Below are positions 1 to 64,000 of a stretch of 64,000 nucleotides of DNA, piece after piece. Position numbers and translations under genes: made by a program. The stretch's first letter is position 1, and every line of letters starts with the position of its first letter. Below the pieces are notes generated by a model. It saw only the letters and a list, made by a program, of their open reading frames with translations, ran no database searches and was not told where the DNA came from. The stretch covers positions 220,542,484-220,606,483 of the forward strand of contig CAXKWD010000001.1 of assembly GCA_964059195.1 (NCBI GenBank). The letters run 5' to 3'. This stretch comes from Ectobius pallidus (taxonomy: Eukaryota > Arthropoda > Insecta > Blattodea > Ectobiidae).

Positions 1-53
1 ATTGGGACACCCATATAATAAGCATTCTAACTTGTACAAACATCATGTTCCAG

Positions 54-198
54 CCGCAGCCCATTAATCTTGAAGATGGATGTCTCCACGACGCTGCCAT
101 CCACCACGAAATTCTCCACGCTCTAGGATTTCTGCACCAGCAAAGTGCAATTGAAAGAGACAAATACGTCACTATAATCTGGAGGAATATTATACCAG
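54..198 (+). CDS. Astacin-family metalloprotease, exon with the zinc-binding motif
   Basis: This exon encodes the catalytic helix of an M12A (astacin) zinc endopeptidase. It reads INLEDGC, then HHEILHALGFLH, then QQSAIERD, then YVTIIWRNI, which is the HExxHxxGxxH zinc site (three His ligands and the catalytic Glu) in its usual surroundings. The exon ends in phase 1 at a GT donor (199). The 5' edge is a CAG acceptor at either 51-53 or 57-59; reading further upstream gives no astacin-like sequence, so the exon probably starts at 54 or 60. Earlier exons (signal peptide, propeptide, N-terminal catalytic part) lie left of the window. The family consensus has Glu right after the third His and Arg two residues later; here these are Gln and Ala, so the pocket that buries the mature N-terminus may differ. 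Such enzymes are secreted and act in digestion, moulting or development; the role here is not shown. Confidence 0.85.
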
Positions 199-1304
199 GT
201 AATACCCAGTCTCCCAGTCTTATATCAATAATTCCCTCCGCAGCTCTGGTTAAGTTGGCATTTCTCTCTATCTCCCTTTTAGAGTCCTAGTAGACCATGT
301 AACTAATGATGTGCGTTCGTTCGTCTTCTGTTGTTGATGTGTTTATGGCGCGTGATAATTTCAATTTTAATGACAATTCAGCTCATATGTCTTTCATTCG
401 ATTTGAACCCATTTGGCTGCCATTTTGTAATGATAATTACCCATAACTGCAATAGTTAAATTAATTCTGATAATAGTAGAAGTAGTCAATATAGAGCATG
501 CCAGATTACAAGGCTACAGAGCAATTCATTGCTGAGAAACAAAAAGTGTGCGTGGAACGCCACGCGACAGAAGTGAAACTTGTTTTAATTTTTTGATTTT
601 TTCAATTTTGGATTATTGGATTTTTAATTTTGGATTGTTGAACTTTTAAATATTGAGTTTTTGGACTTTTTAATTTTGGATTTTTAAAATTTTCGATCTT
701 TCTATTTTATATTTTGGAATTTTGGATTTTTAAATTTTGGATTTTTTAAACTTTAGATCTTTGAAATTTTAATGTTTGGATTTTTTAATTTTTAATTTTC
801 GATTTTTTGATTTTTAAATTTTGGAATTTGAATTTTTTAATTTTTTATTTTTAAATTTTGGATATATATTTTTAAATTTTCGATTTGTAAATTTTTGAAT
901 TTTGAAGTTTCTTATTTTTAAATTTTGGACATTTGGATTTTTTTATTTTTTTAAATTTTGGATTTTTGGACATTTAATATTTGGTTTTTTAAATTTTGGA
1001 TAAGCCTAATCATTGAGTTGATTGTTTTCTGTGCAGTCCGTTCCGTCACACCTCACTAATTTCGTGACGATTTTGAGCGTTACACAAGCTCTCGTTTTAC
1101 CCCTACCGCGGATAAAAAGTTTCACTTTAAAAATGAACTTCACCTATTTTTCAGCATCGAAAGCTGTAAGTCCCCCCTTAACTCCATACTCTCTTTTAAG
1201 GTAGATACTCATTGCTAAAACATTTCCCGGCCTTATCTCGATTTTTGACATTAACACTACTATATGCGAGAATGTAAGAGTCAGCATTTTCTTTCCATTT
1301 GCAG
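199..1304 (+). other. Astacin intron
   Basis: Phase-1 intron with GT at 199-200 and TTTGCAG at the 3' end. Positions 541-1135 hold a dispersed repeat described separately. The remaining bases show nothing recognisable. Confidence 0.75.
541..1135. repeat. Dispersed repeat (copy A) with an expanded TTTTGGATTTT-type interior
   Basis: The left edge (GTGTGCGTGGAACGCCACGC) and the right part (AATCATTGAG...GTTTTCTGTGCAGTCCG...AAGTTTCACTT) recur at 57563-57800. In copy A the two parts are separated by about 420 bp of T/A-rich degenerate repeat (TTTTGGATTTTTAAATTTTGG). Copy B has only about 40 bp there. GAAGTGAAACTT near the left edge and AAGTTTCACTT at the right edge are inverted, so the unit may be a small inverted-repeat element. 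The left edge itself folds as GCGTGG-AACG-CCACGC (550-565). Confidence 0.65.
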
Positions 1305-1429
1305 GAATGAAATTTAATTTCATGAAGTACAAAACCATAAACTTCGGGGTACCGTACGACTATTCCAGCCTGATGCATTATGGGGAAAGAGCTTTCTCTA
1401 GAAATGGAAGAAAGACAATTGTGCCCAAG
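1305..1429 (+). CDS. Astacin-family metalloprotease, Met-turn exon
   Basis: It follows a TTTGCAG acceptor and completes the Gly codon split with the previous exon (NIIPG-MKFNFMKY). It then reads GVPYDYSSLMHYG, the astacin Met-turn (SxMHY), with Tyr as the usual fifth zinc ligand, followed by AFSRNGRKTIVPK. The exon ends in phase 0 at AAG before GTAAGA. Spacing and sequence agree with a single catalytic domain continued at 4746. Confidence 0.88.
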
Positions 1430-1639
1430 GTAAGAAATCAATTTCATATCTATAGTGCATTTATCATCTATTGGTTTGATCCTAAAGTCACTTCAAATAT
1501 TACGACGCATGCGCACGATGTCATTTATCAGCGTACTCACAATGTGCGCAAACGTCGTGATACCTGACAGTACGTGACTTAGCTTTATTATTATTATTAC
1601 TATTTTTTACCTTTCCTATAAATGCGTTAATAGTACATT

Positions 1640-3292
1640 ATGCAACAAGCAACTTTTATTAGGAGATTTTTGCTCTATGAGGTAAAATGTGTATGCTACA
1701 GGGCATTAAAGTAATTACAATTTGGTGCTCATAAGTCAATCATGAAGCGAATTAAGGTTCAAATTTTCATTAAATTGACTTCATGCCTTCTTACTGATCA
1801 AACCTGATTGTTAATCATTCATCAACAGCTATTTCATAATCTGCAACATTTACAGACTAATCACAAGACTGGCCGCAACTGCATTAGGTTTTTTAATAAC
1901 TCCAGTGTTAACAACGAAGTTCTTTTGTTTTGCATTTTTTCAAATGCTAAAGTCATTGGCGGCCATGCCCTGAGAGATTTTTTTCTGTAAAGGCTAGTTT
2001 ACACGACGAAATTAGGTTTCGTAACTGAGTTTCGCAACTGTTTTTTACTTGAATACGCAAGCGCTAGATGTACTTGCGACAATGAGTTACGACACTACGC
2101 AGTTTCGGCTGATTCCAACTTTTTACGAAACTATAATAGTAATTTTGAGATTATACGCTTATTTAGCTTGTTCGCATTTCGTAAAATGAAATGGGGAAGT
2201 GAAGAAATTGTGAAATGCCTGTATTCATACGTGTTTCAAACGTTTATATGGGATTTTAATAACTTGAATTTCAGAAATAACATGAAATGTGTGGTTGCAT
2301 TGGAAAGAAAATGTGTGTACTACCCGCGCGCCACTTCTTGAGCGCTGGATTTACGGGGAAGTGAGGGTCGGGGGGAACAAAACATAGCTATTCCGCCAGT
2401 CTTTCTGCAGTGTTGTCAACTAAAGAAATAACGTTTCAGCAGAATCGCGCGTATGGTATTTTATGTAGTGACTTTAATATACAACGATTTTAATGCAGTC
2501 CAATAATATAACGTGGTGACGGTATTGCGTAACAATTAATTACACGTCATAAGCCTTTGGTTATCAAATAAGAATATTAGGCATAATATAGGCTCAATAT
2601 TTTTAGACTGGATGACTAATTTTAAGCATAAAGAAGAGCAGAACATGCTTCGCCATTTCGTGTTTTAAAACGTAAGAGAGGTAAGGCATCTAAAAGTGGA
2701 GAAAGCTATAGACCTAATTTTAAACGTATTTAATACAAATTGTGAAAAGTTCGCTCAACTTTCAGTCCATGAAATTGAGATCAGAGTTCACGGGATCGTC
2801 AGAAATTAGCACATACGGAATTCTTAAAGAGGTGAGGAAAGTGTTGGATTTACAATGAAGTGTTTGTGAAATCAGCAGTTCGAAAGATTGTATTTTTCCC
2901 CATAACTCGATGCGTCAGAAAAGATAATGTCAATAAATAAATAAGAATCCTGAGACAGAATGAAAGCTTAGTATTGAAGCCACTAGATGTCAGGGTGTAT
3001 AGCGTACTTCGTGTTTCAATGTTGTCAGTTTAACCTACGAAGTTGAACGAAACCTACCGAATGAGGACTAGGGAGCCGAGCGCTCAAGAAATCGCGCGCG
3101 GGTAGTAATTAGTTTCACGAAATCACTTTCATGAAAGTGGTTACGAAACCTAGTGTCATCGTGTAAACTAGCCTTAACAAGAAAAATTTAATCCATAGAG
3201 GAAAAATCTCCTATATAATAAAAATTGCTTGTCTATGCCCCTTCTATACACAGGTAAAGTATTTCGGTGTTATTCGTTAACACTCTGTATAT
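1640..3292. mobile_element. Old DNA-transposon-like repeat, split by a younger insertion
   Basis: Two flanks of the Harbinger-type insertion belong to one dispersed family. The left flank has CAAGCAACTTTTATTAGGAG, a stretch with GTATGCTACAGGGCATTAAAG, and a conserved GGCCGC(C/A)ACTGCATTAGG stretch. The right flank has TTGCTTGTCTATGCCCC...GGTAAAGTATTTCGGTGTTATTCGTTAACACTCTGTAT. Related copies lie at 27479-29440, 60291-60369 and 60784-61204. The last has both ends, forming inverted repeats of the TACAGGGTGTTAATGAATGA type at TA sites. No transposase is visible. Confidence 0.55.
1991..3174. mobile_element. Non-autonomous PIF/Harbinger-type transposon
   Basis: Terminal inverted repeats AGGCTAGTTTACACGA (left) and TCGTGTAAACTAGCCT (right) are flanked on both sides by TAA (1988-1990 and 3175-3177). 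A 3-bp TAA duplication is typical of PIF/Harbinger. Both ends also carry an inverted AGGTTTCGTAAC subterminal block. The 1184-bp interior has no transposase reading frame, so it is a deletion derivative or MITE. Confidence 0.72.
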
Positions 3293-4265
3293 AGTAGAGA
3301 AATAAGATAATTCGAACAGCTACTATAAATCTAATTTTGACAATTTTGTTTGTTATTATTGTACCGTATATACTCGTATATTCGCATGAAGAGCAGATGT
3401 TATATATTTCTGGACTAAAGTCACATCCGTTGACATCCGTTACCACCAACTTTGGTACATTATAGTCATGTCTATTTACGATGTATGACCTTATATGGAA
3501 CTTAACAGGCTAACAAGAAGATAACAAAACGAGCGATAGCCTTTGTTATTCGTATGGGCCCGCTAAGTTCTTATAATGGGCGAACATTGTATAACGTTTT
3601 ATGTTATTTTGAATCGGAAATTTAAAAAGAAAATAATTTCAATTCCCTTGTGGTTATAATGGTAATCAAAATTTGTTTGGTAATTTCGTATGTAGCGGAA
3701 ATCAGGCTCTTTTGGTTGGCAACAATTTGTTTTAATACAAATGACTAACAAATGTTATACCGGAAACAGAAACATATCCGTGTATTGAATTGTGATCTAT
3801 TTATAAAGACATATTTTATATCTCTCTTGAACTTATCATACTTTCTATTGCATTATTGTAAAGTTCAGTTGTAATAATCCTGGTTGAATGGAAGAGAAGG
3901 CATAATGGCCTTAATTCCACCAGGTACAATAAAACAATTCTAGTTCTAATTCTAATTTAAAAATACGAAAGACATATAATAAACTAATATTTAAAAATCC
4001 GTCGCTATGATACGGATAATGATATCACTAATGTTTTGGGCGAAACTAAATATTGTGTTGGCTTTACGATTGTGGTTTGTCAGAAACATAACTGCCTGTA
4101 TCTAAGATATGAACCACATTTTTACTGGCGAAATAGTTATTTATGTTATTTTGAATATTGTAAATGATTAATAGATACAAGATAATTGTAGTAGTAGGAA
4201 TAATAGTATTTGCAGTGCTTAAAATGAAGGAAATTTATAATTATTAATTTGTACGAAAAGAAAGT

Positions 4266-4580
4266 AGGGTACGCCGTAGCGTAGTGGTTGAGACGCTGCG
4301 CTACAGACCGGAAGGTCGCGGGTTCGATCCCCAATGAGGTCGTTGGAACTTTTCAATTGGCCAAATCCTTCTGGTGGCGCTACGGCTTGGAATCGACTCA
4401 GCCTCTAACAGAGATAAGCAATCCTGGGGGTAAAGGCGGCTGGTGCGTAAGGCTGACAACCTTACCACATTCACGTCCCGATTGTCTAAAAATCTGGGAG
4501 CCTCAATCTCTCGGAACTCTCTGGGCCTCCATGGCCTGTAATAGGGAATACTTTAGTTTTACGAAAAGAAAGTGAACGAC
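4266..4580 (+). repeat. tRNA-derived SINE
   Basis: The 5' end looks like a tRNA gene, with a box A-like stretch (TAGCGTAGTGGTTGAGACG) and a box B-like GGTTCGATCCC at about 4320-4330. An unrelated body follows. The flanks (ACGAAAAGAAAGT) recur at about 4254-4266 and 4561-4573, which looks like a target-site duplication. It lies in the last astacin intron. Confidence 0.75.
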
Positions 4581-4745
4581 GGTGACATCTGGTGATATAC
4601 TGTATAATATCTATACCGTGATAGACCCTAAATTTTTACCTTAACGGGCTCTGCCTGTGAAATGGAACTTTACATACACGGAGAGAATTCTGATAAACAA
4701 TGTTTAATTACCTCCATGATAAAGTATTTTTCTCTCTCTTTTCAG

Positions 4746-4829
4746 AATCCTCATGCACACATTGGACAAAGAGTAGGAATGACTAGAAAGGACATAAAGA
4801 AGCTAGCCAGGATGTACAAGTGTGTCTAA
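4746..4829 (+). CDS. Astacin-family metalloprotease, last coding exon
   Basis: After a TTTTCAG acceptor the frame reads NPHAHIGQRVGMTRKDIKKL, ending in ARMYKCV and TAA (4827-4829). IGQR...S/T..D...LYKC is the standard C-terminal end of the astacin domain; the final Cys pairs with a Cys in the N-terminal part. The protein stops right after the domain, with no CUB or EGF module, as in digestive astacins. An AATAAA at 4872-4877 is a likely poly(A) signal. Confidence 0.87.
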   Translation, partial: NPHAHIGQRVGMTRKDIKKLARMYKCV

Positions 4830-4871
4830 AAGAACGCGGAAACAACAGCTATGTGGAATGTTGTGTCACCA

Positions 4872-4877
4872 AATAAA
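4872..4877 (+). terminator. Poly(A) signal of the astacin gene
   Basis: AATAAA lies 43 bases after the astacin stop codon. It is placed as expected for 3' end formation; cleavage itself cannot be seen. Confidence 0.5.
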
Positions 4878-4974
4878 CCATAGTCTTCCCAACAACAGAA
4901 TTTCTTTCTTTGTTTCCAGATGATACATGAGCCATTCTAAAAATAAAAAAATAAAAAAATGCCGTTTTGATGTC

Positions 4975-5045
4975 ACATCTCAGCAAAAGATGCCCTGAAG
5001 ATGGTGTAAAGGCACCGAAAGGCCTAAGCGTCGAATCACGAAACA
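4975..5045 (+). ncRNA. Hammerhead-ribozyme-like core from a Penelope-type element end
   Basis: The order CTGAAGA, then a stem GGTG/CACC with a short loop, then GAAA, then GGCCTAAGCGTC matches the conserved core of hammerhead ribozymes (CUGANGA - stem II - GAAA). Penelope-like elements are known to carry such motifs in their terminal repeats. The same arrangement occurs at 10687-10728 after the complete Penelope-like element. Stem I pairing is weak here, so activity is uncertain; this is probably an isolated element terminus. Confidence 0.4.
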
Positions 5046-5075
5046 TATCACAGTTGAGCAACTGGTACCACATTT

Positions 5076-6110
5076 ATTTTATTTCATTGATCGAGCTCAA
5101 CAGTATTGGACTTTTTTTAAATAACTTTGTTCATTGGAATTTACAAAGAATTCAGGAATAGAGCCTCTGACACCTACCGTAAGCCTTATCACTCGCAGCC
5201 TACATTGAATTTAGAATTAAAATAGTTTACAGTTATCCTAGTAAAATCAAGCTTAGTAGACATGTTTTTTTACCTTTTTTCGATGAGAGAATCGCTGGTC
5301 TTCTGGTGTTGGGTGGCCTCGGTTTACACCAAGACCGCTCTTCACCTCTAAAAAGAGGCCCCTATCTAGGCCCCTTTCAAAATACTGCTTTCGTTAATAC
5401 CTTGAGGTGTCCAGCAGTATTAGAAATGGAGCATACACAGACCTCTCTTCAAAATTCCATGCCAAAGCACAGAATTATGAAGAGAAGGTCTGAATCTTAA
5501 TGTTGTCTTCCTCAGCATGTTCTTGATATAGAAAAGTCTTTTTCTTGATGTCACAAACACTAAATAAAAAACACTATCTTCTAGTCTTCTTGTTTCTTGA
5601 TGTAGTAAAGTTTGTACACACGACACTATTATACACCGATAAACACCGAAAAAGTAAAATTCGACATGAATGCTGGGTACTCCATGATGGCTTCGGGAAT
5701 ATCTGCAATTAGAGAAATATTTTGTATATAGGCCTACCAATTGTACATTCAAAGCAAGAGAAATGAAGTGGTGAATATCAGAAAACCACATCCAATCCCT
5801 CAGAAATTATGATATAATAATTGGTTGGGAGTTGAAATTAAGAACCTAAAGAAATATACACAGAAAATAGCAAAAAGTCAAACCAACAGCTATGAATAAG
5901 GTGTCAGGGGATAGGATTATTTACCGACTTCTGACATAGCATTAATTCTCTCTACCTATCACTTAATTCCAGCCTCTACGTGAGTCTGACACAACTGAAT
6001 ATACACTCCATGCAATACGGCCACTTATTCTATATATAGGCCTTCTGTGTGTGAAGTGGGAATATAATATTGTCCATGCCCAGGGTAGAAAGTTATGTGA
6101 GTGCAACCCA
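5076..6110. other. Intergenic, no feature recognised
   Basis: Only short chance reading frames occur. There is no splice-bounded or family-like coding sequence and no clear repeat. Confidence 0.5.
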
Positions 6111-6114
6111 AGAG

Positions 6115-6345
6115 ACTGAATGCCAGAATAGTACTTTATGGGATTGTGTGGGAGACTAGAAAATGTCTGTCCGTCTGTCTGACTGTACGCGCGATAACTC
6201 AAATACGCTTTATCGGATTTTCATGAAACTTGGTATACGCATTTATAACGTCCATGGGAAGAAGTCTATTGACAAATCGGTTGACCGGTATCGGAGTAAT
6301 GCCCAATTTAGTGCATATTTTAAGGTGATATCTCAATCTTAAAAT
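6115..6345 (+). repeat. AAGTGCCAG-family repeat, 5' fragment
   Basis: It opens with TGCCAGAATAGTACTTTATG, then GTCTGTCCGTCTGTC, then the family core (GATTTTCATGAAACTTGGTA, TTATAACGTCCATGGGAAGA, CGGTTGACCGGTA). The 3' half of the family unit is missing. Confidence 0.7.
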
Positions 6346-6465
6346 ATGCATTCGTGCACTTTCAAATGACCACATATGCACAGTGAAGGGAAAATCACTA
6401 CAAATATACACTATAAAAAATCAAACTTACATTTTATTTTTGAGTGACACAATGTAACTTACTAC

Positions 6466-6940
6466 TGTGAGACATGGTCACTTACTCTTCGGGAAGGACA
6501 TAATCTGAGAGTGTTCGAAAACAGGGGGCTTAGGAAAATATTTGGGCCTAAGAGAGATGAAAATGGAGACTGGAGAAAACTGTATAATGACGAACTTCAT
6601 AACCTGTACTCGTCACCGGATATAGTAAGGGTAATTAAAACACGGAGGATGAAATGGGCTCGACATGTTGCGCGCATGGGGGAGGAAAGACAAGTATTGA
6701 CTGGGAGACCCGAAGGGGAAAGACCACGTGGAAGACCTAGACGTAGGTGGTAGGACAATTTAGATTTAAGAGAAGTCGGATTTGCGAGGGATGGTTGGAA
6801 AGAGTTAGCACAGAATAGGGTTGAATGGCGGGCTCAGGTAAGCGCGGCAATGAACCTCCGGGTCCCAAGAAATAGATAATATCCCTTTACCTTGCTTAGG
6901 AATTATCTATTGCCATTGAGTAAGTAAGTAAGTATATTTA
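6466..6940 (+). mobile_element. LINE 3' fragment (decayed reverse-transcriptase C-terminus)
   Basis: A broken frame encodes ETWSLT-like sequence, then RKIFGPKRDENGD, DELHNLYSSPDIVRVIK, MKWARHVARMGEER and RPRGRPRRRW, then a stop where related copies continue. It ends in the (TAAG)n tail (about 6925-6938) shared with the copy at 11290-12330. This is the tail of a non-LTR retrotransposon reverse transcriptase; the 5' part is missing. Confidence 0.85.
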
Positions 6941-7083
6941 AATATTATTATTCAAGAAAGCACGAAATCCTCTCACCGATTTCCCTTGTTCCGATATAGG
7001 CCTATCTAACACTATAGTCTTAAAATAACATGCTTTTCGAACTTTCAACATATACTAAGTATTATTGACCCTCTCATTTAGCG

Positions 7084-7480
7084 GGTGTCAGCCGCGGTGG
7101 TCTAGAGGTAGCGTGCCCGCCTCTAGATCCACAGGGCGCGGGATCAAACCCGGGATGGATTTTTCAGGACGTAAAAATCCTGGGCACGGTGTCCTCCGGG
7201 AGGGACTTTAAGCTCGGGGTCCCGTGTCGTAGATTTACGGCACGTAAAAGAACCCTAAGCCTAAATTAGAGCCTCTGGACAAAATTTCTCGGCCCTTTCA
7301 CGTCCAAGAAATACTTAGTTTCCAGAGGGGGGTTGCGAGGCGATGGGCTTACCACCTGTCCCTCTACCCTCTCTCGGAAAATAAGCATATCAAAATTAGT
7401 ATAGGTAATGAAACCTCCATTGGAGGCCCCTTCGCCCCACCTGGGGATCATAGGGTACCAGATACAGATACATTTAGCGG
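7084..7480 (+). repeat. tRNA-derived SINE, second type
   Basis: A tRNA-like head with box A-like GTGGTCTAGAGGTAGCGTGCC and box B-like GGGATCAAACCCGGG is followed by a body unlike the SINE at 4266 (GGGCACGGTGTCCTCCGGGAGG and so on). The 3' edge near GGTACCAGATACAGATAC is approximate. Bases 7480-7775 show nothing else. Confidence 0.65.
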
Positions 7481-7775
7481 GTAGACAGAGCAAGAAAGTA
7501 AGTAAGCATGCTAGGCATGTAGAACAGCTACTGCAAGCAGCAGGCAGACTTCCAAAGATTGCATTTCGTATAAGAATAACGTCCAGAATAGAGAGATACA
7601 TGTAGAAGATAAAAATTAATAATAAACTAATTTACAACAAAAATAACTGCGAAATAAATTAGATTTCCCTATTCAACCTGAAAATAAAACAAATTCCAGA
7701 AAAAGATGAGAACACGAGGGGGTTAATCTAAGAATTGTAAGAATTCTTGTCATAAACAATGTTTATAAAAACAAT

Positions 7776-7965
7776 AAGGCTCTCGTATGTCTTTATTATA
7801 ATCTAATCACATTTTATATTCCATTACAATACACTCCATTAATTTTTCAGTTTAATTTGTTTTTGATAATTCCGTAAAAGGTTGTGACTATCTAAGCCTC
7901 CAAGACTATTAAAATTCTGTTTTATTGTGAACTATGTGGCTTTGAACTTGCATAAATAAAAGACT
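7776..7965 (+). promoter_or_regulatory. Promoter of secreted-peptide gene 1
   Basis: This block is repeated at 14110-14330 and 16140-16345. All three share TGAACTATGTGGCTTTG (7928-7944 here) about 7-20 bases before a TATA box (CATAAATAAA, 7951-7960). Conservation over about 190 bp in paralogous copies suggests a common regulatory module. Which factor binds the shared word is unknown. Confidence 0.6.
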
Positions 7966-7980
7966 GTCGTCTTGAACGTC

Positions 7981-8039
7981 ACCACAGTTCCCCTGAATTC
8001 TCAAGTCTTCAGCGCCTACAGAAGAAGCAAAGCTTGATG
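7981..8039 (+). other. Exon 1 (mostly 5' UTR) of secreted-peptide gene 1
   Basis: About 20-30 bases after the TATA box begins a stretch matching 14352-14410 almost base for base. It ends AGCTTGATG before GTGAGT (donor at 8040). The exon therefore ends in ATG, and the next exon (13548) starts exactly at an ATG, so splicing gives ATGATG in frame. Either Met could start the protein. The transcription start is not defined. Confidence 0.6.
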
Positions 8040-8289
8040 GTGAGTGAAAATTCATCACAGCTATTTAATACTTAAGAGTTTCCATTATTATAAAGTAGTT
8101 ACATGAGGAAAATACAGAAATGCACATGAAAATACTGTTAACTACTACTGCACACTTCATACCACCTAGTATTTCGTTTCTATTGCTTAAGTATTAAGGC
8201 AGTTTTAAAATAGAGAGATTGTCCACCTTAGAACCCTTGTCGTTTCACCTAACCTAAAATTCAATAACTCATGCAGAACTAATAATGTT

Positions 8290-10608
8290 ATGCCCAAATA
8301 TATTAATATCAAGTGCAACAATCATAACAATGTAGCGGTAAAATCAGTGCAGCAAGCTAAACAATTATGGCTAAAAAATGAAATTAAATTTTTACATAAG
8401 AAGAAAGATTTTTTGAACAAGCAAGTTTACAACCTACATCTACTAGCTTCTAAGGAACTTAAACATCATTGGACCTATATTGAAAATGAAATACATATTA
8501 AATTGAATGCCGAACTAGATAGAAAATACCATAATATGAACAAAAAACTTGACAAACTTATAAATGAAAGAAACAACCTAACACGGAGCCATACGTACAA
8601 CGAACGGAAAACCCATGAAAACAAACAACACATATTCTACCCCAGACTGATCAACCTAACTAAAACTACATTCAATAAAGAGGAAGAAGCATTCTTACAG
8701 TTGGGCTACAAACATAACCTAAGGACAAACAACAAGCAAAAACTAATAGATAATATTATCATTGACGCAGAGGCAGCAGTATCAACATTGCATCCTGAAG
8801 ACCAAAACAATATAAGGCGGAAATTAGCCAACGAAATCAAAAAGACATATATTGACAATAAACAGTCCAACCCAACAACCAAACGAGACTTACTTACTTT
8901 AAATAATATCAACAAGAAACTGAAAGACAATGATATTACTCATGTAAAAGCTGATAAAGGTAATACAATAGTTCTATTAAATAAAAAAGACTATATAAAC
9001 AAAACAGTTGAGTTTATGAACAACAACAATATCGAAGTACTAAATAAAGACCCGACTGACAACTTTCAATCAGCTATCAAGAAAACAGTGAAAGAATCTG
9101 ACTTAATACTTAGTGACAAAGAAAGGAAGATATGTATAAACATGAATCCTAGAGCTCCGGAATTAAAAGCACAAATAAAAACACATAAAGAAAATAACCC
9201 GATAAGACCGGTGGTAAACTTTATAAGTGCACCTAGTTATAAGATCTCTAAAATAGTGGGTGGAATACTAAAACAAAAACTAGATCTTCCTAACAAGTAC
9301 AATGTAAAAAACTCAATTGAATTAGTTAACAAGATCAAAGACATCCACATCAACAAAGAAGATGCTATAATATCCCTAGACATTGCTAATTTATATACAA
9401 ATATACCAATAGATGACTCAATTAAAATAATAGAAGAAAAACTGGCTGAAAATGGGGAAAACATCAATATATCCAAACAGATAACATCGCTACTCAACAC
9501 TATACTACATCAAAATTACTTCAGATTCGACAACAAAATCTACATACAGAAAGAAGGTGTGGCGATGGGATCGCCTTTATCTGGTATCATAACAGAAGCC
9601 TATCTACAATACATTGAGAAAGAATATGTACAGGATATTATAACCAAATATAACATCACTACATATCAAAGGTACGTGGATGATATACTTTTAATATGTA
9701 ATAAGACTCAAATAGAGAATATCTTCCAAGAATTCAACAATATTAATAATTGCTTAAAATTTACAATCGAGAAAGAAGAGAATAATACCTTAAATTACTT
9801 GGACCTGAGCATAACAAAAAACAACAAGAAACTGGAATTCGGGATATTTAGGAAGAGTACATATTCTGACAACATTATCAACAAATCCTCTAATCACCCT
9901 AATAGTCATAAAATGTCTGCTCTAAACAGTATGATTCATAGACTGGTTAATATTCCCATGAATAAAACCAACTATAATAAAGAATACAGTACAATAATGA
10001 AAATAGCTGAAAATAACGGATATAGTAAATGGGTGGTTAGAAATATGGTTACTAAACATAAAGCGAAACTACACAGTAAACAAAACCCAATAAGCAAACT
10101 CACACCGATTAAAGAGAAAAATAATAACATAAAATTTGCTACATTTAATTACGTAGATAACAAGATACATGCAATTACAAAAATACTACGAAAAGAAAAT
10201 TTCAAAATTGCATACAGAACAAACCACAACCTAAAAAGAAAACTACATAACAACAACAATAACGATATAGACAAAATGGAAGGCAGCGGAATATATAAAC
10301 TAACATGCAATGACTGTAAAAAGGTGTACATAGGCCAAACAGGTAGGAAGTTCAAGCAAAGATTCAAGGAACATGTTAATGATTTCAGATATAATGGTAA
10401 TCGCTCATCATACGCTAAACATCTCCTTAATACTGGACATAGATTAGATAACATAGACAATACTTTAGAAATCCTCCATAATTATAAAAAAGGTAATAGA
10501 CTTAATATTCTAGAAAATCTTCAAATCTACAAAAATAAAAATAACATTCTAAACAAAACCACGATTGACCATAATCACCTGTTTGAACTCGCAACAACTG
10601 TGACCTAA
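8290..10608 (+). CDS. Penelope-like reverse transcriptase with GIY-YIG endonuclease
   Basis: One uninterrupted 772-residue frame. It copies element RNA into DNA at a nick made by its own endonuclease. A basic, Asn/Lys-rich N-terminal part (about 1-200) is followed by the reverse transcriptase: KADKGNTIVLL near 220, the catalytic-Asp motif SLDIANLYTNIP near 365, GVAMGSPLSG near 422, YVDD at 462-465 and NTLNYLDLSI after it. The C-terminal GIY-YIG nuclease has GIY at 667-669, a CxxC at 673-676, YIG at 680-682, then GRKFKQRFKEH and HLLNTGH, the Cys/His pattern typical of Penelope-like elements. RT plus C-terminal GIY-YIG defines this group. ATG at 8290 is the first in frame; codons are strongly A-rich. 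All catalytic motifs appear intact. Confidence 0.93.
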   Translation: MPKYINIKCNNHNNVAVKSVQQAKQLWLKNEIKFLHKKKDFLNKQVYNLHLLASKELKHHWTYIENEIHIKLNAELDRKYHNMNKKLDKLINERNNLTRSHTYNERKTHENKQHIFYPRLINLTKTTFNKEEEAFLQLGYKHNLRTNNKQKLIDNIIIDAEAAVSTLHPEDQNNIRRKLANEIKKTYIDNKQSNPTTKRDLLTLNNINKKLKDNDITHVKADKGNTIVLLNKKDYINKTVEFMNNNNIEVLNKDPTDNFQSAIKKTVKESDLILSDKERKICINMNPRAPELKAQIKTHKENNPIRPVVNFISAPSYKISKIVGGILKQKLDLPNKYNVKNSIELVNKIKDIHINKEDAIISLDIANLYTNIPIDDSIKIIEEKLAENGENINISKQITSLLNTILHQNYFRFDNKIYIQKEGVAMGSPLSGIITEAYLQYIEKEYVQDIITKYNITTYQRYVDDILLICNKTQIENIFQEFNNINNCLKFTIEKEENNTLNYLDLSITKNNKKLEFGIFRKSTYSDNIINKSSNHPNSHKMSALNSMIHRLVNIPMNKTNYNKEYSTIMKIAENNGYSKWVVRNMVTKHKAKLHSKQNPISKLTPIKEKNNNIKFATFNYVDNKIHAITKILRKENFKIAYRTNHNLKRKLHNNNNNDIDKMEGSGIYKLTCNDCKKVYIGQTGRKFKQRFKEHVNDFRYNGNRSSYAKHLLNTGHRLDNIDNTLEILHNYKKGNRLNILENLQIYKNKNNILNKTTIDHNHLFELATTVT

Positions 10609-10686
10609 AACATGCAACAAGTAAACAACCGGCATATACATTAGTACATCATCAGACATTGTATCTGTTGTGTCTCCAAGCTGAAC

Positions 10687-10728
10687 TGAAGATGATGCAA
10701 CTTGCATCGAAATGCATTTTCAAGTATT
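10687..10728 (+). ncRNA. Hammerhead-ribozyme-like motif at the 3' end of the Penelope-like element
   Basis: CTGAAGA is followed by a GATGC/GCATC stem with loop AACTT, then GAAA, then TGC...GCA (a possible stem III) and TC, the order of a hammerhead core. Published work reports such ribozymes in Penelope-like elements. Stem I is not obvious from the flanks, so the motif may be minimal or decayed. Confidence 0.45.
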
Positions 10729-10753
10729 AGACGCATCTGGGACCAAGAAGAAG

Positions 10754-10828
10754 TTTTATTAATTTGACAACAGTGTTTTTATTAATTTGACAACAGTGTT
10801 TTTATTAATTTGACAACAGTGTTTTTAA
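10754..10828 (+). repeat. Three-copy 23-bp tandem repeat
   Basis: TTTTATTAATTTGACAACAG plus TGT occurs three times head to tail in the 3' non-coding part of the Penelope-like element. Confidence 0.85.
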
Positions 10829-11289
10829 CGTGTGCTTATGCCTTCTATGGTATTTTATATTTTATAAAAGGCCCCAGATAAGTGAAACGACAAGGGTTCT
10901 AAGGTGGACAATCTCTCTATTTTAAAACCATTTTACCCTGTCTGAAAATGAAATTCATTAATAATTAAGGCAGTTTACATGGACAAATGTTCTAGCGATT
11001 TGAAAAAACCAGGAAACAACCTATGAAACAGGAATTTTGTCAACGCCTGGAGATTTGTGTATTTTTAGTTTACCTATAGCTGTTTCTACTTATGTTAGAG
11101 TTGATTCAGCAACCATCGGCTCTGCCGTGAATATTTCACTTTCTACACTTTGGACAACTCCATGTAAAAGTAGGGAAAAAAAGCGGACCGACTCTTGATG
11201 CCATCATTGTCCTTAAATATGTTTATTCTAGGTTGAAAACCATTCTTGAACTCATTTATTCCCTTGTAGAGATCCCTAACATTTATATA

Positions 11290-12330
11290 AAACATTTACT
11301 TACTTACTCAATGGCAATAGAAAATTCTTAAGCAAGCTAAAGGAATATTATCTATTTTATGGAACCCGAAGGTTCATTGCCACGCTTACCTGAGTCCGCC
11401 ATTCAACCCTATTCTGTGCTAACTCCTTCCAATCATCCCCCATAAATCCTACTTCCCATAAATCCGTTCTAAGATTGTCCTCCCACCTACGTCTAGGTCT
11501 TCCACGTGGTCGTTTCCCTTCGGGTCTCCCAGTCAATACTTTTGAGATATGTCTTTCCTCCCCATTGCGTGCAACATGTCCAGCCCATTTCATCCTTCGC
11601 GATTTAATTACCCTTACTATATGTGGTGATGCGTACAGGTCCTGAAGCTCATCGTTATGCAATTTTCTCCTGTCCCCATTTTCATCCCTCTTGGGCCCAA
11701 ATATTTTTCGAAGAACCCTGTTTTCAAAAACTCTCAGACTATGTTCTTCCTGATCAGTTAGCGAACATGTCTCACATCCATATAATACAACAGGCAGGAT
11801 AATAGTCTTATAAATCTTAATTTTTAGATTTCTGGACAGAAGACGAGACAATAAGAGTTTCTGAACTGCATAAAAACAAGCATTTCCTGATTTGAGTCTA
11901 CACTTAACTTCTGCCTTAATATTATTTGTATCTGTAATTACTGTTCCCAGATATTTGAATTCCTCCACTTGTTCAAACGATCTACCGGCTATTCTAATAT
12001 TTTGTGGCGCATTATTTTGACGTTCCATGACCATATACTTAGTTTTTCTCTGTATGTTTCCAACCCAACATTCCTGCAGGTATCGAAAAGACTTTCTGCA
12101 TTTCTCTCGATTGTGTTTACGTCATCGCCCAATAAGCAAACGTCGCGTCATCCGCATAAGCTAAAATCGGGTGACTACCATTTAATTCTAGGCCTACGTT
12201 GTTTTCCTGAACTTTCCTAATGGCGTATTCCAAACCGAAATTAAAAAGTAAAGGTGATAGTGCATCTCCTTGCTTCAAGCAGCTTCTAATGGAAAACCTA
12301 TCTGATATAAATTTCCCTAACCTGACTCTG
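11290..12330 (-). mobile_element. 5'-truncated LINE with reverse-transcriptase remnant
   Basis: On the - strand, starting near 12330, the frames read [34 protein letters not shown] and LAYADD (RT catalytic motif). After frame breaks comes a 225-residue open stretch (12034-11357) from EFKYLGTVI through ILPVVLYGCETCSLT, RKIFGPKRDENGD and GRPRRRWEDNLRTDL. The element ends in a (TTAC)n tail. The endonuclease half is absent, so it is dead. Further 3' fragments of the family lie at 6466, 49257 and 63121. It sits in intron 1 of secreted-peptide gene 1. Confidence 0.88.
11357..12034 (-). pseudogene. C-terminal part of a LINE reverse transcriptase
   Basis: The longest surviving frame (225 residues) of the truncated LINE, from the region after the YADD motif to the natural C-terminus (NLRVP). 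The N-terminal part of the RT is in other frames upstream (12040-12320). The internal ATG used here is not the original start. Confidence 0.8.
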
Positions 12331-12694
12331 CTATATAAAAAACATTACCTGGGATATTTTATTCGTATTCATTTCCGATTTTTCTAGATTGCATCAACTA
12401 CGGCAGAAGGGAACGTGGAGAGCTTTGCACGATAGAATCTTAGAGAAAATGAAATAACAACAGTTACCGGGACAAAAATGAAATAAGTGTGTCTTCAATG
12501 CACAATTGTCATAACAGGAGATATTATACCAACATCGGTCCATATTTTTCGTTAGTCCCTGATTCCAGGCTTGGCGAACATGGAGTTTAGAAAAGTCACG
12601 TCTCAGGAAAATGTCCAAAAAAAAAAAGTTACTTCGCTTTCAACAAATAACGAATAGCTACTGAGATCGCGGTTTGGGTATTTCCAATGTTGTG
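12331..12694 (+). other. Intron 1 sequence shared by the two peptide genes
   Basis: Several blocks match the intron of gene 2 at 16470-16815: TTTTTCTAG followed by ATTGCATCAACTACGG, CTTGGCGAACATGGA, AAAAGTCACGTCT, and GAGATCGCGGTTTGGGTATT. They show that the two genes arose by duplication of a segment including this intron. Confidence 0.65.
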
Positions 12695-13501
12695 CTAAAG
12701 CAACAAACACAGTATTCGAAGACTTTGCAACGTATGTAATAGGAATTAGAAAACAACAGGAGGTTGACAATGTCTAAAAACACCAGATTCGAGACAACCT
12801 AATTATGAGACGTATCTCAGGCGAAAGCTCAGACTCCTAGGATTAAACCGAGCACTACTATATGGGAAATAGTCTAAGTGCCCGGGTTGCTGTGGGAAAC
12901 TCTCTCAGCAGCCGATCAGATTGGGGTTTTGCGGGGTTTTTCCTCACTTATTAGGTGAATACCACATCGGAGAGACGACCCCCGACAGACAGATGACAAA
13001 ACACAGAGTTACACATTTCTATTAGTTCTATTACTGAAAGACATTCTTCTTATGTTGAGGATGTAATAGATTAGCCTATTGGGCAGCACTCACCACTGTT
13101 GAATGATCCTTCTGTGAAGCCGTTGTCAAAGGTTACTTAATCTTACGTGGAGCCTTCGTTTTCTTCATAAGATAATAAAATAATAAAACACATGCATAAT
13201 ATATAACACAAACACTAAAAATGTCAACTTCACAACAGAAACTACGACGTTTCGCGAGACAACATGAACGTCTCGCGTTTTCAAATGAGTCTTATTTTAG
13301 AGACGAGTGTTAAGTCGCGCAGTCTTTCCGAACGTCTAAATTTGACTGTTCTATTAGTGTTTAATCAAACAGCTGGATCACATTACCCACAAGCTTAAAG
13401 TACACAAGAGCGAAAACTAGAGCAATAGAACACAAGCGCCGGAAAATTGTTGGGACCGGAGTATGGTCAAGGGCTCCGGGGGCAGTGGAGGTCCAAAAAT
13501 A
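12695..13501. mobile_element. 0.8-kb insertion bracketed by a 13-bp direct repeat
   Basis: TTCCAATGTTGTG stands at 12682-12694 and again at 13502-13514, whereas gene 2 has it once before its own different insertion. The 807 bp between are therefore probably a retro-inserted element of unknown type. Positions 12890-12990 resemble SINE body sequence (GGGGTTTTGCGGGG). I see no coding capacity. Confidence 0.5.
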
Positions 13502-13547
13502 TTCCAATGTTGTGATACTAATACACATTGTATTATTGTTATTGCAG

Positions 13548-13614
13548 ATGAAGTTGGTACTACTGCTCTTTGTTTTGGTGGCCTGCATGGCTACTGGCTT
13601 CTGTAGTGAGGAGC
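13548..13614 (+). CDS. Secreted cysteine-rich peptide gene 1, signal-peptide exon
   Basis: After TTATTGCAG the exon begins exactly with ATG and encodes MKLVLLLFVLVACMATGFC then SEE: a basic Lys, a hydrophobic core of about 12 residues and a small-residue cleavage region, a clear secretory signal peptide. It ends in phase 1 before GTAAGT. The first 56 bases differ from gene 2 (17591) at one position. Exon 1 also ends in ATG, so the protein may start one Met earlier. Total protein is 56 residues (57 with the extra Met). Confidence 0.75.
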
Positions 13615-13693
13615 GTAAGTTGGTAATTGTCTTAACAGTTGGTCACAATGTGTAGATTTCATGCCAAGATGTAATCGCACTGTTTTCTTGCAG

Positions 13694-13797
13694 CTTCTCG
13701 AGGTTTATGTTGGAATCACGCTAACTGTTCTCCCGGGTACTACTGCAAGAAGATCTGGCCAATGCCAGTTGGTGTGTGCATGAAATATTTTCCGTAA
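13694..13797 (+). CDS. Secreted cysteine-rich peptide gene 1, mature-peptide exon
   Basis: It is joined across a 79-nt intron (TTTTCTTGCAG acceptor) and finishes the split Pro codon. It encodes PSRGLCWNHANCSPGYYC, then ten residues, then the last Cys and MKYFP, stop TAA. The mature peptide (about 34-37 residues) has four cysteines spaced C-x5-C-x5-C-x10-C, enough for two disulfides; a fifth Cys at residue 19 lies at the signal cleavage site. I do not recognise the family. Size, secretion and cysteines fit antimicrobial, venom-like or signalling peptides. The exon has little similarity to its counterpart in gene 2, although the introns and 3' UTRs match well. AATAAA follows at 13885-13890. Confidence 0.7.
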
Positions 13798-13884
13798 AAG
13801 ATATATGGAGCAGAGGACTTCCATGAAGAAGATATGGAGGCTTAGGATGGTCCGGTGCCATATTAGTACTGAGGCCACAATGTG

Positions 13885-13890
13885 AATAAA
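13885..13890 (+). terminator. Poly(A) signal of secreted-peptide gene 1
   Basis: AATAAA lies in a 3' UTR block (AATAAAGTCTCCACAGAGCA) shared with gene 2 at 17873. Confidence 0.6.
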
Positions 13891-14109
13891 GTCTCCACAG
13901 AGCAATGACAATCCACTGGTTATCATTTCTGCACCACCTTAGTCCATTCCTTCAAGTGGACATCATACTTAGCAAACACTCACCGCTGAATTGATGTTCA
14001 CTCCCTGGGCAATTGTGCTCTTCCAGGTCCTTCCAGATGACGTCATGGAAGGCTTTGCAATACCCCACAAAGGTCTTTCTTTCGTTCTGGTGATAATAGA
14101 TTTAATGAT

Positions 14110-14330
14110 ACTAATAAAATTTTATCAGGTTCTCGATATACCTTTATTTATCTGACTTGTCATAATTTATATCTCATTTTTAATGAACCAGATAATTATT
14201 ACATTATGCTTTCCAATTTAATTTAATTTTGATAATTGGCAAAGACGCTGTGATTAACTCAGCCACCAAGACTATTAAAATATCGTTTTAATGATGAACT
14301 ATGTGGCTTTGGTCTAGTTAGTATAAATAA
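14110..14330 (+). promoter_or_regulatory. Promoter of secreted-peptide gene 2
   Basis: It contains TGAACTATGTGGCTTTG (14295-14311) and TATAAATAA (14322-14330), as in gene 1. It is more diverged upstream than the copies at 7776 and 16140 are from each other. Confidence 0.6.
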
Positions 14331-14351
14331 AAGACTGTGGTCTTGAACGTC

Positions 14352-14410
14352 ATCACAGTTCTCCTGAATTCTCAAGTCTTCAGCGCATACAGAAGAAGCA
14401 AAGCTTGATG
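14352..14410 (+). other. Exon 1 (mostly 5' UTR) of secreted-peptide gene 2
   Basis: It nearly matches 7981-8039, including the terminal AGCTTGATG before a GTAAGA donor (14411). As in gene 1 it ends in ATG and would join the ATG at 17591. The conservation of this 5' exon contrasts with the divergent mature-peptide exon. Confidence 0.58.
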
Positions 14411-14611
14411 GTAAGAGAAAATGTATCACAGCCAGGGCCGTATTTCTAAATAGGCTAAGTAGGCTGCAACCTAGAGCGGCAAATTTTCAGGAGCGGCAGT
14501 TTGGCAATTTATTCAAAAGTTAAATGAAATATTTAAGAAATCTCGTAAGATAGCTATGTAAAATTGAACATGCAGATTACGTGGAGTGAGTTCTTTAGAG
14601 AAGTTTGTATA

Positions 14612-15432
14612 TACACCGTGTCCGGGAAAGACCTGACGAAAAAGAAATAATTATATATCAGAAACTATTACAGTTACTACCTCAGTATTTTCACAGTTAG
14701 AAAGACAAACTAAAAAAGTTTTGTTTTGTAGCATCCCGTAATGCGCATGAGCAGGCACATTGTTGTTGCACAAGGAGAAACGAAAAAAAAGCTTTTTCTG
14801 CGCAGCGTGTGTAGTCAGTCTTATTCTGAGAACTGGGAATGCAAGTTGTGCGTAGGCTACAACGTCGTTTCCAAACAGACAAAGGCCGAAATCCTCCCGC
14901 CCGAAACAGCATCCTTCATTGGCACAAGCAATTTCTGGAGATAGGTAATGTTGAGTCACAGTGGGGAAAGGCAAAGAAATCGCGCATAAATGACAATGAC
15001 ATTGAAAGTGTACGGGCTGCTTTTGTCAGAAGCCCGAGGAAATCCATTTGTGAGGCGGACAACTGCAAATGCCAAAATTCACAGTCCATGGGAGAGAAGG
15101 GCCTACACCATGGCCACCAAGGTCACCTGACATGACCCTAGTGGATTTCTTTCTCTGGGGATTTGTGAAAGACAAAGTGTATCGCACGCCTGTGACCGAT
15201 AATGCAGATTTGCGTGGCCGAATCTACGATGCAATAGCACTAGTCACACCGGAGATGCTTTCGCGTGTGTGGCACGAAATTGAGTATCGGGCCATAAATG
15301 ATGCTCACATAGAGGCTTATTAAAATTCATCGTGTTTCTCTTTGTAACCGTGAAAACATCACGTCAATAAATGCAATAGTTTCAGATATATAATTATTTA
15401 TTTTTCGTCAGGTCTTTCCCGGACACCCTGTA
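14612..15432 (+). mobile_element. IS630/Tc1-mariner-type transposon, internally deleted
   Basis: Inverted ends of about 50 bp (TACACCGTGTCCGGGAAAGA at left; complement of TACAGGGTGTCCGGGAAAGA at right) continue into ACCTGACGAAAAA. Inside are pieces of a transposase: a helix-turn-helix-like part (QRRFQTDKGRNPPARNSIL..WHKQF) at about 14840-15060 and the catalytic C-terminus (WPPRSPDMTLVDFFLWG, PEMLSRVWHEIEYR) at 15100-15323. The middle of the catalytic domain is missing. Confidence 0.8.
15069..15323 (+). pseudogene. Transposase C-terminal fragment
   Basis: An 84-residue frame that includes the WPPRSPD(M)T..DFFLWG segment with an acidic residue of the DDE/D catalytic triad and the family's C-terminal end. 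It is joined abruptly to N-terminal sequence, so it is not functional. Confidence 0.8.
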
Positions 15433-15837
15433 TTTCAACAATTAAACCAGTAATTAACTACATTTTGTGTAATTTCATTTCACCGTGTAGGACAACTTAA
15501 TTCAATTACGCAAAAGATAATCATTAGCATTAAAATATAAAAATATGTTTAAAATAGTGATCACTGATCTCCAAGAACCAAATAATTAATTTCGAAACCC
15601 ATTTCATTTTTAACGAATCTTAAAAGAAGTAGGGTACCAGAGATACAGATTGTTATTATGTAAACCATTAAAATGGTAGTTTTATCTAAACTAAATGAAC
15701 TTTATGCTTAAAATATATGAAAACACTAATGAATTCTATCTGAAAAACAAATGTATTAAGGAAATATGAACTATAGAGGGGGCGGCAAATGGACTTAGCC
15801 TATAGGCGGCATAGGCCTACTCTTAAATCCGGCCCTG

Positions 15838-16139
15838 ATCACAAGTATTTCCATTTTCAAAATAATACAGAACTGTACATGAAATCCATGACTAACTTTG
15901 ATATATTAATTCAAATGTACAAACATATACTTGTATTACTTGTGATAATTTTCTGTGTAAATGAGGTAGTGACTGGATGAAGAGGGTTGATACATAAAAT
16001 AAAAGAAGCAGGTAAAAGTGGAATTAGCGATTCTATTGCCACGAACACCTCGCTTGAACATGTGTGGCTAAATTAAAGACTTGTAAGCTTCCTCAATATT
16101 CCACACAGTTCTTACCAATGTATTCTTGTTATAACGATG
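15838..16139 (+). other. Continuation of intron 1 of gene 2
   Basis: It aligns loosely with gene 1 intron sequence at about 8055-8150 (shared TTTCCATT, ACAGAA, ACATGAAA words). No other feature is seen. Confidence 0.4.
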
Positions 16140-16345
16140 TTGATAAAATATTTTAAGGCCCTCGTTATGTCTTTATTATAATCTAATCACATTTTATATT
16201 CCATTACAATACACTTCATTAATTTTCCAGTTTAATTTGTTTTTGATAATTCCGTAAAAGGTAGTGCTTATCTAAGCCTTCCATAATATTAAAGTATTGC
16301 TTTAATTATGAACTATGTGGCTTTGGTTTAGTATAAAATAGAGGA
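16140..16345 (+). promoter_or_regulatory. Third copy of the secreted-peptide promoter
   Basis: It closely matches 7776-7960 (shared TCTTTATTATAATCTAATCA and ATTCCGTAAAAGG), with TGAACTATGTGGCTTTG at 16309-16325 and TATAAAATA at 16332-16340. Similarity stops just after GAGGACTG, before exon 1 would begin. It may be a nonfunctional duplicate or an alternative promoter for gene 2. Confidence 0.55.
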
Positions 16346-16819
16346 CTGGTTTGTATCACTGAAATACTAAAGGTATTTTTAATGGATAAATGGCTCTAAC
16401 GAATTTGATATAAAGTCAAATATCGAAATTTCTATTAAAGAATAGTAAAACAAGAATACCTCTAGTGGTACTTAAGTCCTGTTCATTTTCCATTTTTCTA
16501 GGTTACCTCAACTACGGAACAAGGGTATGCCTACATAAAATCTTCAATATAAAATTGAAAAGATAATCAAAATGAACATTTTTTTGTCCATCATACTTCT
16601 TGTTATCAGTACAGAAAAGATATAAATGTGTCTGTAATACAAAATAACAGAATGTGCAATGCCGGGTACAGCAGCTAGTAAAATATATATGAAAGAAGTT
16701 GGAGTCACAAAACGATCCCAGGGTTGGCGAACATGGATTTTTAAAAGTCACGTCTGTGGTTACAATAAGTAATAACTATTGAGATCGCGGTTTGGGTATT
16801 TCCAATGTTGTGTAATAAT

Positions 16820-17558
16820 TTGACTTCGGACTTTTAGGTCGCTAAAAATGCTGTTTTAGGTACCTAAAGTAGGCACTAAAAATTGGAAAATAGGTTCTAA
16901 AAATCGTAAAATAGTCTCTTATAAAATCGTTAAGTTGCTAATATTCTCCGAAATATCTCAATTGCAATGCAGAATATTATATTTATTGAAGCCATCATTA
17001 ATCAATAATCTTGATAAAACACAGATATAGGCCTATGATACACAGAATTATATAGGCCTATTACTAGGGCCTGTATTACTTCCATAACAGTGAAAACCTA
17101 ATCCCTGCGCCCAGAAGCTACGCACGCTAGCACATTTAACCCCTTGTATCCCTCAGTGATTCAGAGAACTTTTTTTTTTTTTTCTGGATGTGGAAGTCGG
17201 GAGAAAAACACTACATTTTCTTGGGAATTCCAAGGTATTTTTCTCCTGAGGACAAAACATTCCTTTCTATTTAACCACGTCACAAATGTGTCAGGTACTG
17301 CACATTCCGAGCTAAACATTTAGTACGAACTGAAAATAAGTGCTAGAATTTATAACAAAAAAGTAACTTATTTTGAACTTTAGAGGAAAAAACAAGCAAA
17401 AAAGGCAATATTAGGCTCTTACGTAAAAATAGGTTGTTTTAGGTCCTATAAAAGTATCAGTTTTAGGCATAGTCACTTATGAAACATGAATATACGAGTA
17501 TTCGTCCATATATCACTTAAGGATTAAAATAGGTTTTTACCTAAAATCCGAAGTCTAG
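16820..17558. mobile_element. Non-autonomous element with GACTTCGGACTTTTAGGT ends
   Basis: Inverted ends GACTTCGGACTTTTAGGT and ACCTAAAATCCGAAGTC are flanked by TAATAAT on both sides (16813-16819 and 17559-17565), hAT-like. The orthologous place in gene 1 lacks it. The interior is AT-rich with many TAGGTnCTA words and no coding capacity. A 71-bp relative lies at 58488-58558. Confidence 0.62.
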
Positions 17559-17590
17559 TAATAATACACATTGTATTACTGTTATTGCAG

Positions 17591-17654
17591 ATGAAGTTGG
17601 TACTACTGCTCTTTGTTTTGGTCGCCTGCATGGCTACTGGCTTCTGTCGTGGGT
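17591..17654 (+). CDS. Secreted cysteine-rich peptide gene 2, signal-peptide exon
   Basis: ATG directly follows the TTATTGCAG acceptor. The exon encodes the same MKLVLLLFVLVACMATGFC signal peptide as gene 1, then RG and a split codon before GTAAGT. It is three bases shorter than in gene 1, keeping phase 1. Confidence 0.75.
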
Positions 17655-17733
17655 GTAAGTTTGCAATTTTCTTAGCAATTGGTCACAATCTGTAGATTTC
17701 ATGTTAAGATGTAATCGGACTGTTTTCTTGCAG

Positions 17734-17873
17734 CTATAGCATGTTGTATGGATGACGACTGCCCGGACGATTTCTGGTGCAACTTAAACATTGGAGAATG
17801 TAAGAAAAATACAAGGCAGGCTTTTACTAAGGAGCAACTGAGCCGCCATATTGGTATTGAGACCTCAATATGA
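17734..17873 (+). CDS. Secreted cysteine-rich peptide gene 2, mature-peptide exon
   Basis: It follows a 79-nt intron with the same ends as in gene 1. It encodes SIACCMDDDCPDDFWCNLN, then IGEC, then a 23-residue basic/polar tail ending ETSI. Cysteines run CC-x4-C-x5-C-x6-C, keeping the central C-x5-C of gene 1 while almost every other residue differs; the peptide is acidic where that of gene 1 is basic. The stop TGA (17871-17873) overlaps the poly(A) signal AATAAA. The tail is encoded by sequence that is 3' UTR in gene 1, so the reading frame was extended at the 3' end. Total 67 residues. Function unknown; same options as gene 1. Confidence 0.7.
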
Positions 17874-17878
17874 ATAAA
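17873..17878 (+). terminator. Poly(A) signal of secreted-peptide gene 2
   Basis: AATAAA starts on the last base of the TGA stop codon and lies within the 3' block shared with gene 1. Confidence 0.55.
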
Positions 17879-17949
17879 GTCTCCACAGAGCAATGACAAT
17901 CCACTTGTTATAATTTCTTCACCACTCTTGCTCATTCGGGCATTCTTGT

Positions 17950-19285
17950 GTGATATAAAACTAGTGTAAAAGGCCCGGCGTCGCCCGGGTTTTGTATTTT
18001 GTAATTCGTAATTAACTTATGAAGGACTTTCCATTTTAAAATTCTAGGTCCTTTTATAGATATTTAGAATTTGAAATGAGGAAGAATGACTTATCACACT
18101 CAAACTATTCGCTCAGAAAACGCTTGATACAGCTTTTTACGGCTAATAGAGAATGTATAATTTTGAATCCATCGCTTGTACACAGCAAGCCTGGTAGGGG
18201 TTCAAATAAGAAGAAACAGTAATTCCGGTAACATCAAATTGTATTGCTTTTGCGGAATATTTTATTTCTCACTCTAATGTTACCATAAAACCGTTTTGGG
18301 GATGAAATTAAACAGACATGCGATATTACTTTCATGCATCCCTCCCCAAAAACATGCGATAAAAGAATATACATATAATCATACCTCGTACTGTTTTCTC
18401 TATGTCCAGGGTAGAGAAAGTTATGTGACTGCATTATTTTCGTGGATTTCATAATTTAATATTTATTTATAACATGAATTATATTGGTAGATTTATAAAA
18501 GTCCCACTTCAATTATTTCCAAACCCATCTGAGAAACAACTGGGAACAATATGTTGCCATGCCAACTGTGATTTGAATTTCATAATTCTATGTAAAAAGG
18601 GATTAAGTATACTCAAAAACATTTGATTTTTGGCATTTAAAATCAAAATTTTGCAAATTCCTTTCTTAGTGAGCACCTACATTATGAAACGAAGGTACTA
18701 TCAAAATTCCAAGTCTCTACCTGTTATAGTTTAGGCTCTACGTTGATTCTCTTTCAGTCATTCAGTCAGGACAAAGCCTCTTATATATATATGAGATTTT
18801 AAAAAATTAAACTATAAATAGGGGTTCAAAGATCAGACACTTTTTATCTAAACTATTGATTTGATACGACAATACGATTTGACAACTTGGTCACACATAT
18901 GACTGTGTACTTATATCTCTTCCAGCCTGAACAGCTTTGAAGGGAGTTTACCACTCACGACGAAATGTGACAAGGGAGTGTCGTCTTTAATCCAACTGTT
19001 CCAGTTTTTATTCCAGGATATGGTTCCCCTCACTCTGACTTAATCGATCACAAAACCTTTTTGTGTTCCAGTTCCCACCCTCTATTACACGAAAGGGCAC
19101 TACAACTCTCATACCACACACACGCTACTAGAAAGATGGAAGATCAATAACAATGATGCTGCTGACGACAATAACAGGCTATTAAATGGTCATATTATAA
19201 TGAGTGGTGGAATTTTATATGGCAGGGGGAACGGGAGCTCTCTAAGGAAACCTTTCTCGACCCCATTTTGAGCACAAATTTCACA
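17950..19285. other. Intergenic, no gene recognised
   Basis: It opens with a GGCCCGGCGTCGCCCGGG word often seen at repeat ends. Otherwise it is AT-rich with a short TATATATA run near 18782. No coding or structured feature is supported. Confidence 0.45.
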
Positions 19286-19289
19286 CAGT

Positions 19290-19362
19290 TCCATCGAGGT
19301 TCGATCCCGGCTCCTAGCGGTGGAAGGCGAGCGGTCTGACTCAGCCACGAAGCAGCTGGAAG
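19290..19362 (-). repeat. tRNA-like SINE head
   Basis: On the - strand, GTGGCTGAGTCAGACCG (box A-like) is followed by GGGATCGAACC (box B-like) at tRNA spacing. No full cloverleaf is evident, so this is taken as a SINE head or tRNA relic. Confidence 0.5.
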
Positions 19363-19459
19363 TATCTAATATAAATTACTATCGATATTTCACATCAATC
19401 AAAGGAGAAAATTTCGCGAATTCAACCTGTCGAGACATCTGTCAGTGTAATAGGCTACA

Positions 19460-19866
19460 CCCGATTGAAAATTATCCGCAGCTTGACGCACGTGATTGAA
19501 AACTGTCTGCAGCTTGTAGCACCTGATTGAAAACTGCAGCTTGTAGCACCTGACTGAAAACTGTCTGCAGCTTGTAGCACCTGACTGAAAAATGTTTGCA
19601 GCTTGTAGCACCTGATTGAAAATTGTCTGCAGCTTGTAGCACCTGACTGAAAACTGTCTGCAGCTTGTAGCACCTGACTGGAAAATGTTTGCAGCTTGTA
19701 GCACCTGATTGAAAATTGTCTGCAGCTTGTAGCACTAAACTGCCTGCAGTTTGTAGCACCTGATTAAAAAAACTTTCCGCAGCTTGACGCACCTGATTCA
19801 AGATTGTCTGCAGCTTGTAGCACCTGATTGAAAATTGTTTGCAGCTTGTCGCACCTGACTGAAACT
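19460..19866. repeat. 31-bp minisatellite
   Basis: About 13 head-to-tail units of roughly 31 bp, each built on GCAGCTTGTAGCACCTGA(T/C)TGAAAA. One unit is shortened to about 23 bp and others differ by a few bases. Because 31 is not a multiple of three and the units lack stops, three - strand frames stay open across it; these are not genes. Confidence 0.92.
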
Positions 19867-20149
19867 ATCTTTATCTTTCCGCACTTAATTTTCAATCTTG
19901 TTGTATTTTATTAGCAAATGTTATCTTCACCCACAACGGTAATCGACAACAAAAAAGGGTAAAATTATTATTTTTCTTCACAAATGTAATGGTTACCAAG
20001 AAATGACAAAATATTAATTTTCCCCATGAAAGTAATAAATATCAACAAAGATAAAAAAGGTCATTTACCCCCAAAGATCTTGCATGAACAATCCACTAAG
20101 CACAGAGTTTTAGTATACACATAGACTGATACTATGTGCAGTGGTCAAT

Positions 20150-20296
20150 ATGAAAGAAGACTTAGTCCTAGTTTTGCTATTGTTTTTTCTCCAGCTGAAG
20201 CACCACCCGGTGATTGCCGACCCGGATAAAAATGTGGACAAGTGTCGATATAGTAGAGTGGCACTCAGTTGTAGCGAGGAAGCGTGTCCACAGTGA
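20150..20296 (+). CDS. Possible small secreted peptide or relic of a third peptide-gene exon
   Basis: Two readings are possible. As an unspliced 48-codon frame it starts MKEDLVLVLLLFFLQ, signal-like, and continues with four Cys to CPQ stop. Alternatively, TTTTTTCTCCAG at 20183-20194 is an acceptor like those of genes 1 and 2. The following phase-1 frame reads APPGDCRPG-stop-KCGQ, which keeps the C-x5-C spacing with a nonsense codon inside. The preceding 55 bases also loosely resemble the genes' intron (GTGGTCAATATG vs TTGGTCACAATG). Neither reading is proven. Confidence 0.3.
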   Translation: MKEDLVLVLLLFFLQLKHHPVIADPDKNVDKCRYSRVALSCSEEACPQ

Positions 20297-20299
20297 ATA

Positions 20300-21370
20300 T
20301 GGCGGGATTACATCCATGGCCTCCCTTATAGAAACTAAAAAATTTAATTTATGATGCGTTAACTGTTAATGGATCTTAACATTTCAAAGCCTTCCAGCAT
20401 AGTGTAAAAGTTGTGAAAAATTCTGTCTAAGCCGGTATTGCATTTTCAAAGATACATATTCATGAAACCACATAGTAACTTATTGCTTTTGTTAAAAACA
20501 TTGAGTTCTAATACATGATGAAGATAGCGCATTTTCAAGACCTCCGTTAAATTGTGTAACTCACTTCCTCACCATTCCATCACTCGTTATTGTTTCCCCA
20601 TAAACCTCACACAATTGACGATGAATGTTTGCTGGCGTAACATTTCTTGCATTCAAAAAACGAATCACCTATGTGACTTCATTGTCGGCGAGTCGTTCGA
20701 TTGTTTGAACATTTCGAAACGCTCTAACAATAGGAAAACACAAAATGACGATCGCTTATAACTGCGTCTGGCTTCCTAATGAATGGAGGAAGTGATCGCG
20801 CATGCTCAAAATCGCGACTGCAACGCTGCAGCGGCAAAATATTTAAATGGTAATAACTTTAAAAACACGCCTCTAATGTTTAAAAGGAACTCTTTAGCTC
20901 TACTCTAACAAGCCTTAAAATAAAATTAATTCAATTCAGGTCTCTCTCCCTTTTAAGTCGTAATTAATTTATCCAAACTTGTGATTTATGTAACTCAAAT
21001 TGTATTTATATTCTGTGCGAGTGAAGCCCGGGAAGTAGTTGGTGAAGTTACATTTTCGGGACCGTTTAAGACCATAAATAAAGTAAATTCGACAAGAAAC
21101 ATTGAATAAAAACTCACTTACCTTTGTTCGTGATGATCCTGGAGTTTGCTGCACAAAATACAAGCACTGGATAAGGTTTCTCAAGTGGGGAAGTTCTGGG
21201 TAAGGGATCTATTATCTTCTTTAACTGAATTAAGTTCTCAGCTTTGAAACAAACAACTGGAATAGAAGAGAAATTCGTGTTAGCTGAGAGTTATGAGGTG
21301 GTAATAAATATCCTATTTATTTCTTGTTAAATGCTGCAGTAAATGTCTTTTTGCACGACTTAACTAATTA
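20300..21370. other. Intergenic, no feature recognised
   Basis: Only short frames without family resemblance and no clear repeat structure. Confidence 0.45.
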
Positions 21371-21725
21371 GTGGTACTTATGAATGTTGTTGCCGTGGAT
21401 CGTAAGTTGACATTCCCACACGCAATCTTGTTGCTATGTGCGGTAAGAGTTTCTGTGCGGTAAGAATTTACTTAGGGCACATCATAATACAAGTCTTTAT
21501 GAACAAGGCCTTCAGGACAAATATTCGGTTCCCATAAACAACAAACACATGCGAATCACTTTCTGAAATAAACATCTATCTTCAAGAATGTATATACATA
21601 ATATTTTCAGGTAATATCACAATTAATATAATTAAATTGATATAAATAATCATCGTGCAAAAAATAGCATGCAATGCTCGTGCCGTAAGCGCATAACGGC
21701 ACTTGCATCGCAATATACTATTACT
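21371..21725. repeat. Dispersed repeat, copy 1 (partner at 52735-53192)
   Basis: It shares long blocks with 52735-53192: GTAAGTTGACATTCCCACAC, GGACAAATATTCGGTTCCC, GCGAATCACTTTCTGAAATA, GGTAATATCACAATTAATAT and GTGCAAAAAATAGCATGCAA. This copy lacks most of the GC-rich foldback seen in the other. No coding capacity. Confidence 0.75.
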
Positions 21726-22039
21726 GATGTGAATACTGGTTAAGCGGTGTCAAAATATTTTTATCGTATCTTTACTTTCACATTGCTTTCTTTTCTCGTT
21801 TGTAATAAGAGAATGAAACTTTTTACATATTATAGGCCTGCCAATGGAACTTCTTTATAGTGGAGCAATATACTATAGGCTACTCTATACAGTACTTATC
21901 AGACAAGACACTATTTACCTTAATCTGGAGCAGGCTATATGTTCTATAAATAACTTCACGAGTTGTAGTTATAATCTTATACATTACACATCAAAACTGT
22001 TTAGCGATTTAGAAAGTCTACGATAAGCTTATGGTTATT

Positions 22040-23101
22040 AAGTGCCAGTATGGTACTTTATGAGATTGTGTGTGGGGACGAAAAATGTCTGTCCGTCTGT
22101 CTGTCTGTCCGTCCGTCTGTGTGTCTGTACGCGCGATAACTAAAATAAGCTTTGTCGAATTTTAATGAAACTTGGTATACACGATTATAATGTCCATGGG
22201 AAGAACCCTATTGATATTGAACCAAATCGGTTCACCGGTACCGGTGCAATGCCCAATTTAGTGCCTATTTTAATAGATTATGGCGCCTTTCTGATAGAAA
22301 GGCGCCATAACTCAAATACGCTGTATCGGATTTCCATGAAACTTGGTATACTCATTTATGACGTTCATGAGAAGTGCCCTATTGAATTTGAACCTAATCT
22401 GTTGACCGGTACCGGAGTAAACCCCAATTTAATGTCTACTTTAAAGGCGCAATAACTCAAATACGCTTTATCGTATAATTATAAAACTTCGTATACGCAT
22501 TTATAATGTCCATGGGAAGACGTATATTTATAATAGATAAAATCGGTTGACCTGTTTCGGAGTAATGCTCAATGTAGTGCCTATTTTATGGTAATATACG
22601 TATTCGAAAGAATTTATAAAAAAAAATGAAAATCAATTATCTTGACAACACTGCCTATTGTTTTACTGTTATCTTATAAGGCCTTGGAAATTAAAATACA
22701 GGTAGCTATGACAAAAAACACTATCGATTTACAAGCGCTTATCCAACTAGACCGTTAAAATGACCCCGGTGGCCGAGATGGTAACGCTTTGGCCTCACAT
22801 TCTGGAGTCCATGGTTCAAAACCCGAAACCGGCCAGTTTGAATTTTTTTTGACATTTTTATGTGAGTGTGCGATTGTCATGATATCACATATCTGTACAG
22901 TTCAGGTGATGCTGGAAGATTTTAATCTCATTAAAAAAAAACTAGACCTTTGTTCTTCCGTAAGCCCTGCTTAATGAATAAATCTGGAGCTTAACTTGGA
23001 AATCAATTTTTAAAAAAACATATTCTGCATATCATAATTGCAGTCATAACTGTTTAAACAAAAACATACTGGCACTTTGTTACATCAGTTTACCTGATTT
23101 T
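22040..23101 (+). repeat. AAGTGCCAG-family repeat with a triplicated core
   Basis: It begins AAGTGCCAGTATGGTACTTT, has a (GTCTGTCC)n stretch, then three tandem degenerate copies of a core of about 150 bp (near 22150, 22315 and 22460), and ends ACTGGCACTTTGTTACATCA...CCTGATTTTA. A SINE is inserted at 22754-22939. It abuts the next copy at 23105 directly. Confidence 0.72.
22754..22939 (+). repeat. tRNA-derived SINE with target-site duplication
   Basis: A tRNA-like head (GGTGGCCGAGATGGTAACGC, then GGTTCAAAACCCG) and a short body end in an A-run. AACTAGACC at 22745-22753 and 22940-22948 is a 9-bp target duplication inside the AAGTGCCAG repeat. Confidence 0.75.
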
Positions 23102-23104
23102 ATT

Positions 23105-23637
23105 AAGTGCCAGAATAGTACTTTATGAGATTGTGTGGTGGAAGGGAAAATGTCTGTCCGTGTGTCTGTACGCACGGGGAAATCAAATACACTTGATCGG
23201 ATTTTTATGAAACTTGGTACACACATTTACAACGTCCATGGGAAGAAGCCTATTGATACTGGACCAAATCGGTTGACCGGTACCGGATTAATGCCCAATT
23301 TGGTGCCTATTTTATGGTAATATATTGTAAAGAATTTATCAAATGCAAATCCGTTCTCATGGCAACATGTTGTTTTACAGTGTTCATATACGACTTTGGA
23401 AGTTGCAATACAGATAGCTTTGACAAATAACACTACCCACATATTCCTTCACATATGCTTATCAAACTTTAGACCTTTGTCCTTCCATAAGCCCTGCTTA
23501 ATGAATCGGTCTGGAGCTTAACTCGGAAATCGATTACAAAAATAAGTTGTTTTCTAATTGTAACTAACTTATCACTGATTAAACAAAATCATTCTGGCAC
23601 TTTGTTACATCAGTTTACCTGATTTTATTTAGTTGCA
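23105..23637 (+). repeat. AAGTGCCAG-family repeat, near-complete single-core copy
   Basis: It opens AAGTGCCAGAATAGTACTTT and ends ATTCTGGCACTTTGTTACAT plus CAGTTTACCTGATTTTATT. AAGTGCCAGAAT (23105-23116) and ATTCTGGCACTT (23591-23602) are exact inverted repeats. No coding capacity, so it looks like a non-autonomous DNA element. Confidence 0.75.
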
Positions 23638-23639
23638 GG

Positions 23640-24240
23640 TAAACTATTGAAAACCTAAGAAATGATTTAATACACCGGAGACTTTTTTTTTTTTAAATTA
23701 GTAACGTGGCAAATAATTTTCCTGTGGTGTTTACTACTTACATATCAAATCCTTTTTAAAGCTACTTGTGAATCATTGATTTTCTGTCGTCTTTTCCACG
23801 ATTCATATTAAGAAGTAGGGGATTTTTCTAGAAATTCGAGAAGTTGCCCCCCCCCCCCCCACGGTGATATAGAACCAACTTCTGGAAGGACGCCAGTGTG
23901 GCCCTCCCACGTAAACAGAAAAATGTAACTTTAATTTCAAGTTTTATGGAAGGACAAACTGTCAAGTGTAGGAAGAAGAGGTGCAATTAGAGGGAACGGG
24001 AAGTAAACTTACAAATACAGTAAAATCTCTATTTAAAGACCACTGATGATTCCAGAGGAAACTGATCTTTCAGAGTCTGGAAAATCTCTTAATATCGGGA
24101 ATGCATTTTCGCTCGTACGTAAATGCGGGATTTTTAAATGCAGAAAGATATGTAAGACATGCTAATTATTACTTATCACCAGAGCACGGATTCTAATGAC
24201 ATATCATCTTTTTATTGATCCTGCATAGACATTGCCAACT
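23640..24240. other. Intergenic, no feature recognised
   Basis: AT-rich unique-looking DNA with a C-run at 23847-23860. Nothing else is supported. Confidence 0.4.
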
Positions 24241-24785
24241 TGTAGATAAATCCTAACCATGGCCTCTAAATTAGAGAAATGCATTTTTATTAGGTCATTT
24301 TTTGTCATTTTATGCAATTTTATATTTTTAGGGCGTTTATTTCAATTTTACGTCATTATTTTATCATTTTCATGTCATTTGCTTCCTTATTTAGTCATTT
24401 TCATGCATTTATATCGAGTAGGCAATATTCTTATATATTTAAATAAATTGATAGATTAAAATAATGCGACATTTTTGTAGGATCTACTTTAAAAACAATT
24501 TTCTTACTTTTCTTCTCAGATGCTCCCGTGAATAACAAAGAACAAAGCTTTTAGACCTACAACATCCTTTTTGCATTTACAGTTTTTAGAATTATGTATG
24601 TGTGTACAATAATAATTTTTATAAATAAAATATCAGTTTTTAGGTAATTTTTTATAATTACTAAGTGATTTTCTTTAAAATTTAGGGTCATTTTATAGGT
24701 CATTTTTCAAACAATTTTAGTTAATGCTTTATCACAAGAATAAATATGCATTGAAATTTGTAGAATATGCTCTGGAACCATTTAA
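24240..24785. repeat. AT-rich repeat built on TTTTAGGTCATTTT words
   Basis: Dense repeats of GTCATTTT, TGCATTT and TTTTTAGG like those inside the element at 43331-44017 (and reversed at 61595-61920 and 62905-63118). Ends are not defined here. Confidence 0.45.
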
Positions 24786-24799
24786 GTATGTGACTAGTC

Positions 24800-24993
24800 C
24801 AGTGGCGGACGCAGGGGGGGATAGGGGGGTTGCATCCCCCCCCCCCGAAATTTGAAAAAAGGCTATATAATGTACTCTAAGTGACCAATATTATAAACTA
24901 ATTTTATATGTAAGTTGATTAATTTTTTTTAGTATTCTTTCTACCTATTCAAATCCCCCCCCCCCCCGAAAAAAATTTCTGCGTCCGCCACTG
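24800..24993. mobile_element. Short hAT-type MITE with poly-C/poly-G subterminal tracts
   Basis: CAGTGGCGGACGCAG...CTGCGTCCGCCACTG are perfect inverted ends. The flanking 8-mers GACTAGTC and GCCGAGTC match at six of eight positions, consistent with an old 8-bp duplication. G-runs and C-runs lie just inside each end. Confidence 0.72.
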
Positions 24994-25004
24994 GCCGAGT
25001 CCAT

Positions 25005-25640
25005 AAAGTAAGTTTCCCTGGGTCGGTTTACAGAAACAAAACCAATTTCAAGGAAATATTTATTGCAATAGACGCAGCCAGTGTTCAGCTATTTTTCAAC
25101 ATACTGAATTGAAGCATTTTTTATTCCGTGGGACCAACTTTTGAATCCCTATGTCGTACAAGTCTGCCGCAAGGGATTTAAACCACTGTGTGACAAACAT
25201 CTCCACCTCTATGTCATTTCTTTAGGTGTAGGAAAAGATGGAAATCACTGGGAGCTAAGTCCGGGCTGTAGGGTGGATGTTTAAACACCTCCTAGCAAGT
25301 CTTCCACAGAAGTTATGCTGGGAAGAGTTTCAACACCCACCCTACAGCCCGCACCTCGCTCTCAGTTATTTCCATCTTTTCCTACACCTCAAGAAATGGC
25401 AGAGAATGACAGAGAGGCGAAGGTGGTTGTCACACGGTGGTTCAAATCCCAGGCGGCAGACTTCTACGACACAAGCATTAAAAAGTTGGTCACACGGTAT
25501 GGCAAATGTCTCAATTCCGGTGGCGAATATGTTGAAAAAAAGCTGAACACTTGCTGTGTCTGTTGCAATAAATATTTTCATGGATTTGTGTTTTGTTTAT
25601 GTAAACGGTCCCAGGGAAACTTACTTTCTGGCCGCGCCTC

Positions 25641-25645
<5 letters not shown>
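25005..25645. mobile_element. Palindromic mariner relic
   Basis: Two mariner 3' ends face each other. The left arm (25005-25300) is roughly the reverse complement of the right arm (25300-25640). Both end in GTAAGTTTCCCTGGG or its complement. The right arm encodes the mariner transposase tail (SQAADFYDTSIKKLVTRYGK, CLNSGGEYVEK). Related fragments lie at 44030-44350 and 46963-47202. Confidence 0.7.
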
Positions 25646-25680
<35 letters not shown>

Positions 25681-25697
25681 TAATAATAATAATAATA
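25642..25697. repeat. (TAA)n microsatellite
   Basis: About 18 TAA/ATA units with one TGA interruption, directly beside the mariner relic. Confidence 0.9.
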
Positions 25698-26186
25698 GGC
25701 CTAACTTAATAATAATGAAAATAATAATTTAAAGATATTTTAACTATTTGGACCACTTTGTATGAACAGTTTTAATGAGTTCATCACAATCATATGGAAT
25801 GAACACACTCAACCTGAAAAAGAATTCTTCTCATTGCACTGATTCACCCAAATTCACTCGCTCAAGAGAAAGCAAGGAGATAACCATCACAGAATCACGC
25901 ACAGAGGAATTATAATTGTTATTAGTTTTCTTTGACGTCACACAAAACTTTGGCCCACGAGTGTCGTAAAGTGGGTTTCACTTGGAGAGAATTCCAACCG
26001 CTTCAGAGGCTGATCTGCTCTCAAAGTTGTCAACTTACACTCTTATACTCTTCCTTTCTTAGAACTCCGTACTTTGTGGCCTTCAAAAGCAAACTCTCAG
26101 TATACAGCGTGTTTCAGATAAAGATATCAGTTCTATTTACTTCAACAGGAATCATGACTTTAAGAATTTGCTGTTGGTCCAATGTA

Positions 26187-26946
26187 CAGTCGGTCAAATA
26201 AAAAACGTCGGGACTCGTATGGAGTTAAAATTAAAGTTTTATAGCATTAGTTCACAAGTTTCCTATAAAAATCATAAAATACAGGCCATTTTCGGAACAT
26301 ATGAGACCATGCGACAGGAGGGAAGAAATGAACAACGAGGGAAAAATGAAAAACGCGGAAAGCGCAATACACGATATTCAACTTAATGTATTGTCATAAT
26401 TCATTTTGCTTTGTGTCATCGCCACATACAAATGCTAAAGTGAGAGAAAGTGTAGTTAGGGCTGTAATTGACCTGCATTTTTCGGCCTCTGAAGCAGCGA
26501 GAAGGTTCCATATTTCTTAAAGAGGTGGGTACTTCACTATAATGCGACCGGAAGTTTTCATAGGAATCGTGGATCTGGCCGGCCATGTATTTCGATGCTA
26601 GATTGGTGGCAGAAGCTGAACGTAAGTTATTGATTTTGCACTGCAAGTACCGGTATTATAAAATAAAATCTTTAAAAAATGCTCCTTGAATAATCAAATT
26701 CCTTGTGAATTTATTAATTATTAATATTATAAGAATTTGCAACCAAGAATATGGCGGATTTGAGGCATATAGCCACAGCCTTCTATACATGTTTGTTTTG
26801 GAACAAAACTGACTAAATAATCAAGAAAATACATGGACAGACAAGAGGCATGTGTGAACCTAACCTTAAGTCTTCCTGTACATGCGCATAAGCTCGTTCG
26901 TGATACTTAATCAAATACCGCCCGACGTTTTTTATTTGACCGACTG
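26187..26946. mobile_element. Decayed Tc1/mariner-type element
   Basis: Ends CAGTCGGTCAAATAAAAAAC and GTTTTTTATTTGACCGACTG are perfect inverted repeats flanked by TA on both sides. Inside, at about 26440-26520, a broken frame reads VRAVIDLHFSASEAARRFHI, a helix-turn-helix-like transposase segment. No intact transposase. Confidence 0.75.
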
Positions 26947-27037
26947 TAACATATCGAGTCAGTGAGATTTTAAGTAATTTAAGGAATGGCCGAAGTATTC
27001 AAAGTGTTTTTCTAAACTACTTCTCTAAACATCAATT

Positions 27038-27156
27038 TGTGATATTGTCTTTAAGTTCTTCTTATGTATGGGAAATTGACCTATACACTTTATTTTTCAA
27101 GTTTCCCTATAAATAATATTTACATACTGTTAGAAGAACTTAAAGACAATATCACA
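27038..27156. repeat. 119-bp foldback with 24-bp perfect arms
   Basis: Arms at 27038-27061 (starting TGTGATATTGTC) and 27133-27156 are exact reverse complements around a 71-bp AT-rich loop. It could be a small MITE or form a hairpin if transcribed. No coding capacity. Confidence 0.75.
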
Positions 27157-27478
27157 TAGGCCTATCACAAGAGAAAGTAACTCTGCCTCGGAAGCTGAAC
27201 TTATGCGCGTGAAAGAAAATTTCCTAAAAAGGTGCCAGTATTGTCTGGATGCAAAAGGAGAACATTTCCAACATCTCTTGTGATGAGGTACGTGTTTATT
27301 TTCATTGTAAGTTTAACTGTAAATGTGAGAACCTGAATCATTACACCGATCACGGCATTATTAGCGTACATATTTCACCCGATCGCTCGGGAGTTGGAGC
27401 TGTGCCAGCCGCGACGCAGAAACCAGCGTCATTGGCCAACTCTTGCGTGGGAATCACTGTACATATACTGATATAGAG

Positions 27479-29440
27479 GGGACATAGACAAGCAACTTTT
27501 ATTAGGAGATTTTTGCTCTATGGATTAAACTTTTCCTGATATAGCATAAACCAACCAGAGGTGTACAAATCTCGATTTTAGCTTGCCCAAACCCGCTTGA
27601 ACGCCAGGCAAGCAAGTTGCCAGCGTCATAGCTAGGAAGCAGGCAGGTTTCTTTAAGCCCGATGGGTCAGGTCAAACCCAGCCTAGGCAAGTCAGAATAA
27701 GCTTGCGACATTCCTATCAGCTAAACACTGTAGTTGCTGAGTGTAGGTAATACTTTCTTGCTTTTCTACATGCTGGTAGAAGAAATTCACCATGCAGATA
27801 AATAAAAGGTGGATAAAGTATTAAAAATCGTTTTAGCGTCTTAACACAATTATTATTTTTATTATTAGGTAGATTTCGAAGAAAAATCTACCTAATGACT
27901 TTCAAAAAATTCGTTCATATCGTTACGTTTCATGCCTCCCTAAGTACGAAACCACCGCCTGTTAAAAAAATTGTGATATTTATATTTATATACAGTATAT
28001 GTATATGTATATATATATATTTATATATATATGCATATATATCTTTACACGCTAGCGGCCGTAATTTTCAAGATATTTGAATCAAATTTTATTATGTTAT
28101 TTCTAGGCCCAATAGTTCAGACAAGTTCGTTAATGAGCAAAATTGGCCTAAGGGTGCGATCGGGGGAGGGGGTTGAAATTTTAAAACATTTATATCTCGG
28201 CCCCTATGAAGTATAGAGGGAAACTTTGATTGAATAAATTAGAGTACTCCTTATGGAGTTCACAGTGACACCAACGATTCGGGGGTTTTGGGAGTACGAG
28301 TGGGGGTGGGGGTATGGGGATGGAAATTCGAAATTTTCGAAACTACGTCTTGTGGGGTATCGTTGAAAAGCTCTTGATGAGTACTCTACAAATCAATAAC
28401 TAGTTTCTTGATAGTTCTCATATAAGGCGAGATTTGAATGTTTTAAAAAGTTCTCTTTCCTCTTTTTTGCAGTTATTATTGCGGGTTTGTCATGCTAAGG
28501 CTAAAGAAGAAGAGTGCTACGCAGCGACAGTAAATTAAAACAAAAGCACTTCGAAATCTACCTCAGCTTGTAGGCTTGCCTAAAGGGATTTTTGTTACTG
28601 TTATTAATGATTTTATAATGTTTTCTCGAAAATGTTTGAAAATTTTTCCCATGCCGGACTAGTACTTTTGTTCATTGATAATTAATTAAAACTGTCCACA
28701 TTTTAGTTTCTCCTCGGCTTCCTTCAGGGTAAAATTCTCTAAATACATCTGAAGTTCCTCAACTACGTAACTGCACGACTTACCAGTGCACTGCTATACC
28801 CAGTTTCATATTCTTTCCGCCAGGCCTTGCAGTTTCCTTAGGTCCTGAGCAACCCACCAAGTTATGAAGAGCTTATGACTCATAGCGACAGTATTTCTTA
28901 TCATCGTTGTAATCTGGCTTGCTTTCAAGTCAAGCAAGTTAAAAGCTGTGACTGGTTGCAGAATTTCAAAGGGGCAGGCAAGCTAAAATCAGAATATGTA
29001 CACCTCTAAAACCAACCCAGGGCACAGCCGCCACTGACTTCTAACATTTGAAATGATGGCGAAACAAAGGAACGTCATTGTTAACCCTGGAATTAAGATT
29101 TATAAAAATAAAAATAAACCTAATGCAGTGGCGGCCAGTCATGTGATTAGTCTGTAAATTTTGCATATTATGAAAATTCTAAATTATGATGTAGCTGTTG
29201 ATGAATTATTAATAATCAGGTTTTTATCGATCAATAAGAAGGCATAAAGTCAATTTAAAGAAAAATTTTAATCCTACATAGCTTCATTATTGACTTATGA
29301 GCATCAAATTGTAATTATTTTAATGTTCTGTAGCATACACATTTTAAATAATAGATTAAAAATCTCCTAATAAAAGTTGCTTGTCTATGTCCCCTCTAAA
29401 CACAGGTAAAATATTTCGGTGCTGTATATACTCACTTCTC
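27479..29440. mobile_element. Old TACAGGGTG-family repeat split by a hAT-type element
   Basis: Both flanks of the 27556-29008 insertion carry sequences of the family seen complete at 60784-61204: GACATAGACAAGCAACTTTT at left; GCCGCCACTGACTTCTAACA and GTTGCTTGTCTATGTCCCCT at right. The two flanks are arranged partly as inverted copies. Confidence 0.5.
27556..29008. mobile_element. Non-autonomous hAT-type transposon
   Basis: Inverted ends CAGAGGTGTACA...TGTACACCTCTA extend into GATTTTAGCTTGCC / GGCAAGCTAAAATC. They are flanked by an exact 8-bp duplication AAACCAAC (27548-27555 and 29009-29016). Length 1453 bp with a TA-rich tract near 27965-28045 and no transposase frame. Confidence 0.78.
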
Positions 29441-30409
29441 GTATGTTATAGCCCACTATTTACCTAATATTTTAAAGTAATATAATTTAACATGCATTCC
29501 CTGTTCAGATTGTTCATATAAAGCAACGCACTACATAATAGGACCGCTCTATTCAAGATGAAGAATGGAATAAACCTAGAGAGGCCGTGGTTTCTATATT
29601 CATTTTTCCGGACTCGACACATTTCAGTTGCATGTCCTTTTAGCAAGTGATTTCCCATAAGACCGATTGTAAAGACTTACTTGCAAGCATGAAACATTAA
29701 TTCTTTACCTTGACCTCTAGAGTTATGATGTGAATTCTTCGTGAAACTTGAAAGTTAGGAAGAACAAGTGTTCATGTTCTTTGTTCTCCAAGAACAATAA
29801 TCCAGCAAAAGAAAAGCAGGGGAATGCTATCGATCAGTGATGTCATACGCAAGGTTCCGGTTTCGGCCCTAAACAGTATCTGATACCAGACTGCTGTGTT
29901 CAGCCCGGTGCATGATTGATACGATTTTCTATCGCATCCTCTTTTTTTATATCTTTCTTTCAAGCCATAGCATTAAGGAATAGAAGAAGTGACGTGGGGG
30001 TTAAAAATGAGGCGGGGGAGGGGGCGTAAATGTGCGCCGGATCTCTCTGAGGGTTACATGATCGACTATAAAGTGCTGCATCTTCCCCGATCTCTTTGTG
30101 CTTAAGGCGAAGGCAAATGCTCTTTACAAGATCTGTCGTACTTAGCCGCGGAAACTTTTTATAGCGAGGAGAAAGAGGAAATATCCAGAGAAAAGATATT
30201 CATCTTAGAAGCTAGAAGTTCTTTACGTCACCTATTTCAAATGAAGACGGTTAATAAAACTCACGTAATGTGAAGTAGGTGTCACTGTAAACACGGGTAG
30301 TTAGTATGTTTGTTTCAGATCGGATAAGTTACATTAAGATAAATGAGTTTATAAGATTGCGATCATGTAGAATACGTTTTAAGTGGAAACGGTAACTAAC
30401 AATTTTATG
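29441..30409. other. Intergenic, no feature recognised
   Basis: Unique-looking sequence with short frames only. No promoter, exon or repeat is supported. Confidence 0.4.
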
Positions 30410-30449
30410 AAGTGCCAGTATGGTACTTTATGAGATTGTGTGGGGAAGG
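30410..30449 (+). repeat. Left piece of an AAGTGCCAG-family repeat (continues at 42016)
   Basis: AAGTGCCAGTATGGTACTTT and the next 20 bases match the start of the family. The unit resumes at 42016 with AAGGGAAAATGTCTGTCCG, showing that the 11.6-kb LTR composite landed in it. Confidence 0.75.
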
Positions 30450-33020
30450 TGAGATGACAGAGTCTCACTGAGCGAGGGAGGAGAATGAAGAACACAAGCA
30501 TATGACAACAGAGAGTTAAATAATAAGCAAAAGGAAGTACAAGACTATATATATATTTATTAGATATCACAGACAGACACAGGTAAATACACAACAGGAC
30601 GAGAAAATACACAATGCTCAGATCAGATAGTTTAAGAGACTTCATAATAACTCGCATAAACAGAATGGTATAGAATACTGATAGCGACCAAATAACCTAA
30701 AACTCATTATACCTTTTAAGTGCAGAATATATTCTCAGGAAAATAGGTGTTAAGTTCCAAATACACATAATTCTTTAAAGAGTCACTACTGTAAAATTGT
30801 TATAATCAGAGTACCTTTAAATCTCAACGACATGAGTCGTATGAAAGAAATTTACTAAGTCCGACAGCATATGGAATGCAAAATTCTCAATTAATAATAT
30901 GCCAAAATTTAAATACCAAAAGAGTATCAAAAGGGAAAAATCAGAAATATATTGTCCTAAATCTGGCTTGATAAGGTCAGAAAGGCGAGCACGAAAGATT
31001 TAATATAGCAACTTTCAAGCAGAAGGCATGACTATAAGAAAACTTTCATAACGGAAACATATCGTAATATACACAGAATAAAATCTATTCTCAAGACGTT
31101 AAATTTTAACTTCAATTTGGAAAAGCAACTTGACTGACAATTAATGAGAAATATAATTCAGAAGAAAATTAAGTTAAATTTACCAGAAGGAAAATATCTA
31201 AGAATGAGCAATATAAAATGTATCACACTCTGTCATAAGCTAGCACTTCAATAAGGAACTATATTGAATTTCAAAATACAAATTATGTTATGACGGGCAA
31301 AATATGAAAACACTTCGAAACTGCAACTGACACTGGATAGATACCATAAGAAGCCTGCTTAATTTCAGAATAATCTTACCTTCCTAATAGGAGCAAACTC
31401 ATCTGCAGCCATACGAATTACCTTTACACTAGGCCAGCATTAAATTTAACTTGGACAACAAATTATATTAGCATGGCAGAATATGAAAGCTTGGTATAAG
31501 AAACTATATGAAAAAACCTTGCAAAGAATAGGCCAAATTTAACCCTCCAGAATGCAAATATCTTGTACAGTTACAATAAGAAGTCAGCTTAATTTCAGAA
31601 TAAATCCTACTTTCCTTATAGGAACTAACTCAACTGCAGCCATACAAATGACCTTTACACTTGGCCAGCACCAAATTTAACTTTCTTCAATACAAATTAT
31701 TTTAGCATGGGCAAAATATGAAAAGATTAGAATAAGAAACTGTATGAAAAATCTTGTAATGACTAGGCCAAATTTAACTTTCCAAAATGCAATTATCTTG
31801 TACAATTACAATAAGAAGTCAGCTTAATTTCAGAATAAATCCTACTTTCCTTATAGGAGCTAACTCAACTGCAGCCATACAATGACCCTTACACTTGGCC
31901 AGCACTAAATTTAACTTCCACCATACAAATTATTTTAGCATGGGCAAATATGAAAAGATTAGAATAAGAAACTGTATGAAAAATCTTGTAATGACTAGGC
32001 CAAATTTTAACTTTCCAAAATGCAATTATCTTGTACAATTACAATAAGAAGTCAGCTTAATTTCAGAATAAATCCTACTTTCCTTATAGGAGCTAACTCA
32101 ACTGCAGCCATACAATGACCCTTACACTTGGCCAGCACTAAATTTAACTTCTTCAATACAATAGGCCTGATAAACTATAACAAGAAGAATTTTGTGAATC
32201 GGTTTATATGGAAAATATTTTATACATGGCAGATTACTTGAACTCTGATACTTTAACTTCAGACGGAAATCACGTGACTCGTGTTCTAGACAAGATGTAA
32301 CTCTCAAACTCAAAACCCAGTAAAACAAGATATTAGCAAGATAGAGAAACATGAACAATTAACTAAATCCATAGCATACAATGTCTTCCATAAATAACAT
32401 TAACTATGAGTTTCATTCGTATCAATATAAAACTTGTTGCATTCTAAGCACCGCTAAGTGTACCAATTTTTAATTTATTCATGTGACAACATGGCCGCCT
32501 AACGTTCGTTTTAACACCAGATTTTTACTTGATAATCAGAATGCATACTTCCTAAGTTATGCCCAATAATTGGTTCCATAGTAATTTCAATAAATGGCCT
32601 AGGACGAAGTCTGAACAACTCCTCTCTTATTACATACAAGGAATGTAATTCCCACATGACATTTACAGGCGATACAAAAATGGCGATCATCATACTAACA
32701 AGAAACTTAAAGCTTGGTAAAAGAATATAATTAAATAGGTGGCGATTCCAACCCGCATAAAGATAGTAGAAACTTACATTTTGAATTAGAGTTCACGTCC
32801 GAATGCACATACCTCACCGATGAACCCAGCAAGCAAGGGCACAATACGTCAAAGCAACACCACACTACATGGCAATCTCGGTTCTAACTGAGTAACCTCA
32901 ATGGCTGACTCGCACAAGACCACGGGCAGAACTCCGCGCATGCGTAGAAAACAACTTCAAGGGAGAGAAAAGGTGAACTAGGCGCGCTCTAACAACGTAA
33001 CTTAACAACAAAATGTCTCA
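30450..33020 (-). repeat. LTR 1 (2571 bp)
   Basis: Differs from the other two at the outer edge (ACAGAGTCTCAC instead of ACAGAAGCTCAC). Contains 3-4 tandem units of about 234 bp (31270-32150). Confidence 0.8.
31270..32150. repeat. 234-bp tandem repeat inside the LTR
   Basis: Units marked by AATAAGAAG(T/C)C(A/T)GCTTAATTTCAG at about 31348, 31578, 31812 and 32046 (spacing 230-234). Each has CAACTGCAGCCATAC and CTTGGCCAGCA. The same block is in LTR 2 (about 35768-36648) and LTR 3 (about 40265-41145). Confidence 0.85.
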
Positions 33021-34947
33021 ATCTCCCCCTTGCGAAAAAAGAAAGTGAAAGCAGAATTACAAGGATATCGCCATAAATGTCTGATGGGAACCACAAACAC
33101 AAGAATCAAATAGATATACTAAATCATACACTAACACAACCCTGAATATACAATACACAAAGTATATAGCACCATAAAATATGCAGTCCTTACATCTAAC
33201 CTTGGAATCTTAAAGTCTTAAACTTAGCAAGTCTTTCAAAAAAAAAAAAATCATATGAGTTTAATAAGATTATAGTTCATTAGCTTGGGTACCATAAATC
33301 GATTCTGTAGGATTGAATCTGATCCAAGTAAATTGCAGAAAGTCTATAGAATAGAATTCAAATATAGTTAGGCGCTATACATTGTGGTTCACTACCATCA
33401 TTGATAGTTCGTTCAACTCTCATTCAATAAACAATAATTATTTACATGATCCTGAATACTCTGGAAATGTCTATGGAAGATAGTTCAATTTTAGGTTTCT
33501 CAAACGACGAATATACACAATTAATTTATACAAGTTGTAGGTTATAAAAATTAACTCCTTGTTGCACCTTGCAAACTTGGATAACGCCTTCTTCGGAGAA
33601 TTGCTTATCATGGAATGGACGCACAAGAGCCACATAATAGAACATATGCGGAGAGCACAAACACTGTAAGGGGTCTTACCACTTCAGGAAAACACTCTCA
33701 CCAAAATTAGACGTATTTTGAATAATCATCTCAGATGCCACTGGATATCTGCTCACAGAAGGTCAAGAAGTGCTGGAAGGAGTGGCTCCGGCCACCCATT
33801 CAGGTGACAAAACAAGCTGGGGCTGCAGTCCCCATGAGCCAGACCAACAGGCAAAGACGTGCGGATCCTCACGCCGAAACCAGAAGCAGGAACAGAAGAC
33901 CAGGCATGCATGGTGCATGCTCTCACAGGAACAGCATAGCGTAGAAATCCACTAGGCTCAAGGCATCACATCCATCAGAGGCATCAGACAGCATAGTACA
34001 AGTCAATTTGAAGGAAAAGGACAGAGCTCATGTCCAACCTTCCATCATATCAATGCAGCGAAGTCGACTTCAAAATATACTTTGTTAATTCATATATAGT
34101 GATTTCCATCTCTTGTCGTCTGTGACATCTTCATATTTGTGCATATTATGTCTTATCGGGGGACAACCCGATTAACTTGTCTTGTACTTGAGTGAATACT
34201 TATCAAGCTTATTATAGTCAAGATTATTATTATTAAGCTTGAAATAGAACCGTACATTTTAATGTTTGCCTTATCAACAACTCGACGAAAGGCACGCCAT
34301 GAGCACCCCACTCCACCGGGATCCACCGAGAGGCGTACAAAGGACGTGAACAATAAGCCTCATACATAAAAATCATTCATGGGTAATTGGAATCACCACC
34401 ACCATAATAATAAATAACTTTTTCAACAAATACCCTATTAAAATACCAAGCCATAAATCCATATAAAAAAATTAAGGTGCATATACTACACACCAAGTTA
34501 CAACACATAAATTGTATATACATAATTCACAATAGCACCAGTATATAATACGAATGAAACTCAAAATACTTAATTTCCAAACATCATAATTTAATTAACC
34601 TAATTTCCTGAATAGAGAAGGACTCAAGGTAAGTTGGATGAGCCCAAAGCAAAACATTACTAGCCAAGCCTTGAGAAAGAGGGAACAATATCCAGAACAC
34701 AGTCTTACTAATAATAATAATAGCTACAATCGGAATCACGCTTTATAAATAGAAATGCAAAAGAAGCCACGAGGATATACCTAGCGAAAGACCATTCGGA
34801 ACATACATGTGTACAAACTAAATGAAAACTGTACTGAATAACAGAGAACAAAGAATGATAAGTGGACGTGTAAAACACGGCCACCCTCCCCTACGGATGA
34901 AAAGAAGCTACAACCAGAGGAGAAGATCGAAGAGCAATGGCTACCAC
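33021..34947 (-). other. Internal region 1 of the LTR composite, non-coding
   Basis: It starts (+ strand) with ATCTCCCCCTT, the complement of a polypurine tract, and ends with the complement of the primer-binding site. Short frames at 33735-33955 and 34153-34353 show no gag, protease, RT or integrase motifs. A 13-A run (33238-33250) is one base longer than in internal region 2. Confidence 0.7.
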
Positions 34948-37518
34948 TGAGATGACAGAAGCTCACTGAGCGAGGGAGGAGAATGAAGAACACAAGCATA
35001 TGACAACAGAGAGTTAAATAATAAGCAAAAGGAAGTACAAGACTATATATATATTTATTAGATATCACAGACAGACACAGGTAAATACACAACAGGACGA
35101 GAAAATACACAATGCTCAGATCAGATAGTTTAAGAGACTTCATAATAACTCGCATAAACAGAATGGTATAGAATACTGATAGCGACCAAATAACCTAAAA
35201 CTCATTATACCTTTTAAGTGCAGAATATATTCTCAGGAAAATAGGTGTTAAGTTCCAAATACACATAATTCTTTAAAGAGTCACTACTGTAAAATTGTTA
35301 TAATCAGAGTACCTTTAAATCTCAACGACATGAGTCGTATGAAAGAAATTTACTAAGTCCGACAGCATATGGAATGCAAAATTCTCAATTAATAATATGC
35401 CAAAATTTAAATACCAAAAGAGTATCAAAAGGGAAAAATCAGAAATATATTGTCCTAAATCTGGCTTGATAAGGTCAGAAAGGCGAGCACGAAAGATTTA
35501 ATATAGCAACTTTCAAGCAGAAGGCATGACTATAAGAAAACTTTCATAACGGAAACATATCGTAATATACACAGAATAAAATCTATTCTCAAGACGTTAA
35601 ATTTTAACTTCAATTTGGAAAAGCAACTTGACTGACAATTAATGAGAAATATAATTCAGAAGAAAATTAAGTTAAATTTACCAGAAGGAAAATATCTAAG
35701 AATGAGCAATATAAAATGTATCACACTCTGTCATAAGCTAGCACTTCAATAAGGAACTATATTGAATTTCAAAATACAAATTATGTTATGACGGGCAAAA
35801 TATGAAAACACTTCGAAACTGCAACTGACACTGGATAGATACCATAAGAAGCCTGCTTAATTTCAGAATAATCTTACCTTCCTAATAGGAGCAAACTCAT
35901 CTGCAGCCATACGAATTACCTTTACACTAGGCCAGCATTAAATTTAACTTGGACAACAAATTATATTAGCATGGCAGAATATGAAAGCTTGGTATAAGAA
36001 ACTATATGAAAAAACCTTGCAAAGAATAGGCCAAATTTAACCCTCCAGAATGCAAATATCTTGTACAGTTACAATAAGAAGTCAGCTTAATTTCAGAATA
36101 AATCCTACTTTCCTTATAGGAACTAACTCAACTGCAGCCATACAAATGACCTTTACACTTGGCCAGCACCAAATTTAACTTTCTTCAATACAAATTATTT
36201 TAGCATGGGCAAAATATGAAAAGATTAGAATAAGAAACTGTATGAAAAATCTTGTAATGACTAGGCCAAATTTAACTTTCCAAAATGCAATTATCTTGTA
36301 CAATTACAATAAGAAGTCAGCTTAATTTCAGAATAAATCCTACTTTCCTTATAGGAGCTAACTCAACTGCAGCCATACAATGACCCTTACACTTGGCCAG
36401 CACTAAATTTAACTTCCACCATACAAATTATTTTAGCATGGGCAAATATGAAAAGATTAGAATAAGAAACTGTATGAAAAATCTTGTAATGACTAGGCCA
36501 AATTTTAACTTTCCAAAATGCAATTATCTTGTACAATTACAATAAGAAGTCAGCTTAATTTCAGAATAAATCCTACTTTCCTTATAGGAGCTAACTCAAC
36601 TGCAGCCATACAATGACCCTTACACTTGGCCAGCACTAAATTTAACTTCTTCAATACAATAGGCCTGATAAACTATAACAAGAAGAATTTTGTGAATCGG
36701 TTTATATGGAAAATATTTTATACATGGCAGATTACTTGAACTCTGATACTTTAACTTCAGACGGAAATCACGTGACTCGTGTTCTAGACAAGATGTAACT
36801 CTCAAACTCAAAACCCAGTAAAACAAGATATTAGCAAGATAGAGAAACATGAACAATTAACTAAATCCATAGCATACAATGTCTTCCATAAATAACATTA
36901 ACTATGAGTTTCATTCGTATCAATATAAAACTTGTTGCATTCTAAGCACCGCTAAGTGTACCAATTTTTAATTTATTCATGTGACAACATGGCCGCCTAA
37001 CGTTCGTTTTAACACCAGATTTTTACTTGATAATCAGAATGCATACTTCCTAAGTTATGCCCAATAATTGGTTCCATAGTAATTTCAATAAATGGCCTAG
37101 GACGAAGTCTGAACAACTCCTCTCTTATTACATACAAGGAATGTAATTCCCACATGACATTTACAGGCGATACAAAAATGGCGATCATCATACTAACAAG
37201 AAACTTAAAGCTTGGTAAAAGAATATAATTAAATAGGTGGCGATTCCAACCCGCATAAAGATAGTAGAAACTTACATTTTGAATTAGAGTTCACGTCCGA
37301 ATGCACATACCTCACCGATGAACCCAGCAAGCAAGGGCACAATACGTCAAAGCAACACCACACTACATGGCAATCTCGGTTCTAACTGAGTAACCTCAAT
37401 GGCTGACTCGCACAAGACCACGGGCAGAACTCCGCGCATGCGTAGAAAACAACTTCAAGGGAGAGAAAAGGTGAACTAGGCGCGCTCTAACAACGTAACT
37501 TAACAACAAAATGTCTCA
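34948..37518 (-). repeat. LTR 2 (2571 bp), shared by both units
   Basis: It serves as the right LTR of the first unit and left LTR of the second. It has the same length and ends as LTR 3. Confidence 0.8.
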
Positions 37519-39444
37519 ATCTCCCCCTTGCGAAAAAAGAAAGTGAAAGCAGAATTACAAGGATATCGCCATAAATGTCTGATGGGAACCACAAACACAA
37601 GAATCAAATAGATATACTAAATCATACACTAACACAACCCTGAATATACAATACACAAAGTATATAGCACCATAAAATATGCAGTCCTTACATCTAACCT
37701 TGGAATCTTAAAGTCTTAAACTTAGCAAGTCTTTCAAAAAAAAAAAATCATATGAGTTTAATAAGATTATAGTTCATTAGCTTGGGTACCATAAATCGAT
37801 TCTGTAGGATTGAATCTGATCCAAGTAAATTGCAGAAAGTCTATAGAATAGAATTCAAATATAGTTAGGCGCTATACATTGTGGTTCACTACCATCATTG
37901 ATAGTTCGTTCAACTCTCATTCAATAAACAATAATTATTTACATGATCCTGAATACTCTGGAAATGTCTATGGAAGATAGTTCAATTTTAGGTTTCTCAA
38001 ACGACGAATATACACAATTAATTTATACAAGTTGTAGGTTATAAAAATTAACTCCTTGTTGCACCTTGCAAACTTGGATAACGCCTTCTTCGGAGAATTG
38101 CTTATCATGGAATGGACGCACAAGAGCCACATAATAGAACATATGCGGAGAGCACAAACACTGTAAGGGGTCTTACCACTTCAGGAAAACACTCTCACCA
38201 AAATTAGACGTATTTTGAATAATCATCTCAGATGCCACTGGATATCTGCTCACAGAAGGTCAAGAAGTGCTGGAAGGAGTGGCTCCGGCCACCCATTCAG
38301 GTGACAAAACAAGCTGGGGCTGCAGTCCCCATGAGCCAGACCAACAGGCAAAGACGTGCGGATCCTCACGCCGAAACCAGAAGCAGGAACAGAAGACCAG
38401 GCATGCATGGTGCATGCTCTCACAGGAACAGCATAGCGTAGAAATCCACTAGGCTCAAGGCATCACATCCATCAGAGGCATCAGACAGCATAGTACAAGT
38501 CAATTTGAAGGAAAAGGACAGAGCTCATGTCCAACCTTCCATCATATCAATGCAGCGAAGTCGACTTCAAAATATACTTTGTTAATTCATATATAGTGAT
38601 TTCCATCTCTTGTCGTCTGTGACATCTTCATATTTGTGCATATTATGTCTTATCGGGGGACAACCCGATTAACTTGTCTTGTACTTGAGTGAATACTTAT
38701 CAAGCTTATTATAGTCAAGATTATTATTATTAAGCTTGAAATAGAACCGTACATTTTAATGTTTGCCTTATCAACAACTCGACGAAAGGCACGCCATGAG
38801 CACCCCACTCCACCGGGATCCACCGAGAGGCGTACAAAGGACGTGAACAATAAGCCTCATACATAAAAATCATTCATGGGTAATTGGAATCACCACCACC
38901 ATAATAATAAATAACTTTTTCAACAAATACCCTATTAAAATACCAAGCCATAAATCCATATAAAAAAATTAAGGTGCATATACTACACACCAAGTTACAA
39001 CACATAAATTGTATATACATAATTCACAATAGCACCAGTATATAATACGAATGAAACTCAAAATACTTAATTTCCAAACATCATAATTTAATTAACCTAA
39101 TTTCCTGAATAGAGAAGGACTCAAGGTAAGTTGGATGAGCCCAAAGCAAAACATTACTAGCCAAGCCTTGAGAAAGAGGGAACAATATCCAGAACACAGT
39201 CTTACTAATAATAATAATAGCTACAATCGGAATCACGCTTTATAAATAGAAATGCAAAAGAAGCCACGAGGATATACCTAGCGAAAGACCATTCGGAACA
39301 TACATGTGTACAAACTAAATGAAAACTGTACTGAATAACAGAGAACAAAGAATGATAAGTGGACGTGTAAAACACGGCCACCCTCCCCTACGGATGAAAA
39401 GAAGCTACAACCAGAGGAGAAGATCGAAGAGCAATGGCTACCAC
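37519..39444 (-). other. Internal region 2 of the LTR composite, non-coding
   Basis: Near-identical to internal region 1 apart from one A missing from the homopolymer at about 37736. No coding capacity. Confidence 0.7.
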
Positions 39445-42015
39445 TGAGATGACAGAAGCTCACTGAGCGAGGGAGGAGAATGAAGAACACAAGCATATGA
39501 CAACAGAGAGTTAAATAATAAGCAAAAGGAAGTACAAGACTATATATATATTTATTAGATATCACAGACAGACACAGGTAAATACACAACAGGACGAGAA
39601 AATACACAATGCTCAGATCAGATAGTTTAAGAGACTTCATAATAACTCGCATAAACAGAATGGTATAGAATACTGATAGCGACCAAATAACCTAAAACTC
39701 ATTATACCTTTTAAGTGCAGAATATATTCTCAGGAAAATAGGTGTTAAGTTCCAAATACACATAATTCTTTAAAGAGTCACTACTGTAAAATTGTTATAA
39801 TCAGAGTACCTTTAAATCTCAACGACATGAGTCGTATGAAAGAAATTTACTAAGTCCGACAGCATATGGAATGCAAAATTCTCAATTAATAATATGCCAA
39901 AATTTAAATACCAAAAGAGTATCAAAAGGGAAAAATCAGAAATATATTGTCCTAAATCTGGCTTGATAAGGTCAGAAAGGCGAGCACGAAAGATTTAATA
40001 TAGCAACTTTCAAGCAGAAGGCATGACTATAAGAAAACTTTCATAACGGAAACATATCGTAATATACACAGAATAAAATCTATTCTCAAGACGTTAAATT
40101 TTAACTTCAATTTGGAAAAGCAACTTGACTGACAATTAATGAGAAATATAATTCAGAAGAAAATTAAGTTAAATTTACCAGAAGGAAAATATCTAAGAAT
40201 GAGCAATATAAAATGTATCACACTCTGTCATAAGCTAGCACTTCAATAAGGAACTATATTGAATTTCAAAATACAAATTATGTTATGACGGGCAAAATAT
40301 GAAAACACTTCGAAACTGCAACTGACACTGGATAGATACCATAAGAAGCCTGCTTAATTTCAGAATAATCTTACCTTCCTAATAGGAGCAAACTCATCTG
40401 CAGCCATACGAATTACCTTTACACTAGGCCAGCATTAAATTTAACTTGGACAACAAATTATATTAGCATGGCAGAATATGAAAGCTTGGTATAAGAAACT
40501 ATATGAAAAAACCTTGCAAAGAATAGGCCAAATTTAACCCTCCAGAATGCAAATATCTTGTACAGTTACAATAAGAAGTCAGCTTAATTTCAGAATAAAT
40601 CCTACTTTCCTTATAGGAACTAACTCAACTGCAGCCATACAAATGACCTTTACACTTGGCCAGCACCAAATTTAACTTTCTTCAATACAAATTATTTTAG
40701 CATGGGCAAAATATGAAAAGATTAGAATAAGAAACTGTATGAAAAATCTTGTAATGACTAGGCCAAATTTAACTTTCCAAAATGCAATTATCTTGTACAA
40801 TTACAATAAGAAGTCAGCTTAATTTCAGAATAAATCCTACTTTCCTTATAGGAGCTAACTCAACTGCAGCCATACAATGACCCTTACACTTGGCCAGCAC
40901 TAAATTTAACTTCCACCATACAAATTATTTTAGCATGGGCAAATATGAAAAGATTAGAATAAGAAACTGTATGAAAAATCTTGTAATGACTAGGCCAAAT
41001 TTTAACTTTCCAAAATGCAATTATCTTGTACAATTACAATAAGAAGTCAGCTTAATTTCAGAATAAATCCTACTTTCCTTATAGGAGCTAACTCAACTGC
41101 AGCCATACAATGACCCTTACACTTGGCCAGCACTAAATTTAACTTCTTCAATACAATAGGCCTGATAAACTATAACAAGAAGAATTTTGTGAATCGGTTT
41201 ATATGGAAAATATTTTATACATGGCAGATTACTTGAACTCTGATACTTTAACTTCAGACGGAAATCACGTGACTCGTGTTCTAGACAAGATGTAACTCTC
41301 AAACTCAAAACCCAGTAAAACAAGATATTAGCAAGATAGAGAAACATGAACAATTAACTAAATCCATAGCATACAATGTCTTCCATAAATAACATTAACT
41401 ATGAGTTTCATTCGTATCAATATAAAACTTGTTGCATTCTAAGCACCGCTAAGTGTACCAATTTTTAATTTATTCATGTGACAACATGGCCGCCTAACGT
41501 TCGTTTTAACACCAGATTTTTACTTGATAATCAGAATGCATACTTCCTAAGTTATGCCCAATAATTGGTTCCATAGTAATTTCAATAAATGGCCTAGGAC
41601 GAAGTCTGAACAACTCCTCTCTTATTACATACAAGGAATGTAATTCCCACATGACATTTACAGGCGATACAAAAATGGCGATCATCATACTAACAAGAAA
41701 CTTAAAGCTTGGTAAAAGAATATAATTAAATAGGTGGCGATTCCAACCCGCATAAAGATAGTAGAAACTTACATTTTGAATTAGAGTTCACGTCCGAATG
41801 CACATACCTCACCGATGAACCCAGCAAGCAAGGGCACAATACGTCAAAGCAACACCACACTACATGGCAATCTCGGTTCTAACTGAGTAACCTCAATGGC
41901 TGACTCGCACAAGACCACGGGCAGAACTCCGCGCATGCGTAGAAAACAACTTCAAGGGAGAGAAAAGGTGAACTAGGCGCGCTCTAACAACGTAACTTAA
42001 CAACAAAATGTCTCA
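39445..42015 (-). repeat. LTR 3 (2571 bp)
   Basis: It ends TGTCTCA and is followed directly by the AAGG target duplication and the rest of the AAGTGCCAG repeat. Confidence 0.8.
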
Positions 42016-42298
42016 AAGGGAAAATGTCTGTCCGTCTGTCCGTGTGTCTGTACGCGCGAAAACTCAAATACGCTTTATCGGATTTTCATGAAACTTGTTA
42101 TACGCATTTATAACGTCCACGGGAAGTATCCTATTGATATTGGACCAAATCGGTTGACGGGTACCGGAGTAAAGCCCAATTTAGTGCCTATTTTACGGTA
42201 ATATATTAGAAAGAATTTATGAAATGCAAATCAGTTCTCATGACAACATTGTTTTACAGTGTTCATATACGGCTTTGGAAGTTGCAACACAGTTAGCT

Positions 42299-42397
42299 TT
42301 TTTTTTTTTTTTTTTTTTTTTTGGCCCCCGGAGTGCCAAGCAATTTCGCCTAAACCTCCGGTCAAACCAAATTTTTGTAACCATATGTGATGTGTGT
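42299..42397 (-). mobile_element. 99-bp poly(A)-tailed retro-insertion
   Basis: A run of about 24 T (an A tail on the - strand) followed by 75 bp, flanked by an exact 14-bp duplication CAACACAGTTAGCT (42285-42298 and 42398-42411). This is the signature of LINE-mediated retroposition. The source sequence (ending CTTGGCACTCCGGGGGCC before the tail) is not recognised; a truncated SINE or a small-RNA copy are options. Confidence 0.75.
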
Positions 42398-42460
42398 CAA
42401 CACAGTTAGCTATGACAAATAACACTACCCACACATTCCTTCACATATGCTTATCAAACT

Positions 42461-42627
42461 ACAGTAATTTTCAAATGGGAAGCGTTTTCCTTCACCGCCA
42501 ATCACGTGTACGAGCTAAAGAAGTACCGCTATCAGGAAGGGTCTTCCTTCCGTCTCGCCGTCTCTGATTGGACCGCGTATCTAAGCAAGGAGAAGAACAA
42601 AACGCTTCCCATTTGAAAAAAGGTGTA
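42461..42627. mobile_element. Small MITE with 21-bp perfect inverted ends
   Basis: Arms at 42468-42488 (TTTTCAAATGGGAAGCG...) and 42599-42619 are exact reverse complements and extend imperfectly to about 42461 and 42627. The interior is 110 bp and moderately GC-rich. Other copies of the host repeat lack it. Confidence 0.75.
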
Positions 42628-42782
42628 GACCTTAGTTCTTCCGTAAGCCCTGCCTCATAAATCGATCTGGAGTATAACTCGGAAATCGATACAAAAATAA
42701 CATATTTTCTGCATATGATAATTGCAATTATCACTGATTAAACAAAAGCATTCTGGCACTTTGTTACGTCAGTTTACCTGAA

Positions 42783-43323
42783 ACAGACTATTGTTATTAA
42801 TGATTGGCTAATAATTTTGAAAGGTTATGTATAAATAAATATATATATATATATATAATAGATTATATATATAGGCCTAAATACGCTTGCCCGGTGATCT
42901 TTTAACGAGCGATTATTTATAATGAACTACGTAATATTTGCGTACAAAATAAGATTTTAGAGAAACTTAATAGATTTTAAGGAGTCTTTGCAAACTGTAG
43001 CTAACTAAAATTATGTCTTTCCTGTCTCTGGTAAGTTTTGTCGACATTTTGACGTGTACGAAGGCTTCATAGCTTGAGGCTTGTAGACTTTACATGTATC
43101 CGGCAATGTTTGCATTATAGCGCCAGAGGAAAGGGAATTATTGTTGATATCACAGAATGAAGGACAGAAATTTCCCTCAGTTTTACAGAATGAACCAACT
43201 TCTGGGCTTATCTAGAGCAGCGATTACGGAAACCGTAAACATGTCATACCGCGAGATATTTTGTTGCCGTTGGGTAAGCTCAGCTAACTGTGTTTCCGTT
43301 ATTGCTTGAGTAAATGCCTATAG
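42783..43323. other. Intergenic, no gene recognised
   Basis: Includes a short (TA)n tract near 42840-42856. Nothing else is supported. Confidence 0.4.
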
Positions 43324-43330
43324 TAATGAT

Positions 43331-44017
43331 TAGGACATTTCTATGATTTTGCATCTTTTTTTATATGAAAGTTAAAAGATTGCTCGAATATATATATATA
43401 AATGTGTATCATGAAATAATTTATTAAATAAGGGCAATTTGCTTTTGCATTTTTTTGTCTTATTTTGCATTTTTCGTCATTTTCAAGAGATATGTCATTT
43501 TTTTGGCAATTTTTAGGTCATTTTCTGCATTTTAAAGTAATTTTCCGAATTTTATATATATATATATATATTGGCATTTTGGGTCATGTTTCAGTGGAGG
43601 TTTCCATCACCGCCAAATGTTCATAGTTAATTTTAATTCACGTTTATTGTAAATACCAAAGCAGTTTATTTTTTATTTCTTTTTAAATGGCACATAATTA
43701 TTTGCTAGTGGCAATTTGATGGGCATGCCTGTTCAGGAAAAAGATCGCTAAGGGGGTCCAAGTAGTATATATTTACTTACTTTTTAGTAATAAAATAAGT
43801 GTTTTACATTGTAAATTCATATATAACGCACTGCCATCCATTAAATTCCTTTAGCAATTTATTACTATAAAAAACTAAATATAAGTAATAATGGAATATT
43901 TATTGGTCATTTTTTTAAGATTTCGTGTCATATTTTCACTATTTTTAGGTAATAAATTCATTTTTTATTTTGCATTTTTTTCTTACTATTTTATGGTCAT
44001 TAAATGCCTTGCCCTAG
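43331..44017. mobile_element. AT-rich non-autonomous element (hAT-like)
   Basis: Left TAGGACATTTCTATGATTTT and right ATGGTCATTAAATGCCTTGC plus CCTAG are inverted, and TAATGAT flanks both sides (43324-43330 and 44018-44024). The interior is full of GTCATTTT and GCATTTTT words. Related pieces: 24240-24785, 61595-61920, 62905-63118. Confidence 0.6.
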
Positions 44018-44029
44018 TAATGATCAAAC

Positions 44030-44350
44030 AAAAACCAGTATTGCAATAATAAAATCTTGCACGAACAGCCCGGATCTTGCTCCCAGTGATTTCCATATTT
44101 TCCTACACGAAGAATATCAGAGAGGCGGAGATGGTTGTCAAACAGTGGTGCAAATCCCAGGCGGCAGAATTCTACGACACAGGTATTCAAAAGTTGGTCC
44201 CACGGTATGAAAAATGTCTCAATCCCGGTAGCGAATACGTTGAAAAATAGCTGAACACTTGCTGTATCTGTTGGAATAAACATTTTTATGCAATTATTTT
44301 TTTCTGTAAACGGCCCCAGGGAAACTTACTTTATGGATGCGCCTCGTAAA
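44030..44350 (+). mobile_element. Mariner relic (transposase C-terminus and 3' end)
   Basis: Broken frames encode DLAPSDFHIF, then QAAEFYDTGIQKLVPRYEKC-like sequence with substitutions, and the end carries GGAAACTTACTTTATGGATG plus CGCCTCGTA. The 5' part is missing. Confidence 0.75.
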
Positions 44351-44589
44351 TACATGTTTTCAGATCCACTGGACCCTAGAAAGCTATTTTCAGAAACATG
44401 TCTGTGTGTCTGTTAACATCATAACTCGAGAACAAGACATAAAACAAAACTAACAATTTTGTAGTTGGGTTAGAATAGAAACAATTGACAATCAATAATT
44501 CCGTGGCCTACCCTACTGTATACACACAGATCCCGAACTCCTGAGTTGGCCTTGTAGCTAAAAGGAGTATCAATACAACTGAATTTAAA

Positions 44590-44605
44590 ATAATAATAAT
44601 AATAA

Positions 44606-44636
<31 letters not shown>

Positions 44637-44670
44637 GAGAAGGAGGAGAAGAAGAAGAAGGAGAAGAAGA
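44590..44670. repeat. (TAA)n/(AAG)n purine microsatellite
   Basis: A short AATAAT run passes into about 20 AAG/GGAG units on the + strand. Confidence 0.9.
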
Positions 44671-45291
44671 GAATGACCATTTTAGAAAAAACCTACAAAA
44701 ATTCAGACCTACAAAATTATTTCAATTTCTTCCTTATTGCATGAGTGATGCTAATTTTTAATAGTGAATCAGCTTATTATCATACGAAAAAAATATAGGG
44801 TTAATGACCTGAGACCTAATTGGCCTAATAAATAACAATAGCAGAACATCAGCTGATGTTCTCCCTAAACTGACACGAGTTCATAGGTTAATGTTTGTGT
44901 GCCAGACTTTTGACATCAAACCAATACGAGCCAGACTCATTCAGGGGGCTGGTACGGACATTCGTTGTCAGGTATGGCTTCCAGTAACTCAAATGAAATG
45001 TTTCCACACTTCATCTCATGTCACCGTGTACCTAGGCCTGAGCGTTGTTCATAGTATGATGCATGTGGTCGGACTTGATTTAAAACCAATAAGAGATCGG
45101 CTCACCCATGCCAACTTTAAGTAAAGAAAAGCACTAGAAGAACCACAAACAATGGAAAGTTTCAAAGCACTCGAGTGTACACAACTTGTGGTATGCAGAT
45201 CAACCTCTGAAAGATTAAATAAATAAAAAAACATTACTCACTACTGAACGAGGTCCTCCAAGTGCAACCCTTATCATTTCACTACATCAGT
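44671..45291. other. Intergenic beyond the 3' end of the CCAP receptor gene
   Basis: Short frames only. No convincing poly(A) signal could be assigned to the - strand gene. Confidence 0.4.
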
Positions 45292-45457
45292 CTAAACAAT
45301 AGTGACGACTGCTGCCACCGCGGCGCCACGAGCGACCTGCTCGATGTGCGGATGTCTTGGCCGGTGCGATTTCCGTCCTCCCGTGTGGTCCCGATGAGTC
45401 TGTGGTCCAGAGCTGGTTGGACAACAGACACCCATCCAGCTAAACGGCGGAACATTT
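45292..45457 (-). CDS. CCAP-R: CCAP receptor, C-terminal tail exon
   Basis: After a GTTTCAG-type acceptor (- strand) the split Arg codon is completed and the frame reads NVPPFSWMGVCCPTSSG, then a basic tail to TAG (45294-45292). PPF.W...CC right after TM7 matches the cytoplasmic tail of insect CCAP receptors and supplies palmitoylation-type cysteines. The last 25 residues (HPHIEQVARGAAVAAVV) are unlike the family. Another frame of the same DNA reads DIRTSSRSLVAPRW, closer to the known Ser/Arg-rich ending, so a frameshift is possible. Confidence 0.65.
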
Positions 45458-46074
45458 CTGAAACACACAAAAGTAAACGATTTAAGTAAAATTTGTGTAA
45501 ATTTGTTTGTATCGCATTTTTCGATTTGCTTTCAATTAGGCAAAATGTTCCTTGAAGTCATCAAAAGGGTCGTATGTGTGAGGAATTTTATTTTTTATTC
45601 CATTTGAAGATGGTGACCGTTTTAAAGGTTCCGTTTCATGTAACGTTCAGCTTCTTCCAACGTTTCTAGCTGAATGGTTCATGCTATAAAAATTTGAAGA
45701 CTACTTGCACTCTCGAGTGTAAAGTTTTCTACAATTTGGTTCCAGTACATTTTTGACGTAACACTAATGAGTAATGACTTACTGGCATTTTGTCAGTTTG
45801 TCTGTATTTTTATTTGCTAACCAGTCACGACCGAACACTATTTCGATTTTCTTCCAATTTGGCCCGAGTTTCCCTTGAATCATTAAAAATACGTATGTGT
45901 AAAAATATTACTTTTTTGATTCCATTTCAATATGTCGGCCGTTTTAACTGACGGATTTTGTTTTTTGGACCTGAGATATTGTTCAGAGAACTACTGGTTA
46001 TATAGGCTATGCTAAAAATGATGAAATAATGACTTAAGGAATACGTGACTGAAGTATGAAGAAATAAAATCAAA

Positions 46075-46597
46075 TAAACTGATGTAACAACGTGCCAGAA
46101 TGCTTTTGTTCAATCAGTGATAATTGCAATTATGATATGCAGAAAATAAATTATTTTTGTTATCGATTTCAGAGTTAAGCTCCAGATCGATTCATTAAGC
46201 AGGGCTTACGGAAGAACAAAGGTCTAGTTTGATAAGAATAGTGAAAGAATATGTGGGTAGCGTTATTTGTCAAAGCTAACTGTATTGCAACTTTCAAAGC
46301 CGTATAAGAACATAGCAAAACAATATGTTGTCATGAGAACTGATTTGCATTTGATAAATTCTTTCTAATGTATTGCCATAAAATAGGCACTAAATTGGGC
46401 ATTACTCCGGTACTGGTGTACCGATTTGGTCCAATATCAATAGGCTTTTTCCCATGGACGTTATAAATGCGTATACCAAGTTTCATGAAAATCCGAAGAA
46501 GCGTATTTGAGTTATCGTGCGTACAGACACGCGGACAGACAGACAGACATTTTCCCGTCACCCACAGAATCTCATAAAGTACCATTCTGGCACTTAA
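46075..46597 (-). repeat. AAGTGCCAG-family repeat, reverse orientation
   Basis: It runs from GATGTAACAACGTGCCAGAA (3' end of the unit) to ACCATTCTGGCACTT (5' end), with the CCATGGACGTTATAAATGCG core and GACAGACAGACAGAC between. It lies in the CCAP receptor intron. The 45458-46074 stretch shows nothing else. Confidence 0.75.
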
Positions 46598-46649
46598 TAA
46601 TTCCCATGCGTAAAATGAGAGCAATGTATTTTGAAGTACTGAGACTTAC

Positions 46650-46830
46650 CTGAGAGTGCGTCCTATGGAAGTTGAGAAGAGGCAGTAGATGACTGGATTG
46701 GCTGCAGAGTTGAGAGGAGCCAGGCTCTGGATGAAGGAAGCCACCGCGATGTTGGTTTGAGTCCTGGGCACGTGGCCATACACCTGGAGCAGGTCGAACA
46801 CAATGTAGGGACTCCAACACAACACAAACA
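46650..46830 (-). CDS. CCAP-R: CCAP receptor, TM6-TM7 exon
   Basis: Encodes [39 protein letters not shown] and [20 protein letters not shown]. These are the CWxPY motif of TM6, the third extracellular loop and NPxxY-like NPVIY of TM7. It is nearly identical to insect CCAP receptors. It is bounded by TTTGTTTCAG and GTAAGT on the - strand, phase 1 to phase 2. Confidence 0.93.
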
Positions 46831-46962
46831 CTGAAACAAAACAAACATAACTTGTGATGCAGTCTTACAACATTTGCAAGGGAACATTACAGTGATCTAA
46901 TCAGTTTCATCCGTTAAATTCTGAGGTTACACGGCCATAAAGATCCCTCGTAATCGAATTAA

Positions 46963-47202
46963 TACGAGGAGCGTCCATAAGGTAAGTTTGTCACACAGTG
47001 GTTCAAATCCTTGGCGGCAGACTTGTACTACACAGGTATTCAAAGGTTGGTTCCACGGTATGACAAATGTTTCAATTCCGGTGGCGAATATGTTGGAAAA
47101 TAGCTGAACACTTGCTGTATCTGTTGGAATATATTCCCATGAAATTGTGTTTTGTTTCTGTAAACGGCCCTAGGGAAACTTACTTTGTGGACGCGCCTCG
47201 TA
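46963..47202 (+). mobile_element. Mariner deletion derivative
   Basis: Inverted ends TACGAGGAGCGTCCATAAGG and CTTTGTGGACGCGCCTCGTA enclose only the transposase tail (frames with WFKSLAADLYYTGIQRLV and RYDKCFNSGGEYVGK-like sequence). It is an internally deleted copy of the relic family at 25005 and 44030. Confidence 0.8.
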
Positions 47203-48300
47203 TCTGACCGCGCCAGGGAAACAATAAGTCGGCAAACACATTTCCGCGTAACAGTAGAAAACAGCTGTCAGTGTGTAAAATGTCGATTTTTAGATTTAAT
47301 ACCGTCTGTTGGTTTCAACACAACAAACATAAAGACAGCATTGTCAACCACAGTATTTCAAGTATGAAAAGAAGACTGAACTTTTGGAAATCCATCATAA
47401 TTCGCAATGGAAATTTAAAATGCTCCCTGAAGTTTTCTTTCGTACTTTTCGTAACAGAAACATTAAGTACGGGCAACAGAAACACTTGCTATGTTGTAAT
47501 AATGTACTTTGGACATTCTGTTATTATGTGACAGACTTTGAGCATGTATTGTGAAACTGATGTTTAGAGCATGGAAAAGTTCCTTATCTTTGAAGATCAG
47601 TTGTCAGAGATTTTACTTTTTGAAAAATAAAGTTTCAAAAACATCAATTTTTGAGCTAGATAAAATAAAATAAATTCTCTTCGTGTTAATTTTAATATTA
47701 TACTAAATGAAGTTCATGCCATGTATTTTAATGTGCATTACTTAGAGCCTGATAATACAAGAGAAGCGTTGAGTTTCCTACCATATATCGCAAAAGACGA
47801 AAATTTACTAACAGCGGAGTCGTTTGTTTGATGAATTACAAGGTATTCTAAAAACTTAAAACTTAGACAATTGTTCAATAAAATAAGTAGAATGCAACTT
47901 GCCTATAATGGTAAATCATGAAATGAGTGTTACATAAACGGGGTCTGGACTTTTGCGTCCCAAAACCATTAAACTAGGACTTTTGCGTCCATAGATCCTC
48001 AGATCCAATGACCCTTTGCATCCCGGGTCTCTCTAGAGCAATGACCAAATTGCGTCCCATGGAATACAGGAAAGATTAGTGATTAGTGATATTAGTGTTG
48101 GTGACAGGTTCTGTTAGGTTATGAACAGTGATGTTAATTTAATAGTCTTCTGAATTCTCCCGTTTCGTAAATATGTCACATTACATCTCCCGCGATTTTT
48201 GTCGTGGTTTGAACCTGTTTACCCAGAATTCTAGGTGTTCTGGTGATGTGACGTCACACCTCTAATGTCCAATCACTAATTTCTTCATCACAGGAAGAGA
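47203..48300. other. Intron sequence without a gene
   Basis: At 47941-48062 the words GGACTTTTGCGTCC (twice) and TTGC(A/G)TCCC (twice) form a short degenerate repeat cluster. The rest is AT-rich and unremarkable. Confidence 0.4.
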
Positions 48301-48305
48301 GAAAT

Positions 48306-48521
48306 ATGGCGGAATTCATGCTACTTTTCGCTAGATCGTATTATAAAAGAAAGACGGGACGCACGAGGGTTGTTTACGTCAAATTGCACCGCACGCACGA
48401 GGGTTGTTTTGATGAAGCGACCACTGGCTTTGGGAGGCAAAAGGGTACTAGTGTCTTAAGGAATATTATAGGCCCGTTATTCTATTATGGAAGAAGGGAT
48501 GGGGACTATTACACGCACTGA
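48306..48521 (+). other. Unassigned 71-codon open frame
   Basis: ATG in a good context (GAAATATGGCG) opens a basic 71-residue frame (MAEFMLLFARSYYKRKTGR...). CGCACGAGGGTTGTTT occurs twice in it. It lies in a receptor intron just before LINE debris. I do not recognise it; an exon of a decayed transposon gene is possible. Confidence 0.25.
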
Positions 48522-48539
48522 AGAAAACAAATATCTAGG

Positions 48540-49050
48540 ACGACAAACAAGATAAAGAAAGTAGTTCAAGAATTAATGCTGGAAAGCTCGCTATTGGAAC
48601 ATTAAATGGATTAGAAAGGAAACAAAAGGAAACAACTTTAACACAATTATCAGAAGCACTATGACATATGGATCAGAAGTATGGACAGTTAAATCCCAAT
48701 AAATAGAAAGATTAATGGCAACTGAGATGGACTTTGGAGGCGGTTTGCAGGGATATTTAGACGAGAAAGAGTCAGAAATGAAATCAGGAAGAAAATGGAT
48801 GTCACAAATTCGATCACTGATTTTGTAGAAGAAAAACAGCTCTTATGGTGTGGACATACAAAAATGATGTCAGAGGAGAGACTATCATGGTGGATTGTGG
48901 AATGGGAACCACCAGGAAGGAAGAAAAGAGGGAAACCCCCGACCACATGGATACAAGGAATTTAGGCATCAATTAGAAAAATAAATATTAAAGATAATTT
49001 ATGGACATATAGACATAAATGGAGAAAGAAAATTAAATTATATGTGTAAT
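48540..49050 (+). mobile_element. Second LINE type, reverse-transcriptase C-terminal remnant
   Basis: With several stops and frame changes the + strand reads YGSEVWTVKS, IERLMATEMDFWRR, RRERVRNEIRKKMDV, EEKQLLWCGHTKMMSEER and RKKRGKPPTTWIQGI. This is the post-RT region of a non-LTR element different from the IFGPKRDE family. Confidence 0.8.
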
Positions 49051-49256
49051 CTTGGGTTACCGAAAAATGTAAATTGAATACACTGTAAAACAGGATGAAT
49101 AAAAATAAAATAAATATATTAATATTACATAACATGTGTAAAACTGATTTCTACAATAAGTATTTTACACGTAAAATACTTGCATAGTTAAGTCTGCCAC
49201 CGCCTAGCCTCTGAAAGAAACACATCATACCTACCGTACTTATGTGGCTGGCAAAG

Positions 49257-49612
49257 AAAACAGAAGTGTTTTGGGAAAGAGGGTGCTAAGGACCTCAGAG
49301 ACTGGGAAAACTGCATAACGACGAGCTTCATGACCTGTACTCTTCACCGGATATAGTAAGGGTAATTAAATCACGGAGGATGAAATGGGGGATTGAGACC
49401 CGATGGGAAAAGACCACTTGGAAGACCCAGACGGAGGTGAGAGGACAATATTAGAATAGATTTAAGGGGAGTAGGATTTGCGAGGGATGGTTGTATGAAG
49501 TTAGCACAGAATAGGGTTGAATGGCGGGCTCAGGTAAGCGCGACAATGAATCTCCTGGTTCCTTAAAATATTTAGCTTTCTTAGGAATTGTGAATTGTCA
49601 TTGAGTAATTTG
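49257..49612 (+). mobile_element. LINE 3' fragment (IFGPKRDE family)
   Basis: Decayed frames encode KLHNDELHDLYSSPDIVRVI and later LAQNRVEWRAQVSATMN-like sequence. It ends TTGTCATTGAGTAA, as the other copies do. It lies 17 bases from the CCAP receptor exon end. Confidence 0.78.
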
Positions 49613-49629
49613 GCTTTGGGTGTACTTAC

Positions 49630-49788
49630 CGAAAACAATAACGAACGTCATTTTGACTGTCTTGACTTTTGCTTTGGGAATGATTCCCCGGGAACTCGCT
49701 CTTCTGCTGTCGTGGTCATCCTGCTGGAGCTGCTGCAGACGTAACATCCGGTGCTTCCTGCTGGACTGCAGACTGCCACCACTACTGT
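49630..49788 (-). CDS. CCAP-R: CCAP receptor, third intracellular loop and start of TM6
   Basis: Encodes SSGGSLQSSRKHRMLRLQQL, QQDDHDSRRASSRGIIPKAK and VKTVKMTFVIVF. The RRASSRGIIPKAKVKTVKMT segment is diagnostic of insect CCAP receptors. It starts with two bases of a split codon after a TTGTTGCAG acceptor, so the missing upstream exon must end in phase 1. It ends in phase 1, matching the next exon. Confidence 0.92.
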
Positions 49789-49876
49789 CTGCAACAAAAC
49801 ATATCAAACGATAATTCTTTCACACTTGCCGTGAGTAGGCTAAGACGGAAAGGTGAAGTCAGACTGTAAAATTCAA

Positions 49877-49950
49877 TGCCATAGCCGGAATTTGAACCAG
49901 GATCTTCGGCTCTCCGTGCCACTGCTCTTACCAACTGAGTTACCATGGCA
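49877..49950 (-). repeat. tRNA-like sequence (tRNA relic or SINE head)
   Basis: On the - strand a 7-bp acceptor stem (GCCATGG/CTATGGC) pairs fully with one G-T. AACTCAGTTGGTAAGAGC is a typical D-arm region and GGTTCAAATTCC a box B. The anticodon loop would read ACGGAGA (GGA, Ser) but has C instead of U at position 33, and both anticodon and T stems have mismatches. It is therefore probably a pseudogene or SINE head. Confidence 0.5.
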
Positions 49951-51070
49951 ACATTAAATTCTCCAACTGACTCACATATCTCAGTACACCACCAGTCGTT
50001 ATCAATATGATATAAGTTACCATCCCAGTAGCAACTTAAAAACTCGTAAGTGCTTTGAGACCACTAGTAATCATTTTATTTGTGTGCAATGCACTGTGTA
50101 AAAGTTGACTTCATGGAACGCCCTGTAGTTTTGTTACACACTTAAAACATTATCACTTTCCCGTCCATTGTAAAACTTTCGTCAATACTCGACCACTGCT
50201 TTAGTTTTGAGCAAGACTATATGCAACTTGAGTTATTTATAACAAGTCCACTTCATATACAGATTGATGCAATTTATTCTTTAAAACTTATTAGAAAAAC
50301 TCATTTTATCGTGCAAATAACGGTATTCTTGCGTACCTGAAACCTGACTGTAACCCTTCCTAATAGCTGGTTTCAATTTGTAGTTTAGAGACCAAGTTCT
50401 GAGAAACGATAAGTGCTAATGTACTACCAGAACAACCGTATTTGCATTTGTGTTGGAATTCACAAAGTTAGAAGAATTTGGCAACTGAAGTATTTTCATT
50501 ATAGAAGGAAATTAGCTAATTATTTTATTAGTCACTGAAAAATAAAACAAAATTAAATAAAACCTTAATTTTTTATGATTTCCTAGATTCTATGTACAAA
50601 AATGTTACATTCATTTAATAATATGTAAAATATGTAATATTACTATGAATATGTAAAAATATGTAAAATTAAACCCAACTATCATCTTATCAGAAACTTA
50701 AATAGCCGACATTTTTCATTTTTAGTAGTCTACAAATAAGGGAATAAAATATGTAATTACATAAGAATCCGGGCCCTAGTAATCAATAGTCTTAAGAGGT
50801 TCCGCCTATTCTACCACTATAATAAATTAAAGCTGGAAGCTGAAGGAGAAAGTATTCAGGAATACAATACAATACAAACGATAGCGTCTGTTAAGCAAAT
50901 TAATTTATAAACTTATATGTTTATTAGAATTAGGCTACTGTTAAAAAAAACACTGTATAATTAGATTAAAACTACATATAATAAATAAAAAAATTGTTGA
51001 CTAATGGTGATTCAATAAATGACATTTATAGATATTAACCCAATATTGGGCCACAATTTATTATATATCT
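49951..51070. other. Intron sequence, no feature recognised
   Basis: AT-rich. A cluster of ATATGTAAAATATGTAA words lies at 50610-50680. The missing receptor exon was looked for here and not seen. Confidence 0.4.
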
Positions 51071-51480
51071 CAGGGGATGCGTTCAATCCTCTCACGCAGC
51101 GGGCCCGGGCTCGATTCCTGGTCGGGACAAGTTACCTAGGTGGGGTTTTCCCCCATCTTTGGGACAAATGTCGGGTAACTTTAGGCCCTTGTGGTCCCCA
51201 GATATCATTTGGCCGTCATTATCATCTTCATCCCATCCTCGCCTTGTTTGGAGTGAGTGTGTGTGTGTGAATAGTGTGTATCGTCCTATGTGTTCGTGTT
51301 GTCTCGGAGGTGGCCCTGGCATTGGGCTGATCACTCATCCGGGGAGGCCCTCCATGTCCTTGTCTGGTCAAAAAAGTATGTATGTGATCCAAAGATAATC
51401 CCTCTCCCGACAGGTCGCGGCCCTGTAAGGCCCGGGCGGCTTGGGTCGCTTAAATTCTAAAAGGGAGAGGTTAAACTAAG
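51071..51480 (+). repeat. tRNA-derived SINE, third type
   Basis: The tRNA part keeps GGGCTCGATTCCTGGTCGGG (box B) followed by a body with GGTGGGGTTTTCCCCCATCT, GGTGGCCCTGGCATTGGGC and CTTGTCTGGTCAAAAAAGTA. The box A half is poor. Bases 51481-52335 show nothing further. Confidence 0.6.
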
Positions 51481-52498
51481 AGAAAGAAAGAAAAAAAATA
51501 TTCTATGTAATTTTAATCTAGTGTTGTAAATGATAAGGTGAAAGAATGCTATGATGTGTCTCCAATGAACTTTAAAACTCTAAATGACCCCTTTGGAGTT
51601 GCATTCTGGGAAATGCTGAAATAGATTTCTCATTATTTGTAATTTAGATTACACAGACCAACAGCAATTTTGGTGCCTTAGAATTTATACTCATTTTTGG
51701 GTTTATTTAGGTCGCTGATGCAAATGTGCCACTAGTTTTGTCCTATCAGCTTTAGTTTTGTGAGATATGGTATTATCATTATGCATATTATCCCATTTTA
51801 CGTTTGATATAAATAAAAAAACAGTTCCTATTTTTAGCTTCTAAATCACATGAAGAAAAAAGCAACACAATAACATTACATTAACATTACAATAACAGTA
51901 TAACATGGGGTCTTTCAAAAAATTTATATTGTCACATATTGTACGGTCGTTAATGATTTATGAGCTGTCAATTTGAGGGCCAAAAAATAATCCAGCTTTT
52001 AGTTTTCTTACTACGTGTTCAAAGTAAGGTCAAGAACCTTCACTAGCTATATTATCAAGCAAGATTTCTTTTCGCTAGACTACGAGTTCATGAATAAAAT
52101 CTATATAAAAGTAGAGCTGGTAGAGAAAAACTGTTTACATATTTGGAATAAGCACACTAAGTATAGCCAAAATCCGGTAAAACATCTGAGACACCAAACA
52201 AAAAGTTCATTTTTGTTGGGCTGTGTTATTGATTTGTCTTATACCACATGAAATATGAAATAAGTCAATTAAAACCACTAGTATGTCACGGTTGAATGAT
52301 AATTCTTTCACAGTTCACTATGTATAGGCCAAGATCCAATGTTGGCAATACACCAGACTGGCCGGCTCCGTATCAGACCGGATGCGGGACGAGTTGACCC
52401 CAGCGGCCACCAGGCCTCAGCACATGCCGCTCCTCCGTTTAAACGGATCCGACGCCGTGTGAACAGTTGCGTTGCTGCCTTCACACGTGCCGGGGTGA

Positions 52499-52691
52499 AT
52501 GGCCGGAGCGAAAATGGCGAATATCGACGTTGTTCATCTCATTTCGTTGGTTGAAACCAGACCGGTTATTTGGGACAAAACGACTCCTTCACACAAAAAC
52601 AGAAATAAAACTAGAAAAGCTTGGAGGGAAGTTTTTCTGGAATTAAACGAGGATTTTGACGAGCTGGAAGACACAGAAAAAGATGACTTTG
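52499..52691 (+). CDS. MADF-BESS protein, exon 1
   Basis: Encodes MAGAKMANIDVVHLISLVE, TRPVIWDKTTPSHKNRNKTR and KAWREVFLELN, the first half of a MADF (Myb/SANT-like DNA-binding) domain: a helix with LI..VE.RPxIWD, then K.R...W..V. An alternative ATG lies five codons in (MANIDVV). It ends in phase 1 before GTAAGT. The GC-rich 5' flank (52370-52500) contrasts with its surroundings and is probably the promoter/5' UTR. The intron to exon 2 is 6.85 kb and contains an ionotropic receptor gene. Confidence 0.75.
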
Positions 52692-52734
52692 GTAAGTTTC
52701 ATTATCATCTCTATTTTTTTTTTTGCACTCCTTA

Positions 52735-53192
52735 GCTAGTAAGTGTTACTTACGAAAGTTGTTTACATGGATCGTAAGTTGACATTCCCACACAGTCTTG
52801 TTGCTATGGGCGTTGCGATGAGGTTAAATTACTTACGGTCCAAGCGCCACGTCATAATTCATTACGATACACTTCATAATACAAGCCTTTATGGACATGG
52901 CCCCCAGGACAAATATTCGGTTCCCATAACAACAAACACATGCGAATCACTTTCTGAAATAAACATCTATTTTCAAGAATGTATTAACATAATATTTTCA
53001 GGTAATATCACAATTAATATAATTAAATTGATATAAGTAACCGTCGTGCAAAAAATAGCATGCAACACACGGGCCGTAAAGGCATTTACGGGTCTCGAAA
53101 ACTTAAAAACCCTCGGCTGCGCCTCGGGTTTTCAATCTGTTTCCTCGACCCGTAAACGTGCCTTACGGCACTTGTATCGCAATATACTATTA
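52735..53192. repeat. Dispersed repeat, copy 2 (partner at 21371-21725), with GC foldback
   Basis: It shares the blocks listed for the partner. Near its right end, ACGGGTCTCGAAAAC...GTTTTC...GACCCGT and GGGCCGTAAAGGCA...TGCCTTACGGCA-like halves form a long imperfect hairpin (53075-53172). Confidence 0.7.
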
Positions 53193-53224
53193 ATCAATAA
53201 AAATCACCTTTTTATAGAAGTAAA

Positions 53225-53720
53225 TTGTACGAGAGCGCCGATACTGCTGCCAAATCCGCCGCAGTTTCGAATCTAAATTATAGCTACTCTCTTTGTCCTT
53301 ATTCTTATGTACGAAGAAGGATGTGGGATCACATTAAGACTAGGTGGAACAGTGAGTGGCTATCTAGTGTTAAAGGAACAATTACAAAAGAATTATTTTT
53401 TCCAAATATTGAAATCCGACTTCAAAGCAAAATTGAACCTGAATTTCTATTAACTCAATTCTTGTCAGGTCAAGGAATTTTTGGCTCTTACTTTGAAAGG
53501 TTTAATATTATAAGGGCGAATGGATATTTATATATTTGTAAAGAAAAACAGACCGTAGAACATCTACTTTTTGACTGCTTACTCTTTGAAAGGAAAAGAT
53601 TTTCTTGAACAGGACACTTAAAGTATTGTGGTGTTAAATATGATAAACCACTCTTTACAAATTTTAGCAAGGATTGTTGTTGTAGAGAATTCCACTATTT
53701 CATATGTTCTATATTTAAGA
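53225..53720 (+). mobile_element. Non-LTR retrotransposon tail (post-RNase H region)
   Basis: A 127-codon frame reads MWDHIKTRWNSEWL, EFLLTQFLSGQGIFGSYFER and QTVEHLLFDCLLFERKRFS. TGHG.F..YL.RF and EH.LF.C..F...R is the C-terminal signature of Jockey/R1-type elements following the RNase H domain. The expected Cys residues before EH are partly replaced; truncated and dead. Confidence 0.75.
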
Positions 53721-54550
53721 GTTTACAATAATTTTATTTAAACTTTAGCACAAACTGGATTGCCTTATGGATTCATTTATTTGAGGTACTCTTTGTAAAC
53801 CTACAGTTGTAGCATGGAGAATAAAAAAAATAGAATTACTTTATAATGAGTTTAGCAAGTATTAACTAATTATAACTATAATATGTATTTATAATAATGT
53901 CACCAAGGCCATTGCTCAAAAGAGTGTATTCTGTTAACTTAAAAAAAAAACTTTGTAGCCTCGTCGATTTCAGCTTGGGTTCAAAATAACGATCCGGTTA
54001 ACTAAGTGATATTAATGTGTTTAGCCTAATCATTTGAAATTGAGGTCCGAAATTGATTTTGCCCCCCCCCCCTTAATAAAATTCCTGGCAACGGTGATGC
54101 ATTGATCAACTAAAATCTTTTTACGCCTTATACCCTCAAATAGCAATAAAAGGCCAGGAAGTATATATATATATATATATAAATTTGTGGACTATCTTTA
54201 CAATGAGAGATATTTTGCTTTATAATTATGTAGTTTTATGTTATTAGTTAAAACAGGCCTATATAATATATGATATTGGTCGTAATTCTAATACTAGTTA
54301 AAATTGGTAAATATTAATAAACGTAGGCCTATAATTTTCAAGTCATTTGTTTCTAAAATCTCTTGTTTCTATTTATAGATAAAATGATAAAAAATGTTAG
54401 TTACTTAGTTTATGAAGAATTAGGTTATGAACTAAATCACCTGTACATTTTGTAATCACATAACATTTACATTTACATTTTAACACATTTTACACCTCAA
54501 AATTATGTTTCCTATACAACAAAGAAATACAATGAATTATGAACTACATT
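53721..54550. other. Intron sequence, no feature recognised
   Basis: AT-rich DNA with a C-run (54061-54072) and a (TA)n tract (about 54163-54181). No coding sequence. Confidence 0.4.
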
Positions 54551-54558
54551 AACAATAA

Positions 54559-55020
54559 TTAAAATAAATACATTTCCTCAAGGACTGAAGATGGAGGAAA
54601 GGTTCCCATGACACTAGTGGCATTTCCCCTTTGTATGGCAATGCTGATACGTTGCCTCAAATATTCGCCTGCCCTAGGACCCCCTGTTGCAGTAGCAAGT
54701 CTTCTACCTATCTCCAAAGTTAACTTCTTGGCTTCTGCACACCAAGTACCAAGTGTCTCCACAGCAAACACAACAAAATGATACTGGTCAATTATGTGAG
54801 AGTACTTCTTTAACTTCAAAGATACAGCAGAAATCGCAGCCGAGCCAGGATTTTTGCAGGTGACCGGCAAATGTGATGAAGCTAGTGTGTCGACACAGGT
54901 TGCATCCCATAAAAGTGATTTACCCCTGACCGAAGGGATCAACATCAGATCGACTAAGGCCAACTGGCTCCAAGATAGTCGGGACCCCAGCAGAGACTAA
55001 GGCTCTTTTAATTAGTTAAA
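54559..55020 (-). mobile_element. Retroelement C-terminal coding fragment
   Basis: The - strand reads SAGVPTILEPVGLSRSD, then after a frame break GKSLLWDATCVDTLASSHLP, YHFVVFAVETLGTWC, EIGRRLATATGGPRAGEYLR and QRISIAIQRGNATSVMGTFP. This LEP.G..R.DG...WD.T.VDT...QRIS.A.QRGN pattern recurs as the C-terminal region of reverse-transcriptase elements in many animals. No RT domain remains here. The exact element clade is uncertain. Confidence 0.6.
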
Positions 55021-55529
55021 ATATATGTACAGATAATAGAGCATTTTACATGCTGAAAGTCTTCTATAAAAATAAACTTGAATGTCTTTAATTTATTGAA
55101 TTGCGTCCATATGATCCTCAAGTATGATCTTGCACGTTGACAGATGAGTATGTTTTGCATTTGTGAAGTTAATTTCTCAAACCTTGCAGGAATATACTAT
55201 TATTTGTCTTATAAAGAAGAAGATGATAGGCTAGGAGGTCCACACTTATATTTATATCTGGCTATGTGCTGGAGGAGTTCACTTCTTAATAGTGAAAGAT
55301 GTACATTTCGGTATTAATAATTTATACCATCTTCAGTCTTACGAGTTTTTCTAGAAGTTAGCGCTCGGTTGCTGATTTGTGTACATTATACATTGTAATT
55401 GACATAAAACTACAGCCCTAATGTACCTTTGGTGAAATAGGGCTAAAAGAAATTGTATATTAAATAAATGAAATATTATACAGTCTATCTCTTTCCTAAA
55501 AACATTCTCTCATTGCAATAGAGAAACCA

Positions 55530-57095
55530 CTAGGACCAGACCCTTCTGCCAATATGTATGAGAGAGGAATGATCAAGCTTAATGTTAGTGGTATGAACAA
55601 TTAATTCCATAACAAAAATGAGAACCGCGAGCATAAGTCCGATTAGCAGAATGTAAAATGCTCCTTGTAAATGGGACATATTAAATTTAACTACCGGTGG
55701 TATAAATGTCTTCATATCATGGAACTCAGTTAAAACTCTTTGCCAAGACTTTTTCTCGTAGCTAGCTAATCCAGAACTTACTATTCTGTGTAACATAGTG
55801 TCAAGTCGATCATAAATCAAACATCCCAGTTTTCTCACAGAAACTGAGTAATAAATTACCCTCACATTTTCCTCGATGGGAACAATGGCAGCTTTTCCCT
55901 CAGATGTTACATAATCCTTTAAGATATCCCACTCACTCGAAAAACGCGTTGTCAAAAATGCCAGATCATGTTTTTCTGATGTAATGGCAAGGCACTCGGA
56001 CGTTGTACATGTTTCATATTTGAGAATTTTTTCCAATTCTTGTTTTCCATCATTGTTATGAAATTCTATAGCTCGCTTAAGTCTTAGGCCTGAATTTATT
56101 ACTTCTGAGATAGTTTTCATTGGTGGAATCTCTCCAGGATTGACTATGAATCCAATAAGTGCTGCCTGATAGGCAGTGTTGATAACTAGGCAATAGAACA
56201 GCCAGATTGTGAAGAACAGTGCAGCCCCTCTGTTCATATTAAATGGTATCCCTTGTCCTAAATGGCAGCAGATAACATTGAGTAATGTTTCAGTGAAACT
56301 AGTACTTACAGGTTTACAAGAGTACATAACATTTAATTTGTCAAATACCAGCAATAAAATCCATCCAATAATAAATGTCACTGAAACCAAAATCCACACA
56401 GTGGGGGTGAACGCCTTTACCAGACTTTTCCAACGAGGAATTGGTGTTCCTGCTGGTACGAACCAAGTCATATATTCTTTAAAATGAGGATATATATCAG
56501 AACATCCATGTCGGTTAAATGAACTAGGCACCACTACGGAATTTATATGGGCTTCACTTCTATTAGCTACGAATAATTTAAAGTTAGACACTGTGGCAAT
56601 AATCCCCAATGCATTAGGAATAATGCCATGAAAACCATCTTTACTTACATATGCCATGGGAAAGTCTTGGGCCATGCCTATTTTCAAATTACATCTATGC
56701 AATTGACTTATTTCCTTTGAAGGGAAAAGATTTTTGTTTAAGTAAAACATATTTTTCTCTCCATTCCAGGCATCTAAGTAAACGATACATCTTAAAAGTT
56801 CAGTGCATATATATTTTCCTTCTCCATTAGGGTCCCACATAAATACATGAAAATTAAAACCAGAATACTCTGATGAGGGAATCAGAATTATAACATTTGC
56901 AATCCCAGTTATTTGCCAAACAAAGTTAAGATAAGTGTGTGCTAACTTAAATGATTCACGTTCATTCCTTGTAATTCTCATTGTGGCTATTATTACGTGA
57001 CTTTTCAAATTTGTATAGTTATTTCGGATATTTAAAATAGTATACCATGCCATTTTCATCTCTATAGTTCTTTCCAATCCATTCATAAGTATCAC
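55530..57095 (-). CDS. Divergent ionotropic receptor (IR), main part
   Basis: A single-exon 521-codon frame encoding most of a variant ionotropic glutamate receptor, an insect chemosensory channel subunit. The ligand-binding lobes flank the pore: about 130-225 (NLKIGMAQDFPMAYV..., GIIPNALGII) and 320-470. TM1 is at about 231-251, a pore loop at 271-284, TM2 at about 291-317 (LFFTIWLFYCLVINTAYQAA) and TM3 at about 477-500. The iGluR SYTANLAAF motif is replaced by YQAALIGFIV and the glutamate-contacting Arg/Asp are not conserved, as in divergent IRs. The frame opens upstream without a natural start and joins the 57092-57424 frame through a one-base shift. Intronless; nested in the MADF-BESS intron on the opposite strand. 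Confidence 0.85.
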   Translation of the reverse strand: MILMNGLERTIEMKMAWYTILNIRNNYTNLKSHVIIATMRITRNERESFKLAHTYLNFVWQITGIANVIILIPSSEYSGFNFHVFMWDPNGEGKYICTELLRCIVYLDAWNGEKNMFYLNKNLFPSKEISQLHRCNLKIGMAQDFPMAYVSKDGFHGIIPNALGIIATVSNFKLFVANRSEAHINSVVVPSSFNRHGCSDIYPHFKEYMTWFVPAGTPIPRWKSLVKAFTPTVWILVSVTFIIGWILLLVFDKLNVMYSCKPVSTSFTETLLNVICCHLGQGIPFNMNRGAALFFTIWLFYCLVINTAYQAALIGFIVNPGEIPPMKTISEVINSGLRLKRAIEFHNNDGKQELEKILKYETCTTSECLAITSEKHDLAFLTTRFSSEWDILKDYVTSEGKAAIVPIEENVRVIYYSVSVRKLGCLIYDRLDTMLHRIVSSGLASYEKKSWQRVLTEFHDMKTFIPPVVKFNMSHLQGAFYILLIGLMLAVLIFVMELIVHTTNIKLDHSSLIHIGRRVWS

Positions 57096-57424
57096 ATAAG
57101 ATCCTGGTTTTTTCTCACTTCCTTCGGTACAGGTCTATTTTTCTCAGAGCCATATGTTATTGTCGACATGTCCTGACTTTCATGGAGAGTTTTTAGAAGA
57201 ATATCTCCGTCTATCATGCCTCCGTGACTTGTGGTAAAATTCGGGAACCATGTCCCTGGAGTTTGTATCAGAACATACATATCCTTTCGAAAGTATGTTG
57301 AGCTGATGTTTAGAATGCATTCTGATAACTGTTTTTCTAGTAAAGTAGCATAGTTCTCTGGCAATGTAATGGCCCTTGTCTTTACAAATGTCCACAGTAA
57401 AATGATCAGTAATTTTTTATGCAT
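57092..57424 (-). CDS. Divergent ionotropic receptor, N-terminal part (frameshifted from the rest)
   Basis: ATG at 57424 starts MHKKLLIILLWTFVKTRA, a signal peptide, followed by an N-terminal domain (TLPENYATLLEKQLSECILN and on). The frame closes at TGA 57092, overlapping the main frame. A run of six A (about 57107-57112) lies just before. One extra base there would join the two frames into about 630 codons, the normal length for such a receptor. It is either a young pseudogene, an assembly error in the homopolymer or, less likely, recoding. Confidence 0.8.
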   Translation of the reverse strand: MHKKLLIILLWTFVKTRAITLPENYATLLEKQLSECILNISSTYFRKDMYVLIQTPGTWFPNFTTSHGGMIDGDILLKTLHESQDMSTITYGSEKNRPVPKEVRKNQDLM

Positions 57425-57562
57425 CTCAAATTTCTTTTTGTGCCTATTCTATAAATACTATTACGAGAAATGAGCTAGTGAGCAAAGTGCACTCTTCTGC
57501 CAAAAAAAATTGTTCACCCAGTTTGAACCACTTAGCAAACCACAATGAAATTTTTTCAGTAA

Positions 57563-57800
57563 AAAAAAGTGTGCGTGGAACGCCACGCGACAGAAGTGAA
57601 ACTTGTTTTAATTTTTGGATTTGTTTAAATTTTGGATAATCCTAATCATTGAGTGGATTGTTTTCTGTGCAGTCCGTTCTGTCACACCTCACTAATTTCG
57701 TGATGATTTTGAGCGTAACACTAATTTTGTGACGATTTTGAGTGTAACGCAAGCTCTCGATTTACCCCTATAGCGGCTAAAGAAGTTTCACTTGAAAAAA
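57563..57800. repeat. Dispersed repeat (copy B)
   Basis: Same edges as copy A at 541-1135, including the GCGTGG-AACG-CCACGC hairpin and AGAAGTTTCACTT end, but with a short interior. A CTAATTT(T/C)GTGA(C/T)GATTTTGAG block is duplicated in tandem. It lies about 140 bp upstream of the ionotropic receptor start. Confidence 0.65.
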
Positions 57801-58430
57801 TTATATTCAAACCTTACAACTGTAGTAGCCTGTACTTAATTATTAGTAATATTTTAATTAATTATTGGAGGCTAGATGAGATATAAAGTGTTTTATAAAG
57901 ATTATGTTTGAATTTAGGTACGAAATTGAGAGACTTAATTTCTGGGGGGATAGATGACAATGATATTATTGCAAATTTTTTCAACCGTATGTTAGGAATT
58001 TGGGAACAATCACCGAAAAACAGAATTATTAGATCTTCTTCTCAATGATAAGTCAGAGGACTGCTTGCCTACTGTGTTATGATTAACAAACACTTAGGTG
58101 TAACAAAAATCTATATGGTTCGTAAACTTAGCACTTAGCAGGGCCTTTTAAACAGTATATTCCATAATGTTGTTATTAAAGTTAGGTATGATAATGTTTG
58201 TTTTAAAATATTCATATTTATTAAGTAGGCCTACCCATGTAACTTTTTTACATCATTATATTTATTATATAGTGCAAATCAAAGTTTCTGTGACTCATAT
58301 GCCATTAGCTGAAATATATTGCTAAGTTAGTTCAAGTTTAATCCATTCTTTTATGAAGTTATATAAAGTGCTATCGATCACAGACTACTAACAATTTGTA
58401 CTTAACCAAATTAATCATAACTTATAATAA
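57801..58430. other. Intron sequence, no feature recognised
   Basis: Unremarkable AT-rich DNA. Confidence 0.4.
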
Positions 58431-59160
58431 AATCAGGTAAAATGATGTAACAAAGTGCCAGAATTCTTTTGTTTAATTATTGATAAATAGACTTCGGACT
58501 TTTAGGTCGCTAAAAATTCTGTTTCCCATTTAGGTTTTTACCTACAATTCGAAATCTAGTGATAAATTAATTGCAATTATGATATGTAGAAAATAAATTA
58601 TTACTTCCTCTGCCCGTACCATAGGTACTATAGGTAGAGGAAGTATTGTTTTCGACCACAAAATTCGAAGTTGAGTTTTTAGCATTTATATAGGCCTACA
58701 CGTTTCAAGGCCCCCTGAATCCAAAAATACCATTTTTGGAAACATGTCTGTGTGTGTGCCTGTGTGGATATCAGTGAACAGGCTAGCTCCAAAACGGAAA
58801 ATGGTATGAAAACAAAATTTCGTATTTGGGTCAAGTACCTTCTGAAAATGTGAGATGAAGATTGGCGACAAGTTTCTCTTATTTTTAAGTGGACTTTACA
58901 TGAAGAAATTTTCGTTTTTCACGGCTTTCTTGAAAACGGCTCTAACGATTTTCTTTAAATTTTGCACATGGGTTGCTTATACTAAGTGCTAAAATTTTTA
59001 TTAGAATCATTTTTTCGAACAAATTCTCTGAAGGGTAGTTATAAGCCACCCACTATGAATATGCGTTCTTTGCAATACGGCCTCTTGTAATATTGCAATC
59101 ATAACTGATTAAACAAATCATACTTGCACTTTGTTACATCAGTTTACCTGATTTTATTAT
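58431..59160. repeat. Rearranged AAGTGCCAG-family repeat with inward-facing ends
   Basis: The family's 3' end appears reversed at the left (AATGATGTAACAAAGTGCCAG) and forward at the right (TTGCACTTTGTTACATCAGT). Between are the 71-bp insertion (58488-58558), a foldback ACTTCCTCT...AGAGGAAGT (58605-58647) and sequence with GGAAACATGTCTGTGTGTG. Confidence 0.5.
58488..58558. mobile_element. 71-bp minimal MITE
   Basis: TAGACTTCGGACTTTTAGGT at left and ACCTACAATTCGAAATCTA at right are inverted and match the ends of the element at 16820-17558. TGATAAA flanks both sides (58481-58487 and 58560-58566). Confidence 0.6.
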
Positions 59161-59541
59161 TATATTAAAATGTCCATGTTGTACATTTCACAACAAAAAT
59201 GTCTCAATGTATGTGGTAATTATGTGAAAAAATAAAGGTAGGCCTACGTCTTATCTTTAATGTTTCATTGCTTAGGTATATCTTTTGTCTTTCATCCACA
59301 CCTCTATACACAGACTCCAAGGGAAACTTATTTTCGGACTCTCCCTCGTATATTATACTTACTAGAGGTAAAACTTTGGCATGCTGACCACATGCCCCCA
59401 ATCCTGCCATCTGTCTGTGGTAGATGACGCAGCGGTCGGGTGGTAGGCCAAGTCCCTCCAGGGATGTAGCACCGCGGAGTTAAGTTTGGTCAGAGGAGGT
59501 TATGTATTTTACACCATACTTTTTTTTTTCTTCTTTTGCAG

Positions 59542-60029
59542 CTAAGGAAGTGATGAAGAAGTGGGCGAATGTTCGAGACGCTTTCACAAAATCCATAAAA
59601 AAGCAGAAAGAACCTACAAGATCGGGGGCTGGAAAGCCGTACATTTTCAATGAACAGTTACAATTCCTTAGGAAAGTGATTCAGGAACCTGAAACAGACG
59701 ATAATCTATCAACAGAAATGGGAGACGAGGAAATTCCCGAAATTCAAGTAACTCAAGCAGTCTCAACAAGAAAACGCCAGTTGGACACGTTTGAGCTGGA
59801 AATGATTCAAGCTCTTAAAGAACAGCCGGATCGTCATTTGTCTTTCTTCACAGGAATAATTCCTTCGCTCAACACTTTCGATGATGACGAAGTATTAGAA
59901 TTTCAAATAGCGGTGCTCCAAAAAATCGCATCCATAAAGCAACGGAAAAAAACGGCTTCTGTTCAAACTGATTCTCTACGTAATAACACTGGTCAGCAGG
60001 CTGCACTATCTGATGAAAATCATCTCTAA
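59542..60029 (+). CDS. MADF-BESS protein, exon 2
   Basis: After a long pyrimidine tract and TTTTGCAG the frame completes a split Ala codon and reads KEVMKKWANVRDAFTKSIKK, SGAGKPYIFNEQLQFLRKV: the second half of the MADF domain (KW..LRD.F.....K...SG). An acidic linker follows. Near the end, FFTGIIPSLNTFDDDEVLEF and QIAVLQKI is a BESS motif (protein interaction, DD...F...I..). Stop TAA at 60027-60029; total about 226 residues. MADF-BESS proteins are nuclear transcription regulators, and some derive from transposon DNA-binding subunits. The 3' UTR runs into the assembly gap. Confidence 0.82.
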
Positions 60030-60090
60030 TGAACATGGGTCCACAATCGCCAACGTACAACGCGGTGGTCAACCAAGAACTTCAACTGGT

Positions 60091-60290
60091 NNNNNNNNNN
60101 NNNNNNNNNNNNNNNNNNNNNNNNNNNNNNNNNNNNNNNNNNNNNNNNNNNNNNNNNNNNNNNNNNNNNNNNNNNNNNNNNNNNNNNNNNNNNNNNNNNN
60201 NNNNNNNNNNNNNNNNNNNNNNNNNNNNNNNNNNNNNNNNNNNNNNNNNNNNNNNNNNNNNNNNNNNNNNNNNNNNNNNNNNNNNNNNNN
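60091..60290. other. Assembly gap (200 N)
   Basis: Exactly 200 undetermined bases; the true size may differ. It follows the MADF-BESS stop by 61 bases. Confidence 1.
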
Positions 60291-60369
60291 ATCTCTTAAT
60301 AAAAGTTGCTTGTCTATGTCCCCTCTATACACGGGTAAAATATTTCGGTGTTATTCATTAACACCCTGT
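60291..60369 (+). repeat. End of a TACAGGGTG-family element
   Basis: AAAAGTTGCTTGTCTATGTC...GGTAAAATATTTCGGTGTTA..TTCATTAACACCCTGTATA matches the right end of the element at 60784-61204. The rest is in or across the gap. Confidence 0.65.
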
Positions 60370-60542
60370 ATATACCCAAGCTCTGGGTATTTCATTATAA
60401 AACCTACGATGAAAATGTGTCCATAAAAGTTATTTTTCCCATAATTCACAATTGCTGCTGAGCGACTTCCCAGGGAATGGCGGTACTGTATGAGATTAAG
60501 CATACTTTAAAATTATGAAGCCTATTTTGAGTAATTTCTTAC

Positions 60543-60638
60543 CTTGTATCGGCGTCTCGTGATACAGGATGACGATGGGCACCGAGAAGATGGCGCTGAT
60601 AACCCACGCCACGGCCACCAGCAGTCGAGCTCTCCTCC
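60543..60638 (-). CDS. CCAP-R: CCAP receptor, TM4 exon
   Basis: Encodes W(split)[20 protein letters not shown] then [11 protein letters not shown], the fourth transmembrane helix and start of extracellular loop 2. Acceptor CTTCTTCAG and donor GTAAG are clear on the - strand; it enters and leaves in phase 1. Confidence 0.9.
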
Positions 60639-60783
60639 CTGAAGAAGAGAACAAGCCAGTTACCGAAACGACAAATTCATATGATGACTGCTCTTAACCT
60701 ACATTCAAAACAGCACTTTCACTCATATTATTATAAAAAAGATAATAATACAGATGTATATATTGATTACTTTACTCATATTA

Positions 60784-61204
60784 TACAGGGTGTTAATGAA
60801 TGACGCCGCCGTCAGTGGCATCGCCGCCACTGACTTCTAACATTTGAAATAATGCAAAACAAAGGAACTTCGTTGTTAACATTGTAGTTATGGATTAAAA
60901 AGCTAATGCAGTGGCGGCCAGTCATGTGATCACTCTGTAAATTTTGCAGATTATGATATAGCTGTTGAATGATTAAGAGTCAGGTTTTTATCGATCACTA
61001 GGAAGGCATGAAATCAATTTAATGGACATTGTAACCCTATTTCGCTCTATTATTGTCTTACGAGCACCAAATTGTAATAACTTTAATACCCTGTAGCATA
61101 CACATTTTTCGTCATAGAGCAAAAATCACCTAATAAATGTTGCTTCTCTATGTCCCCTCTATGCACAGGTAAAATATTTCGGTCTTATTCATTAACACTC
61201 TGTA
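60784..61204. mobile_element. TACAGGGTG-family non-autonomous element, complete
   Basis: Ends TACAGGGTGTTAATGAATGA and TTCATTAACACTCTGTA are inverted at TA dinucleotides. The interior (421 bp) has GCCGCCACTGACTTCTAACA and GTGGCGGCCAGTCATGTGA but no coding sequence. It lies in the CCAP receptor intron. Confidence 0.7.
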
Positions 61205-61448
61205 TAATATTTTAACTATTTTGCTCTTAATTTTTAATTTTTGAATTAATTATCGCGGGCGAAGCTGCGGGCACCTGTTACTCACTAAATAATACATTAT
61301 TTAAAAAAGCATTTGATGGCATTGCTACTGTGGTTGGTCATGCTGCTTCGCATGGAAAATAAACTCATCGCGGTGTGTGTGAGAAGACTTACAACATCGG
61401 ATTATGCCAAACATTCTTGACTCATGCTGCATTATAAAGGGTACTTAC

Positions 61449-61542
61449 AACTCCCAGAGAAGTTCATGGGGTGTGTGATGGCATCATAGCGGTCGATGCT
61501 GAGGGCCACCAACACGTATGTGGAGGAGTACGTAACCACAGC
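61449..61542 (-). CDS. CCAP-R: CCAP receptor, TM3 exon with DRY-type motif
   Basis: Encodes [20 protein letters not shown] then [11 protein letters not shown]: end of TM3, the DRY motif (DRYDAITHP) that couples to G proteins, and intracellular loop 2. It starts in phase 0 after TGTTGTAG and ends in phase 1 before GTAAGT. Confidence 0.93.
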
Positions 61543-61594
61543 CTACAACACAGGTATGGCAATAATCAGCACTGCCAATGGAATGTAATTAGCC

Positions 61595-61920
61595 TACCAA
61601 GGCAAGGCATTTAATCACCATAAAAGACGGAAAAAATTAAAAATAAAATGCACTTATCCCCTAAAAATAGTAAAAATGACATATTTAAAAAGAAATGATC
61701 AATACATTATCCATTATTACTTATAATTAGTTTTTAAGAAATAACGACATGAGTTTAGAGAGCAGTTTAATGAATGACACTGTGTTACATGTAAAATTAC
61801 AATATAAAACATTCTTCTTTTGTTACTAACGATGCAAGTAAACTAATAAGCTACTACCATTTGTCAAAAAATTACTTCTGAACTGGCATGCCCATCAAAT
61901 TGCACTCCTCACTCAACTTT
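61595..61920. repeat. AT-rich element fragment (left part)
   Basis: GGCAAGGCATTTAATCACCATAAAA and GGCATGCCCATCAAATTGCA are the reverse complement of parts of the element at 43331-44017. The other end of such an element lies at 62905-63118. Confidence 0.5.
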
Positions 61921-62032
61921 TATACACAAATGAATGACATAGTGAAAGTCCTTCTGATATACCCAGTTATACTGAAAGTTTGCTTTGTTTCCTGTAGACG
62001 TTACTTGCTTGTAACCTTATAATAGACAAGCA

Positions 62033-62640
62033 TTAACCTTTCGCGAGCGGCGATGTTTTATGGCTGTGGGCGGAAGGCATTTTTAACCCTTCCCGGGCGG
62101 AAACCCATATATGGCACGCCTGTCCGATGCCTCCAACGCGGAAACCCATATATGGGTTCTCTGACCGACTCATAATGTTGCCGGCTCTTATTACGTACGA
62201 AGTACGTAAAATCTTCACCAGATGGCAGGAGAATGTTCTCTTATCCACTGTGACTTGGGAATTCCCCAATACGCGTGCCCAGGACGATTTTAGTAGAGGA
62301 TTTCAGTGGCCGTGCGTCACTAGTGAACAGCGTGCACATTTTGTTCCGTGTTTTTCCCTTATTTTCGGTAAAATTGCAAAAAGAAAGTGTCCTACAGGTT
62401 CTGAAACTGAAGAATTAAGTATTCAAACTGACAGTGAAGTGTCAGAATTATCATTTAGTGATAGTAAGGGATGTTTTTTCCGAGATCGCTACCGGCAGCG
62501 TTAATGAGAGTGAGAGCGACGTAAGTGACACTGGGGGCAATCGTGCGCCCAGCTCAATAGAAGTGAGTAATTTTGATGCAGGCACATCATCTATTACTAC
62601 AATATATAATATCTAGCAAAGGCCAGTTCTGCCTTCTGAT
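62033..62640 (+). mobile_element. piggyBac-like element, 5' end and start of transposase
   Basis: TTAACCCTTCCCGGGCGGAA at 62083 has the TTAA target and CCCTT start of piggyBac termini, and GCGGAAACCCATATATGG occurs twice (62097-62114 and 62138-62155). A second, diverged terminus TTAACCTTTCGCGAGCGG starts at 62033. At 62360-62620, frames encode a Ser/Glu/Asp-rich stretch (SETEELSIQTDSEVSELSFS, then ESESDVSDTGG in the next frame), like the acidic N-terminus of piggyBac transposases. The catalytic domain is absent. Confidence 0.55.
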
Positions 62641-62904
62641 TTTGAACAAAATACTGATCCAATTGAGAATCATAGCCCACTGAAGGCCTATGTAAACTTA
62701 TAATGCGCTCAGTGAGACTTGTGCCGTTTCCGCATAAACATTTTCTCGCTAAATAATAAAAATCGTTCCTAGAACAGATTAGGGGCAGAATTCGGCAAAA
62801 CTCCAAGGTATATGTTGTTTTTATGCATGAATGCATGGTTTAAGTTACTTTCAATTGGTTTTTCATTAACTTATTTTTTCTTTAAAAACCGAAATAGTAA
62901 TGAA
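62641..62904. other. Intron sequence, possibly more piggyBac debris
   Basis: TTTTGAACAAAATACTGATCC continues the acidic region for a few codons, then the resemblance is lost. Confidence 0.3.
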
Positions 62905-63118
62905 AAATTCAAGATACAGCGTAAGGTAACACTTTATTTTTAAAAGCTATAAAAAATGCCAAAAGTACCTAAAACCAAACAAAAATTACCTATCTCTTGA
63001 AAATGGCAAATTACCCTTATTTAATTAATTATTACATGGTACACATTTGTATATATTCGAGCTATCTTTCAACCGTCATATAAAAAAGATGCAAAATAAT
63101 TAAATGCCTTGTCCTAGT
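62905..63118. repeat. AT-rich element fragment (right part)
   Basis: ATTAAATGCCTTGTCCTAG at the right edge and AAAAATTACCTATCTCTTGA inside match the reverse of the 43331-44017 family. Confidence 0.5.
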
Positions 63119-63120
63119 TA

Positions 63121-63360
63121 TTACGTACGCTATCCTGCCGGTTGTATTATATGGATGTGAGACATGGTCGCTTACTCTTCGGGAAGAACTTAATCTGAAT
63201 GTTCGAAAACCGGAAAATATTTGGGCCTAAGAGAGACGAAATGGGGACTGGAAAAAACTGCATAACAACGAGCTTCATAACCTGTACTCTTCACCGGATA
63301 TAGTAAGGGTAATTAAATCACTTAGGATGAAATGGGGGAGGAAAGACATATCTCAAAAGT
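63121..63360 (+). mobile_element. LINE fragment (IFGPKRDE family)
   Basis: Frames encode AILPVVLYGCETWSLTLREEL, then with indels IFGPKRDE, NELHNLYSSPDIVRVIKSL and MKWG. It stops abruptly at the boundary with the next repeat. Confidence 0.78.
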
Positions 63361-63562
63361 ACCCACATATTCCTTCACATATGCTTGTCAAACAAGACCT
63401 TTGTCCTTCCGTAAGTCCTGCTTAATGAATCGATCTGGAGCTCAACTCATAGATAGATTACAAAAATAACTTATTTTCTGCATATCATAATTGTAATTAT
63501 CACTGATTAAACAAAAGTATTCTGGCTGACACTTTGTTATGTCAGTTTACCAGTTCAACAAT
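63361..63562 (+). repeat. AAGTGCCAG-family repeat, 3' part
   Basis: Starts within the family at ACCCACATATTCCTTCACAT and runs through CCGTAAGTCCTGCTTAATGA to ATTCTGGCTGACACTTTGTT, with a 4-base insertion in the terminal motif. Confidence 0.7.
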
Positions 63563-63695
63563 AGTAAAGTCGGTCTGGGTGGAGAGTACAGGGCAGGTCG
63601 AAGGCATCTAAACGTGCATGAACCAAACAATCTCATGTCTGCATGTAAAACTCCTGTGATTCACAACCATAATAAACAAATTGCAATGAACTTAC

Positions 63696-63799
63696 TTGTA
63701 GAAAGCGGATAACCTTGCAGGCCACGTTGCCTGCATTCCAGGCGATGGTTATTCTCCACACTATATCCGTCAGCACGCTGATTAGACCCACGGATAAAT
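63696..63799 (-). CDS. CCAP-R: CCAP receptor, TM2-TM3 exon
   Basis: Encodes (D)[20 protein letters not shown] then [16 protein letters not shown]2 with the conserved LAD-type Asp at the split codon, extracellular loop 1 with WxAGN, and the Cys that forms the disulfide to loop 2. Acceptor GCTTTCAG, donor GTAAGT. TM1 exon(s) lie beyond 64000. Confidence 0.93.
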
Positions 63800-64000
63800 C
63801 TGAAAGCAAACAATTATATCCATTAGTATTAATACTGCTTCACGATTTTACAAGTATTATAGTCTAATAGTAATAATTATTTACGATGAACTTAAGGGGG
63901 GACATACAGTTTTGGGTGAAATTCATAGATAAGAAATAGGTGAATTTCGTTATGTTTTTCCTCAGCAATGAAGTGAAGGGCCTAGTTCCATAAGGGCGTA

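Follow-up and report, generated by a model that had tools for sequence, protein, structure and literature searches.

Introduction

Conserved introns adjoining radically different exons are usually taken as a sign of positive selection. In snake three-finger toxins, where the signal exon is conserved and introns are more than 85% similar, the pattern was described as accelerated segment switch in exons (ASSET), by authors who also doubt that point mutation by itself explains it (PMC2711939). The A-superfamily of Conus striatus includes toxins of different cysteine scaffolds with >84% intron identity, and point mutations and trinucleotide indels of conotoxins are reported as concentrated in the mature exon (PMC3862624). 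For mussel myticin-C, somatic recombination or gene conversion has been invoked (PMC3164099), while the antimicrobial families described for Blattella germanica include defensin, drosomycin, termicin, attacin-like and blattellicin (PMC9369362).

Here we analysed a gene pair in a 64 kb stretch of DNA (the window) from a blattodean-like insect of a lineage not known for venom; the silent sites of the pair serve as a simple test of selection against exchange or conversion. A mosaic of this type is on record from both snake three-finger toxins (PMC2711939) and conotoxins (PMC3862624) and is thus not new in kind; the suggestion of a first-pass annotation, that the case may be undescribed, holds solely in the sense that the peptides were not found in the libraries searched. 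As in the snake toxins, the radical differences fall in exon segments only, and the products are small, secreted and disulfide-rich (PMC2711939). The ASSET-type pattern, as a pattern and not as homology, was found here, with introns and signal exon conserved and the mature exon radically different. In ASSET as described, however, several alternative segments are swapped inside exons II and III and many genes are known, whereas here nearly the whole mature exon differs, in a single pair. Three-finger toxins also differ from this peptide pair in fold and cysteine pattern.

Signal and mature parts are placed on separate exons as in conotoxins, but the introns reported there exceed 3 kb whereas intron 2 here has 79 nt, most conotoxins described there carry a pro-region (PMC3862624), and two of the four shared cysteine codons of our pair differ silently. 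As in myticin-C, the signal peptide is least variable and the mature domain more so, although the reported nucleotide diversity of the mature part, about 0.05, is far below the difference seen here (PMC3164099). The B. germanica families offer a likeness as secreted defence peptides expanded in a related insect, with gene conversion considered (PMC9369362), and a contrast in that each peptide of the present pair has a core of four cysteines at even spacing and matches no Pfam family above cut-off; blattellicins are set apart by their description as Glx-rich with an attacin C domain (PMC9369362).

Results

Two tandem gene units with conserved surroundings

The window contains two tandem gene units, both on the + strand and predicted to encode small secreted-peptide precursors. 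Since exon 1 ends with ATG and exon 2 opens with ATG in both genes, the precursors probably start with MMKLV, with lengths of 57 (gene 1) and 68 aa (gene 2). Gene 1 has a promoter stretch 5′ of a TATA-like word (copy A, 7844..7951), followed by a block from that word through exon 1 (7952..8039), which contains the predicted 5′ UTR with the ATG at the donor. Exon 2 (13548..13614), with splice sites assigned by GT/AG and conservation, encodes the signal peptide and the first mature residues, and is followed by intron 2 (13615..13693, 79 nt), the coding part of exon 3 for the mature peptide (13694..13797, stop codon at 13795–13797), a 59 nt part of the 3′ UTR (13798..13856) and a conserved 3′ UTR block (13857..13948, AATAAA at 13885). 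Gene 2 comprises promoter copy B (14210..14322), the TATA-like word through exon 1, again ending with ATG at a GT donor (14323..14410), exon 2 with signal peptide and first mature residues (17591..17654), a 79-nt intron 2 (17655..17733), the coding part of exon 3 (17734..17873, stop codon at 17871–17873) and the conserved 3′ block (17845..17936), in which AATAAA at 17873 overlaps the stop codon. A third, promoter-like copy (C, 16122..16348) lies inside intron 1 of gene 2; it matches 7743–7966 at 85.5% and 14210–14337 at 78%, copy A being about 91% identical to it over 7786–7944, and its likeness stops about 15 nt beyond the start of the TATA-like word.

The first-pass annotation had described promoter, exon 1, signal exon, the 79-nt intron and the 3′ UTR as common to both genes, and this was borne out: differences amounted to 4/88 in the block that opens with the TATA-like word and closes at the donor of exon 1, 1/57 in signal codons 1–19, 9/79 in intron 2 and 13/92 in the 3′ UTR block, with 2/32 at the 3′ end of intron 1 (its final 32 nt). 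Shuffling tests on the promoter, on exon 1, on the end of intron 1, on the signal, on intron 2 and on the 3′ UTR block gave z values of 11–22, with none of 500 shuffles as good. Divergence of the flanks was nevertheless uneven, 23 of 108 positions differing between copies A and B just upstream of the TATA-like word (P 0.0007 against 4/88). A longer homologous piece of intron 1 (12355–12700 versus 16469–16820), aligning with a score of 92.9 versus −20.6 ± 5.3 for shuffles, differed at 63/293 positions with 112 gap columns, and intron 2 thus understates the background divergence, the two difference rates comparing at P 0.053. Intron 2 as a structured RNA was set aside, as folding z values were −0.7 and −1.5.

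A diverged mature-peptide zone

Between these blocks the genes differ sharply, with blocks of 86–98% identity adjoining a stretch that aligned no better than shuffles. From the start of exon 3 to about the fourth cysteine, 88/500 shuffles were as good (z 1.0), and from there to the UTR block (13783–13856 versus 17802–17844) 54/500 (z 1.4), so that the diverged zone passes the gene 1 stop codon by 59 nt into non-coding DNA. With gap-permissive scoring the whole exon-3 stretch rose slightly above shuffles (12/500) whereas the part to the fourth cysteine did not (74/1000). The remainder of exon 2 after codon 19 (10 versus 7 nt) had 3/7 differences and a 3-nt gap, with 155/500 shuffles as good, a segment too short to judge. 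In a cysteine-anchored alignment of 18 exon 3 codons, 23/54 nt differed (Fisher P 6e-5 versus intron 2, 0.0018 versus the intron 1 piece), and in its 13 ungapped codons 18/39 (P 5e-5 and 0.0023, respectively), in agreement with the earlier claim that the mature part is far more divergent than intron and UTRs. Inversion or a simple shift of exon 3 was rejected, local alignments in forward, reversed and reverse-complemented orientation giving P 0.92, 0.79 and 0.56 versus shuffles. Gaps in the coding alignment of the two genes all have lengths divisible by three (3, 6 and 12 nt), which follows from the cysteine anchoring and is not independent evidence.

The alignable core, previously seen as C-x5-C only, proved to be longer, namely C-x5-C-x5-C-x10-C in gene 1 and C-x5-C-x5-C-x6-C in gene 2, and a scan of all six frames of the window gave C-x5-C-x5-C-x(4-12)-C only twice, in these two exons. 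The two paralogous genes look like working ones, and their predicted peptides have four equally placed cysteines. After residue 19 of the 56- and 67-aa forms we counted four (gene 1) and five (gene 2) cysteines, which become five and six if cleavage precedes the cysteine at that point, the spacing then being compared by eye only. The opposite charges noted earlier, one product basic and the other acidic, were correct in sign (net +2 and −2 for the mature parts), yet in gene 2 the charge is made up of −5 in the cysteine core and +3 in a basic tail, the latter extending into the block that in gene 1 is UTR.

Residual homology between the cores was detected at the codon level, where 21/42 nt matched in the 14 non-cysteine codons against a permutation mean of 12.1 (P 0.0023); for the ungapped block alone P was 0.087 overall and 0.019 when first positions were taken, and the protein alignment of exon 3 gave P 0.053.

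Searches for a known family

The peptide family was not found in the libraries searched, consistent with the family having gone unrecognised in the first-pass annotation. In Pfam, the 56- and 67-aa precursors gave one sub-threshold match each (DUF7107, E 0.2, and late nodulin, E 0.023), and of the mature parts that of gene 1 gave one (GULLO2-like, E 0.033) and that of gene 2 none. Neither gene matched the Pfam models of insect defensin, drosomycin or termicin. Those peptides carry at least six cysteines, arranged in a CS-alpha-beta pattern, a number above the four (gene 1) and five (gene 2) after residue 19 here. Among 5.8 billion proteins no candidate had three 5-residue words in common with the pair, in a database where two other open reading frames of the window, used as controls, gave no sign of this species' proteome: an ionotropic-receptor frame had eight relatives, of which the five named were all from Blattella germanica at 30–32% identity, and a Penelope-like frame had a best relative at 52% among the best 8000 candidates by shared words. 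Three peptide strings were absent from the literature library searched. In the PDB, gene 1 matched six P2X receptor sequences at E 2–3e-4 and gene 2 had a best match at only E 0.14, while NCBIfam gave P2X at E 0.11, below cut-off, for gene 1 and none for gene 2; the aligned part in the PDB matches includes the signal peptide, and the P2X likeness was judged to be chance.

Silent sites and likelihood fits

Positive selection acting at the clock of the flanks predicts few silent changes, and finding silent codon change at three of the six conserved residues (two of the four shared cysteines and the shared glycine) argues against that reading. Third codon positions of exon 3 also matched least, at 7/18 versus 14/18 for first and 10/18 for second positions. 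With distance left free, the best omega for exon 3 was 0.2–0.7 at d 1.5 or more, near saturation, several best fits falling at the largest distance of the grid (d 4). Holding exon 3 at the distance of intron 2 (d 0.12, best omega, kappa 2) cost 18.6, 10.7 and 6.4 in 2dlnL for 18, 14 and 13 codons, and holding it at d 0.25 cost 12.4, 8.2 and 5.3; under kappa 4 the cost for the 13 ungapped codons at d 0.12 was down to 4.8. All these tests concern one gene pair and 13–18 codons, the 18-codon alignment having been chosen to bring identical residues together.

In simulations using transition matrices, conditioned on at most 7/18 residues kept, at least three silent changes among conserved residues arose in 0.5–1.3% of replicates at d 0.12 (omega 3–100) and in 2.7–4.4% at d 0.25, and when low identity at third positions was required as well, the share was no more than 0.9% and 3.1%, respectively; at d 0.12 with omega 1, no replicate kept so few residues. 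The silent changes suggest that the mature cores are older than their packaging, rather than simply fast-evolving.

Discussion

We give about an even chance to the explanation that gene conversion or exchange has kept the scaffold alike around old, divergent mature exons. The split between the two mature exons would long predate the time at which their surroundings took on today's similarity, these surroundings would have been kept or made alike via gene conversion or unequal exchange between the tandem copies, and selection for two different peptides could have kept the cores from homogenisation. Equivalently, a mature segment may have been exchanged from a more distant paralogue, and the present data are compatible with both flank conversion and segment exchange. 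We counted the sharp mosaic, the unique cysteine pattern, the codon homology, the silent divergence and the 59 nt of non-coding divergence in favour of old cores, and the uneven divergence of the flanks fits patchy homogenisation. Against them, low flank divergence may be constraint instead of conversion, and the short diverged end of exon 2, which the conserved intron separates from exon 3, would call for more than a single clean swap of exons; the comparison is confined to two members, where a third would be needed to show a conversion tract or a donor exon.

The accelerated evolution proposed earlier stands as regards tandem secreted-peptide paralogues with an extra-divergent mature part. 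As simple positive selection since a recent duplication, with the mature exon diverging in place while introns and UTRs drifted slowly, it agrees poorly with the silent changes so seldom reached in simulations, the third positions, an omega below 1 and a diverged zone that includes 59 nt of gene 1 UTR. Divergence does follow the mature peptide across intron 2, reaching back into the final 7–10 nt of exon 2, conotoxins with a similar pattern show positive selection chiefly at mature-exon sites (PMC3862624), and fixing exon 3 at d 0.12–0.25 gave, with a worse fit, a best omega of 3–100 (18 codons, kappa 2). As the data are 13–18 codons of one pair, positive selection is weakened by them, and we regard it as rather unlikely. 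Constraint on intron 2, exon 1 and the 3′ UTR block for splicing or RNA stability in ordinary old duplicates, with exon 3 showing their true age, would fit the greater divergence of the other non-coding pieces, namely the intron 1 piece with its gap columns and the promoter, as well as the P of 0.053 between the introns. But intron 2 is not unusually structured, and the intron 1 piece aligns far above shuffles, unlike exon 3, which also differs more (P 0.0018), making this the least probable of the readings considered.

Capture of unrelated DNA by the scaffold as exon 3 of one gene, with the common cysteines arising by chance, could account for an exon 3 that to the fourth cysteine aligns no better than shuffles and for a protein alignment reaching only P 0.053, and C-x5-C-x5-C was held by 5.2% of shuffles of the gene 2 core. 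Frame, splice phase and cysteine spacing are, however, shared by both genes, a four-cysteine pattern of this kind occurred in only 1.6% of those shuffles and nowhere else in the window, and the codon-level homology, although weak, argues against unrelated DNA, which the first-pass annotation had named as what would overturn its view; we hold such capture to be improbable. Slightly more improbable still is targeted hypermutation of the mature exon, raising silent and replacement changes alike, as proposed for cone-snail and spider toxins and discussed in PMC3862624 and PMC4029134. It predicts the raised silent divergence limited to the exon that is seen here, but according to PMC4029134 the part that concerns cysteine codons lacks direct evidence, the codon conservation invoked is missing in our pair, with two of four shared cysteine codons differing, and a mutator halting at an intron border has no citable basis.

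To return to old cores in a scaffold kept alike, we tentatively propose, as a doubtful generalisation, a so far undescribed four-cysteine family of secreted insect peptides. In it leader, intron and UTRs would form a conserved cassette, kept similar from one tandem gene to the next, in which ancient and divergent mature exons persist or are exchanged, a venom-style exon replacement in an insect without recognised venom, with a cargo older than its cassette by silent sites. Judged by architecture alone, the two peptides would most probably serve as secreted effectors, in defence or as gland products. Should paralogues genome-wide confirm old cores in a young scaffold, this would bear on how toxin and antimicrobial exons get replaced with introns unchanged.

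Some minor features were also recorded. With a loose pattern, and as raw counts, immune-type kappaB-like words were seen once 5′ of copy A (7422) and twice in intron 1 of gene 1 (11522, 12894), while the stretches scanned around copies B and C had none; one perfect kappaB-like word, GGGAATTCC, stands at 17223 in intron 1 of gene 2. In the window ARAGORN reported no tRNA, and Rfam at gathering threshold gave one tRNA-family match, at 49877–49949.

Organization and divergence of the two genes

The window holds two gene units in tandem, with splice sites modelled from GT/AG signals and conservation. Unit 1 comprises promoter copy A (7844-7951), a block that starts at the TATA-like word and ends at the donor of exon 1 (7952-8039), exon 2 (13548-13614), intron 2 (13615-13693) and exon 3 (from 13694, with its stop at 13797), and the corresponding features of unit 2 lie at 14210-14322 (promoter copy B), 14323-14410, 17591-17654, 17655-17733 and from 17734, with the stop at 17873. 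ATG is the last codon-word of exon 1 in both genes and also opens exon 2, so that the predicted spliced precursors, of 57 and 68 aa, begin with MMKLV. Because of the leader, small size and paired cysteines, we by default regard the products as putative secreted defence or gland peptides.

Between the two genes, 23 of 108 aligned positions differed in the promoter, 4/88 in the TATA-to-donor block, 2/32 at the end of intron 1, 1/57 in the signal codons, 9/79 in intron 2 and 13/92 in the 3' UTR block. Six longer shared blocks each aligned far above shuffles (z 11-22, with none of 500 shuffles as good), whereas the alignment of exon 3 did not (88/500), and neither did that of a stretch including the 59 nt after the gene 1 stop (54/500). 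This agreed with the first-pass annotation, which had described shared promoter words, exon 1, signal exon, intron 2 and 3' UTR beside a diverged mature exon. With gap-permissive scoring the whole exon-3 stretch slightly exceeded shuffles (12/500), and exon 3 up to Cys4 was no better than these (74/1000). The last 10 and 7 nt of exon 2, already encoding mature peptide, differed at three of seven positions plus a 3-nt gap, a short stretch for which 155/500 shuffles were as good. A longer intron 1 piece had 63/293 differences plus 112 gap columns (Fisher P 0.053 against intron 2), which places intron 2 among the best-conserved non-coding sequence.

Age of the mature exons

The two exons 3 agree in frame, splice phase and C-x5-C-x5-C spacing, followed by x10-C or x6-C; this shared core extends beyond the C-x5-C noted earlier. 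The pattern C-x5-C-x5-C-x(4-12)-C was found at two places in the six frames of the window, both being these exons. When the cysteines were anchored, 21 of 42 nt matched in the 14 other codons (permutation mean 12.1, P 0.0023), while the 10 ungapped non-Cys codons alone gave a P of 0.087 overall and of 0.019 when restricted to first positions, and protein-level similarity was marginal (P 0.053). On these grounds, the two exons are probably homologous but old.

Were accelerated amino-acid change alone responsible, identity at silent sites should be close to that of intron 2. The residue was kept in 6/18 anchored codons, three of these six using a different codon, with matches of 14/18, 10/18 and 7/18 at codon positions 1, 2 and 3. 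In simulations conditioned on at most 7/18 residues kept, which no replicate reached at a distance (d) of 0.12 and omega (dN/dS) of 1, at least three silent changes arose in 0.5-1.3% of runs for d 0.12, in 1.0-1.9% for d 0.15 (omega 3-100 in both cases) and in 2.7-4.4% for d 0.25; when the low third-position identity was required as well, these shares were at most 0.9%, 1.5% and 3.1%, respectively. Codon likelihoods for exon 3 were calculated with Cys fixed, the codon-model parameter kappa at 2 or 4, and alignments of 18, 14 or 13 codons. With kappa 2, a d of 0.12 with its best omega lay below the best fit by 2dlnL of 18.6, 10.7 and 6.4 for these alignments; with kappa 4 the shortfall was 14.4, 8.6 and 4.8. 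Omega was 0.2-0.7 in the best fits and d at least 1.5, partly at the grid edge. The direction was consistent and the size varied with the alignment; based on one gene pair, this cannot settle selection versus age. Of the earlier proposal of accelerated mature-exon evolution, the strong divergence holds, but the rarity of such silent changes in simulations and the best-fit omega, for this one pair, weaken the case for simple acceleration. The likeliest history is one of old cores within packaging that is young or was homogenised, by way of gene conversion or exchange among tandem copies.

Such a pattern is of a kind already known. Snake three-finger toxins are reported to have radically different exon segments beside introns more than 85% similar, with point mutation doubted as the sole cause (PMC2711939), and Conus striatus toxins have introns more than 84% identical despite different cysteine scaffolds (PMC3862624).

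Promoter copies and rearrangement

A third promoter-like copy, C, lies within gene 2 intron 1 (16122-16348). Its similarity ends about 15 nt beyond the start of the TATA-like word, and it thus has no recognisable exon 1. Copy C retains a good TATA-like word, TATAAAATA. It could start an alternative first exon, which is conceivable because exon 2 has its own ATG. Identities were 91% for A-C (over 7786-7944), 84-85% for A-B and 78% for B-C; given these unequal identities and the presence of three promoter copies but two coding bodies, the locus has clearly undergone rearrangement. The TATA-to-donor block is much more similar between the genes (4/88) than the promoter immediately upstream (23/108; P 0.0007), a contrast compatible with patchy homogenisation and also with constraint.

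Database relatives and other features

Neither peptide matched a Pfam or NCBIfam family above cut-off, no relative sharing three 5-residue words with them was found among 5.8 billion proteins, and none of three peptide strings occurred in 5.39 million open papers. Their orphan status is provisional, since control searches with the receptor and Penelope-like frames described below gave no indication that the protein database includes the proteome of this species.

Gene 1 intron 1 contains an open 799-aa frame of a Penelope-like retroelement (8209-10608, plus strand), the best relative being 52% identical and several relatives having reverse-transcriptase and GIY-YIG domains; a Pfam scan of the frame itself gave no family above cut-off. 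It is followed by three copies of a 28-nt repeat at a spacing of 23 nt (10754-10827), and by eye, sequence near 8212-8252 recurs inverted near 10890-10925. Within gene 2 intron 1, an element at 14611-15433 has 100-nt inverted ends, 83% complementary, and resembles a mariner-type transposon remnant. Elsewhere, an astacin-type metalloprotease exon lies at 1205-1567 (plus strand; Pfam Astacin, E 2.5e-8, above cut-off), and an ionotropic-receptor-like frame at 55530-57134 (minus strand) had a Lig_chan match slightly below cut-off, its named relatives, 30-32% identical, all being from Blattella germanica; by these matches the DNA is eukaryotic and most likely from a blattodean-like insect. At 30450-43942, a unit of about 4.5 kb is present three times in tandem. 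Its first two copies share 99.9% identity across 4498 nt, whereas the third matches both at 99.9-100% over 2572 nt in its best piece (among the best three listed), which reflects either recent expansion or an assembly effect. A minisatellite with units of about 31 nt spans 19445-19900.
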